A stretch of 36,440 bases of DNA from positions 1 to 36,440 of the IMG/VR virus record IMGVR_UViG_3300043331_000119. One strand, given 5' to 3'. Of this stretch, positions 1 to 36,440 are shown in pieces (the first letter of the stretch is position 1; every line of letters begins with the position of its first letter). The DNA comes from a virus. The translations under genes and the position numbers were made by a program. The notes under the pieces were generated by a model, which was not told where the DNA came from, made no database searches, and worked only from the letters and a program-made list of their open reading frames with translations.

Positions 1-250
1 CGTGATGAAGATACGGCCGCAACTCCCCCACCATCGCCGCGTGGCGGGAATGAGTGTTATTCAGTAGAGTCACTAAGGTCTCCACGCCATTCTCAGATTC
101 ATTTCTCATGGTGCCGACGTGTAGATGTACCACCACGAAGCCGGTAGAGTCGTCTATCGAATCAGCGAATCCGTGTTCGTCGCGGTGAACGGCGAAAGGT
201 GGGACAAGTTCATGTCCAGCCACCGCCCGCGCGAGGTCTTGGGGAGTCAT
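1..250 (-). CDS. Hypothetical phage protein, N-terminal part of a gene crossing the window ends
   Basis: Unknown function. Reading leftward from ATG 250-248 the frame stays open to base 1. Joined to base 36440 it continues in frame and stops at TGA 36360-36358, giving 110 residues. The start directly follows the TAA of the upstream gene (TAAATG), as expected for coupled translation. Visible features are an acidic, polar first third, a short hydrophobic strand (FVVVHLHV, about residues 38-45), a helix-like stretch around residues 51-63 and an acidic end (APEEE). No signal peptide or membrane segment is seen. I do not recognise the family. The in-frame continuation is the best evidence that this is a real gene on a circular map. 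Confidence 0.6.
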   Translation of the reverse strand, partial: MTPQDLARAVAGHELVPPFAVHRDEHGFADSIDDSTGFVVVHLHVGTMRNESENGVETLVTLLNNTHSRHAAMVGELRPYLHH

Positions 251-559
251 TTACATGCTCCCATCTTCGCCAACTGCGAATTGAAATCCGACAACCTTGA
301 GATATGCGAACGCATAGCCTGTTCCGTAATCTGTGTGGTATGTGCCAAGTGAATGCCACGCCACAACTTCTCCTTCGGGAGCGCGCCAATCGAGGAGCCT
401 ATCGTCGTATCTATCGAAAATAACGGCGATGCTAGCCCGTAAACATCCTGATAGGGACGTTCTGTACATACTGGCTATGCAGAGTGCCTTGGCGTAGTGA
501 ATCCATATGCGCCGCAACCACGCTATGCGTTCCTTGCGCCAGAGTTCTTTCTCGATCAC
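251..559 (-). CDS. Hypothetical phage protein (102 aa)
   Basis: Not recognised. The chosen start is GTG 559-557, which overlaps the TGA of the upstream gene (GTGA), the coupling used throughout this block; an in-frame GTG at 568 is possible and sits next to a GGAGGA. The N-terminus is basic and tryptophan-rich (WRKERIAWLRRIW), followed by a cysteine-containing helix and a C-terminal half rich in aromatic residues (YHTDYGTGYAFAYL, about residues 74-87) that looks like beta strands. No membrane segment is convincing. It belongs to the early leftward run of small accessory genes. Confidence 0.6.
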   Translation of the reverse strand: MIEKELWRKERIAWLRRIWIHYAKALCIASMYRTSLSGCLRASIAVIFDRYDDRLLDWRAPEGEVVAWHSLGTYHTDYGTGYAFAYLKVVGFQFAVGEDGSM

Positions 560-975
560 GGCTTCCACTCCTCCACTTTCACGCCGAAGGCTCGCTCGAA
601 CTTAACAGCAGCGTCGTACCACTTGTAGTCTTCGTCATCCATCAAGCCGAGACGAATGCAAAGCTCGCCTTCTTCGTCTCGGTAGCACACGTCTCCCTGC
701 GGCCATTCGCCAGGATGAAACTCCCGCATCGCTTCCTTGAGGCGGGATTCGGCTTGCTCAGCGCGATACAGCCTTCTATTGGATTCTTGAGCTACTCTGA
801 CCATTAACTGTTCATTGTTGTCAGCTCGTTCGAGGGCGTCGGCGAGTTGGTCGCCCAGATCGATCATCGTCTCTATTGCTTCACGTTCGCTCGGGTGTGG
901 GATCATGGCGACGAGAAGCACCTTGGCCGCATTGACCCTCCCCCGCGCCTGCGCCGCTGTCAGCTTGGTGGTCAT
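556..975 (-). CDS. Hypothetical coiled-coil phage protein (139 aa)
   Basis: Unknown function. The start is ATG 975-973, which overlaps the stop of the small membrane-protein gene upstream (ACATGA); a longer open frame up to 1203 would bury that gene and is rejected. The N-terminal half is helical (KLTAAQARGRVNAAKVLL, then an acidic and Ala/Leu-rich helix with EQLMVRVAQESNRRLYRAEQ). The C-terminal half is acidic with aromatic residues (DDEDYKWYDAAVKFERAFGV). It looks soluble. The coupling to the membrane-protein gene suggests the two are made together. Confidence 0.65.
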   Translation of the reverse strand: MTTKLTAAQARGRVNAAKVLLVAMIPHPSEREAIETMIDLGDQLADALERADNNEQLMVRVAQESNRRLYRAEQAESRLKEAMREFHPGEWPQGDVCYRDEEGELCIRLGLMDDEDYKWYDAAVKFERAFGVKVEEWKP

Positions 976-1139
976 GTCTTGGTTTCCGCGCTTGCCAGCC
1001 CGAAGCCCAGGGCGGCGAGCAAGGCAAACGCTGCCGTTGACCACGCCCAGGACGCCCCGCCCACCGCTACCACGGTGAACCCTATTGTCGGCAGCAGCAG
1101 AGCGATGGACAGTGATTCGTACAGTTGTTCGCGTTTCAT
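972..1139 (-). CDS. Small membrane protein, two predicted TM helices (55 aa)
   Basis: Starts MKREQLYESL, has a first hydrophobic segment at about residues 11-28 (IALLLPTIGFTVVAVGG) and a second at about 33-50 (STAAFALLAALGFGLASA), then a short tail ending ETKT. The start ATG 1139-1137 is preceded by AAGGAG at ideal spacing. Its TGA overlaps the ATG of the next gene (ATGA). The KR pair at the N-terminus favours a cytoplasmic N-terminus with a helical hairpin. Function is unknown; small early inner-membrane proteins in phages are sometimes superinfection-exclusion factors, but nothing here proves that. Confidence 0.65.
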   Translation of the reverse strand: MKREQLYESLSIALLLPTIGFTVVAVGGASWAWSTAAFALLAALGFGLASAETKT

Positions 1140-1141
1140 AC

Positions 1142-1444
1142 TCACTCCTTCGGGAAGTTGCGGCGGTGTTCTTGGACGGCGGCGACGGCTTCAAACACTC
1201 CACCAGCAGGGCCGTAGCCCACGATGCCCTCTACTGCATCCACCACCCTCTCCGCGCTCTCTAGGCGGCGTTCGAGGCGATGGATATATAGCATCGCGTC
1301 ATCAGCGAAGATGGCTAACGGCCACTCAACTCCAGAAACATACCGTACCAATTTCACGGATGCGTGGCACGGAGGAAGCTCATCGGGATGGATACCGGCA
1401 TACGTCGCGCAATATCGACGCAATTCTTCATATCGCTTGTCCAT
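1142..1444 (-). CDS. Hypothetical phage protein (100 aa)
   Basis: Unknown function. Start ATG 1444-1442 overlaps the upstream TGA (TGATG); the frame also offers GTG one codon earlier. The N-terminus MDKRYEELRRYCATYAGI is helical. A central part with hydrophobic strands (ASVKLVRYVSGVEWPLAIFADDAM) is followed by a helix (LERRLESAERVVDAVEGIV). The C-terminus is charged (QEHRRNFPKE). It is soluble by appearance and translationally linked to both neighbours, with only a 2-nt gap to the membrane-protein gene downstream. Confidence 0.6.
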   Translation of the reverse strand: MDKRYEELRRYCATYAGIHPDELPPCHASVKLVRYVSGVEWPLAIFADDAMLYIHRLERRLESAERVVDAVEGIVGYGPAGGVFEAVAAVQEHRRNFPKE

Positions 1445-1731
1445 CACTTCTCCCCGATGCGCTCGCCCAGTTTGTCAATCGTGAAGCCCCATGCTTTAAG
1501 GGCCTTGGTAAGCCTCTCGTTCTCCTCCCGCAACCTCGCGCACTCGATGATGCGGTCTACGGATCGTTGGGCGCTGGCGATGATCCCATCGTAGATGCCG
1601 TCTACTTCATCTCGTGTAGCCTTGCGAGACTTGTACAGCGCCGCGCGCTGCCCTTGCCACATGCCAAGAATGCGCAATGCGGCTTCGTAATCCTCCCGCT
1701 CCTGGTCGGTCAGCTTGGGTAGGGTGGTCAT
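1444..1731 (-). CDS. Hypothetical helical phage protein (95 aa)
   Basis: Unknown function. ATG 1731-1729 overlaps the TGA of the receiver-domain gene (ATGA), which decides the start against a longer frame reaching 1815. The sequence starts MTTLPKLTDQEREDYEAAL and is almost entirely helical, with a likely coiled coil in the second half (AQRSVDRIIECARLREENERL, about residues 53-73). The end is charged (GERIGEK). The coiled coil suggests self-association or binding to a partner, which is inference only. Confidence 0.6.
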   Translation of the reverse strand: MTTLPKLTDQEREDYEAALRILGMWQGQRAALYKSRKATRDEVDGIYDGIIASAQRSVDRIIECARLREENERLTKALKAWGFTIDKLGERIGEK

Positions 1732-2042
1732 AGCGTGTTCTCCATCAAACCGGCGGCAACGAGCGTGGCGATGATTCGCTTCTGTCCTGCCGGATTCCAT
1801 GAATGGACGTGGCACTTCGGCGCTTTCCGTTTGCCCGTCTGCACAAGATCAACCAGCAGCGCCGCCAGCGTATTGCCTGTGCGCTCCGGGGTGGTGTAGC
1901 CATACGACACGTCGCCCAGATCATGGTCGAACGAAACCTCGTCCCAATCGCGCGATTGGAGAAGGTCAATCGCCTCGTCTACCGTTTTGGCCAACGTCCA
2001 GCCTTTGGGCGCGGGGCGAATGTCGTCAATGTAGAGCTTCAC
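1728..2042 (-). CDS. cREC-type receiver-domain protein (predicted cyclic-phosphate-processing REC family), 104 aa
   Basis: The sequence resembles the stand-alone receiver-like family called cREC or cyclic-phosphate processing receiver. It has an N-terminal strand ending in an acidic pair plus arginine (YIDDIRP, residues 4-10), a helix (KTVDEAIDLL), then SFDHDLG (37-43) and a distal HSWNPAG (80-86). This pattern differs from a two-component receiver, and there is no kinase or output domain nearby. The family is predicted, not proven, to act on cyclic phosphate termini of RNA or related substrates. Start is GTG 2042-2040, eight bases after GAGG and overlapping an upstream TGA (GTGA). Longer in-frame starts up to 2144 exist but would overlap the preceding gene. 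Confidence 0.6.
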   Translation of the reverse strand: MKLYIDDIRPAPKGWTLAKTVDEAIDLLQSRDWDEVSFDHDLGDVSYGYTTPERTGNTLAALLVDLVQTGKRKAPKCHVHSWNPAGQKRIIATLVAAGLMENTL

Positions 2043-2074
2043 TTCTTCCCCCTCGACCGTTGGAGGTCGGTCAT
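2039..2074 (-). CDS. Possible 11-codon linking ORF
   Basis: A very short frame, MTDLQRSRGKK, starts at ATG 2074-2072 inside the stop of the upstream gene (ATGA) and ends at TGA 2041-2039 inside the GTG start of the receiver-domain gene (GTGA). It fills exactly the gap between two coupled genes. It may be a basic micropeptide, or a passive bridge that lets ribosomes terminate and restart. Codon content is too short to judge. Confidence 0.25.
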   Translation of the reverse strand: MTDLQRSRGKK

Positions 2075-2247
2075 TTGCGCTGTGCCCTGTAGTTGGAATG
2101 AGGTTTTTCGCATTTTTTCGACCGTCTGCCGGCGTTGTAAGCATCTTCCAAGCAGCCCTGACACGGCTTCGGATGTTGACGGAACCACTCCATTCGCGCT
2201 TCGTACCGCTTCCACCACCGCTCGAACGCTGACTGGCGCTTAGGCAT
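2071..2247 (-). CDS. Small basic phage protein (58 aa)
   Basis: Start ATG 2247-2245 overlaps the stop of the upstream gene (TAATG). The sequence is strongly basic and tryptophan-rich at the N-terminus (FERWWKRYEARMEWFRQH, about residues 8-25), has a CxxC (PCQGCLEDAYNAGRR) and a third cysteine (KKCEK) before a basic end. Three cysteines could bind a metal with a histidine (H24 or H49), but the pattern is not a standard zinc finger. Function unknown. Confidence 0.55.
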   Translation of the reverse strand: MPKRQSAFERWWKRYEARMEWFRQHPKPCQGCLEDAYNAGRRSKKCEKPHSNYRAQRK

Positions 2248-2564
2248 TACCCCACCTGTTCGACGTAGATTGAGTTTGAAGCTTGCGGACGAACAGCCAC
2301 GCAATCGCGATGTGATCTCACGTCGAGTGCATTGTCATCGCGCAATCTCACGCCGAATTCAATGCCGCCGCGTTTGAATATGATATCTGACCCAGGAGGA
2401 AGCGGCTTGAGGTCGAGGCCATCGCGAATGAAAACATCCGTGTCGCCAGCGTGAGTCTTGACTAGCTGGGCGCTGACATAGCGAAGGTCTCTAGTCAAGC
2501 ATTGGATTTCCTGTTGCGCCCACTTGGGCAGCCTGTCGAACTGCTCTTGCTTGTATCTGCTCAT
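2247..2564 (-). CDS. Conserved-looking phage protein with N-terminal LPKWAQ motif (105 aa)
   Basis: The N-terminus MSRYKQEQFDRLPKWAQQEI resembles a widespread family of small phage proteins in which an RLPKWAQ-type segment precedes a helix (RDLRYVSAQL). The C-terminal half (SDIIFKRGGIEFGVRLRDDNALDV) looks like beta strands. Function is not known to me. Start ATG 2564-2562 has AGAGGTG at good spacing; the open frame continues upstream, but that part lies in the promoter. It is the first gene after the promoter at 2611-2583 and ends in a TAATG overlap with the next gene. Confidence 0.65.
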   Translation of the reverse strand: MSRYKQEQFDRLPKWAQQEIQCLTRDLRYVSAQLVKTHAGDTDVFIRDGLDLKPLPPGSDIIFKRGGIEFGVRLRDDNALDVRSHRDCVAVRPQASNSIYVEQVG

Positions 2565-2582
2565 GGCTTCACCTCTAGGACC

Positions 2583-2611
2583 AGTCTGGGCCATGCGATG
2601 GAGATTGTCAA
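2583..2611 (-). promoter_or_regulatory. Leftward sigma70-type promoter with operator-like motif over the -10
   Basis: Minus strand: TTGACA (2611-2606), 17-nt spacer, CAGACT (2588-2583). The first 11 bases (TTGACAATCTC) equal those of the promoter at 11748, and the -10 region lies in TGGCCCAGACTGGTCC, close to TGGCCCAAACTGGTCC there. Predicted start is near 2576, leaving a leader of about 12 nt with the AGAGGTG site. The -35 contains the TGA stop of the exonuclease gene. Confidence 0.6.
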
Positions 2612-3231
2612 GCTATGGCCCTGATCTTCGCTTCTAGGTCGGCAGCTTCGGTGTTGAACCGGCATATCTCGGACTCAAGGTTGCGAATATACGGCTCATC
2701 CCTGTATATGCGCTTCACGAACAGAGGGAGCTTGGGCCAGTACGAAACGAAGTCGCACCACTCGCGCTCGCAGACCATCAACTGGCCTTGGACCTGGGCC
2801 TTGTGTTCCCAAGGCATTTCCTTGGCCAGCAGGACTTCGATTTGCAGGTGGGGGAGCTTGCTCTTGATTTCCAGCGTGCCTTTCTCTCCCATGAGGCTGT
2901 CAGGCGACGCCCCGACGGGCGCGCCTGAAAACACGTTCCTGGCGAAGCCTACGCGCGTAGGATCGACGTTCCGCTCGAAGGCATAGCGGGTACGGGCGTC
3001 GTCCTCCATGAGCTTCCCGCGCTCCATATGGGCATTGGTGTAGGTCTCTGCGGGCTCTCCGGTGATTCGTTCGCCGACGATGCGAAGGAGGTACTTACGG
3101 CGTGTTTCCGACTCCCCGCCGCTCCGTCCTTTGGCGAGGATGGTTCCGAACTCAGAGGCCGTGACAATTCCGCACCGCAGGCGCTTCCACTCGTCCGAGC
3201 CTTGCTCTACGTCGAAGTATTCCACCGTCAT
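2608..3231 (-). CDS. YqaJ-type viral recombinase (5'-3' exonuclease, lambda Exo fold)
   Basis: Predicted exonuclease that resects double-stranded ends to give 3' single strands for annealing by the adjacent ERF protein. The PD-(D/E)xK core is visible: EQGSDEWKRLR near residues 9-19, an ERGK helix (70-73), GASPD with D111, then LEIKSK with E121 and K123, and a downstream helix with Q147 and Q149 (KAQVQGQLMV). The 207-residue length fits lambda Exo-like enzymes. The start ATG overlaps the ERF stop (ATGA), so the two-component recombination pair is translated together. The C-terminal 30 residues form a helix rich in charge. Substrate polarity is inferred from the family. Confidence 0.85.
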   Translation of the reverse strand: MTVEYFDVEQGSDEWKRLRCGIVTASEFGTILAKGRSGGESETRRKYLLRIVGERITGEPAETYTNAHMERGKLMEDDARTRYAFERNVDPTRVGFARNVFSGAPVGASPDSLMGEKGTLEIKSKLPHLQIEVLLAKEMPWEHKAQVQGQLMVCEREWCDFVSYWPKLPLFVKRIYRDEPYIRNLESEICRFNTEAADLEAKIRAIA

Positions 3232-3953
3232 GCGTGATCTGCCCGGTTCTGTTCCAGCCGCTTCATGGCGTAGCCGTATTCGCTGGCGGGAATCTTGGCG
3301 ATATTGTCAACCTTGTAGTAGCCGAGCATTCGACGTTCTGCGCCCTCTGGGCATTCGTCCAGAAGTGCCCGCATATCGGCCTGTTGCTTCTCCGAGAGCG
3401 TTTCGACCTTAGAGCCCGCGCTGTTCCCATCGTCGTCGTCCTCGCCGACCGCGACGTTGAAAATCAGCTTGAGCAAGTAGCGCATGCCGTATGACATGGC
3501 GGAACCTACCGCGTGCGTCTTGGTCATCACGTCGCCGCCCTTCGCGCCCTTGCCGTCCGCACAGATAACCGCGCGGTAGCTTTCGGTATGCCCCTCCTTG
3601 TGGGCGAGCTTGGCCAGCACCTCGACGTGATCCGCCGGGGCGTTCGTTCCGGTATCGAAGCTCAGGGAAAAGCCGTGCTTCGTGTAGATCGGCCGCAATG
3701 CTTTATCGAGCGCCGCGTAGCTGGCATACTTGCTCTTGGTCTGAGTGTTGTTTGAGTCGGTCGCCACGACACCAATCTCTGACTGGCATTCGTTGAAGGC
3801 TGTGTTGAAAGCGACCTTGGCGCGGTCGGCCTGAACCTGTCGGGCCATGTTCATCAGCCGTTCCATCTTGTCAACGTCTACGTTCGGATCGGCGGCGGCC
3901 TTCTCAATGACAGACAGCAGCGCCGACGGCTCAACCTTCGCAATGGCGTTCAT
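3228..3953 (-). CDS. erf: ERF-family single-strand annealing protein
   Basis: Predicted single-strand DNA annealing protein of the ERF superfamily, the P22 Erf type, which anneals homologous strands for recombination and genome circularisation. Family features: a helical N-terminus, then KYASYAALDKALRPIYTKHGFSL (about residues 75-97), and KTHAVGSAMSYGMRYLL (about 144-160), followed by an acidic patch (GEDDDDG) that ends the core. The C-terminal third is a separate helical part (about 185-241). 241 residues is close to P22 Erf. ATG 3953-3951 follows GAGG at seven bases. It is paired with the exonuclease by an ATGA overlap and preceded by a small membrane-protein gene whose stop touches its ribosome-binding site. 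Confidence 0.85.
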   Translation of the reverse strand: MNAIAKVEPSALLSVIEKAAADPNVDVDKMERLMNMARQVQADRAKVAFNTAFNECQSEIGVVATDSNNTQTKSKYASYAALDKALRPIYTKHGFSLSFDTGTNAPADHVEVLAKLAHKEGHTESYRAVICADGKGAKGGDVMTKTHAVGSAMSYGMRYLLKLIFNVAVGEDDDDGNSAGSKVETLSEKQQADMRALLDECPEGAERRMLGYYKVDNIAKIPASEYGYAMKRLEQNRADHA

Positions 3954-3962
3954 CGTGAATCC

Positions 3963-4085
3963 TCAGTTAGAAGCGTGTACTTTAGCGGCCTGTTGGCTCA
4001 CCCGATGATCCCGCCATTCCAGATGCGCGCCGATCAGGAAGATAGCGACGATCAGGTACAGGCAGGTGCGGGGCTTGAGCTTCAT
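3963..4085 (-). CDS. Small single-pass membrane protein (40 aa)
   Basis: MKLKPRTCLYLIVAIFLIGAH carries a basic N-terminus and one hydrophobic helix (residues 8-21), followed by a polar, basic tail (EWRDHRVSQQAAKVHASN). Start ATG 4085-4083 overlaps the upstream TGA (ATGA), and its own TGA lies in the GAGG used by the ERF gene. The segment could also be an uncleaved signal anchor with a periplasmic tail. It is too short for a family assignment. Confidence 0.55.
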   Translation of the reverse strand: MKLKPRTCLYLIVAIFLIGAHLEWRDHRVSQQAAKVHASN

Positions 4086-4441
4086 AGGTTCTTCTCAATC
4101 CACTTGATAACAGGGGCGAAAGTTTTTGGAGAGCCCTTTTGTCCATTAGCATCGCCATCGTTCAGTGCGGCCAAGGTGCGTTGAATATTGGGAGACAAGC
4201 CGAGGAATTCAGCCGGACCATCGCCTGATTCATGCTGTGCTTTGATGGGCCACTGGTCATTTGCTTGATATGGAGTCTTTGTGATTTCGCACAAAACCCC
4301 CAAGCAACAAAAGCGGTCGATCTGGGCGACCTTGTTGTGATACGTTATTTCGCCCGCTCGCACACACAGGCGAGTTGTTGCCTTCCCATACTGGCCCGAC
4401 TTGAGCGCCTTGAGCCACTTGGCTTTGAGTTTCTTGTCCAT
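4082..4441 (-). CDS. Conserved phage protein with FCCLGVLCE motif (119 aa)
   Basis: Resembles a common phage family that begins DxKLKAKWLKALKSGxYxQ and contains the motif DRFCCLGVLCE, here at about residues 43-53. The three cysteines could bind a metal or stabilise the fold. The C-terminal half (FLGLSPNIQRTLAALND, then KTFAPVIKWIEKNL) is helical and reads like a domain that senses or binds a partner. No biochemical role is established as far as I know. The start ATG 4441-4439 overlaps the upstream TGA (TGATG). Confidence 0.7.
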   Translation of the reverse strand: MDKKLKAKWLKALKSGQYGKATTRLCVRAGEITYHNKVAQIDRFCCLGVLCEITKTPYQANDQWPIKAQHESGDGPAEFLGLSPNIQRTLAALNDGDANGQKGSPKTFAPVIKWIEKNL

Positions 4442-4614
4442 CACTTGTGCCTCGCGTCGAGTGCTTTAGCCAGTTGATTCAGAACGCTAGCGAGGATCGG
4501 ATTCATTTGCGTAATCGTCAGCAGCCTTGACCATTCTCTGGCGCGTTCTGCCGTCAAATCCTCATGCGCCTTATAGGTCTTGAGGCTTTTGAGATAATCC
4601 GTCCGTTCGCTCAC
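4441..4614 (-). CDS. Small helical phage protein (57 aa)
   Basis: Starts at GTG 4614-4612, overlapping the upstream TGA (GTGA) and following GGAGAAGCT. The sequence is helical and basic at the start (SERTDYLKSLKTYKAHEDL), then ERAREWSRLLTI and a C-terminal amphipathic helix (ILASVLNQLAKALDARHK). No membrane segment. Unknown function; the gene is supported by tight packing on both sides (GTGA and TGATG). Confidence 0.55.
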   Translation of the reverse strand: MSERTDYLKSLKTYKAHEDLTAERAREWSRLLTITQMNPILASVLNQLAKALDARHK

Positions 4615-4781
4615 AGCTTCTCCATCGGCGGCTGCCAGTTTTGCTTGGGAGGATCGAGCCGGTTAGCGGCTTCCCGGATAGCCGAGCGGAACAGCGGCAG
4701 TTCGCTCGCGGCAGTGCGCAGGACACCGGCCAATTCCTTGCCGTTGCACTTGCCGTAGTTGTTGTATAGGCGCGTGTGCAT
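4611..4781 (-). CDS. Small phage protein (56 aa)
   Basis: MHTRLYNNYGKCNGKELAGV begins after a clear AAGGAGTAGCT ribosome-binding site; ATG 4781-4779. A polar N-terminus with one cysteine is followed by a helix (LAGVLRTAASELPLFRSAIREAANRL, about residues 17-42) and a proline-rich end. It ends in TGA 4613-4611 inside the next GTG. Function unknown. Confidence 0.6.
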   Translation of the reverse strand: MHTRLYNNYGKCNGKELAGVLRTAASELPLFRSAIREAANRLDPPKQNWQPPMEKL

Positions 4782-4783
4782 AG

Positions 4784-5047
4784 CTACTCCTTGCCGCCCG
4801 ATGAGGCTTGTGGGACCAGGGGGGTGGTTTCACTTCGATTTGCCCCACCGGGCGGCGAGTGGATAAGCCCTAGGTAGTGGTTGGTGAGACGAATAGCCCG
4901 GCGCTCGTAGTGAGCGTAGCGCGCCCAACTTGCAGCCGCCGCCTCGAATTGACGGCGCTCACGCATCCGCGCGCACACCGCAAGGAAGTTGTCGCCTTCC
5001 TCTTTGCAGCGATGGATGAGCTTAACGAGGCGGTCGGTGTAGGTCAT
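4784..5047 (-). CDS. Hypothetical helical phage protein (87 aa)
   Basis: Start ATG 5047-5045 overlaps the stop of the Ala-rich gene (ATGA), so the longer frame to 5086 is rejected. MTYTDRLVKLIHRCKEEGDN is followed by a helix with arginines and aromatics (RERRQFEAAAASWARYAHYERRAIRL) and a flexible Gly/Ser/Pro-rich tail (HSPPGGANRSETTPLVPQASSGG). The last 30 residues look disordered. Function unknown. It lies second in the leftward early transcript. Confidence 0.6.
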   Translation of the reverse strand: MTYTDRLVKLIHRCKEEGDNFLAVCARMRERRQFEAAAASWARYAHYERRAIRLTNHYLGLIHSPPGGANRSETTPLVPQASSGGKE

Positions 5048-5733
5048 GCGATGGCCCGCAGAAACGCGCGCTCTAGACGCTTCCATTCCTTTTTTCTAGC
5101 GTCGGCGGCGTAGGCGGCGGCGTCGGCGGCGGCGTCGGCGGCGTATGCGGCGGCGTCGGCGGCGGCGGCGTCGGCGGCGGCGTCGGCGGCGGCGTCGGCG
5201 GCGGCGTAGGCGTCGGCGGCGGCGTCGGCGGCGGCGTCGGCGGCGTCGGCGGCGTAGGCGGCGGCGGCGGCGGCGAGCGTCAGCGCGAGCAGCGCGAGGG
5301 CGGCGGCGTCGGCGGCGTAGGCGGCGTCGGCGGCGGCGTCGGCGGCGTATGCGGCGGCGTCGGCGGCGGCGGCGTCGGCGGCGGCGGCGGCGGCGGCGGC
5401 GGCGTCTCGGTATTCTTCCGGCGTCACCTTCTGCCCGCGCGCCTCCTTGGCGAGCAATGCGCGAACGCGCGTAATCGAATCATGCTCGCCTTTGCGGCGC
5501 TTCACACAGGCGAGCAAAAATCGCACAAGAACGGCGCGCTTTGCCTTCGATTCCTTGACTGCGCGGAGCGCCCACAGCGCATCGCGCAATCCGTTGGACT
5601 TCACGATGTGCGCCAGCGATAGCCGGCGATCCATCGCGGCGCGTTGCTTCGGCGTCAACGACGCGAGCAGCTTATCCCAGCCCGACGAACATGGGCCGTG
5701 TTTACGTATTGCGTTGAGCGTCGTGTAGAGCAT
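5044..5733 (-). CDS. Ala-rich repeat protein, phage 'putative immunity protein'-like family (229 aa)
   Basis: First gene of the leftward operon. ATG 5733-5731 follows AGGAGG at four bases and the promoter by about 16 nt; a longer frame to 5784 would start inside the promoter. The N-terminal 75 residues (LNAIRKHGPCSSGWDKLL and NGLRDALWALRAV) match the head of a family in phages and prophages that databases sometimes label 'putative immunity protein', without experiment. From about residue 110 to 215 it is a low-complexity Ala/Asp/Tyr array with units such as AADAAAYAADAAAD, likely one long helix with regularly placed Asp and Tyr. A basic tail follows (ARKKEWKRLERAFLRAIA). Toxin immunity is not supported by a toxin nearby. 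Confidence 0.6.
   Translation of the reverse strand: MLYTTLNAIRKHGPCSSGWDKLLASLTPKQRAAMDRRLSLAHIVKSNGLRDALWALRAVKESKAKRAVLVRFLLACVKRRKGEHDSITRVRALLAKEARGQKVTPEEYRDAAAAAAAAADAAAADAAAYAADAAADAAYAADAAALALLALTLAAAAAAYAADAADAAADAAADAYAAADAAADAAADAAAADAAAYAADAAADAAAYAADARKKEWKRLERAFLRAIA
5100..5404 (-). repeat. Low-complexity GCC/GAC codon repeat
   Basis: About 300 bp built of imperfect GGCGGCGTC and GGCGTAGGC units (plus strand), encoding Ala, Asp and Tyr in the gene above. The units are multiples of three, so gain or loss would keep frame. The same DNA read on the plus strand gives a meaningless poly-Arg frame. Assembly across it may be unreliable. Confidence 0.85.
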
Positions 5734-5755
5734 GGCCCCTCCTGAGTTGCCACCA

Positions 5756-5784
5756 ACTCTAGTCCCAGCTTGGTCCCATGTCAA
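5756..5784 (-). promoter_or_regulatory. Leftward early promoter (PL-like)
   Basis: Minus strand: TTGACA (5784-5779), 17-nt spacer, TAGAGT (5761-5756), predicted start near 5749 and a short leader with AGGAGG before ATG 5733. The spacer contains GACCAAGCTGGGAC, related to the motif at the other early promoters. It drives the Ala-rich gene and, by tight coupling, the genes down to base 1. Confidence 0.6.
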
Positions 5785-5801
5785 TCTCTATGTGCTATGA
5801 T

Positions 5802-5823
5802 TTACGTATGCCAGCATATGTAA
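5802..5823. promoter_or_regulatory. Dyad-symmetric operator candidate between the divergent promoters
   Basis: TTACGTATGC, two bases (CA), GCATATGTAA: 10-bp arms with one mismatch. It lies midway between the leftward -35 (5784) and the rightward -35 (5828), a natural site for a dimeric repressor. An extended -10 (TGCTATGAT, 5793-5801, rightward) abuts it and could be a weak further promoter. Binding protein is not known; the regulator at 5863 is the obvious candidate. Confidence 0.5.
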
Positions 5824-5827
5824 CGAC

Positions 5828-5856
5828 TTGACTTAGGTTCCAGCTTGGGCCAGAAT
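5828..5856 (+). promoter_or_regulatory. Rightward early promoter (PR-like) giving a leaderless transcript
   Basis: TTGACT (5828-5833), 17-nt spacer, CAGAAT (5851-5856). A start seven bases after the -10 falls on the A of ATG 5863. There is no Shine-Dalgarno between promoter and ATG. The -10 lies in GGGCCAGAATGGTC, related to the motif at 11765 and 2590. Confidence 0.55.
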
Positions 5857-5862
5857 GGTCGC

Positions 5863-6114
5863 ATGAGAACGCATAAAGAGCTTCTATCGACGTGGGCGCC
5901 ATATGGTTCACGCGGATACAGACAGTTGGCCGCTGAACTAATGGCCGCTGTCGATCCATCGCAACAGCCGTGCCCAATCTACACCTGGATTCAGACGAAA
6001 CGCTGGTGTCAGCGCGGTCGGATTCCGCCGACGGCGTACACTGATTTCCTAGTTGTCTGCAAGCGACGGCGCTTAGGCGTCACCATGCAAGAGATAGTGG
6101 AGGGTAGGCCGTGA
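5863..6114 (+). CDS. Cro/YdaS-like helix-turn-helix regulator (83 aa)
   Basis: Predicted DNA-binding regulator of the divergent early promoters. The sequence has the layout of small phage Cro/YdaS-type proteins: RGYRQLAAELMAAV (about residues 15-28), PIYTWIQTKRWCQRGRIPP (about 35-53) as recognition helix plus turn, and a C-terminal helix ending GVTMQEIVEG. A WxxRGxIPP-like turn is typical of that family. The start ATG 5863 has no ribosome-binding site and coincides with the expected transcription start, as for leaderless lambda cI mRNA from PRM. The next gene starts in its stop (GTGA). No second repressor gene was recognised, so this may be the only early regulator. Confidence 0.65.
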   Translation: MRTHKELLSTWAPYGSRGYRQLAAELMAAVDPSQQPCPIYTWIQTKRWCQRGRIPPTAYTDFLVVCKRRRLGVTMQEIVEGRP

Positions 6115-6449
6115 CTCGCGACGAAACGCTAGAAGCCATCAAGGTGATGCAGCACTACGCGGATGGTGGTGAGGTTGAAAGTCGCGCGCTGACTGAAGGG
6201 CCATTCTCTGGCCCTGGATCATGGGAATCGTTCTGGGGGCCGTGGACGGTAGATAATTCTCCGATCTGGGGATTTTGCTCCAAGCCAAGAAGGCAATACC
6301 GCATCCGCCGTGCCCCGAGGGAGTTTGCTTTGGAAATCGGCCACGACGGTAACCCGTCATACTTCAAGCAAGTCATTAACGGCGAGTACCTAGAGCCACG
6401 TCCGACTTGCCCACACACAATCCGCGTCCGTGAAGTGATGGGCGAGTAA
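6111..6449 (+). CDS. Conserved-type phage protein (112 aa)
   Basis: MTRDETLEAIKVMQHYADGG followed by a tryptophan-rich centre (WESFWGPWTVDNSPIWGF) and RRQYRIR resembles a widespread family of small phage proteins with the pattern YxDGxxIExR...W...P.W.W....YRI. The N-terminal helix and the YRI strand are the recognisable parts; the C-terminal 40 residues (FALEIGHDGNPSYFKQVING) are additional. Function is not established. GTG 6111 overlaps the regulator's TGA. Confidence 0.65.
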   Translation: MTRDETLEAIKVMQHYADGGEVESRALTEGPFSGPGSWESFWGPWTVDNSPIWGFCSKPRRQYRIRRAPREFALEIGHDGNPSYFKQVINGEYLEPRPTCPHTIRVREVMGE

Positions 6450-6478
6450 CCAACCGCCCGCAGGGCAGGAGAACTAAC

Positions 6479-6862
6479 GTGTTCGGATTCACTTTCGACA
6501 AGCGACTGACCAATGCTGTTAAGCGCGCCGAGACGCTAGAGGGCGAGAACGAAACCCTCCGGCAGCAGATTGCCGAGGCCAAGGGCCAGCTTGCAGACCT
6601 GAAAGCCACTAAGCAAGCCGAGGAAAACGAAATCAAGCACGGGCTCAAGATGGAGCGCGAGCGGATGGACCTGGAGAAGCAGAAGCACGAAGCTAAATGC
6701 GAACGCGAGAAGGAATCGGCCATTGCGCTGGTTAAGGATCAGTACCGCGACAAGATGGAGAACGAACTGCGCGAGCAGATCAAGCGCGGTGAGTCCTTGT
6801 ACAAGGAAATTCTCGGCCGTCTGCCGGACGTAAACGTTAAGCTTCGCGGTACGGTGAAGTGA
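6479..6862 (+). CDS. Coiled-coil protein (127 aa)
   Basis: After a short aromatic start (FGFTFDKRL) the protein is one long charged helix from about residue 10 to 112 (heptad-like AVKRAETLEGENETLRQQ, then KMERERMDLEKQKHEAKC), ending in LGRLPDVNVKLRG. Start is GTG 6479, eight bases after AGGAG. It resembles coiled-coil proteins found in early regions of several phages, but no function can be given. A homodimer is likely. Confidence 0.65.
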   Translation: MFGFTFDKRLTNAVKRAETLEGENETLRQQIAEAKGQLADLKATKQAEENEIKHGLKMERERMDLEKQKHEAKCEREKESAIALVKDQYRDKMENELREQIKRGESLYKEILGRLPDVNVKLRGTVK

Positions 6863-7140
6863 TGGGCCATGATCCATTCTTCGATGACCGACCGGGCGGT
6901 TGGTTCGGGAATTTGTCCGATCTGGGCATGAGTCAGCTTCAAAATGAATACTCACGACTCATGCAAGCAGCAGCGCAAACCAGACAAGCAACTCTCTCTG
7001 CAATCATGAGTAGTTATCAGCAACCAGGATCGCAGGTAGCGATAAGTGGTATCGGATCGACCGTTGACATTGACAAGATGCCGCTGCTTGATTATCTACG
7101 CGCACGGACGAAGGACTGGCTAAAGGACGTGAAGCTATGA
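6862..7140 (+). CDS. Hypothetical phage protein (92 aa)
   Basis: Starts at ATG 6862 in a TGATG overlap with the coiled-coil gene. N-terminus acidic and aromatic (HDPFFDDRPGGWFGNL), then a helix (MSQLQNEYSRLMQAAAQTRQATLSAIM) and a C-terminal helix (PLLDYLRARTKDWLKDV). No membrane segment. Unknown function, possibly a partner of the preceding coiled-coil protein, judged only by coupling. Confidence 0.6.
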   Translation: MGHDPFFDDRPGGWFGNLSDLGMSQLQNEYSRLMQAAAQTRQATLSAIMSSYQQPGSQVAISGIGSTVDIDKMPLLDYLRARTKDWLKDVKL

Positions 7141-7319
7141 CTAAAGCCGAACGCGCGCAACGCTTTGCCGAACTCTACTCCGCAGGTAAGACGCTTGTGG
7201 AGATAGGCAAGGAAGTAGGGTGCAGCTACGAGACGGTGAGAGTGTGGCTTGGCCGGCTGGGCGTGAAGTTCAGGCGGCGTGGGCCGAGGAATGCCAACAG
7301 AGAGGCTGCCAATGGCTAG
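7137..7319 (+). CDS. Small helix-turn-helix DNA-binding protein (60 aa)
   Basis: A single homeodomain-like/resolvase-type helix-turn-helix: RFAELYSAGKTLVEIGKEVG (helices 1-2), CSYETVRVWLGRLG (recognition helix, about residues 29-42), then a basic tail VKFRRRGPRN. This is the kind of domain found at the C-terminus of Hin-type recombinases and in small phage regulators; no catalytic domain is attached. It may bind phage or host promoters. ATG 7137 overlaps the upstream TGA (ATGA). Confidence 0.65.
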   Translation: MTKAERAQRFAELYSAGKTLVEIGKEVGCSYETVRVWLGRLGVKFRRRGPRNANREAANG

Positions 7320-7548
7320 AAAACTCAAGTCATTAGAAATGATAAAGATAGACAAGAAAATCAAGATGCCAAAGAAGGCGAGCGGTCGCCCGAGACGCTA
7401 TCCATTCGACAAGATGCTGGTTGGTGATTCGTTTGTGACTGATTTGCAGTCTACTGCATCAGCTGCCCATAGCTATGGGAAAGGGCATAACATGAAATTT
7501 GCTAGCCGCAAAGAAGGCAAGAAGTTCCGCATTTGGCTAATCAAGTAG
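7312..7548 (+). CDS. Small Lys-rich phage protein (78 aa)
   Basis: From ATG 7312 the protein starts MARKLKSLEMIKIDKKIKMP, then KKASGRPRRYPFDKMLVGDSF and ends in a compact part (SYGKGHNMKFASRKEGKKFRIWLIK). The middle and end (YPFDKMLVGDSF ... AAHSYGKGHNMKF) look like a small phage domain with a conserved YPFxxMxVGDSF segment followed by a basic strand pair. Likely nucleic-acid binding because of charge. The chosen start overlaps the upstream stop by eight bases; ATG 7291 is an alternative. Confidence 0.6.
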   Translation: MARKLKSLEMIKIDKKIKMPKKASGRPRRYPFDKMLVGDSFVTDLQSTASAAHSYGKGHNMKFASRKEGKKFRIWLIK

Positions 7549-7586
7549 GTTGACCCTAACGCATCCGTGCGCTAGCTGGAGGAACA

Positions 7587-7739
7587 ATGGCAAAGTTCGT
7601 GAGCGAAGTCGCGGCGCTCCTTGGCCGACGTGGCGGCATCAAGGGCGGCAAAGCGCGGGCTAAAGCCCTGAGCGCCAAGCGTCGCAAGGAGATTGCCAAG
7701 AAGGCGGCCCAAGCTCGGTGGGCCAAGCGTGATACTTGA
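7587..7739 (+). CDS. Small basic protein with KGGKARAK...KKAAQARW motif (50 aa)
   Basis: MAKFVSEVAALLGRRGGIKG and the helix KRRKEIAKKAAQARWAKRD match a short motif common in phage and plasmid proteins, thought to bind nucleic acid. SD GGAGGAACA before ATG 7587 is strong. It is extremely basic with no acidic patches except E7 and E40. Its stop TGA forms part of the -35 box (TTGACC) of the next promoter. Confidence 0.7.
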   Translation: MAKFVSEVAALLGRRGGIKGGKARAKALSAKRRKEIAKKAAQARWAKRDT

Positions 7740-7764
7740 CCGGGGCATGCTCACAAGGTAGATT
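7736..7764 (+). promoter_or_regulatory. Sigma70-type promoter for the replication genes
   Basis: TTGACC (7736-7741), 17-nt spacer, TAGATT (7759-7764). Predicted start about 7771. It carries no copy of the early operator-like motif, so it may escape the early regulator. The -35 includes the TGA of the upstream gene. Confidence 0.5.
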
Positions 7765-7772
7765 TTCGGAGA

Positions 7773-7883
7773 GCGAGGAGGCCCTGTTACCTCCTCGCCC
7801 TGACAACGGTGTGACTGCACCGATGCCCCAAAACGGCCGACGGGGGATTTTACCCGAACGCCGGTCACTAGGGAATCGTCGCC
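7773..7883 (+). promoter_or_regulatory. Structured leader of the replication mRNA
   Basis: The predicted transcript opens with a 9-bp perfect hairpin, GCGAGGAGG (7773-7781) and CCTCCTCGC (7790-7798) around an 8-nt loop, with no T run after it, so it is not an intrinsic terminator. GGTG...CACC and CGGG...CCCG hairpins follow before the ribosome-binding site. GGGGCAT at 7742 can also pair with ATGCCCC near 7827 if an upstream transcript reads through. It could protect the 5' end or act in antitermination. Confidence 0.4.
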
Positions 7884-7901
7884 ATGCCGTTTAGGAGCAG
7901 C

Positions 7902-8702
7902 ATGAAGCGCGACGGATTAACCCACCCTAGGCTATACGAGCTTGCCGCATTGCTCGGCATCCCTCGCACTCAGGCTATTGGCATTCTCGAACTCGTCTGG
8001 AATTTCACCGCCGTACACGCTCCCTGTGGCGATATAGGGAGACATTCCGACGCTGCTATAGCCGGTGCATGCGACTGGAATAATGGCTCAGAGGCGCTTG
8101 TACGCGCCCTAGTGAAAACCGGATGGCTAGAGGACCACTCACAACACAGGCTAATAGTGCATGACTGGTCAGAACACGCCGCCGGGTGGATACGGTCGAA
8201 GCTCCAACGCTCAGGTAAGCGGTTTGTGACTAGTGAGGCCACTAGTGTCGCGAGTAGTGTGCCCACACAAGAGGCCACTATCCTAGTCAAGTCTAGTCTA
8301 GTCAAGTCTAGCCAAGAAGAAGAAAGGGCCACCTGCGGTGTCCCGTGGCCCGAGTGGTTGGATTCAGTTTCCTGGCAGGCATGGACAGCGGAGCGACGCG
8401 AGCGCAAGAAGCCACTCACGCGGCGCGCGGTGGTGTTGCAGTTCTCCCTACTAGACCGCTTCCGTGATCGACAGGCCGAGATTATCAACGCGAGCATTGC
8501 GGCTAACTGGACAGGACTTTTCCCGCCGAAGGATGTGCAACATGAAACCAGCAAGCGACTATCTGCCGTCGAGCGGATTGCCCAAGCCAACGGACTCGCC
8601 GACGAACTCTATCCCCCCGCACACAATGGCCCGAGCGACGCGATTCTGGTTGCGGATGGGGGAGATGTTCGGGAGCCGGTGGTCGGCGCAGTACGGCGAT
8701 AA
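7902..8702 (+). CDS. Replication initiator protein, lambda O-like position (266 aa)
   Basis: Predicted phage replication protein with an N-terminal winged-helix domain (RDGLTHPRLYELAALLGIPR, then ILELVWNFTAVHAP and DWNNGSEALVRALVKTGWLE) and a C-terminal part with WQAWTAERRERKKPLTRRAV and INASIAANWTGLFPP, the usual ending of small phage initiators. The middle is Ser/Val-rich and unstructured (about residues 115-145), where O-type proteins have their linker. ATG 7902 follows AGGAG by four bases; ATG 7884 lacks that. The gene following is P-like. An origin inside the gene, as in lambda, is possible; no clear iterons were seen. Confidence 0.7.
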   Translation: MKRDGLTHPRLYELAALLGIPRTQAIGILELVWNFTAVHAPCGDIGRHSDAAIAGACDWNNGSEALVRALVKTGWLEDHSQHRLIVHDWSEHAAGWIRSKLQRSGKRFVTSEATSVASSVPTQEATILVKSSLVKSSQEEERATCGVPWPEWLDSVSWQAWTAERRERKKPLTRRAVVLQFSLLDRFRDRQAEIINASIAANWTGLFPPKDVQHETSKRLSAVERIAQANGLADELYPPAHNGPSDAILVADGGDVREPVVGAVRR

Positions 8703-8967
8703 GCCTACTACGACCTGGATCAGCGGCTTGGCGAAGCTCACCGACCAACAGATTGCGCGAGGACTGCGCACTACCGCGACGACGGGCAACGACTGGCCGC
8801 CATCGCTCCCGCAGTTTTACGCATGGGCGCTCGACGACTCTGCGGAACCGAAGTTGCCGCAGTTGAGTCCGCCGCTTGAAGTTGACTTTGAGCGGCGACG
8901 TGCGATTTTCGAGGATATGAAGCGAGTGACACGCGGCGAGAAGCCGCTCGGGCCTCCGAGGGAGTGA
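8542..8967 (+). CDS. Replication protein P-like helicase loader (141 aa)
   Basis: Resembles the core of lambda P-type replication proteins: RATRFWLRMGEMFGSRWSAQ, then YGDKPTTTWISGLAKLTDQQ, GLRTTATTGNDWPPSLPQF and a C-terminal ERRRAIFEDMKRV. The WPPSLPQF segment is the most typical. The usual role is to bring host DnaB helicase to the initiator complex. It is shorter than lambda P (233 residues). ATG 8542 follows AAGGA and lies 161 nt inside the upstream gene in another frame; ATG 8626 would cut the overlap to 77 nt but has no ribosome-binding site. Confidence 0.6.
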   Translation: MKPASDYLPSSGLPKPTDSPTNSIPPHTMARATRFWLRMGEMFGSRWSAQYGDKPTTTWISGLAKLTDQQIARGLRTTATTGNDWPPSLPQFYAWALDDSAEPKLPQLSPPLEVDFERRRAIFEDMKRVTRGEKPLGPPRE

Positions 8968-8970
8968 GCG

Positions 8971-9135
8971 ATGATTGAACTTCGATGGTTAGTTCGTCCT
9001 GGCTGGGATGGTCCTGAGCGCGTGCTCCAGTATCGCAATCAAGAACACAACCCGCCGCATTGGATTGACGTTCCTGTGGTTGACGAGAACTGCAATGGGC
9101 TGCGCATTCCGTGTGGTGATTTGAATGACGAGTAA
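8971..9135 (+). CDS. Small conserved-type phage protein (54 aa)
   Basis: MIELRWLVRPGWDGPERVLQ with HWIDVPVV resembles small phage proteins with the layout WxV......VLQYR.......W.DVP.V, probably an all-beta domain. Start ATG 8971 follows GGGAGTGAGCG. Function unknown; cysteine pair C47/C53 near the end (NCNGLRIPCGD region). Confidence 0.55.
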   Translation: MIELRWLVRPGWDGPERVLQYRNQEHNPPHWIDVPVVDENCNGLRIPCGDLNDE

Positions 9136-9196
9136 GCTCGAACTCGTCCGTTTGCCCACTGCAAACCTGCCCATCTCGCCCGAGTAGAAACAGTCG

Positions 9197-9313
9197 ATGT
9201 GGGCGCTCATCAAGCACAGGAAGGACAAGCCGGCGGATTTGCGCGCCGTGTTCTACGGCCGCAAAGGGAAAGAACTGGCGGACTTTCTGCTTGCAGCGCG
9301 GGTGGAGGAATGA
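9197..9313 (+). CDS. Short hypothetical protein (38 aa)
   Basis: MWALIKHRKDKPADLRAVFY followed by GRKGKELADFLLAARVEE. A basic N-terminal half and an acidic C-terminal helix. The ribosome-binding site is weak, but it ends in an overlap with the next gene's ATG pair (GAATGATG), and GGTGGAGGA inside its end serves that gene. Function unknown. Confidence 0.4.
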   Translation: MWALIKHRKDKPADLRAVFYGRKGKELADFLLAARVEE

Positions 9314-9543
9314 TGGTCGGCGATTCTCTGACAGACGACGCAAAGACGTTCATTCGGCTCAACTACATTACGCACGGGGCCAAGTGGTGCGCTCACAAGT
9401 TGGGTGGTCCGTCCTACAGCACGATCAAGCGCTGGGCCAACAAGAACGGGTTACGGCGTCAGTTTCGACGTAATCAAGAGGCATGCCGGATGAACGTTGC
9501 CGATCTTGAGCTAGAGGCCATCAATCGGAGGCCGTGGCGGTGA
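9310..9543 (+). CDS. Helix-turn-helix-like small protein (77 aa)
   Basis: DAKTFIRLNYITHGAKWCAHKLGGPSYSTIKRWANKNGL contains a helix-turn-helix pattern (about residues 10-48): a helix, KWCAHKLG as second helix and SYSTIKRWANKNG as recognition helix, followed by a basic RRQFRRN and a helical acidic part. It probably binds DNA. Two ATGs (9310, 9313) are possible; GGAGG favours 9313 by spacing. Confidence 0.55.
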   Translation: MMVGDSLTDDAKTFIRLNYITHGAKWCAHKLGGPSYSTIKRWANKNGLRRQFRRNQEACRMNVADLELEAINRRPWR

Positions 9544-9923
9544 AGATCATCCGCACTGAGCGCGAGCGGGCGCAATTCGTGGAGCTTGTGCTAAACTCTA
9601 GGCTGCCGCTGATGGTTGAATGCGAGGATGCGCCGAAGCGGATCACGGATGCTAGGCGCGCGCGAATTCACATCATCCTGCGCGAGCTTGCTTCCTACCA
9701 CGGCTACGATGCCGACGGATTCAAGAAGCTGGTTAAGGAAGGGAAGGTTCCTGGCGTGGTTTGGCCGGTCACGATTCAGGAAGGCGCACTAGGCGCAGTT
9801 GAAATTCCTGTGCCGACCATGAAGCTCTCGAAAGAAGATGCCGAGCGTATCGAGATTCAGCTAGAGGCTTTTGCGTCGGAGACGGATACACCGATCACCG
9901 CGAGGGACAACTGGCATGGCTAA
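9540..9923 (+). CDS. Hypothetical phage protein (127 aa)
   Basis: KIIRTERERAQFVELVLNSR is followed by LMVECEDAPKRITDARRARI and a helix (HIILRELASYHGYDADGFKKL), then VPVPTMKLSKEDAERIEIQL. Position and length recall the NinB-type recombination proteins of lambdoid nin regions, but the motif match is too weak to assign it. GTG 9540 overlaps the upstream TGA (GTGA) and lies eight bases after GGAGG; GTG 9534 is an in-frame alternative. Confidence 0.6.
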   Translation: MKIIRTERERAQFVELVLNSRLPLMVECEDAPKRITDARRARIHIILRELASYHGYDADGFKKLVKEGKVPGVVWPVTIQEGALGAVEIPVPTMKLSKEDAERIEIQLEAFASETDTPITARDNWHG

Positions 9924-10197
9924 GATCAAGATTAAGCATGTTCGCGGTTACGGGCCTCGCGGTTGGTCTGCATGGCAATATCCGACGCCAACCAAGTATC
10001 TAATGACGTGCTGTGATTGTGGCTTGGTGCATGAGATGGAATTCAAGGCGTTTCAAGTCAAGTCCACATGGAAGGACGGCCGGATGGTGCTTAGACCAAT
10101 GCCGGCCAAGAGGTTTCGTGCAGGACTTCGCGCGCGTCGCGCAGATAAGCGCACGGCGGCGTATCGCAAGCACGTTGGAATAGTGGTCGAGAAGTGA
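9916..10197 (+). CDS. Small phage protein with TCCDCGLVHEMEF motif (93 aa)
   Basis: MAKIKIKHVRGYGPRGWSAW precedes YLMTCCDCGLVHEMEFKAFQ (about residues 30-49), a motif seen in many phage hypothetical proteins, where the cysteines probably bind a metal. The C-terminal third is very basic (RFRAGLRARRADKRTAAYRK), which suggests nucleic-acid contact. ATG 9916 overlaps the previous gene's TAA by eight bases. Confidence 0.6.
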   Translation: MAKIKIKHVRGYGPRGWSAWQYPTPTKYLMTCCDCGLVHEMEFKAFQVKSTWKDGRMVLRPMPAKRFRAGLRARRADKRTAAYRKHVGIVVEK

Positions 10198-10397
10198 CCC
10201 GCAAATTCCTCCTCGGCGAGCCCGTCTATCATCCGCTATTCGGCGAAGGCCGCGTATTGGAGCATCCTGACGTGATGGTCTCTGTAGACTTCCCCAAGCT
10301 CGCTGATTCCCAAGGTGGACGGCAGGCGTGGGTGAGGCAGGAGCAACTAAGGAGCAAACATGACCAAAAGAGCCCCCCCCGTCGAGCTTCACGATAA
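10194..10397 (+). CDS. Hypothetical phage protein, SH3-like (67 aa)
   Basis: RKFLLGEPVYHPLFGEGRVL reads like the small beta-barrel start 'G..V.HP.FG.G.V' seen in CarD- or UvrD-C-like and other SH3-type domains, followed by VMVSVDFPKL. The C-terminal 20 residues are basic and overlap the next gene's start. GTG 10194 overlaps the upstream TGA (GTGA). Role unknown. Confidence 0.55.
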   Translation: MTRKFLLGEPVYHPLFGEGRVLEHPDVMVSVDFPKLADSQGGRQAWVRQEQLRSKHDQKSPPRRASR

Positions 10398-10557
10398 CGA
10401 AGTCTGGGTAGGCATGGACAACCATCGCCGTATCTGTGGCTTGCTTGCTGACCGCGTGTACTACTCGCGCGGCGGAGATTCGACGTTGAGCTGTCGAATG
10501 AAAACCTTCTTGCGTTGGATCAAGGCGCAACAAGCTACGTTGGTGAACAAGCAATGA
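10360..10557 (+). CDS. Hypothetical phage protein (65 aa)
   Basis: MTKRAPPVELHDNEVWVGMD with ICGLLADRVYYSRGGDSTLS and a final helix (MKTFLRWIKAQQATLVNKQ). The start ATG 10360 has AAGGAGCAAAC before it and lies 38 nt inside the previous gene. It ends in an ATGA overlap with the nuclease-like gene. Function unknown. Confidence 0.55.
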   Translation: MTKRAPPVELHDNEVWVGMDNHRRICGLLADRVYYSRGGDSTLSCRMKTFLRWIKAQQATLVNKQ

Positions 10558-10907
10558 TCCCCAAGTATCGCCGCATTGAATCGAAGGCATTGCGCGAGAG
10601 CATTCACGGCAAGACCTGTCTGCTCAATGTCTCTCAGGTGTGCAAGATGATTGCGCGCGATCCGACGGTGGTCCCCTGCCATGCCCCGAGTGAGGGAAAG
10701 GGCTGGGGGATTCGTTCGAGCGATGTTTTCGCATGTGCAGGCTGCTTCGACTGTCATACCGTGCTTGATCGTCGCGCCGTGTATCCGCTGACCGGGAAGC
10801 ACATCACAGACGATGAAGCGGCTTACTATTGGTTGCGTGCGCTACAGCGGCAATGGCAGCTATGGATCGAGGAAGGGCTGATATTCGTGAAGGGGCATGA
10901 AGCGTAA
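10554..10907 (+). CDS. YbcO-type (DUF1364) predicted nuclease (117 aa)
   Basis: Matches the DUF1364/YbcO layout: KALRESIHGKTCLLNVSQVC with a CxxxxxxxC, a histidine (CHAPSEGKGWGI, H44 region), FACAGCFDCHTVLDRR (two CxxC-like pairs and a His, about residues 63-78), and a C-terminal helix after DDEAAYYWLRALQRQW. The fold is related to HNH/beta-beta-alpha metal nucleases and the gene is usual in lambdoid nin regions with roles in recombination. Nuclease activity is family-based inference. ATG 10554 overlaps the upstream TGA; the downstream gene starts in its stop (TAATG). Confidence 0.7.
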   Translation: MIPKYRRIESKALRESIHGKTCLLNVSQVCKMIARDPTVVPCHAPSEGKGWGIRSSDVFACAGCFDCHTVLDRRAVYPLTGKHITDDEAAYYWLRALQRQWQLWIEEGLIFVKGHEA

Positions 10908-11350
10908 TGCTCGCCGCCGCGCTCGCTGTCGGTCTGTCCGCCGCTCCGGTTGATCCGGCTGTACTGAATGCTGTGCGCGCGGTAGAATCATCGCACGGGA
11001 AAGACAAGCGTGACGGTGACATTGATCGTCCGTATTGTCAGCGGAGTTTCGGCGATTGGCAGGTGACGGTGCGCGCGGTGCGGCACATGGTGGGGGTCGG
11101 GAGACTGGACGCGAAGCGCATTCCTGGATTCTCGCTCACGACGTGCGGTGGCATCGTGAAGTGGCTCAAGACGAGGCGCGGCGGTCGCGCGGCTGCAAAC
11201 GCATACTTTGGCTGGCTACTCTCCCAGCACTCCGACACCGAACACGCCGCATGGCATTGGAATTGCGGTCCCTATCGAGAGCATGACGGATCGAAGGGCG
11301 CGCAGCGGTGCGACAGGTTTGCCAGGAAGGTGATGGAGAACGTCCGGTGA
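10907..11350 (+). CDS. Lytic-transglycosylase-like protein, possibly secreted (147 aa)
   Basis: MLAAALAVGLSAAPVDPAVL could be a short signal sequence, followed by LNAVRAVESSHGKDKRDGDI, where VESSHG resembles the catalytic Glu-Ser motif of SLT-fold lysozyme-like enzymes, and SFGDWQVTVRAVRHM, the analogue of their GxxQV segment. The C-terminal half (KTRRGGRAAANAYFGWLL, HAAWHWNCGPY) fits the helical bundle, including the asparagine-containing turn. Its place among recombination genes, far from the lysis genes, is unusual. It may degrade peptidoglycan or be an inactive relative. The start is coupled by TAATG. Confidence 0.5.
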   Translation: MLAAALAVGLSAAPVDPAVLNAVRAVESSHGKDKRDGDIDRPYCQRSFGDWQVTVRAVRHMVGVGRLDAKRIPGFSLTTCGGIVKWLKTRRGGRAAANAYFGWLLSQHSDTEHAAWHWNCGPYREHDGSKGAQRCDRFARKVMENVR

Positions 11351-11727
11351 CGTTGACCAGCTCGCTTGAGGAAAATTTTGCATGGCAACTGAACGTGCTG
11401 AATCTCAAGGGCTGGGTACGCGAGTATCGCTGGCATCCCAGCCGGCGTTTCCGGTTTGACTTTGCATGGCCTGAGCAAAAGGTCGCGGTTGAGATTGAGG
11501 GCGGTATCTGGAACGGCGGCAAGCACGGCAGGGGCTCAGGCATCCTCAAGGATTGCGAGAAACGCTCCTTGGCAGCCGTAGAGGGCTGGCTAGTGCTTTC
11601 CGTGGCCCCTAACCACGTTAAGTCAGGCATCGCTATAACGTGGCTACAGACGGTATTAGAGCGAACGCATAAACCAGACTATGCACGCATAATGGCCCAA
11701 CGTCCTCCCGTGAATCCTTGTGGATAA
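11347..11727 (+). CDS. DUF559/Vsr-like PD-(D/E)xK endonuclease (126 aa)
   Basis: EENFAWQLNVLNLKGWVREY and HPSRRFRFDFAWPEQKVAVE followed by IEGGIWNGGKHGRGSGILKD give the restriction-endonuclease-like core of the DUF559/Vsr group: Asp in FRFDFAWP (about residue 38) and Glu in VAVEIEGG (about 48-50). A helix EKRSLAAVEGWLVLSVAP follows. Such genes occupy the place of Holliday-junction resolvases in many phages, so branched-DNA processing before packaging is a reasonable guess. Start GTG overlaps the upstream TGA (GTGA). It closes the first rightward early run. Confidence 0.7.
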   Translation: MTLTSSLEENFAWQLNVLNLKGWVREYRWHPSRRFRFDFAWPEQKVAVEIEGGIWNGGKHGRGSGILKDCEKRSLAAVEGWLVLSVAPNHVKSGIAITWLQTVLERTHKPDYARIMAQRPPVNPCG

Positions 11728-11747
11728 CTGCCGTTCGTCGGCTGACG

Positions 11748-11776
11748 TTGACAATCTCTGAGGCTTGGCCCAAACT
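11748..11776 (+). promoter_or_regulatory. Rightward promoter for the second early run, with operator-like motif
   Basis: TTGACA (11748-11753), 17-nt spacer, CAAACT (11771-11776). The -10 is weak but lies in CTTGGCCCAAACTGGTCC, near-identical to the 2611 minus promoter. Predicted start about 11783; AGGAGG follows before ATG 11803. The motif is partly palindromic (CTTGG ... CCAAG). Confidence 0.55.
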
Positions 11777-11802
11777 GGTCCCAAGTTCAGGAGGTAGCCA
11801 CC

Positions 11803-12138
11803 ATGACCACCATCGACCACAAGCGGGCGCAGGAGTTGGCTCACGAATTTGCCGATCCAGCGGCTGCTTGGGAACGTACCCAAGCGTTCGTTGCGCTTCG
11901 TTCGGAAGGAAGAAACCACACGGCCGACGCATTGGAACAAGCGGTTGAGGTGTCCCGCGCCTACCTCGCCCTCCTCGCCGAGTGCAGGAAGCCGGCCGTG
12001 GCGTGCAAGATTCAATCACAGATGATCCCGTCTGTTCCGTTCTTGAAATTCGGCGACGATGGGGCACTGTCAGAATTGCGCGGCCGCGATTTCACAATCA
12101 CCGACCTCATCGAGCGCCCGAAGGGAGTGGGGCTGTGA
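11803..12138 (+). CDS. Hypothetical phage protein (111 aa)
   Basis: First gene after the promoter at 11748. AGGAGGTAGCCACC precedes ATG 11803. N-terminal helix (HKRAQELAHEFADPAAAWER), then RSEGRNHTADALEQAVEVSR and a C-terminal part rich in beta-type residues (IPSVPFLKFGDDGALSELRG) ending TDLIERPKGVGL. Function unknown. It starts a tightly coupled chain of seven small genes. Confidence 0.6.
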   Translation: MTTIDHKRAQELAHEFADPAAAWERTQAFVALRSEGRNHTADALEQAVEVSRAYLALLAECRKPAVACKIQSQMIPSVPFLKFGDDGALSELRGRDFTITDLIERPKGVGL

Positions 12139-12260
12139 CAATCGTGATCGAAATACACTGGACCGGACTCGTCTTGCTGTTTGTGCTTGGCGTTCTGGTC
12201 GGATGGCAGTGGCACGAAGAATGGGAACAAGACTTAACCGACGAGGACGGGCAGCCATGA
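12135..12260 (+). CDS. Small single-pass membrane protein (41 aa)
   Basis: MTIVIEIHWTGLVLLFVLGV followed by LVGWQWHEEWEQDLTDEDGQ: one hydrophobic helix (about residues 9-25) and a strongly acidic tail, so the C-terminus is probably outside the inner membrane or the helix is inserted with an acidic outer tail. GTG start overlaps the previous stop, and its TGA overlaps the next ATG. Function unknown. Confidence 0.55.
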   Translation: MTIVIEIHWTGLVLLFVLGVLVGWQWHEEWEQDLTDEDGQP

Positions 12261-12610
12261 GCGAGAAGCCGTTGAGAAAGCAGATCGAATCTCTGGCGCG
12301 TGAAGCTCAGCAACAGAATCGTGGCGTTGCGCCGTCGGCGTTAGCTCCGCTCGCTCGCGCAGCAGACGCCCTCGAATCCAGCGTCGCGGAGTTGGAGGCG
12401 CAGAACAAGCGGCTGATCCGCGCGCTGTGGCCTGGGCCCAGGCCCAATAATGTGGGGCGTGGGGCGGCATCAACAGAGTGGTTCCATAGAAATTGCTGCG
12501 GCAATGAATGGGGGCGGTGTTATAGCTGCGAATGGTGCAACAGCGCAGACAAGTTCGAGCAAGCCACCGGCCTCAAGGCCGACGAGTACACGCCGAGGGA
12601 GGGGATATGA
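12257..12610 (+). CDS. Phage protein with Cys-rich C-terminus (117 aa)
   Basis: A helical N-terminal half (RKQIESLAREAQQQNRGVAP, then ALESSVAELEAQNKRLIRAL, a likely coiled coil at about 28-55) is followed by NCCGNEWGRCYSCEWCNSAD (about 80-99) with five cysteines in CC, CxxCxxC spacing, a probable zinc site. Many phages have a small protein combining a short coiled coil with such a knuckle; the role is unknown. Confidence 0.55.
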   Translation: MSEKPLRKQIESLAREAQQQNRGVAPSALAPLARAADALESSVAELEAQNKRLIRALWPGPRPNNVGRGAASTEWFHRNCCGNEWGRCYSCEWCNSADKFEQATGLKADEYTPREGI

Positions 12611-12987
12611 AATTGCCCAAGCGAGACCACACCAAGCTCGATACAGAGCAAGGTCTGTTCCACAAGTTCGAAGTAACGCGCACGGATGGCTCTAGCGAGC
12701 CAGGCGGTAAGCATCAGGATTGCGCCTATTTCGTGCTGGACGTGGACCATGATCCATGCGCGAAGGCTGCGCTGGCGGCGTACGCAGACGCTGTCGAAGC
12801 GACCCATCCATTGCTGGCTGCCGACATGCGCACCATCTACGATCTTCCGCAAGCCATGACCGCCGTGCGGGGGCCGAGGGAGAAGCTGGAGGAGGCGCTG
12901 CGCGCGCTTATCCCGACGGGCGAGCCTGATCGCTATGAGAGCCCGGCGTTAACGCGAGCCCGCGCCCTGCTGGAGGGCAAGCCGTGA
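12607..12987 (+). CDS. Conserved-type phage protein, KxxKRDHTKLD family (126 aa)
   Basis: MKLPKRDHTKLDTEQGLFHK, KFEVTRTDGSSEPGGKHQDC, YFVLDVDHDPCAKAALAAYA and THPLLAADM form a pattern seen in many phage genomes, next to other small early genes. The layout suggests a small alpha/beta domain followed by a charged helix (REKLEEALRALIPTG). No activity is known to me. The 5' site GAGGGAGGGGAT precedes ATG 12607, which overlaps the previous stop. Confidence 0.65.
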   Translation: MKLPKRDHTKLDTEQGLFHKFEVTRTDGSSEPGGKHQDCAYFVLDVDHDPCAKAALAAYADAVEATHPLLAADMRTIYDLPQAMTAVRGPREKLEEALRALIPTGEPDRYESPALTRARALLEGKP

Positions 12988-13325
12988 GCCTTAGTCAACG
13001 CGGTGTGTTACGTCGCGTAATCGGGCGCGCGAGATACCAGCCGCCGTACCGCACCATTGGCAGCTACATTACCGAGGTCTTGGAGTGTGGGCACAAGGGC
13101 CGTTCCGATTCGACGATAGAGCGTGATTGCCATGAGACGGCCCGAGCGATGGCGCGAGCGGCGCACATCCTGAACGGCACATCACCGAAGCGCAGGTGTG
13201 CGTGTTGCCGTGACGGGTCGCCGCCACACTTTGACCTCGCAACCGTCGAACTCATGCCGTGGAATGACACGGATGATCGGGCGACGCGCGCCGTCCAATC
13301 CGCCACCAAGGAGCCCCGCACATGA
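12984..13325 (+). CDS. Hypothetical Cys/His-containing phage protein (113 aa)
   Basis: N-terminal basic part (QRGVLRRVIGRARYQPPYRT), a strand-turn (VLECGHKGRSD), CHETARAM and a CACC pair (KRRCACCRDGSPPHFD), which together could form one zinc site. The C-terminus is polar. GTG 12984 overlaps the previous TGA. Function unknown. Confidence 0.55.
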   Translation: MSLSQRGVLRRVIGRARYQPPYRTIGSYITEVLECGHKGRSDSTIERDCHETARAMARAAHILNGTSPKRRCACCRDGSPPHFDLATVELMPWNDTDDRATRAVQSATKEPRT

Positions 13326-13639
13326 GCACCGCCCCGAAAGCCAGCCCGAGGCCGGAACTGCCAATGCAGTTGGTCAGGCACAATCAGGCCGTCGGTGCCA
13401 ACTACAAGCCGCTTGAGATTCTGGCGGCAGACGGCTCGCAATTGCTGTACGTCGAAAGCTACGAATCCCCGCCGCACGCCAACAAAACCCATCTGTTGCA
13501 AGCGATGGTGACGGCGACGAATTCCCACGACGACGCCGTGGCGCTGGCTTACTTGGCGCTTGAATACGAGCACCAATTAGGCACGCGATCTAAGCTATAC
13601 CAAGCAGCCCGCGCGTTTCTCGCGAAGGTGGGAGCATGA
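13322..13639 (+). CDS. Hypothetical phage protein (105 aa)
   Basis: A proline-rich start (TAPKASPRPELPMQLVRHNQ) is followed by beta-type sequence (LEILAADGSQLLYVESYESP) and a helical end (DAVALAYLALEYEHQLGTRS, then AARAFLAKVGA). Coupled to both neighbours by ATGA overlaps. No recognised motif. Confidence 0.55.
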   Translation: MSTAPKASPRPELPMQLVRHNQAVGANYKPLEILAADGSQLLYVESYESPPHANKTHLLQAMVTATNSHDDAVALAYLALEYEHQLGTRSKLYQAARAFLAKVGA

Positions 13640-13869
13640 GCAATAAGACTGACGGTGGCCCGGCGTTTCCGTCGCACGGCAGCATGGGCGAAGTGACACA
13701 AGAAGGCATGTCTCTCCGCGCGTACTTCGCTGCTAAGGCGATGCAAGGGTGGCTGGCGAGCTATGGGCCGGATGCTTGCCACCCAGACGACAATGATGTT
13801 GCGAAACTTTCGGTCACAATGGCCGACGCTCTCCTTCTAGAACTCGGCTATACTACGGAGGGGAAGTAG
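13636..13869 (+). CDS. Conserved-type phage protein, DGGPAFP family (77 aa)
   Basis: NKTDGGPAFPSHGSM, EGMSLRAYFAAKAMQGWLAS and a C-terminal helix (AKLSVTMADALLLEL) match a very common small phage protein with the motifs DGGPAFP and GMxLRxYFAAxAMQ. Its role is not known. It is the last gene of the rightward early block; the tRNA begins 17 bases after its stop. Confidence 0.7.
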   Translation: MSNKTDGGPAFPSHGSMGEVTQEGMSLRAYFAAKAMQGWLASYGPDACHPDDNDVAKLSVTMADALLLELGYTTEGK

Positions 13870-13885
13870 GAGCGTGCTGTAGAAG

Positions 13886-13961
13886 CTGGCTGTGAGAGTA
13901 ACTGGGCAACTCCACCGTCCATCCATGTCGGTACATGCAGGTTCAAATCCTGCCAGCCAGC
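13886..13961 (+). tRNA. Atypical tRNA, anticodon position reads UCC (Gly-like)
   Basis: All tRNA parts fall at standard spacing: acceptor CTGGCTG/CAGCCAG (7 bp perfect), D arm AGAG with an 11-nt loop, T arm GCAGG-TTCAAAT-CCTGC (5 bp perfect), 5-nt variable loop. The anticodon arm CCGTC-CATCCAT-GTCGG has one T-T mismatch and A instead of U at position 33; read strictly, the anticodon is UCC. The position before the acceptor (G) can pair with C73, as in tRNA-His, but no GUG anticodon is present. CCA is not encoded. It may be functional with an unusual loop, or a decayed tRNA. Confidence 0.55.
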
Positions 13962-13988
13962 CCCTAGAGTACGTTCAGAGAGGTAGAG

Positions 13989-14085
13989 CGCGTTTTGAGG
14001 TTGGTTTCGGGAACCGCGTCGGCTTGAACGTGAAGTCGGCAGAGGGTCTTAAACCAAACGCACCGAAGCCAACCATCAAAGCGCG
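13989..14085 (+). ncRNA. Long-range stem-loop, candidate structured RNA
   Basis: Arms 13989-14010 and 14063-14085 pair over 22 bp with one bulge (A14075) and two G-U pairs, around a 52-nt loop. No coding frame is credible here. Shorter competing helices exist: ACGTTCA (13971-13977) with TGAACGT (14025-14031), and TCGGCAGA (14036-14043) with TCTGCCGA (14111-14118). A further hairpin, GGCTCCC/GGGAGTC, follows the right arm. Read-through from the early block or tRNA processing could produce the RNA. Confidence 0.45.
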
Positions 14086-14138
14086 TTCACGGCTCCCATC
14101 CCAGCGGGAGTCTGCCGAGTAGGTTGGGACGCCGCTTA

Positions 14139-14167
14139 TTGCATACGTGTTAGCATAGGTGTATAAG
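14139..14167 (+). promoter_or_regulatory. Promoter candidate for the late-regulator gene
   Basis: TTGCAT (14139-14144), 17-nt spacer, TATAAG (14162-14167), predicted start about 14174. The -10 is good and the -35 moderate. The transcript would have a leader of roughly 125 nt before the first small frame. No copy of the early operator-like motif is present. Confidence 0.45.
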
Positions 14168-14176
14168 GCTGTCGCC

Positions 14177-14244
14177 GACTTCTCCGAGCGGGGCAACTGT
14201 CAGAGTCCGAGTAGCGCATCGGGCGATAGCATCCTCGGAGGGTC
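14177..14244 (+). promoter_or_regulatory. Stem-loop in the leader of the late-regulator mRNA
   Basis: GAC-CTCCGAG (14177-14179, 14182-14188) pairs with CTCGGAG-GTC (14234-14240, 14242-14244), 10 bp with a small internal loop, enclosing about 45 nt. Together with the 12-bp direct repeat CCGTGGAACAAT (14269-14280 and 14340-14351) it fills the otherwise gene-free stretch before 14298. No function can be assigned. Confidence 0.35.
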
Positions 14245-14297
14245 CGCCAAATCGCTCGGTCTCGAATTCCGTGGAACAATGGTGGTAGAATCGACGT

Positions 14298-14354
14298 ATG
14301 CCATTGATTAGAGACGAAAAAATCTGTTCTCACTTCAACCCGTGGAACAATTGA
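14298..14354 (+). CDS. Possible 18-aa leader peptide before the late regulator
   Basis: MPLIRDEKICSHFNPWNN ends in TGA 14352-14354, which overlaps the ATG of the next gene (TGATG). The overlap suggests that translating it controls or supplies ribosomes for the regulator. Its own ribosome-binding site is weak. It may be a leader peptide or chance. Confidence 0.3.
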   Translation: MPLIRDEKICSHFNPWNN

Positions 14355-14788
14355 TGTACCAACGCGAGCGGGCTTTGATGGATCGGTGGGCAGACTGGCG
14401 AACACTCGCGTTAGTTGATCGAAGTCTTTGGTTTCGCTCAGAAAACATCATCGCGAAGGCCATGAAGCATGGCATCCGCGTTTCCCCATCGCACTACGGC
14501 TCCGAGCCTGTCTACGACGACACTTGCCACCAGATAGACCGTTTCATGGGCGAGCTTCGCTCCATCGCTGAGCCCGCTCACCGGGCCTTGATGGCCAGGC
14601 ATTGCGGTGTCGTCGGGGCGGTCAACCTAGGGGAGAAACCTGACGAACGCCGGCCAGGGAGGTACAGGCGGTATTTCGAGTCCGAGGTTGCAAGCATTCT
14701 GTTCGGTGGTAAGGGGCCGTCGGTTGTCATGCGATATCGTCGGGCGTGCGAAGAAGGCTACAGGCGTTTGAAGTCGATTATGCCTTGA
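14354..14788 (+). CDS. Putative Q-like late antitermination or late regulator protein (144 aa)
   Basis: Assigned mostly by context: it lies between early and late genes, and a strong promoter begins at its stop codon, followed at once by an intrinsic terminator, as with Q genes. The protein is basic and helical: QRERALMDRWADWRTLALVD at the start, a centre with DDTCHQIDRFMGELRSIAEP and HRALMARHCGVVGAVNLGEK (helix-turn-helix-like), and a basic C-terminus (RRPGRYRRYFESEVASILFG, MRYRRACEEGYRRLK). Size fits Q/ArpU/RinA-type regulators. ATG 14354 is coupled to a short upstream frame; GTG 14342 is an in-frame alternative. The exact family was not verified. Confidence 0.55.
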   Translation: MYQRERALMDRWADWRTLALVDRSLWFRSENIIAKAMKHGIRVSPSHYGSEPVYDDTCHQIDRFMGELRSIAEPAHRALMARHCGVVGAVNLGEKPDERRPGRYRRYFESEVASILFGGKGPSVVMRYRRACEEGYRRLKSIMP

Positions 14789-14812
14789 CAGGTGCGTTAT
14801 TCATGCCATACT
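14785..14812 (+). promoter_or_regulatory. Late promoter (PR'-like)
   Basis: Perfect -35 TTGACA (14785-14790), 16-nt spacer, CATACT (14807-14812), predicted start about 14819. The -35 contains the TGA stop of the regulator gene. It precedes the terminator at 14848 by about 30 nt, so transcripts would stop early unless the polymerase is modified. Confidence 0.6.
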
Positions 14813-14847
14813 GACCCGAAGCCTAGAGTCATCCCCATGAGTTTTTG

Positions 14848-14874
14848 AGCCCGCCGCGTGCGGGCTTTTCTTTT
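14848..14874 (+). terminator. Intrinsic terminator between late promoter and late genes
   Basis: AGCCCGC-CGCGT-GCGGGCT, 7-bp perfect stem, 5-nt loop, followed by TTTTCTTTT. A classic Rho-independent terminator, and the analogue of tR' in lambdoid phages. The first late gene's GGAG lies right after the T run. Confidence 0.85.
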
Positions 14875-14881
14875 GGAGCGT

Positions 14882-15037
14882 ATGAAGTCAGACGATCCTT
14901 TCGAGCGCCGGCAACAGCGGGCGGCTCGATTCGAGAAGAAGCGCGAACGCAAGGACGGGGCGCAAGAGGCTGAACGTCCTAGGAAGTCGTTTGCGGAGCC
15001 TGAAGGGTTCTATCGAGGTGCGAGGGTGAGACGCTAA
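14882..15037 (+). CDS. Small charged protein, first gene of the late operon (51 aa)
   Basis: MKSDDPFERRQQRAARFEKK, then RERKDGAQEAERPRKSFAEP and a basic end (FYRGARVRR). Extremely charged, one predicted helix (residues 6-30), disordered after. TTTTGGAGCGT gives the ribosome-binding site. Unknown function; nucleic-acid or terminase association is conceivable from charge and position only. Confidence 0.55.
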   Translation: MKSDDPFERRQQRAARFEKKRERKDGAQEAERPRKSFAEPEGFYRGARVRR

Positions 15038-15058
15038 CCTTGTCCTTGGGAGGCAGGG

Positions 15059-15526
15059 ATGCCGAATCTGATACACAAGTTGGCTACCACTGATATTGGC
15101 GTCTTAGTGGCAGGCATCTTGGGCGCTGTCCCTGCGGGTGCAATTCTCATGTGGTCAGGGACGCTGGCCTCCGTCCCATCGGGATGGAAGTTGTGCGATG
15201 GGACCAATGGAACGCCCGACCTACGGGATAGGTTCATCTACGGCTGGACGGCCGGGGCTGATCCTGGTGGAACGGGCGGAACATCTACCCATTCCCACGA
15301 CGATCACGCGGCTCACAGTCATGGGCCAGGGACGTTAGGCGGCACAACTGGCGTCAATTCGACCCAAAGTGCGCAACTCGTCGGAGTTATCAATGTGGCA
15401 GCGGATGGACATACGCATGGTTTCAGCGTGACGACGGGCGCCACGGCAAACAACTCGGCGCAGAGCCATTCGAGCGCGAACCACTTGCCGCCGTACTTCA
15501 AGCTCGCTTTCATTATGAAGACCTAA
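15059..15526 (+). CDS. Tail-collar-domain protein with HxH motifs (155 aa)
   Basis: After a hydrophobic, possibly membrane-associated N-terminus (LATTDIGVLVAGILGAVPAG, about residues 7-28) comes the phage collar signature: GAILMWSGTLASVPSGWKLC, DGTNGTPDLRDRFIYG. Then THSHDDHAAHSHGPG and HTHGFSV carry several HxH motifs, which in T4 gp37-type needle tips bind iron, and NHLPPYFKLAFIMKT is the usual end of such domains. It is probably a trimeric, receptor-contacting virion protein. The position before the terminase, away from the tail genes, is unusual. GGGAGG precedes ATG 15059. Confidence 0.75.
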   Translation: MPNLIHKLATTDIGVLVAGILGAVPAGAILMWSGTLASVPSGWKLCDGTNGTPDLRDRFIYGWTAGADPGGTGGTSTHSHDDHAAHSHGPGTLGGTTGVNSTQSAQLVGVINVAADGHTHGFSVTTGATANNSAQSHSSANHLPPYFKLAFIMKT

Positions 15527-15529
15527 CCG

Positions 15530-15868
15530 ATGGCCCGTAGAACGAAGGTCTACGCTTCCGCCTATTCAGAGGCCGAGCCGTTCTTTACCACCCTAGAGGT
15601 TGACGAGAAGATCACCTACAGCGTGGATTGGAACGCGGTTCTGAATAGCTTCAGTTCCGCTGCGACAATCTCAAGTTCTACCTGGACTCAGGACTCGGAC
15701 GCTATTGTCACGCTCTCTGGGGCTGCCAGTTCTTCCGGCGTCACAAGCTGTCTTTTCACGGCTGTTCTCATCGGGAGAACCGTCATCACGAACCAAGTCA
15801 CGCTATCGAATGGCGAGGTGCGGGAACAGAAGTTCGCCGCCCAAGTCATTGATAGCCGTAGCTGGTGA
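15530..15868 (+). CDS. Beta-rich phage protein, probable small structural protein (112 aa)
   Basis: Starts ARRTKVYASAYSEAEPFFTT, followed by alternating Ser/Thr-rich strands (TYSVDWNAVLNSFSSAATIS, SSTWTQDSDAIVTLSGAASS) and NQVTLSNGEVREQKFAAQV. The pattern (DAIVTLSG... TNQVTLSNG) recalls the small Ig-like proteins found beside collar or terminase genes in podophages. Located three bases after the collar gene; ribosome-binding site weak. Role not proven. Confidence 0.6.
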   Translation: MARRTKVYASAYSEAEPFFTTLEVDEKITYSVDWNAVLNSFSSAATISSSTWTQDSDAIVTLSGAASSSGVTSCLFTAVLIGRTVITNQVTLSNGEVREQKFAAQVIDSRSW

Positions 15869-15887
15869 ATATTCACGGCATGATTGC

Positions 15888-16259
15888 ATGAGCAGCGATT
15901 CTCACAGGATGAATCCCAAGAGCCTTGCGAACCTTCGGCCTTGGCAAAAAGGACAGTCAGGAAATCCCAAGGGAAGGATTGACGGTTCGCGGAACAAGCT
16001 GGCTGAGGAGTTTTTGCGCGTTTTGGCCGAGGACTTCAAGGCTCATGGTGCTGAGGCTGTGAGGAAGGTGAGGGAGGAGCGACCTCAGGATTACGTGAAG
16101 GCCGTGGCGTTGATTCTGCCGAAGGAACACAAGGTCGAATACACCTTGATCCAACAGGTTCAGGAAATGTCAGACGAGGAGATTCTTGAGCGCCTTAGAC
16201 AGCTTGGACGACCTGAGCCCGCTGAAGCAGAAGTACCTTCTGACGCTACAGCTCATTGA
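15888..16259 (+). CDS. Putative terminase small subunit (DUF5681-type), 123 aa
   Basis: WQKGQSGNPKGRIDGSRNKL (about residues 18-37) is the KGQSGNPKGR motif of DUF5681 proteins that stand directly before terminase large subunits. A helix follows (AEEFLRVLAEDFKAHGAEAV), then YVKAVALILPKEHKVEYTLI, similar to the central domain of small terminases that bind the packaging site. It would recognise phage DNA and start packaging. ATG 15888 lacks a clear ribosome-binding site; ATG 15909 is possible. The end overlaps the large subunit by 74 nt. Confidence 0.7.
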   Translation: MSSDSHRMNPKSLANLRPWQKGQSGNPKGRIDGSRNKLAEEFLRVLAEDFKAHGAEAVRKVREERPQDYVKAVALILPKEHKVEYTLIQQVQEMSDEEILERLRQLGRPEPAEAEVPSDATAH

Positions 16260-17631
16260 GCGTGAGAAGGGTAGGAAGCTGTGGGCTTACTACCCTGAGA
16301 CTGGCGCGCTTCGTCGGGAGTTGTATCAGAAGCACCTAGCGTTCTTCAGGTTGGGCAAGGACCATCCGATTCGCGGATTCATCGCGGGCAACCGGACGGG
16401 GAAGACGGAAGGTGCGGGTGGTTACGAAGCGGTCCTGCACCTGACTGGCCTGTATCCCGATTGGTGGGAGGGGCATCGGTTTGCCCATCCGATCAATGCT
16501 TGGGCGGCGGGTGATACGGGCAAGACGGTTCGTGACATCTTGCAAGCCAAGCTCTTGGGGCCTCCGGGGGCGTTTGGTACGGGGCTGATTCCGAAAGCTT
16601 TCCTTCAGCGGACCACGCCGAAGTCTGGTGTTCCTGATGCGGTGGAGTCGATCATTGTCAGGCACGTGTCTGGCGGTGATTCGGTGTTGCAGTTGAAGTC
16701 TTACGATCAGGGGCGTGAAGCGTTCCAGGGAACTGAGCAGGACTTGATCTGGCTCGATGAGGAATCGGACGAAGGGATTCGCTCGGAATGCGTTACCCGC
16801 CTGCTGACAACCAGCGGCCTGTTGATCGAGACCTTTACGCCGCTGAAGGGGCTCACGCCGATGGTGAAGAACTACCTTCCCAGCGGCTACGACGGGCACA
16901 CGCGAGAGGTTGTATCGGACGGCAAGGCGCTGGTGATGGCCGGTTGGGACGATGTGCCTCACCTGGACGCTCGGGCCAAGGAGATTTTGCTCCGGGAGAC
17001 GCCGCCCTACTTGAGGCAGGCGCGCTCGTTAGGTGTTCCGTCGCTTGGGTCTGGCGCTATCTATCCGATCAGCGAGGACGAGTTCTGCGTTAAGCCGTTT
17101 GAGATTCCGAAGCATTGGCCGAGAGCCTATGCAATGGACGTGGGTTGGAATCGCACGGCAGTTCTTTGGGGCGCGCTGGATCGAGAATCCGAGACGATCT
17201 ACCTGTACTCAGAGCATTATCAAGGTCATGCGGAGCCCTCGGTGCATGCTGAAGCGATTCGGGCTCGGGGCAAGTGGATCAACGGGGTGCTTGATCCTGC
17301 CGCGCGTGGTCGGTCTCAGATCGACGGCCAGCGGCTCTTGGGCATCTACACCGACCTGGGGCTCAACATCTCGCCGGCCAAGAACGCGATTGAGGCTGGC
17401 ATACAGGCGGTATGGGAGCGGCTTTCTGGCGGCCGACTCAAGGTATTCAACACGCTGGCCAACTTCCGGGACGAGTACAGGATTTACCGACGTGATGAGA
17501 AAGGGCACATTGTCAAAGACAGGGATCACCTGATGGACGCTATGCGCTATCTCATCATGTCGGGCATGGATGTAGCTTCGACGGAGCCGACTGAAATGCG
17601 TGTGATGCCTCGACAGGGCGCGTTCGTATGA
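16186..17631 (+). CDS. terL: Terminase large subunit (packaging ATPase and nuclease), 481 aa
   Basis: DNA-packaging motor. ATPase: Walker A GNRTGKT (residues 68-74), Walker B LIWLDEE (187-193) with E192 as the likely catalytic glutamate, then a Ser/Thr-containing coupling motif (LIETFTPLKG, 213-222). Nuclease (RNase H-like): AMDVGW with D318, GVLDPAARG with D370, and KDRDHLMDAMRY with D451. Length is close to P22 gp2 (499). The start is TTG 16186, preceded by GAGGAGATTC and lying inside the small-subunit gene; no ATG is available earlier in the domain. The portal gene starts in its stop (ATGA). Confidence 0.9.
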   Translation: MSALDSLDDLSPLKQKYLLTLQLIEREKGRKLWAYYPETGALRRELYQKHLAFFRLGKDHPIRGFIAGNRTGKTEGAGGYEAVLHLTGLYPDWWEGHRFAHPINAWAAGDTGKTVRDILQAKLLGPPGAFGTGLIPKAFLQRTTPKSGVPDAVESIIVRHVSGGDSVLQLKSYDQGREAFQGTEQDLIWLDEESDEGIRSECVTRLLTTSGLLIETFTPLKGLTPMVKNYLPSGYDGHTREVVSDGKALVMAGWDDVPHLDARAKEILLRETPPYLRQARSLGVPSLGSGAIYPISEDEFCVKPFEIPKHWPRAYAMDVGWNRTAVLWGALDRESETIYLYSEHYQGHAEPSVHAEAIRARGKWINGVLDPAARGRSQIDGQRLLGIYTDLGLNISPAKNAIEAGIQAVWERLSGGRLKVFNTLANFRDEYRIYRRDEKGHIVKDRDHLMDAMRYLIMSGMDVASTEPTEMRVMPRQGAFV

Positions 17632-19613
17632 GTTACGGCAAGAAGGCTGACCGGGACGAATTTCAGGAGATTCTTGAGCGATTCGACTTGGCTTCGACGG
17701 CTGACAATATCAACCGTGCGGCCGCGCTGGACGACATCAAGTTCGCTCTCGTTCCTGGCAATCAGTGGGAAGAACATCAGAAGCGAGCCCGTGGCAAGCG
17801 CCCGTGCTACGAATTCAACAAGGTCCGGCAGCACATCCGGCAGGTCACGAATGACCAGCGCCAGAATCGCCCGGGGATCAAGGTTCGGGCCACGGATAGC
17901 AAGACCGATCCGAAACTGGCAGAAATACTAACCGGGCACATTCGGAATATCGAATCACAATCCAATGCTGAGCGAGCCTATGACACGGCGTTTGAGTACG
18001 CGGTGTCTGGTGGATACGGGTGCTGGCGAGTTGTCAAGGAATACTCTGACGATTCCAGTTTTGAACAGGAGTTGCGGATCAAGGAGATTCGCAATCCGTT
18101 CGCGGTGCATTTCGACCAAACGGCCCAGGAATGGGACTGTCGGGATGGGTGGTTCGCTTTTGTGTCGGAGATGATGCCGAAGGACGAGTACGAGCGTCTT
18201 TACCCTGGCAAGGAGGTTTCGAGCTTCGAGACTTCGCTGGGGACTCGACAGCTTCAGTGGTTAGACAAAGACACAGTGAGGGTTGCGGAGTACTGGTGCA
18301 GGAAGCCGGTTCAAAAGACCCTGCTGATGTTCTCGAACGGCGAGGTGGTTGAGAAAACGCCTGAGATTGAGAGCGTCTTGGACGAAATGGCCGCTACCGG
18401 GAAGGTGGTGGTTTCCGAGCGCGTGGTTGAAAGCTCGAAGGTAGAGATGTACCTCGTTTCTGGGGCTGGAATTCTGTCGGGTCCCCACAAGTGGGAGGGC
18501 AAGTACATTCCCATCGTTCCGGTGTGGGGCGACAAGCTGAACATTGAGGGCCGTGAGATTTACTCTGGCATGGTTCGGTTCACTAAGGACCCGCAACGCA
18601 CTCACAACTATCATCGGACAGTCGCTATTGAGATGGTGTCTCTCGCGCCAAAGTCGCCGTTTATCGGCACCAAGAAGATGTTCGAGGGATTGGGCGACAT
18701 CTGGAACAAGTTCAACGAGGAGCTTCTTGCGTGGCTGCCCTACAATCCTGACCCGAGCGCGCCTGGGGCTGCTCCACAGCGTTCGCCGGCTCCGGAGGTT
18801 CCTACGGCGCTCATGGCCTTGTCTGCGCAGGACGTTGAGGATATCAAATCCTCTACCGGGCAGTACAACGCATCGCTTGGGGATCGTTCTAACGAGACTT
18901 CTGGGCGCGCAATCATGGCCCGTCAGCGAGAGGGCGATGTTGCGACGTTCAACTACATTGACAATCTAGGCCGAGCGATCAAGTTCACTGGAGAAATCCT
19001 GGTGGACATCATCCCGAAGATTTACGACACGGAACGGTCAATTCGAGTGATGGGAGAGGATGGCAAGGAGGACTATGCCGTGCTTAACCAGACCGTTCTT
19101 GACCAGCAGACGCGCACCCCTGTGATAGTCAATGATCTATCCAAGGCCAAGTTCGATGTGTCGGTGAGTGTGGGGCCGAGCTACACGACTCAGCGGATGG
19201 AAACTGCCGAGGCGATGTTGCAGATAGCCAATTCCAACACGCCCGATGCGGTGATTGCGCGGTATCTGGCACTCAAGTCTCTTGACATCCCCGGGAGTGA
19301 TGAACTTCTGAAGGCCATGCGCAAGATGCTGGTTCAGCAGGGGTTGCTTGAGCCAGGGCCGGATGAGGAACCGCCGCAGCCTCCGCAGCCAGACCCCAAG
19401 ATGGTGGCAGAGATTCACAAGACTCTGGCGCAGACGGAGGGCATTCAGTTGGACAACGCCAAGAAGGCGCAGGATGTCCAAGAAGCCCCGTTGGATTCCG
19501 ACCTCAAAGAAGCCCAACTCATGGGCACGATTCTTGAAAACTTCATCAAGGCAGGTCGCTTGGGCATTGGTCCAGGCGGTCGCTTGATGATGATGGACCA
19601 GACGATTCAGTAA
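17628..19613 (+). CDS. Portal protein, P22 gp1-like (661 aa)
   Basis: Dodecameric ring at the capsid vertex through which DNA enters and leaves. Seen: the N-terminal helix with KADRDEFQEILERFDLASTA, QWEEHQKRARGKRPCYEFNK and RQHIRQVTNDQRQNRPGIKV, typical of the P22-type portal group, a central region with FHDQTAQEWDC-like motif (HFDQTAQEWDCRDGWFAF) and a long helical C-terminus with Pro/Gln and Ala/Gln-rich sequence (about 560-640) for the barrel. P22 gp1 has 725 residues. Start ATG 17628 overlaps the terminase stop. A small hairpin (CCCGG/CCGGG) lies after its stop. Confidence 0.85.
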   Translation: MSYGKKADRDEFQEILERFDLASTADNINRAAALDDIKFALVPGNQWEEHQKRARGKRPCYEFNKVRQHIRQVTNDQRQNRPGIKVRATDSKTDPKLAEILTGHIRNIESQSNAERAYDTAFEYAVSGGYGCWRVVKEYSDDSSFEQELRIKEIRNPFAVHFDQTAQEWDCRDGWFAFVSEMMPKDEYERLYPGKEVSSFETSLGTRQLQWLDKDTVRVAEYWCRKPVQKTLLMFSNGEVVEKTPEIESVLDEMAATGKVVVSERVVESSKVEMYLVSGAGILSGPHKWEGKYIPIVPVWGDKLNIEGREIYSGMVRFTKDPQRTHNYHRTVAIEMVSLAPKSPFIGTKKMFEGLGDIWNKFNEELLAWLPYNPDPSAPGAAPQRSPAPEVPTALMALSAQDVEDIKSSTGQYNASLGDRSNETSGRAIMARQREGDVATFNYIDNLGRAIKFTGEILVDIIPKIYDTERSIRVMGEDGKEDYAVLNQTVLDQQTRTPVIVNDLSKAKFDVSVSVGPSYTTQRMETAEAMLQIANSNTPDAVIARYLALKSLDIPGSDELLKAMRKMLVQQGLLEPGPDEEPPQPPQPDPKMVAEIHKTLAQTEGIQLDNAKKAQDVQEAPLDSDLKEAQLMGTILENFIKAGRLGIGPGGRLMMMDQTIQ

Positions 19614-19658
19614 CGTACCCGGCGTTTCCGGGGCTTCAATTCTCTCTAGGAGAGCGAC

Positions 19659-20465
19659 ATGACCGACCAGACTCCTGGCGCGGAAGCGCCTGCTGTTGCC
19701 GCTGAAGGACAGACTGAGCAGACGACCCAGCCGAATGCTGAGCCGACACCTGCCGGCCAAGGGAATGACCAAGGGGCACAGGCTACGCCCAAGAAGGTTC
19801 CGTGGTTTCAGGAACGCATCAACGAGTTAACGAGGGCACGACGTGAGGCAGAGCGAGAGCGGGACGCTTGGAGAGAACAGGCCAGCCGCACCGCCCAGCC
19901 TCCTAAACCAACGACTGAGCCGACACTAGAGCAGTTCGATTTCGACCAAGCCAAGTACGCAAAGGCGATGGCGGAGTACGTTGCTGAGCAGAAATTCAGT
20001 CACTGGCAGCAGGAACAGGCTCAGAAAGAGAAGCAGACCACGGCCCAGCAGAGGGTTCGGTCGTTTCTTGAGAAGGACGCGGCTTTCAAGGCTTCGACCC
20101 CGGACTATAAGGGGGCGCAGGAGCTTTCTGAGGACGCTTCTTTCCCGATTACCCAGGCGATGACCGAGGTGATTGCGGATTCTGAGATGGGTTCTGCCAT
20201 GCTCCACTACCTCGATACCCACCGCGAGGAAGCCTATGAGATTTCCAAGATGGGAGATTTCAAGGCTGCCGCAGCGTTGGGACGGATCGAGGCCAAGCTG
20301 ACTCGTGTTGATCCTGAAACGCCGGTTCCGACGAAAACAGTCACCAAAGCGGCTCCGCCCACGCCGACCGTGAAGCCTACGGCTCCTATCAAGAAGGAAC
20401 CCAAGGACATGACGGTTGATGAGTGGATGGAGCATAGAAACACGGAACTCAAACAACAGAGGTAA
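19659..20465 (+). CDS. Scaffolding protein (268 aa)
   Basis: Temporary internal scaffold for procapsid assembly, assigned by place between portal and coat and by composition: an acidic, Gln/Pro/Ala-rich N-terminus (about 1-50), long charged helices (RARREAERERDAWREQASRT and QFDFDQAKYAKAMAEYVAEQ), a Pro/Lys/Thr-rich linker (about 220-245) and a short basic C-terminal helix (DEWMEHRNTELKQQR), like the coat-binding helix of P22 gp8 (303 residues). CTAGGAGAGCGAC precedes ATG. No protease motif is seen. Confidence 0.8.
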   Translation: MTDQTPGAEAPAVAAEGQTEQTTQPNAEPTPAGQGNDQGAQATPKKVPWFQERINELTRARREAERERDAWREQASRTAQPPKPTTEPTLEQFDFDQAKYAKAMAEYVAEQKFSHWQQEQAQKEKQTTAQQRVRSFLEKDAAFKASTPDYKGAQELSEDASFPITQAMTEVIADSEMGSAMLHYLDTHREEAYEISKMGDFKAAAALGRIEAKLTRVDPETPVPTKTVTKAAPPTPTVKPTAPIKKEPKDMTVDEWMEHRNTELKQQR

Positions 20466-20471
20466 CGAGTC

Positions 20472-21704
20472 ATGGCTAATACACTGCTTACCATGCAGGA
20501 CATCACGCGCGAGGCGCTGCGTGTCCTGCATCAGAAGCTGAACTTTGTGAACAAGGTCAATCGTCAGTACGACGACCGATTCGCGAAGTCCGGCGCCAAG
20601 ATCGGCGACACGCTCTATGTGCGTCTGCCGAACAAATACACCACCCGAACCGGTGCGACCTTGGCCGTTCAGAACAGCGTCCAGCGCAAGGTGGACCTGC
20701 CTGTTTCGACCCAGAAGGGCGTGGACTTGTCGTTCAGCTCGGTTGAAATGACACTGAAGCTCGACAAGTTTTCGGATCAGTACCTCAAGCCTGCGATGGC
20801 GCAGCTTGCGGCCACCATCGAGTCGGACGCCTTCTCGATGTACAAGAAGGTTCCGAACTACGTCGGTGCTGTTTCCGGTCAGTTGGACTACAAGAAGTTC
20901 CAGCAGGGCGGTCAGGCGCTGACGGAGAATCTTGCCCCGCAGGACGACATGCGTTATGCGCATCTGTCGCCCAAGTCGCGGGTTGAATTCTCGGATGCCG
21001 TCAAGGGTCTTTTCCAGGACTCGGCGAACATCAAGGAGCAGTACCGTGATGGCATCGTGGGCCGTACCGGCGGATTCAACGTGTTTGAAAACACGATGAT
21101 TCCGACCCATACCCCTGGCGCGCATTCCGGTGGTACTCCGCTGACGAACGGTTCCAACCAGGGCAACGCCGGCACCGGCAACGCCTACGTTGCGACGACA
21201 GACCTCGTTACCGACGGCTGGACGGGTTCCAACACCCTGAAGGCTGGCGACATCATCACCATCGCCGACGTGTACGCGGTTCATCCTGAGACGAAGGTCT
21301 CGACTGGCGTTCTCAAGCGATTCACGGTGGTTAGCGATGTGTCGGATACCGGCGCTGACATGACCATCACCATTTCCCCGGCAATCATCTCTGGCGGTGC
21401 TTACCAGAACGTTGATGCGCTGGCTGGCGATGGCAAGGCCATTACGGTGCTTGGTACGGCTTCGACGGCCTACGGTCAGGATTTGATGTTCCACCGCGAC
21501 GCCTTCATCTTCGCGACTGCCGACCTTGAGGACATGAGTCCTTATGGGGTGCAGTGCTATCGCGAGGTGTTTGACGGCATTTCGATGCGCGTCATTCGCG
21601 GCTACGACATCAACAACGATCTGGCCCCGTGCCGAATTGACGTGCTGTATGGCTATGTTGCGGCGTACCCGGAACTTGCCTGCCGTCACGTCTACCAGCT
21701 CTAA
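20472..21704 (+). CDS. Major capsid protein, P22 coat-like (410 aa)
   Basis: HK97-fold coat subunit of the P22 type. The N-terminal segment MANTLLTMQDITREALRVLH is characteristic of P22-like coat proteins (gp5 starts with a similar 'ITREAL' helix), followed by NKVNRQYDDRFAKSGAKIGD, LYVRLPNKYTTRTGATLAVQ and VDLPVSTQKGVDLSFSSVEM. It ends with LYGYVAAYPELACRHVYQL, the family's final strand. 410 residues compares with 430 in P22. The strongly biased codon use and clean sequence fit a highly expressed gene. GAGG precedes ATG 20472 by about nine bases. Confidence 0.9.
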   Translation: MANTLLTMQDITREALRVLHQKLNFVNKVNRQYDDRFAKSGAKIGDTLYVRLPNKYTTRTGATLAVQNSVQRKVDLPVSTQKGVDLSFSSVEMTLKLDKFSDQYLKPAMAQLAATIESDAFSMYKKVPNYVGAVSGQLDYKKFQQGGQALTENLAPQDDMRYAHLSPKSRVEFSDAVKGLFQDSANIKEQYRDGIVGRTGGFNVFENTMIPTHTPGAHSGGTPLTNGSNQGNAGTGNAYVATTDLVTDGWTGSNTLKAGDIITIADVYAVHPETKVSTGVLKRFTVVSDVSDTGADMTITISPAIISGGAYQNVDALAGDGKAITVLGTASTAYGQDLMFHRDAFIFATADLEDMSPYGVQCYREVFDGISMRVIRGYDINNDLAPCRIDVLYGYVAAYPELACRHVYQL

Positions 21705-21715
21705 TAGGAGGGAAC

Positions 21716-22393
21716 ATGGCTAACTTTCAGCTTGACAATGGGTCGGGCGAGAATGTTTATTGCAATGGGCCTCTGATCCTCACGACTCTTGTGGCGACCA
21801 GTGGTCAGCATACGAACATCAACTCCGGCACCACATCCACCGATCTGGCGGGCAAGACCGTTCGGATCAATTCAATCACCAACACCGGAACGGCAAACAG
21901 CCTGATTGGCTTCCAGTCGAAGCCCCGTCAGGGGGCATCAATGGCGAACAACGTCATTGGTTGCGAGGTATCGGCTCAGATTAGCGATACCTTCGCCCTC
22001 ACGGGGTCAGGAAGCATCATTGGCGGCCATGTCGATACCTACCTGCGCGGCACTACTGGCAACATTGCCGGCGACGTCCGGGGCATGCAGATCGAGTTGG
22101 TAACCGATGACGCTGGCACCCGCACCATCTCTGGTGACGTGGTGGGGCTCCGGTTCCGCGCGGCGTTCTCCGGGACTATTTCCGGCGATATGGTCGCTAT
22201 CAAGGTCGAGAAGGCAGAAGCTCAGACGGGTTCCACCCAGTGGGAATACGTGCTTGAGTTGACTGACGTTAACGGCCTTGTCTGGGACGACGACTGGGGT
22301 ACAGAGCCTTCCACCGCGGCTGGCGGGTTCAAGGTCCGCATCAACGGACAGGACCGCTGGGTGCAGTGCTACAGCGGCGCGCCGGTGGCTTAA
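21716..22393 (+). CDS. Probable capsid-associated (decoration or head fibre) protein (225 aa)
   Basis: Directly after the coat gene with a strong AGGAGGGAAC site. The sequence is nearly all beta: repeated Gly/Thr/Ile units such as LTTLVATSGQHTNINSGTTS, GSGSIIGGHVDTYLRGTTGN and SGDVVGLRFRAAFSGTISGD, which resembles a trimeric or solenoid beta structure, ending GGFKVRINGQDRWVQCYSG. Position suggests a decoration or head fibre protein, but no family was recognised. Expression seems high. Confidence 0.55.
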   Translation: MANFQLDNGSGENVYCNGPLILTTLVATSGQHTNINSGTTSTDLAGKTVRINSITNTGTANSLIGFQSKPRQGASMANNVIGCEVSAQISDTFALTGSGSIIGGHVDTYLRGTTGNIAGDVRGMQIELVTDDAGTRTISGDVVGLRFRAAFSGTISGDMVAIKVEKAEAQTGSTQWEYVLELTDVNGLVWDDDWGTEPSTAAGGFKVRINGQDRWVQCYSGAPVA

Positions 22394-22572
22394 TGGAGAC
22401 TAAGGCCGACTGGATTTCTGCCCTGAAGAAACGCAAGGCAGAGTACGAGGACAAGCGACAGCAGTTGATCATGGACGCCAACGCCTACGGAGGCGCCGTT
22501 CAGGATTGCGACTACTGGATTGCCGAGCTCGAAAAGGCCGATAAGCCCAAGGAGGTTGAAGGGGGGGCGTAA
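22393..22572 (+). CDS. Small coiled-coil protein (59 aa)
   Basis: METKADWISALKKRKAEYED with KRQQLIMDANAYGGAVQDC is one long helix ending in a Glu/Lys tail. Start ATG overlaps the stop of the previous gene (TAATG). Its last codons carry a strong AAGGAGG and the 5' arm of the hairpin that serves the next gene, so this coding sequence is under a double constraint. Similar short helical proteins in phage head genes have no proven role. Confidence 0.55.
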   Translation: METKADWISALKKRKAEYEDKRQQLIMDANAYGGAVQDCDYWIAELEKADKPKEVEGGA

Positions 22573-22591
22573 GCTCCCCCTTCTCTTTATG
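22549..22591 (+). promoter_or_regulatory. Shine-Dalgarno plus hairpin that sets the start of the gp4-like gene
   Basis: AAGGAGG (22549-22555) lies 33 nt before ATG 22589, too far to work directly. Between them is an 8-bp perfect hairpin, GAAGGGGG (22558-22565) and CCCCCTTC (22576-22583). When folded, the gap shrinks to seven unpaired bases. No other Shine-Dalgarno is near the ATG. The stop codon of the previous gene lies in the loop. Confidence 0.6.
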
Positions 22592-22993
22592 GCTACAGGA
22601 ACTGAAGTCATTTACAAGGCGCTTCGTCTGATTGGAGCAAAAGCCCAAGGACAGACTCCATCAGCTGAAATAGTCGCCAACTACCTTGAAACCTTGAACG
22701 ACATGCTGCTTCGCTGGGAGGCGAGCGGTATCAGCATGGGGTTTTCTCCATTGTCAGATGCATCATCGACATTGCCGATTCCAGATCCTGCGCTTCTTGC
22801 GGCCAAGTACAACTTAGCTATTCTCATGGCGCCTGAGCTTGGCAGGGAAGTGGCGCCTGAGGTAGTGGCCATTGCGGAATCTTCACTGGCCGCTCTTAGA
22901 AACGATGCGATCCCTGTCCCGAGATTGAATCCTGACACCCCGAGACAGGAGTCCGGGCGAATCTACGACATTACGACCGGGCAGTACATCTGA
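22589..22993 (+). CDS. Tail accessory factor, P22 gp4-like (134 aa)
   Basis: Predicted head-completion protein that binds the portal ring and closes the filled head. EVIYKALRLIGAKAQGQTPS, AEIVANYLETLNDMLLRWEA and LAAKYNLAILMAPELGREVA with a polar C-terminus (RQESGRIYDITTGQYI) match the P22 gp4/gp4-like family, which is 166 residues in P22. Located before the gp10-like gene, as in P22. Start ATG 22589 has no adjacent Shine-Dalgarno; the upstream hairpin probably solves this. The gene's TGA overlaps the next ATG. Confidence 0.75.
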   Translation: MATGTEVIYKALRLIGAKAQGQTPSAEIVANYLETLNDMLLRWEASGISMGFSPLSDASSTLPIPDPALLAAKYNLAILMAPELGREVAPEVVAIAESSLAALRNDAIPVPRLNPDTPRQESGRIYDITTGQYI

Positions 22994-24381
22994 TGCGCAT
23001 TCCGCTCCTTGGCCAATCTGACAGTCGGAGTTCGAGCAACTTCAACTATCAGAAAACTCTGAACTTCTATCTTGAGCAGGCTCAGGATGGACGAAGCGCG
23101 TTGATGTTGGTCAATCGTCCTGGACAACTTGATTTTGCGACGTGTGGATCGGGCCCGATTCGTGGCGGACAGGAATTCAACGGTGTTGGGTACGTAGTTT
23201 CTGGAGATACGTTCTACACGGTAACTCCGGGTGGCACCGCAACCAATCGCGGCACGCTCAGCACATCATCCGGCCGTGTTTACATGGCTTTTAACGGCAC
23301 ACAGGTCATGGTGACTGATGGATCGGCCGGTTACATTTACACGCTTGCCACCGGGGTATTTGCAGCGATTGCTGATGCTGATTTCGTGTACTACGGGCCA
23401 TGTACCTATATCAACTCGTATTTCATTGCTGTTGAGCCCGCCTCTGGGCGAGCCGGTCAGTCTGCTATCAACGATGGAACAAGCTGGGCAGCTTTGGACG
23501 TGGCGACCGCAGAATCATCGCCTGACAATCTCAAGGCTGTTCTCGCGGATCACGACGAATTGTTGATGTTGGGGGACAAGACGATAGAGCCTTGGTACAA
23601 CGATGCGGGGACGGATTTCAGCTTCACGCGGTACATTGGGGCCCAAGCAGAGGTTGGCTTGGCCGAGCCCGCTGCAATTTGCAAGACGGACGAAGGGGTT
23701 TTCTTCCTAGGCGACGATTTGATCTTCTATCGTCTCCAAGGAAGGCAACCCGTGAGGGTGTCGCATCATGGGGTCGAGACGGCCCTACAGGGCTATGCCT
23801 CGATTTCTGGGGCTCTCTGTTTCACCTACGACTGGAAAGGTCACAAGTTCGTACATCTCACGGTCCCCAACGAAGGGACGTGGGTTTATGACGTGTCCAA
23901 CGGAGGCTGGACGGAAAACGGGACGTTTGATGAAAACGATTGGAAGGTAGCGTGCGCTTTCCACTTGGGCCAGAAAGCCATCGTCGGATCGAGTGTTGAT
24001 GGTCAGCTCTACGAGCTAAGCGATTCCACGTATACGGATGATGGCGGCGTCCTAGAGCGTTTGCGACGGACTCAGAACATCGTTCAGGATCAAAAACTGG
24101 TGTTCTGGAATCGACTTGAGTTGGTGTTCGAGTCTGGGGTGGGTCTCCTATCCGGTCAGGGATCATCGCCACAAGTGATGCTGCGGTGGTCTGAGGATGG
24201 TGGCCACACGTGGGGCACTGAGATTTACCAGAGCCTCGGGGCGACTGGCGAGTACGGCTGGCGAGCGGTTTTTGACATGCTCGGGGCTTCGTATCAGAGA
24301 ATCTACGAGATTCGAGTTACCGACCCGGTGAAAGTCATTCTGATTGACGCTTTCGCCGACGTGACGGTAGGTAGGCACTAA
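22993..24381 (+). CDS. Packaged-DNA stabilisation / tail hub protein, P22 gp10-like (462 aa)
   Basis: Predicted tail adaptor following gp4. The N-terminus RIPLLGQSDSRSSSNFNYQK with NFYLEQAQDGRSALMLVNRP and LDFATCGSGPIRGGQEFNGV is characteristic of this family. The rest is beta-propeller-like with repeated strands (VYMAFNGTQVMVTDGSAGYI, WVYDVSNGGWTENGTFDEND) and ends with KVILIDAFADVTVG. P22 gp10 has 472 residues. It links the portal-gp4 assembly with the needle and tailspikes. TGATG overlap with the upstream gene; TAATG with the next. Confidence 0.85.
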   Translation: MRIPLLGQSDSRSSSNFNYQKTLNFYLEQAQDGRSALMLVNRPGQLDFATCGSGPIRGGQEFNGVGYVVSGDTFYTVTPGGTATNRGTLSTSSGRVYMAFNGTQVMVTDGSAGYIYTLATGVFAAIADADFVYYGPCTYINSYFIAVEPASGRAGQSAINDGTSWAALDVATAESSPDNLKAVLADHDELLMLGDKTIEPWYNDAGTDFSFTRYIGAQAEVGLAEPAAICKTDEGVFFLGDDLIFYRLQGRQPVRVSHHGVETALQGYASISGALCFTYDWKGHKFVHLTVPNEGTWVYDVSNGGWTENGTFDENDWKVACAFHLGQKAIVGSSVDGQLYELSDSTYTDDGGVLERLRRTQNIVQDQKLVFWNRLELVFESGVGLLSGQGSSPQVMLRWSEDGGHTWGTEIYQSLGATGEYGWRAVFDMLGASYQRIYEIRVTDPVKVILIDAFADVTVGRH

Positions 24382-25100
24382 TGCCATTGTCAAACGACGT
24401 AGCGCGTCGGTTGATGGCTTTGAAGCCGCCTGTCTACGGAGGTAATGATCCGGCAGGCAAAGCTTTCTCGGCAGAGATGGAGCGGTGGTGGCAGCGGGTT
24501 GGCGCGGCGCTTGGGCCTGCACTCGGGTATGCATACGACAAGGAAACCGAAATTATCACGGTCCCCGAGGACACGGATATTGAAGGACGAACCGGAGAAC
24601 CTGTTGGAGACATCGTTCAGAACCTGAACGTATCTGGTGACATTCGTGATGCAATGGAGTTTCAGGCCCGGCCTGGAATTCAGGCGAAGAACTTCGTTCA
24701 GCGGATTGACGGTAACGGGACGGGTATAGATGTTCGATTGATTCCCGTGAGTAAGGGAGCAAATCTTGGTTCGGCCATTGTTGGTGCGAGCCCACTATCT
24801 AGCTCAGATGACGGTTTAGATGCAGAGGTAACGATTTCAGGATTTACAGTTCAGTTTGACTTCGGGACGCTTGCTGTGTCAGGTGGGCAGATTACAGGGT
24901 TGGCTTATACGACGTTGTACAACATCGTATTAAGAGGATTCAGCTATACGGATGGATCGTGGTCGTCCGCCACGGCTGAGACTAGTGATGCTGATACTAC
25001 AGACGATGAGAACGTATTCTACGTTGGTAGCATCACAACGGCCGCTGCTGCCGGGCCACCGACTGGCGGCCAAGGCGGTGGGGGGCATTACGACCCATGA
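24381..25100 (+). CDS. Hypothetical virion protein at the tail-needle position (239 aa)
   Basis: In P22 this place is held by the needle protein gp26 (233 residues), but here no long trimeric coiled coil is seen. An N-terminal helix (PLSNDVARRLMALKPPVYGG, AFSAEMERWWQRVGAALGPA) is followed by beta-rich sequence with Gly/Thr/Asn and a fibronectin-like end (AEVTISGFTVQFDFGTLAVS, VLRGFSYTDGSWSSATAETS), then a Gly-rich tail. It could be a short tail fibre or a needle replacement; assignment is by position only. Confidence 0.5.
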   Translation: MPLSNDVARRLMALKPPVYGGNDPAGKAFSAEMERWWQRVGAALGPALGYAYDKETEIITVPEDTDIEGRTGEPVGDIVQNLNVSGDIRDAMEFQARPGIQAKNFVQRIDGNGTGIDVRLIPVSKGANLGSAIVGASPLSSSDDGLDAEVTISGFTVQFDFGTLAVSGGQITGLAYTTLYNIVLRGFSYTDGSWSSATAETSDADTTDDENVFYVGSITTAAAAGPPTGGQGGGGHYDP

Positions 25101-25387
25101 CTTACTCCTACGGAGGCAGACAGGCGACCATCACGATTCGTCGCGGCGGTGTTGTCAAAGGGTTCTATGTAGTTGCAGTTGATGTTGATGAAGTGGATGC
25201 CGAAGGCGAGGATGTCATCGGGATCGACTTCAGTATTTCTCAATCCATGTGGCTTGAGGGATATAGGACCAAGGCAACAACCAACCAGACGACGTTGGAA
25301 TCAGAGGTAAACCTCGGGATAGACGCCATGATAGCAACTGCCAAGCGACGTTTCAGAGATGCGGTGGATGCAGAGGCCCTTGGTTAG
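25097..25387 (+). CDS. Hypothetical virion-region protein (96 aa)
   Basis: TYSYGGRQATITIRRGGVVK and GFYVVAVDVDEVDAEGEDVI form an acidic beta part, followed by a C-terminal helix (NLGIDAMIATAKRRFRDAVD). Start ATG 25097 overlaps the previous stop. The end overlaps the acetyltransferase gene. No recognisable family. Confidence 0.5.
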   Translation: MTYSYGGRQATITIRRGGVVKGFYVVAVDVDEVDAEGEDVIGIDFSISQSMWLEGYRTKATTNQTTLESEVNLGIDAMIATAKRRFRDAVDAEALG

Positions 25388-25814
25388 AGAGGCTGGGCCA
25401 TTAGACCTGCCTGAGATTATGGCTCTGTGCCGTCGATTCTTTGAGGCAAGCGGCTACAGGTCGTTTGGATTCGATGAGGAATCCATGCTCGGCACGCTTC
25501 GTCGGCTCATGGATCACCCGGACGGCGTGGTTTTGGTCGCTGATGGCGGGATGGTCGCCGGGGTCGTTTATCCTGTGTTCTTCAATCAATCTCACCGACA
25601 AGCTCAGGAGCTTTTCTGGTGGGTGGACGATGAAGCACGAGGGTCAGGTGTTGGGCGAGACCTGATACGTGCTTTTGAGAAATGGGCAAAGTCTAACGAC
25701 TGTAAGACGGTTTCGATGCTATGCCTTGAAGCCCTAGAGGCTGACAAGGTTGAAAAACTCTATCTGCGGTCAGGGTACAAACCGACCGAGCGCGCGTTCG
25801 TGAAGGAGTTGTGA
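25359..25814 (+). CDS. GNAT-family N-acetyltransferase (about 150 aa)
   Basis: VREAGPLDLPEIMALCRRFF is the usual GNAT start, GMVAGVVYPVFFNQSH the central strands, and DEARGSGVGRDLIRAFEKWA holds the acetyl-CoA binding R-G-x-G-x-G turn, followed by CLEALEADKVEKLYLRSGYK as the C-terminal motif B. Enzymes of this family transfer acetyl from acetyl-CoA to amines; the substrate is unknown. A position in the virion block suggests modification of a virion or host protein. Starts at ATG 25359 or 25368 are possible; no clear Shine-Dalgarno decides. Confidence 0.75.
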   Translation: MRWMQRPLVREAGPLDLPEIMALCRRFFEASGYRSFGFDEESMLGTLRRLMDHPDGVVLVADGGMVAGVVYPVFFNQSHRQAQELFWWVDDEARGSGVGRDLIRAFEKWAKSNDCKTVSMLCLEALEADKVEKLYLRSGYKPTERAFVKEL

Positions 25815-25815
25815 T

Positions 25816-26751
25816 ATGGGCCTGAGTTCTCTTGGTGGAACCCTGTTGGGCGGTACCAATGTCGGTGGTTACATTGCCGCGGGGGATGCGGCTGATGCAC
25901 AGGCCGCTGCCGCCAGACGCGCCAATCAGACGCAGATGGATATGTTCAATCGGGCGATTGAACTGGCCGCGCCTTGGCGAAATGCAGGCTCATCTGCGCT
26001 GCCGTTGATCCAGAGTTTTCTCGGGATCGGTGGCGGTGGTGTTACTTCCCTGCCAGGAACCACGACCCAAGGCGGAGGGGCGTTAGCCAGTAGATTCCCA
26101 GAAAGCGATATTGCCCCCAAGCCCAGCGGACCTGGGATGCCTTCTGGTACGCCTGGACAGGCGCCGATGAGTGGGCTTGAGTCATTCCTCAACAGCACAG
26201 GGTACCAGTTCAATCTGCGCGAGAATGAAAACGCACTGTCTCGCATGCTTGCTCGTAGCGGGCAACTTGGCTCAGGGCGTGCGCAGCGTGAGGCGTTGAA
26301 TCTCAGCACCAATCTTGCTCAGCAAGGCGCCGGGAATTACCTACAGCAGCTCATGCAACTGGCCGGCCTTGGGGCTGGGCCCGCTATGCAGGGCGGCCAG
26401 CAGGCGCTTCAGACGGGTTCTAACATCGGTCAGAACCAGTTGTTTGCCGGGCAGGCGCGCGCGGGTGGATACATCAACCAAGCCAATGCATTGAGCAATC
26501 TTGTGAATCAGGGCGCCATGTTGGCCGGCTATTCTGACCGTCGCTTGAAGCGTGACATTCGGACTGTGGATCGGATGGGGCCGTTGAACGTCTATGCCTT
26601 CAAGTATCTTTGGGACGACACAGAGCGCATTGGCTTCATGGCTGATGAGGTCGAGCAGGTGGTTCCAGAAGCGGTTTTTGAGGACTCGCGCGGTTACAAG
26701 CTAGTCAATTATCCGAAGGCTCTAAAGGCGGTGACGTATGGCGTTGCCTGA
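25816..26751 (+). CDS. Putative ejection/internal virion protein with C-terminal S74-type chaperone segment (311 aa)
   Basis: The N-terminal half is Ala/Gly-rich (YIAAGDAADAQAAAARRANQ, QMDMFNRAIELAAPWRNAGS), similar to phage DNA-transfer proteins, with a Gly/Pro-rich linker (about 70-120) and helices after it (YLQQLMQLAGLGAGPAMQGG). The last 72 residues begin YSDRRLKRDI, with S240 and K245 fitting the S74 auto-proteolytic chaperone dyad, then YAFKYLWDDTERIGFMADEV and EAVFEDSRGYKLVNYPKAL. It is shorter than a full intramolecular chaperone domain. Position fits P22 gp14/gp7. ATG 25816 is one base after the acetyltransferase stop. Confidence 0.6.
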   Translation: MGLSSLGGTLLGGTNVGGYIAAGDAADAQAAAARRANQTQMDMFNRAIELAAPWRNAGSSALPLIQSFLGIGGGGVTSLPGTTTQGGGALASRFPESDIAPKPSGPGMPSGTPGQAPMSGLESFLNSTGYQFNLRENENALSRMLARSGQLGSGRAQREALNLSTNLAQQGAGNYLQQLMQLAGLGAGPAMQGGQQALQTGSNIGQNQLFAGQARAGGYINQANALSNLVNQGAMLAGYSDRRLKRDIRTVDRMGPLNVYAFKYLWDDTERIGFMADEVEQVVPEAVFEDSRGYKLVNYPKALKAVTYGVA

Positions 26752-27766
26752 GTTCCAGTTCGCCAATCCTGTCGGGGCCTTTTTGCAAGGCAAGCAGACG
26801 AAGCAGGCAGAACAGAGCAATGCGCTGTCTGACTTGATCCGTCAGCGTCAGTTGAAGGAATTTGACACGCAGGATCAGACGCGACAGCAGCAAGGAGAAG
26901 TTGAGGCGCGGCAGGATTTGCAGCAGGCCATCGCCTGGGTGAACCAAGGGGCGAATGATGCAGAGAAGGCCCAGCGGTGGGATCAGGCGGTAGACTTCTA
27001 CGTGAAGTCTGGTCGTCCTCAAGCAGCGCAGTACAAAGGCCGCGTAGACCTCCTTCCGATGCTGGTATCTCAGCTTCCTCAGCCAAAGCCTGAAATTCGT
27101 GAAGTTGCTCCTGGTACGACCGTCCTCAAGGACGGCAAGCCGGTTTATCAGGCGCCGTTCAAGCCCGAGGAGAAGAAGCCTCCGAGTGGCTCACTCATCG
27201 AGCTTGTATCTCCCCAAGGACAAAAACAGACCATCCGACAGGATGATCCTCAAGTTGATGCGATGGTACAGCAGGGATGGAAGGTTGCGCCAAAAGATGC
27301 TCAATCTAAGCCTCTCACCGCCGAAGCGGCTGGCAAGGTTGCCCTATATGAGAATGCTCTGCGTGATGCCAGATCGCTTGCTGATAAGTTGATTATCAAG
27401 GATGCGAAAGGGAATGTGACTGGGTATCGCGACGTTCAAGCGGTGACGCCGGCCAACTGGCGGCTGCTCACGAATGCTATTCGTTCAAAGCTCCGGGCTG
27501 AATCTGGTGCAACCATCACTCAAGATGAAGTCGAGGGAGAATTAGCTCGCTATGGTGTTAGTGCGATTTCGTCAGATCAGACAAACGCAGAGGCGCTAAC
27601 GCGACTCATCAGCGACCTTGAAAACCAAATAGGACAAGTGCAGGGGGGCGGAAGAATCAACCAGCCAGCCCAACCAAGCAACGCTCAAGAGATAACAGCA
27701 GTCAATCCTCAGACTGGCGAGCGAATCGTTCTGCGCAATGGGCAATGGGTTCCCTATGGCCGATAA
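26738..27766 (+). CDS. Putative ejection protein, P22 gp20/gp7 position (342 aa)
   Basis: Placed between the S74-containing gene and a gp16-sized protein, as P22 gp7/gp20 are. A long coiled-coil-like N-terminal region, rich in Gln (FLQGKQTKQAEQSNALSDLI, RQRQLKEFDTQDQTRQQQGE), is followed by KWDQAVDFYVKSGRPQAAQY-like helical repeats and a Pro/Lys-rich stretch (about 118-150), then a C-terminal region with YENALRDARSLADKLIIKDA. Such proteins are injected with DNA and form a conduit through the periplasm. Its ATG overlaps the previous gene by 14 nt. Confidence 0.6.
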   Translation: MALPEFQFANPVGAFLQGKQTKQAEQSNALSDLIRQRQLKEFDTQDQTRQQQGEVEARQDLQQAIAWVNQGANDAEKAQRWDQAVDFYVKSGRPQAAQYKGRVDLLPMLVSQLPQPKPEIREVAPGTTVLKDGKPVYQAPFKPEEKKPPSGSLIELVSPQGQKQTIRQDDPQVDAMVQQGWKVAPKDAQSKPLTAEAAGKVALYENALRDARSLADKLIIKDAKGNVTGYRDVQAVTPANWRLLTNAIRSKLRAESGATITQDEVEGELARYGVSAISSDQTNAEALTRLISDLENQIGQVQGGGRINQPAQPSNAQEITAVNPQTGERIVLRNGQWVPYGR

Positions 27767-29579
27767 CGTGCCGCCGCTCCCTGCCGGGTTTCAGCTCGAA
27801 TCCACGCCGCCGCTACCTCCTGGGTTTCAGTTGGAAGGCGATCAAGAGCAAGAAGCGGCGGAAACCGCACCTGGATTCTTCGGCTCTGAAGGAATGGAAG
27901 CGTTTGCCCAGGGTGTTGTCAGAGGTGTTCCGCAGCCACAAGGCTTGCCGGACGATCCTCGTTTCGCCGCCTTTCGGCAACAGCGACAGCAGGAGCTTGG
28001 AGAAAGCCATCCTGGTGCGACATTAGCCGGTCAATTGGTTGCTGGCGCCCCAGAGGTGCTTGTTCCTGGAGGTGGGGCTAGAGCAGCGACTCGGATAGGC
28101 ATTGATGCGCTTGTAGGGGCTGCACAGGGCGCCATTCCTGCGGCTATACAGGGCGGTACGCCAGATGAATTGGCCGCTGGTATTGGTGCTGGGGCTGCTT
28201 TAGGCTCCCTCCCGCAGACAGCCTTGGCTGGTGTCCGTGCGGCGCGGCCAGCGGTCACGAATGTCATGGACCGCGCTCGACAGGTGGCAGGATTCCAGAC
28301 TCCTGGCATGGCGCAGCGTTTGGGCGCTACCAATTTGACGCCAGAGGCCCAAGCTCGACTTGAGGCCGCTCGACGGCTCGGAATCCAGATTACCCCGGCC
28401 GAGGCCGCTGGTGACCCGGTACTGGCTGCCAGACAGGGCGGCCTCGGAACCTCTGAGGCTGGCGCTCGTCGGATGACGGATTTCCAGCAAGGTCGCGCAA
28501 CGGTTCAGGCCGAGAACATCGGTTCGGCGCTTCGCGGGATTTCTACTGAGGAAGGGAGCGCCGCGCTTCGTGTTAGGGATGTCGCAAAGGACATTATCAA
28601 GAAGCGGTCTGATGCCTTGCAAGAGAAGGCTAAGCCGCTCTACGACAAGCTTGATAAAATCAAGGTTCCTCGCAAACTTGCCGATCGGTTCATCAAAGAC
28701 CCGTTGATTCTTGATACGCTTCGTGAGATTTCGCGCGATCCGGTCTGGGCAAGCGAACTTAGGAAGTTGCCACAGTCGTCTATTACACGCTTCGATCTAG
28801 TTAAGCGTCGTTTGGATGATATGCGCTCAACGGCGATGCGAGCAGGTGAGCGAGACCGTGCTCGATTGATCGGCGAGGCCCGCAATAGGCTCGTTAACGC
28901 GCTCGACAAGTTCGCTCCTGACTACAAGGCCGCTCGGCTAGCCTATAGCGAAGATGCTCCGGCGCTTCAGGCGCTCAGGGACAGCCCGTTGGGCAAGGTC
29001 GCTTCTCTGGAAGATGCCGACCTTAAGAAAGTCACCAAGATGCTGTTTGATCCTTCGGAGATTGATCCGAAACAGGTTGCGGCTGTACGACGAGAATTCC
29101 TCAAAGCCGATCCGGCGGCATGGCGGCAGATTCTCAGAAACGAGATGGAAAGGCGCCTAGACGCCGTGGCCGGAGAGCGTACCGGCGACAGCTTCTATCG
29201 CAACATCCTTGCGAAGCCGAGGGACTTTGAGCTTTTCATGCGCGCAGCGGATGGGCTGCCTGAAGTACAGAAAAAGCTCGTTGATATGCGGAAGGTCTAT
29301 CCTGTGTTGACTCAGGCGCAGACCGTGCGCGGAGCGGCCGGCAAGGCCCAGCAGAACCTCGACGCACCGCGTAACATGTACGATGCCATCGCGACGACGC
29401 TCAAGAACGTCTCTGGTGGCCGGATGGACAAGGCGGCTGTTGAGTTGATTACCGATCCTAAATGGGATTCCGCGTGGAGCCAAGTTTCTCAGGCTCAACC
29501 ATCTAAGCGTCCAGAGATTATAGCGACGCTAATAGCTCGCGCTGCCGCAGGACAATCTGGAGACAACAATGGCAACTAG
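27756..29579 (+). CDS. Putative ejection/DNA-transfer protein, P22 gp16-like (607 aa)
   Basis: Size (607 versus 609) and position match P22 gp16. The N-terminus repeats LPAGFQLES and LPPGFQLEG (about residues 6-27), a short tandem motif seen in large phage internal proteins. Then come Gly/Ala-rich hydrophobic stretches (about 90-150: AGQLVAGAPEVLVPGGGARA, IGAGAALGSLPQTALAGVRA) that could enter membranes, and a long helical region with repeated KLxDK and ARL segments. The C-terminus is Ser/Ala-rich. ATG 27756 overlaps the previous gene by 11 nt. It has no lysozyme motif. Confidence 0.65.
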   Translation: MADNVPPLPAGFQLESTPPLPPGFQLEGDQEQEAAETAPGFFGSEGMEAFAQGVVRGVPQPQGLPDDPRFAAFRQQRQQELGESHPGATLAGQLVAGAPEVLVPGGGARAATRIGIDALVGAAQGAIPAAIQGGTPDELAAGIGAGAALGSLPQTALAGVRAARPAVTNVMDRARQVAGFQTPGMAQRLGATNLTPEAQARLEAARRLGIQITPAEAAGDPVLAARQGGLGTSEAGARRMTDFQQGRATVQAENIGSALRGISTEEGSAALRVRDVAKDIIKKRSDALQEKAKPLYDKLDKIKVPRKLADRFIKDPLILDTLREISRDPVWASELRKLPQSSITRFDLVKRRLDDMRSTAMRAGERDRARLIGEARNRLVNALDKFAPDYKAARLAYSEDAPALQALRDSPLGKVASLEDADLKKVTKMLFDPSEIDPKQVAAVRREFLKADPAAWRQILRNEMERRLDAVAGERTGDSFYRNILAKPRDFELFMRAADGLPEVQKKLVDMRKVYPVLTQAQTVRGAAGKAQQNLDAPRNMYDAIATTLKNVSGGRMDKAAVELITDPKWDSAWSQVSQAQPSKRPEIIATLIARAAAGQSGDNNGN

Positions 29580-31236
29580 CGTTCTTGCGCCTCTACAACA
29601 AATTTTGACTTCTTCTGGCGCTCTTGGGTCTGGATTGAAGCTGTTTGTTTACGTTCCTGGCACAACGACAAAGCTCAACACCTATCCAACCGCTGCTGAC
29701 GCAGACGCAGCCACCAACGCCAACACAAATCCCGTAGTTCTCAATGCAAGAGGTGAGCCGACATCGGGTGGAATCTGGGTTCCTGATTCAATAGCGGATG
29801 GTGCTGTCAAACTGGTGCTTGCTCTCTCTACTGATTCAGACCCACCAACATCTCCCATAAGGACGCAAGATAATTTCAGGTTGTTTGACGCCTCTGTTGT
29901 AGATGATATTGACACGATAAATGAGAATCAGAGAACCAAAGGCATTTACAAGATTCCTTCGTCTCTCGGTCACTATATCGGCAGCAACATTTTCTATCGA
30001 AAGAGAAAGGACGGCTCTGCGGAACTCATCAACGATCTATCGGCCTATTACCCGTCTGGAGCTTTTGCTCCGTTGAGCGATCCTGCGCTTACGGTTTATT
30101 ACGTCGATCCGGTGAACGGAGACGATTCTTACAGCGGCGTGAACTGGTCGAATGCTCTCAAAGGGGTGGATGTGGCCCTTGCGAAATCCGATGTTGACGT
30201 CGTGGCGATCAAGGGCGGGACGACCATCCGCGTCGGCGACCACATGGGGACCTATTCAGGCACGCGAGATATCGTGATGGTCGGCGTCGGTGAGCGCGTG
30301 AGAATGACTACCGCTTCCGGGAACGCATGGTCTGCTACTGGCGGCGCAACGCCCAATGTCTACGAGCAGACTTCCGGCGGCACCGTGGTTATGGTTGCTG
30401 ACGCGCGATCAATTGATAGTACCGGGTGGTATTCCAGGTTGACCAATGTTGCGAGCATTGCTTTGGTCAATTCAACGCCAGGTAGTTGGTTCTACGATAG
30501 CGGAGCTGGTAAGACCTATATTCGGCTGTCTGATGATGCCGATCCATCATCGGCAACTATCGCGGCCGATGTTTTTGCGCTGCGCGCATCGCCAATGCGC
30601 GTGGATGCCAACGACATCAAGTTCTATATGGGGAACATTCACTTCATTGGCGGGAGCGGCGGCGCTTTCTCGGCTCGCGATGCGACAGCTAACACCGTCG
30701 TCATTGCCGAGGACTGTCTGTTTTCGCACATGTACAACTCCGATGCGGTTGACATTGCCGATATTGGTCTGTTCGTTGCAATCAGGTGCGGCGCTGGCGG
30801 ATCGTTCGAGGATGGGTTTTCATACCGCGAACTCAACGGCCTATCGCCTGATTTCATAGAGGTTGACTGCTGGTCTACAGGAAACTACGGTGATGACACG
30901 TCGAACGGATCGACAGCGCATAACAGCGTACGCGGTATTCGCTTGAACTGCGACTACGGGTTCAACACCGGGCCTGGGGTTGCCGATGTGAACTCGTCCA
31001 AGACCTACAACGTCAACATTACATCTAGAAACAATACCGGTAGTTCCAATGCCGGCGGTGTACAGGCCACTGGCACTGCTGAGGTTTGGTACGATGGCTT
31101 AGCCGCCAGCGACAACCAAGCGCAGGACGCTCGTGCCGCTGATACATCGACGTTTCATTATCGAGATATGTGGATCGAGGACGTTGATGTTGATAACGAA
31201 GATGGCACGTCAACCATAGATCAAAATTTCTCATAA
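29569..31236 (+). CDS. Tailspike 1, with N-terminal anchor domain (555 aa)
   Basis: Receptor-binding tailspike. Residues 1-122 are an adaptor (LKLFVYVPGTTTKLNTYPTA, NPVVLNARGEPTSGGIWVPD), the kind that fixes tailspikes to the virion, with a short linker. From 123 onward is a beta-helix body: VYYVDPVNGDDSYSGVNWSN, DVDVVAIKGGTTIRVGDHMG and HFIGGSGGAFSARDATANTV. Acidic residues for polysaccharide hydrolysis cannot be assigned from sequence alone. The body is paralogous to the next gene, with identical order of motifs and a near-identical end (TSTIDQNFS). ATG overlaps the previous gene by 11 nt. Confidence 0.75.
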   Translation: MATSVLAPLQQILTSSGALGSGLKLFVYVPGTTTKLNTYPTAADADAATNANTNPVVLNARGEPTSGGIWVPDSIADGAVKLVLALSTDSDPPTSPIRTQDNFRLFDASVVDDIDTINENQRTKGIYKIPSSLGHYIGSNIFYRKRKDGSAELINDLSAYYPSGAFAPLSDPALTVYYVDPVNGDDSYSGVNWSNALKGVDVALAKSDVDVVAIKGGTTIRVGDHMGTYSGTRDIVMVGVGERVRMTTASGNAWSATGGATPNVYEQTSGGTVVMVADARSIDSTGWYSRLTNVASIALVNSTPGSWFYDSGAGKTYIRLSDDADPSSATIAADVFALRASPMRVDANDIKFYMGNIHFIGGSGGAFSARDATANTVVIAEDCLFSHMYNSDAVDIADIGLFVAIRCGAGGSFEDGFSYRELNGLSPDFIEVDCWSTGNYGDDTSNGSTAHNSVRGIRLNCDYGFNTGPGVADVNSSKTYNVNITSRNNTGSSNAGGVQATGTAEVWYDGLAASDNQAQDARAADTSTFHYRDMWIEDVDVDNEDGTSTIDQNFS

Positions 31237-31247
31237 AAAGGATAACA

Positions 31248-32534
31248 ATGAAAGGCATTCATAGAGGTCCGGTAAATTTCGTCCATCGTGCTGGGAACAT
31301 CGTTTACAGCAGGAGTCATTCCGGCTATGCAGATTTGCTTACTGACTTGAGCATTTTCAGGCCGGCAGCTTCTTTTGACCCGCTGAACTATCCGGGAGTT
31401 AAGAGATACTTTGTCGATCCTGCTGGCGGTAACGATGCGAACACCGGGGCTGATTTCTCCAACGCACTTAAGCGTATCAGCACTGCGCTTGCAAAATCTG
31501 ACGTTGATGTAGTCGTTTGCAAGGGCGGTGCGATCTATCGAATCGATAGCACTGCAACGCAAAGCATTGGCGAGTATGCCGGCGCGCGCGACATCACTAT
31601 GATTGCTGTGGGCGGAAAGGCTATTCTGACTACCGCACGCGAAGTGACTTGGACTGAAAACGCAACATTTACTAACGTCTATGAAAGCTCTTCTACCGGA
31701 GGCACGATTGTATCGGTGGTCGATCTTGATCGAATTGACAACAACGGAGATTACGTCAAGCTCGTTCCGGTATCTAGTATTGCGGCTGTTGATACCACGC
31801 CTGATTCATGGTTTTTTGAGTCTAACAAGGCTTATATCCGCATTGCAGATGATGTTGTGCCTACCGATAGAATTCTTGCCATGCGCTCTTCGTTGAGCAG
31901 AGTGAGCGCAGATAACATCAAGTGGTACATGAAGGGGTTTCATTTCATTGGCGGGAGTGCTGGGGCATTTTCAGCCAGGGATGCGACGGTTAATACCGTC
32001 GTCTGGGCTGAGGATTGTTGGTTCACTCATCAGCATCTTGCGGATGGGTACCAGATTAAGGACGTTGGCCTGTCCATTGCGATCAATTGCCGCGCCTCGG
32101 CCAACGCTAACGATGGGTTCAATTACCACGCATTGAACGGCATTACTCCGCATTTCATCGAAATAGATTGCGTCGGCATGGGTAATCTTGAGGGCGACTC
32201 TGGCAACGGATCAACAGCGCACGAAGGGGTGGTCGGACTTCGCATGAATTGCGATTACTTCGGCAATCTCGGCCCAGGAATTGCCGATATAGACCAGTCA
32301 AAGACTCTCAACATCAACGTCACATCGCGAGGAAACCCGGCACCGTTTGCGAGCGGGGTGCTCGCCAATGGCACCGCAGAGGTTTGGTACGACGGCCTGT
32401 CCTGTGATGACAACGAATCTACTGACGTTCGTTTAGAAGCCAACGCCATTTTCCATCATCGAGACATTGTGTTAGAAGATTTGTCACCAGTGAATGTTTC
32501 AGGCACAGCTTCTATAGATTCTAATTTCTCGTGA
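31248..32534 (+). CDS. Tailspike 2, paralogue without anchor domain (428 aa)
   Basis: Aligns over its whole length with residues 123-555 of tailspike 1: MKGIHRGPVNFVHRAGNIVY versus TKGIYKIPSSLGHYIGSNIF, YFVDPAGGNDANTGADFSNA versus YYVDPVNGDDSYSGVNWSNA, HFIGGSAGAFSARDATVNTV and a common end (SIDSNFS). It lacks the 122-residue adaptor, so it must reach the virion another way, for example by binding tailspike 1, or act as soluble enzyme. AAGGATAACA precedes ATG. Divergent sites cluster in the second half, the likely glycan contact. Confidence 0.75.
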   Translation: MKGIHRGPVNFVHRAGNIVYSRSHSGYADLLTDLSIFRPAASFDPLNYPGVKRYFVDPAGGNDANTGADFSNALKRISTALAKSDVDVVVCKGGAIYRIDSTATQSIGEYAGARDITMIAVGGKAILTTAREVTWTENATFTNVYESSSTGGTIVSVVDLDRIDNNGDYVKLVPVSSIAAVDTTPDSWFFESNKAYIRIADDVVPTDRILAMRSSLSRVSADNIKWYMKGFHFIGGSAGAFSARDATVNTVVWAEDCWFTHQHLADGYQIKDVGLSIAINCRASANANDGFNYHALNGITPHFIEIDCVGMGNLEGDSGNGSTAHEGVVGLRMNCDYFGNLGPGIADIDQSKTLNINVTSRGNPAPFASGVLANGTAEVWYDGLSCDDNESTDVRLEANAIFHHRDIVLEDLSPVNVSGTASIDSNFS

Positions 32535-32542
32535 GGTCAGTC

Positions 32543-33127
32543 ATGGACAAGAGCTACGGAATACAGCGAGTAAAAACAGCGAATGTGTTTCGCGGCACGG
32601 CAACGCCTCGCGCGCAGTCTAAGGACGATTTCTGGTGGGATGAAAACACCACCCCTGCGCTTCTCAAGCAATGCACTACGGTGCCATCGACGTGGCAGGC
32701 CGTGTTTGACGTATCGCAGGGGACGTGGACGCCGGCTATTACGTTCGCGACTCCTGGCGATCTGGCTGTAACGTATTCAACTCAGTTGGGGTGGTGGCAT
32801 AGAACAGGCAAAAAGTACGAGTTCTCAGGAAATATCACCACGTCAGCGTTTACCCATACGACGGCATCTGGAGAATTTCGCATTACGGGGTTGACGGTCA
32901 CCTCGTCTAATACAGCGAACCGAGTTATTGTTGGACCTTGTGCGTGGCGCGGTATTACCTATGCCGTGGCCAGAGACGATACATCATGCGAAATTCAGGC
33001 CAATGTAAACTACCTGCGGCTTTTTGGTTCGGCATCTGGCGCAACTATCGACACGGTTGATGCGGCCGATGTGCCGACTGGCGGGACGATTCAACTTCGA
33101 TTCTCAATCAGCTTCCTGGTGGACTAA
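32543..33127 (+). CDS. Tail fibre accessory protein, carbohydrate-binding-like domain (194 aa)
   Basis: The second half, FDVSQGTWTPAITFATPGDL, TYSTQLGWWHRTGKKYEFSG, TTASGEFRITGLTV, is the GTWTPxLTF...FxHTTASGxxRITGL domain that ends many phage fibres, probably a trimeric beta-sandwich that binds sugars. The first 60 residues (KDDFWWDENTTPALLKQCTT) could attach it to the spikes. ATG 32543 follows GAGGTCAGTC; a GTG at 32531 overlaps the previous stop and is an alternative. Confidence 0.6.
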   Translation: MDKSYGIQRVKTANVFRGTATPRAQSKDDFWWDENTTPALLKQCTTVPSTWQAVFDVSQGTWTPAITFATPGDLAVTYSTQLGWWHRTGKKYEFSGNITTSAFTHTTASGEFRITGLTVTSSNTANRVIVGPCAWRGITYAVARDDTSCEIQANVNYLRLFGSASGATIDTVDAADVPTGGTIQLRFSISFLVD

Positions 33128-33534
33128 TGAGAACAATCAAGCGCATCTTCGTCCATTGCTCTGCCACGAAGCCCAAGCAGAACATCGGGGCGGCTGAGAT
33201 TCGGCAATGGCATGTGAAGGACAACGGCTGGTCCGACATCGGGTATCACAGAGTCATCAAGCGCGACGGGACGATTGAGAAGGGACGCGCTGACGACCAG
33301 ATCGGGGCTCACGCCAAGGGGCACAATGCCGATTCCTTGGCAGTGTGCATGGTGGGCGGCCTGAACGAAGCGGGTCAGCCAGATTGCAATTACACCCTGA
33401 AGCAATGGGTTGCGCTGGATACGGTTCTCAAGGAATGGATGAGGCAATACCACGGCGTGACGATTCACGGCCACCGTGAGGTTGAGGCCGGTAAAGCCTG
33501 CCCGACCTTTGACGCAAGCTGTCTGGTGGACTGA
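33127..33534 (+). CDS. Endolysin: N-acetylmuramoyl-L-alanine amidase, T7 lysozyme-like (135 aa)
   Basis: Zinc amidase (Amidase_2) cleaving the bond between MurNAc and the peptide. IKRIFVHCSATKPKQNIGAA has the first zinc histidine (H10), IGYHRVIKRDGTIEKGR the catalytic-site tyrosine (Y40), and VTIHGHREV, KACPTFD the second histidine (H116), the catalytic lysine (K123) and the cysteine ligand (C125), as in T7 lysozyme (H17, Y46, H122, K128, C130). No signal peptide or membrane anchor, so it needs holin for release. Start ATG 33127 overlaps the previous stop (TAATG). Confidence 0.9.
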   Translation: MRTIKRIFVHCSATKPKQNIGAAEIRQWHVKDNGWSDIGYHRVIKRDGTIEKGRADDQIGAHAKGHNADSLAVCMVGGLNEAGQPDCNYTLKQWVALDTVLKEWMRQYHGVTIHGHREVEAGKACPTFDASCLVD

Positions 33535-33749
33535 TGGCTAAGGAACCCACCCGCGAACTTGTGATGATCGTCGTCGAGGAAGCGCTTGAGGCTAAGGGCT
33601 TTCCTCCTGGCGAGGATGAGGAACGCGAGACCCGTCTGGATATGGCGTTTCTGAGGCGTTGTAGGCTGTTCTGGGAGGCCCGTGCCGGTACGGTGAAATG
33701 GGCCGTCGGACTTGCGTTTGCGGCTCTTATCGGAGGGTGGTTGAGATGA
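33534..33749 (+). CDS. Small protein with C-terminal membrane helix, lysis region (71 aa)
   Basis: A cytoplasmic charged part (KEPTRELVMIVVEEALEAKG, DEERETRLDMAFLRRCRLFW) and one hydrophobic helix near the end (KWAVGLAFAALIGGWL, residues 55-70). This layout is frequent beside phage amidases, and it may be a holin accessory or a tail-anchored regulator. ATG 33534 overlaps the amidase stop (TGATG) and the next gene overlaps its stop (ATGA). Confidence 0.6.
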   Translation: MAKEPTRELVMIVVEEALEAKGFPPGEDEERETRLDMAFLRRCRLFWEARAGTVKWAVGLAFAALIGGWLR

Positions 33750-34192
33750 CTGAGATGATAGCCAGTTGGCTCACCGTTCTACAACAAGCTCTCGCGGTGA
33801 TACCGCAGGAGGGCTGGGTGATTCTCCTGTGCGCCGTGTTCGGGTTCTTAGGGACTCAGGTAGTGAAACGCCGCCGGAAGCTCGACAAGGACGACATCCT
33901 GCTTGCGGCGCTTGGAATCTCTGCGCTGCCGGGGATGCTGTTCTGGCCTGGGGATAGGCTGGTGGGTTTGTTCGTGGGCGTATCCGTGGGGTGCGCCAAC
34001 TACTTGGCCTACAAGCCGATTGTCAGGAAGCTGTATCAACTCATCCCGGACCTTGAGGACAAACTGTCTGCGCGCCCGACGATCAAGGTCATGGAGAACG
34101 GAGACTTGGGCATCAAGCACGGGGACGACAAGACCCGGCCGCTCACGAAAGAGGAGCGGGCAGAGATTGAGAATACCCTCGGGAGGAAATAA
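33746..34192 (+). CDS. Putative holin or lysis-related membrane protein (148 aa)
   Basis: Hydrophobic segments at about residues 6-18, 22-40 (EGWVILLCAVFGFLGTQVVK), 50-62 and 66-86 (DRLVGLFVGVSVGCANYLAY), with a basic turn (KRRRKLDKDD) between, then a charged tail (KLYQLIPDLEDKLSARPTIK) of about 60 residues. Two or three helices cross the membrane. The tail is longer than in typical holins. ATG 33746 overlaps the previous stop. Could be holin, antiholin or an unrelated membrane protein. Confidence 0.55.
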   Translation: MTEMIASWLTVLQQALAVIPQEGWVILLCAVFGFLGTQVVKRRRKLDKDDILLAALGISALPGMLFWPGDRLVGLFVGVSVGCANYLAYKPIVRKLYQLIPDLEDKLSARPTIKVMENGDLGIKHGDDKTRPLTKEERAEIENTLGRK

Positions 34193-34701
34193 TGGACTGG
34201 AAAGGGCTTATCAAGGGCGTTGCCCCGACGATTGCCACGGCGTTAGGCGGCCCATTGGCTGGTGTCGCTGTCAAGGCGCTCGGGGAGAAGTTCTTGGGCA
34301 AGACGGATGCGACGGAAGCCGAAGTTGCCGAAGCGGTCCTAGCGGCCAGCCCAGAGCAGTTGCTTTCCCTCCGCCAGATTGACAACCAGTTTAAGGTTCA
34401 GATGCGCGAGCTTGGGATCAAGGAGGATGAGCTACACGCCAAGGATCGCGACAGCGCCCGCCAGTTAGCCGTACAGCGCGGTATCTGGCCGCAGGTAGGG
34501 ATTACTGCTTTCTTCCTCGGCGGTTACTTCGGGCTCATTGTGGCGCTTCTCGCCGGATGGGCTAAAGTACCGCAGGACATGCGCGACGTGTTTATCGCGC
34601 TTATCGGCATCCTGACGGCCGGTGTTCCTCAGTGTCTGAACTTCTGGCTGGGATCATCGCGCGGATCACAGCAGAAAGACGAAACGGCGCGTAACAAGTA
34701 G
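34192..34701 (+). CDS. Holin, 3-TM gene-transfer-agent holin-like family (169 aa)
   Basis: DWKGLIKGVAPTIATALGGP and LAGVAVKALGEKFLG form the N-terminal hydrophobic part, followed by a long charged helix (EQLLSLRQIDNQFKVQMREL) and two clear C-terminal membrane helices (PQVGITAFFLGGYFGLIVAL, IALIGILTAGVPQCLNFWLG), with a Ser/Gln-rich end. The pattern matches the '3TM holin of gene-transfer-agent release' group, which makes holes for the amidase. TAATG overlap with the previous gene. Confidence 0.65.
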   Translation: MDWKGLIKGVAPTIATALGGPLAGVAVKALGEKFLGKTDATEAEVAEAVLAASPEQLLSLRQIDNQFKVQMRELGIKEDELHAKDRDSARQLAVQRGIWPQVGITAFFLGGYFGLIVALLAGWAKVPQDMRDVFIALIGILTAGVPQCLNFWLGSSRGSQQKDETARNK

Positions 34702-34709
34702 GAGGCTCT

Positions 34710-34850
34710 ATGCGAGACGAGGTGCCTTACATTGATGCTGGCTGGGGCGGCTGCTCTATGGTCCCCGACGACGGAACCCAACCCCCCAAGCCACCCACGG
34801 GCGGGCAGCGCAAGGCCAAGAAAACCAAGCCCAAGCCGAAACGCTACTGA
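34710..34850 (+). CDS. Short proline- and lysine-rich protein (46 aa)
   Basis: MRDEVPYIDAGWGGCSMVPD followed by PPKPPTGGQ and a basic end (RKAKKTKPKPKRY). The ribosome-binding site AGTAGGAGG is very strong. One cysteine (C15). It looks disordered. The next gene starts in its stop (TGATG). The basic end might bind nucleic acid or membrane; function unknown. Confidence 0.5.
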   Translation: MRDEVPYIDAGWGGCSMVPDDGTQPPKPPTGGQRKAKKTKPKPKRY

Positions 34851-35323
34851 TGGACATTCTGGCGTGGCCGTATCTTGATGGGGCATTGGCCCTCCTGATC
34901 GGCGTGTGTTTTGCACAACCAGCGTGGCGGTTGTTGGGCCTATGCCTCGTGTACGCCGTGGGGCGCTGGAGCTTTCATGCCCTGATGCCTTCGCCGGCCG
35001 AGGTCGGGCACGACTGGTATCTGTATTGCGCCTATGCGGACGCTGGTTTTGCGCTTGCCGCCGCCACGCTGTACTACCCTGCGGTCAGGGCTTTCCAATG
35101 GGCCTGTCTCGGGCTGATCTTGGTTCACTTCATCGCTTACCTCGAATTCCCGTTGCCGTACACCTACGTCTACAACAGCTATACGTGGGCAGTTAACATG
35201 CTGGAAGGATTCCAGGTGTTGGCGCTCCTGTGGGGTACGCCTTACGTGCAGTCCTTAACCATCCGAGCGCCCGACAGGGCAAAGGAGCCGCCATGCTCTC
35301 GGGAAATGCGGACGACTACCTAG
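34850..35323 (+). CDS. Multi-pass membrane protein (157 aa)
   Basis: Four or five hydrophobic segments: about residues 10-24 (DGALALLIGVCFAQ), 26-40 (WRLLGLCLVYAVG), 60-78 (CAYADAGFALAAATLYY), 82-97 (FQWACLGLILVHFIAY) and 112-128 (TWAVNMLEGFQVLALLW). Aromatic residues line the helix ends. Unlike the other small lysis proteins it has short polar loops. Late position suggests a lysis or membrane-remodelling role; no family was recognised. Confidence 0.6.
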   Translation: MDILAWPYLDGALALLIGVCFAQPAWRLLGLCLVYAVGRWSFHALMPSPAEVGHDWYLYCAYADAGFALAAATLYYPAVRAFQWACLGLILVHFIAYLEFPLPYTYVYNSYTWAVNMLEGFQVLALLWGTPYVQSLTIRAPDRAKEPPCSREMRTTT

Positions 35324-35523
35324 ACGTATTCCTGGCTATTCTGAAGTGGCTGGGCGTGGCGGTGATTGCCTTGGGATCGCTGATCTACCGTCGGATGCAG
35401 GACGATCTAGAGAAGGTCAAGGACAGGCAGGCGGACATGGTGACGCGCGAAGACCTCAAGGAATTCAAGGAGGAAATTGCCAAGCTGATCGAGCTTGAGT
35501 TCAAGGCTAGGTTTGGGGCATAG
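35293..35523 (+). CDS. Small membrane-anchored coiled-coil protein (76 aa)
   Basis: A short N-terminus, one membrane helix (VFLAILKWLGVAVIALGSLI, about residues 12-31), then a coiled coil (LEKVKDRQADMVTREDLKEF, EEIAKLIELEFKAR). This type-II-like anchored coiled coil is reminiscent of i-spanin layout or of small holin-type proteins, but there is no lipoprotein partner visible in another frame. AAAGGAGCCGCC precedes ATG 35293, which lies 31 nt inside the previous gene. Last gene of the late block. Confidence 0.6.
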   Translation: MLSGNADDYLDVFLAILKWLGVAVIALGSLIYRRMQDDLEKVKDRQADMVTREDLKEFKEEIAKLIELEFKARFGA

Positions 35524-35546
35524 TTGAGCCCTGCAAGGGCCCCGCT

Positions 35547-35580
35547 ACTAGCCGGCAACCACAGGGCTCTGCCGGCTAGT
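35547..35580. terminator. Inverted repeat between converging late and leftward genes
   Basis: ACTAGCCGGCA, 12-nt loop, TGCCGGCTAGT: an 11-bp perfect stem at the only convergent junction. No T run follows on either side, so it may act as a bidirectional pause or need a factor. The stop of the leftward gene (TAG 35578-35576) is inside the stem. A smaller hairpin, GCCCT-GCA-AGGGC, precedes it (35528-35540). Confidence 0.55.
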
Positions 35581-35779
35581 TACCTTCATCTAGTAACTGC
35601 CCAAGCATGAAGTGAAGTTGCTCGGTAATTTGTTTTCCGCGCAGGTTGATGGAAGTGACTTCCCCATTGACCCTCATGAAGATAGTGGTCCAATCGCCAC
35701 CACGAGACTTTTCGACGGTTAGCTCGTCAATACCATCCACACACGTGGACCTGTAGTGCCTATTCCAGTATTTGTCCAT
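35576..35779 (-). CDS. Hypothetical phage protein (67 aa)
   Basis: DKYWNRHYRSTCVDGIDELT and WTTIFMRVNGEVTSINLRGK read as a small beta domain followed by a helix (QITEQLHFMLGQLLDEGN). A GGTGGGATGAA site precedes ATG 35779. It is the last gene of the wrapped leftward block. Function unknown. Confidence 0.55.
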   Translation of the reverse strand: MDKYWNRHYRSTCVDGIDELTVEKSRGGDWTTIFMRVNGEVTSINLRGKQITEQLHFMLGQLLDEGN

Positions 35780-35780
35780 T

Positions 35781-36065
35781 TCATCCCACCAGTTTCAGCG
35801 TCGGCAGTTTGATTTGCACTTTGATCGCTGGCTGCCGGAATGGTTCTGGGTACTTCTGCACCAGAATGTAACGCCCGATCCGGCATTTCTCGCCGTACCT
35901 GTTGGTGACTACGCGCTCTTCCGTGAGCAGCTTCCAGCCGGCATTGCGCAGTTCCATCATCGCATCAGCGACGTTGGAAACCCCGCAGCTATTTCGTATC
36001 TCCATCGCCGTGGCTGAGCCGTTCTTTAGCAGGAAGTCCAGGACGCGCTTCGGTTGCTTGCCCAT
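35781..36065 (-). CDS. Helix-turn-helix (HTH_39-type) protein (94 aa)
   Basis: KRVLDFLLKNGSATAMEIRN (helix, turn, helix), SCGVSNVADAMMELRNAGWK (recognition helix and wing start) and IGRYILVQKY match the winged-helix pattern of small phage proteins annotated HTH_39, in which the LxxxGxx...AxxIxELRxxGxxIxTE motif is conserved. It probably binds DNA. A basic C-terminal tail (IKVQIKLPTLKLVG) follows. CAGGAGCTTCTAC precedes ATG 36065. The upstream gene overlaps its first 77 nt. Confidence 0.65.
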   Translation of the reverse strand: MGKQPKRVLDFLLKNGSATAMEIRNSCGVSNVADAMMELRNAGWKLLTEERVVTNRYGEKCRIGRYILVQKYPEPFRQPAIKVQIKLPTLKLVG

Positions 36066-36204
36066 GTAGAAGCTCCTGTAGTTGATCTAGGCCGCAGGTG
36101 CAGTCTAGGTGGAAACTCAACGGATGCTGTTTCATCTTCGCACACCACGGCCTATGCGGGGCCGTGCGAATGCCGTAGCGGGAGAGGGCTTCACTTAACA
36201 CCAT
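35989..36204 (-). CDS. Small phage protein with PWC...CTCGLDQL motif (71 aa)
   Basis: MVLSEALSRYGIRTAPHRPW, CAKM, then LDCTCGLDQLQELL: a pattern I know from small phage proteins (PHxPWC.....CxCGL), likely a metal site formed by H17, C20 and the two cysteines at about 36-38. The C-terminal 25 residues are read in another frame over the start of the winged-helix gene and may be unimportant. ATG 36204 has a weak site and overlaps the previous gene by 14 nt. Confidence 0.5.
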   Translation of the reverse strand: MVLSEALSRYGIRTAPHRPWCAKMKQHPLSFHLDCTCGLDQLQELLHGQATEARPGLPAKERLSHGDGDTK

Positions 36205-36361
36205 GTATCCATTTGAGCGGGTGATAGGCGCAGAAAGAGAAAAATGCGGCAAGGACAAACCACCACCCGCTTCTATCAAGCACAAATACGGCGTAGCCAC
36301 ACCCGCCAATAATCAGCGTCTCGTATACTATGATGTACACGAGATAAGTCAGTTCCTTCAT
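36191..36361 (-). CDS. Small membrane protein, two TM helices (56 aa)
   Basis: MKELTYLVYIIVYETLIIGG CGYAVFV spans one or one and a half helices; GWWFVLAAFFSFCAYHPL (about 32-49) is a second. The end is basic (KWIHGVK). GGAGGAAGA precedes ATG 36361, which overlaps the stop of the gene crossing the window ends (ATGA). Function unknown; comparable to the other small early membrane proteins. Confidence 0.6.
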   Translation of the reverse strand: MKELTYLVYIIVYETLIIGGCGYAVFVLDRSGWWFVLAAFFSFCAYHPLKWIHGVK

Positions 36362-36440
36362 TCTTCCTCCGGCGCCCATCTCGGGCGCTCATAGCTACAC
36401 CCATAAAGCTGTTCGTTCATTTGTTCGCCTTCCCCGCCGC
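36358..36440 (-). CDS. C-terminal part of the hypothetical gene crossing the window ends
   Basis: Continues the frame that starts at 250 on the minus strand; joined over base 36440 to 1 it ends in the sequence MNEQLYGCSYERPRWAPEEE. The stop TGA 36360-36358 overlaps the next gene's ATG. If the ends are not joined in nature, this end would be a separate 20-residue frame starting at the internal ATG. Confidence 0.55.
   Translation of the reverse strand, partial: GGEGEQMNEQLYGCSYERPRWAPEEE

Follow-up and report, generated by a model that had tools for sequence, protein, structure and literature searches.

A terminator-like hairpin following the capsid module of a P22-like late operon may also bridge a split ribosome binding site for the adaptor gene behind it, in the manner of T4 genes 38 and 25; judging from sequence comparison and predicted folds, we put the chances of this dual role at about even. 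The window (the whole 36,440-nt stretch of the virus record analysed here) had been described in a sequence-only reading as carrying a hairpin that brings a distant Shine-Dalgarno sequence (SD) to the gp4-like start codon. The anatomy of the junction, the 7-nt spacing left when the hairpin is excised, the lack of another SD and the comparison with other phages spoke for that proposal; what it had overlooked was the second, terminator-like explanation of the same hairpin.

The late operon of the window comprises genes for portal, scaffold and capsid proteins, a 225-aa gene, a 59-aa gene, a gp4/Ad3-like adaptor and a gp10-like head closure protein. The features that define the junction are as follows.

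20472 to 21704, plus strand: P22-like major capsid gene (PF11651, E 3e-44).
21716 to 22393, plus strand: 225-aa gene without assigned function, between the capsid gene and the hairpin (relatives in L068, L180 and KX853510).
22393 to 22572, plus strand: 59-aa ORF, whose 3' end holds the distal SD and the 5' arm of the hairpin (homolog in L068, E 3e-8).
22549 to 22556, plus strand: distal SD AAGGAGGT, in the terminal K-E-V codons of the 59-aa ORF (anti-SD duplex, -12.0 kcal/mol).
22558 to 22583, plus strand: hairpin with arms 22558-22568 and 22573-22583 and a GUAA loop at 22569-22572 (-22.3 kcal/mol).
22570 to 22572, plus strand: TAA stop codon of the 59-aa ORF, in the hairpin loop (from the sequence).
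22584 to 22588, plus strand: TCTTT, the single-stranded spacer from hairpin to ATG, which doubles as the T-rich tail (from the sequence).
22589 to 22993, plus strand: gp4/Ad3-like head-tail adaptor gene, 134 aa, start ATG 22589 (phrog_637, head-tail adaptor Ad3, E 2e-12).
22993 to 24381, plus strand: gp10-like head closure gene (Hc3), its start overlapping the gp4-like stop (phrog_578, E 6e-105).

Both the profile match and the position before the gp10-like gene identified the adaptor as a P22 gp4/Ad3 relative. The 225-aa gene and the start of the 59-aa ORF overlap at TAATGG, and the two form a cassette (21716-22572) that separates the capsid gene from the hairpin. Searches of Pfam and PHROG returned no match to either cassette gene. 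Relatives of the cassette sit in very different phages, namely L180 (72%), L068 and Virus Rctr197k (KX853510); by inspection, a similar 51-aa ORF occupies the equivalent place in L180 (4603-4758).

Read 5' to 3', the junction consists of AAGGAGG (22549-22555), TT, the hairpin, TCTTT and ATG (22589-22591). The distance of 33 nt from AAGGAGG to the ATG was confirmed by the sequence, as was the claim that excising the 26-nt hairpin leaves 7 nt (TT plus TCTTT). The stem had been described as a perfect 8-bp helix; it is in fact 11 bp long (GAAGGGGGGGC/GCUCCCCCUUC), with one G-U pair and a GUAA tetraloop of the GNRA type. The statement that the ATG has no other site also stood, the best proximal anti-SD duplex reaching -0.6 kcal/mol compared with -12.0 kcal/mol for the distal one. 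The sole proximal 4-nt anti-SD match is TAAG, formed from the stop codon, and no gene start surveyed in the window had a stronger duplex than the distal one. The elements of a split ribosome binding site are found here: a strong SD that lies too far from its start and has no alternative and, on the predicted fold, a stable hairpin leaving a functional spacing.

No other 26-nt segment on the plus strand of the 36 kb was predicted to be as stable as the hairpin, and the probability of its core pairs was close to 1.0. In dinucleotide shuffles of the 150-nt leader, a comparable hairpin beside the ATG arose in 82 of 20,000 trials, and 1 of the 20,000 combined it with an SD, 6 nt or longer, immediately 5' of the hairpin. 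The combination of SD, hairpin and ATG in this leader is beyond chance. Other properties of the junction speak against bridging. The SD is also the coding sequence for K-E-V in the codons that the phage usually employs (AAG 158:38, GAG 151:92). In predicted folds, the SD pairs weakly with CUUU and the AUG pairs with early codons; opening the SD and start region would cost about 7.5 kcal/mol, to be set against the -12.0 kcal/mol from the SD duplex. An Rfam search gave only chance-level matches.

T4 gene 38, cited as precedent in the sequence-only reading, proved a valid one: a hairpin between genes 37 and 38 shortens the SD-AUG distance from 22 to 5 nt (PMC3014915). The two junctions share an SD, a GC hairpin, a few nucleotides and the AUG. 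They differ in that the T4 SD overlaps the upstream stop codon (TAAGGAG) whereas the SD of the window lies inside coding sequence, and in that the T4 stem, closed by UUCG, is the shorter one, whereas that of the window has 11 bp and the upstream stop in its loop. At the T4 gene 26-25 junction, an 'accommodated' or split ribosome binding site, the distance falls from 27 to 11 nt and, in the account that the review PMC3014915 gives of Nivinskas 1999 and of Malys and Nivinskas 2009, mutations destabilising the hairpin reduce initiation. Gene 25 is a closer match than gene 38 with respect to the SD, which lies within the upstream coding gene with the hairpin between it and the AUG. Unlike the upstream gene of the window, which stops in the loop, gene 26 reads through the hairpin to the start of gene 25, and the hairpin of the window is far more stable and terminator-like. 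A third system is the split ribosome binding site of E. coli thrS, which contains a long folded hairpin that the ribosome can accommodate (Sacerdot et al., as cited in PMC3936740). It resembles the window in having such a hairpin within the ribosome binding region. The accommodated hairpin of thrS lies upstream of the SD, and not between SD and AUG as in the window.

Genes 38 and 25 of T4 are established cases backed by mutational data (PMC3014915). The T4 cases have so far been treated as curiosities. A scan of all P22-like loci and T4 for the same layout recovered the window, T4 gene 38 as the positive control, L161 and a weaker case, L169. In L161 and its close sibling L162, the order is TAAGGA, hairpin, ATTTTT and ATG. 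This layout is at 6645-6680, before a 251-aa ORF (phrog_1574) soon after the capsid gene, and the two are closely similar contigs from one assembly. In L284, a P22-like phage with an adaptor of the same family (phrog_637), the capsid gene stop overlaps AGGAG and is followed by a hairpin, GTTTTCTT and the ATG; its excised spacing of 14 nt is above the ideal and counts against bridging.

When IMG/VR was scanned for a pattern built on one common hairpin core, at least 120 matches had AGGAG before the core and 58 had a permuted motif there, a rough comparison since the first count is a lower bound and the permuted control, GAGAG, is imperfect (some of its matches contain AGGAGAG). Among the matches listed, 70 distinct leaders are followed by an open frame of roughly 60 codons or longer, and the genes that they precede are a 92-aa family, tail-tubular-A (phrog_394), a relative of T4 gene 38 (L283), the L284 adaptor and about 20 single genes. 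The 92-aa family (MAYS...KAPKTLGNQLGRW..., L187-L303, e.g. L202 2975-3250) is without a PHROG match and accounts for 25 distinct IMG/VR leaders with SD-GGGGCTTCGGCCCC-ATG among the matches listed. Of 14 loci checked, most have the upstream stop codon right next to the SD, and their SDs are thus no by-products of coding.

Excised spacing was narrowly distributed. It was 6-9 nt in 21 of 23 independent representatives among the matches listed; random re-pairing of the leader halves placed 53% in this range on average and reached the observed value in 0 of 5000 trials, although re-pairing breaks the stem extension too and is not a pure test of spacing. For tail-tubular-A leaders among the matches listed, the excised spacing was 7 nt in 17 of 19, though the linear distance differs (25 or 27). 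Two variable pairs at the base of their stem change on both sides (GC/UA/AU and UA/CG), with a covariation of 0.217 compared with 0.052 after shuffling. These leaders have no U tract, hence their hairpin is not an ordinary terminator. The tail-tubular-A cases include L188, L192, L207, L214 and L285, the last directly following a capsid gene. The order SD-hairpin-ATG was absent from the tail-tubular-A leaders of the isolates L355-L359 (Pelagibacter, Methylophilales, Vibrio and Alteromonas phages, with distant genes), and the layout is therefore not universal in this gene. At the level of sequence, the constrained excised spacing and the covariation at the stem base support bridging as a recurrent phage device, and the layout recurring before late genes of unrelated phages looks like a real, under-noticed way to start translation. 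They are the strongest evidence at hand that hairpins of this type bridge SD and AUG, and for the window itself they bear on the question indirectly.

Searches of IMG/VR with the gp4, gp10, capsid and portal proteins of the window found no near neighbour, or distant ones only. L068 and L180, which of all carriers of the 59-aa gene come nearest, lack the window junction, and their 59-aa homologs end differently. Conservation of the pairing in direct relatives could therefore not be shown; the orthologous adaptor gene of L284 has an independent hairpin.

A possible second role of the hairpin emerged from a comparison of 166 capsid-bearing relatives. A strong hairpin was located within 100 nt of the capsid stop in 102 of the 166 loci, compared with 16.8 after shuffling and 18 within the capsid gene. 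Hairpins with a T-rich tail occurred at 50 loci, compared with 2.2 after shuffling and 2 within the capsid gene. In phages with a short gp4 (e.g. L025, L050, L058, L073, L079 and L134), a terminator-like hairpin directly precedes gp4. The window hairpin ranked as the top terminator-like site of 16000-36000. Its stem is GC-rich (8 G-C among 11 bp), and the C run is followed by UUCUCUUU, an interrupted U tract. It resembles the terminator-type hairpins found after the capsid gene of relatives, sharing with them a GC-rich stem and a T-rich tail, here interrupted, between the capsid and adaptor genes. Since hairpins of this kind are found family-wide after the capsid gene, it need not have arisen for translation. 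The usual order in P22-like phages is stop-hairpin-SD-ATG, whereas that of the window is SD-hairpin-ATG, and in the window the two-gene cassette comes between capsid gene and hairpin. Where relatives with a hairpin just before gp4 have a recognisable SD, it lies between the hairpin and the ATG, which speaks against bridging; the gap from hairpin to ATG is 13-24 nt in the short-gp4 relatives with a recognisable SD compared with 5 nt in the window.

These data bear on a simpler account, somewhat doubtful in our judgement, in which the hairpin following the capsid module is solely an intrinsic terminator or attenuator (or stabilises the 3' end), ribosomes on read-through mRNA reach gp4 by termination-reinitiation at the 59-aa stop, 16 nt before the start, and AAGGAGGT is without role. 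The strong enrichment of T-rich-tailed post-capsid hairpins in the family agrees with it, and so does the window hairpin, which with its tail TTCTCTTTAT outranks all other terminator-like sites in the late region. Against it, the T tract is broken by a C and the stop codon is part of the loop, unlike in the listed post-capsid hairpins with a tail, which begin at least 3 nt after the stop. Reinitiation would fit several other starts of the operon (portal, gp10-like), which overlap the stop of the gene before and have no SD, and the SD-less gp4 starts of relatives, 8 of 12 of which overlap or abut a stop. The 16-nt gap from stop to start falls outside that overlap class, which favours bridging a little. 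Reinitiation would also make it a coincidence that the strongest SD stands at exactly 7 nt of excised spacing, and a terminator alone leaves the layout in unrelated genes without U tracts unexplained.

The position of the 59-aa stop codon in the GUAA loop also suggests gated coupling, as proposed in the sequence-only reading, in which ribosomes terminating at the UAA would open the stem and make the output of the adaptor depend on how much the 59-aa ORF is translated. The 5' arm, the loop and the SD would all lie under a ribosome terminating there. We consider this unlikely: an opened stem abolishes the bridge, which makes the sign of any gating effect ambiguous, and a stop in the loop was seen in none of the other instances examined, most of those checked having it directly against the SD. 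A different start codon, such as the TTG at 22556 directly after the SD, is in frame with the adaptor gene and would add 11 residues, but it has zero spacing to the SD and was rejected as very improbable because the first Met of all gp4-like relatives aligns with ATG 22589 (15 sequences).

To return to a terminator-like hairpin that also bridges a split site, the junction could have arisen in a few steps. A post-capsid hairpin of the P22-like late operon would be the starting state, the 225-aa and 59-aa cassette would have been inserted between capsid gene and hairpin, and an SD across the hairpin would now serve the adaptor start. This order of events seems to us the simplest history. At present, the hairpin would end part of transcription after the capsid module, and on read-through mRNA it would fold between SD and AUG so that the 30S subunit sees 7 nt. 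Use of the bridge by ribosomes here, partial termination at the hairpin and any gating in the loop are what we infer from this arrangement.

A wider proposal can be put forward only tentatively: stop-SD-hairpin-AUG sites may be widespread in late phage operons and recurrent at the capsid-adjacent adaptor gene, with the excised spacing under selection, and the window hairpin may also end part of transcription and be opened by ribosomes stopping in its loop, setting the capsid:adaptor ratio. If the recurrence is functional, models of ribosome binding sites and start annotation that view only 4-15 nt upstream would misjudge some phage late genes, and the misjudged gene would often be the adaptor, of which few copies must be made alongside the abundant capsid protein. 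The recurrence supplies natural variants with covarying stems, which makes the old bridging idea directly testable, and its distribution across phages deserves a study of its own.

Elsewhere in the window, a tRNA-Gly gene (anticodon tcc) was found at 13885-13964, between the early and late regions, and an open frame on the minus strand (5044-5784) contains a long alanine/aspartate-rich repeat (DAAADAAAYAADAA...).
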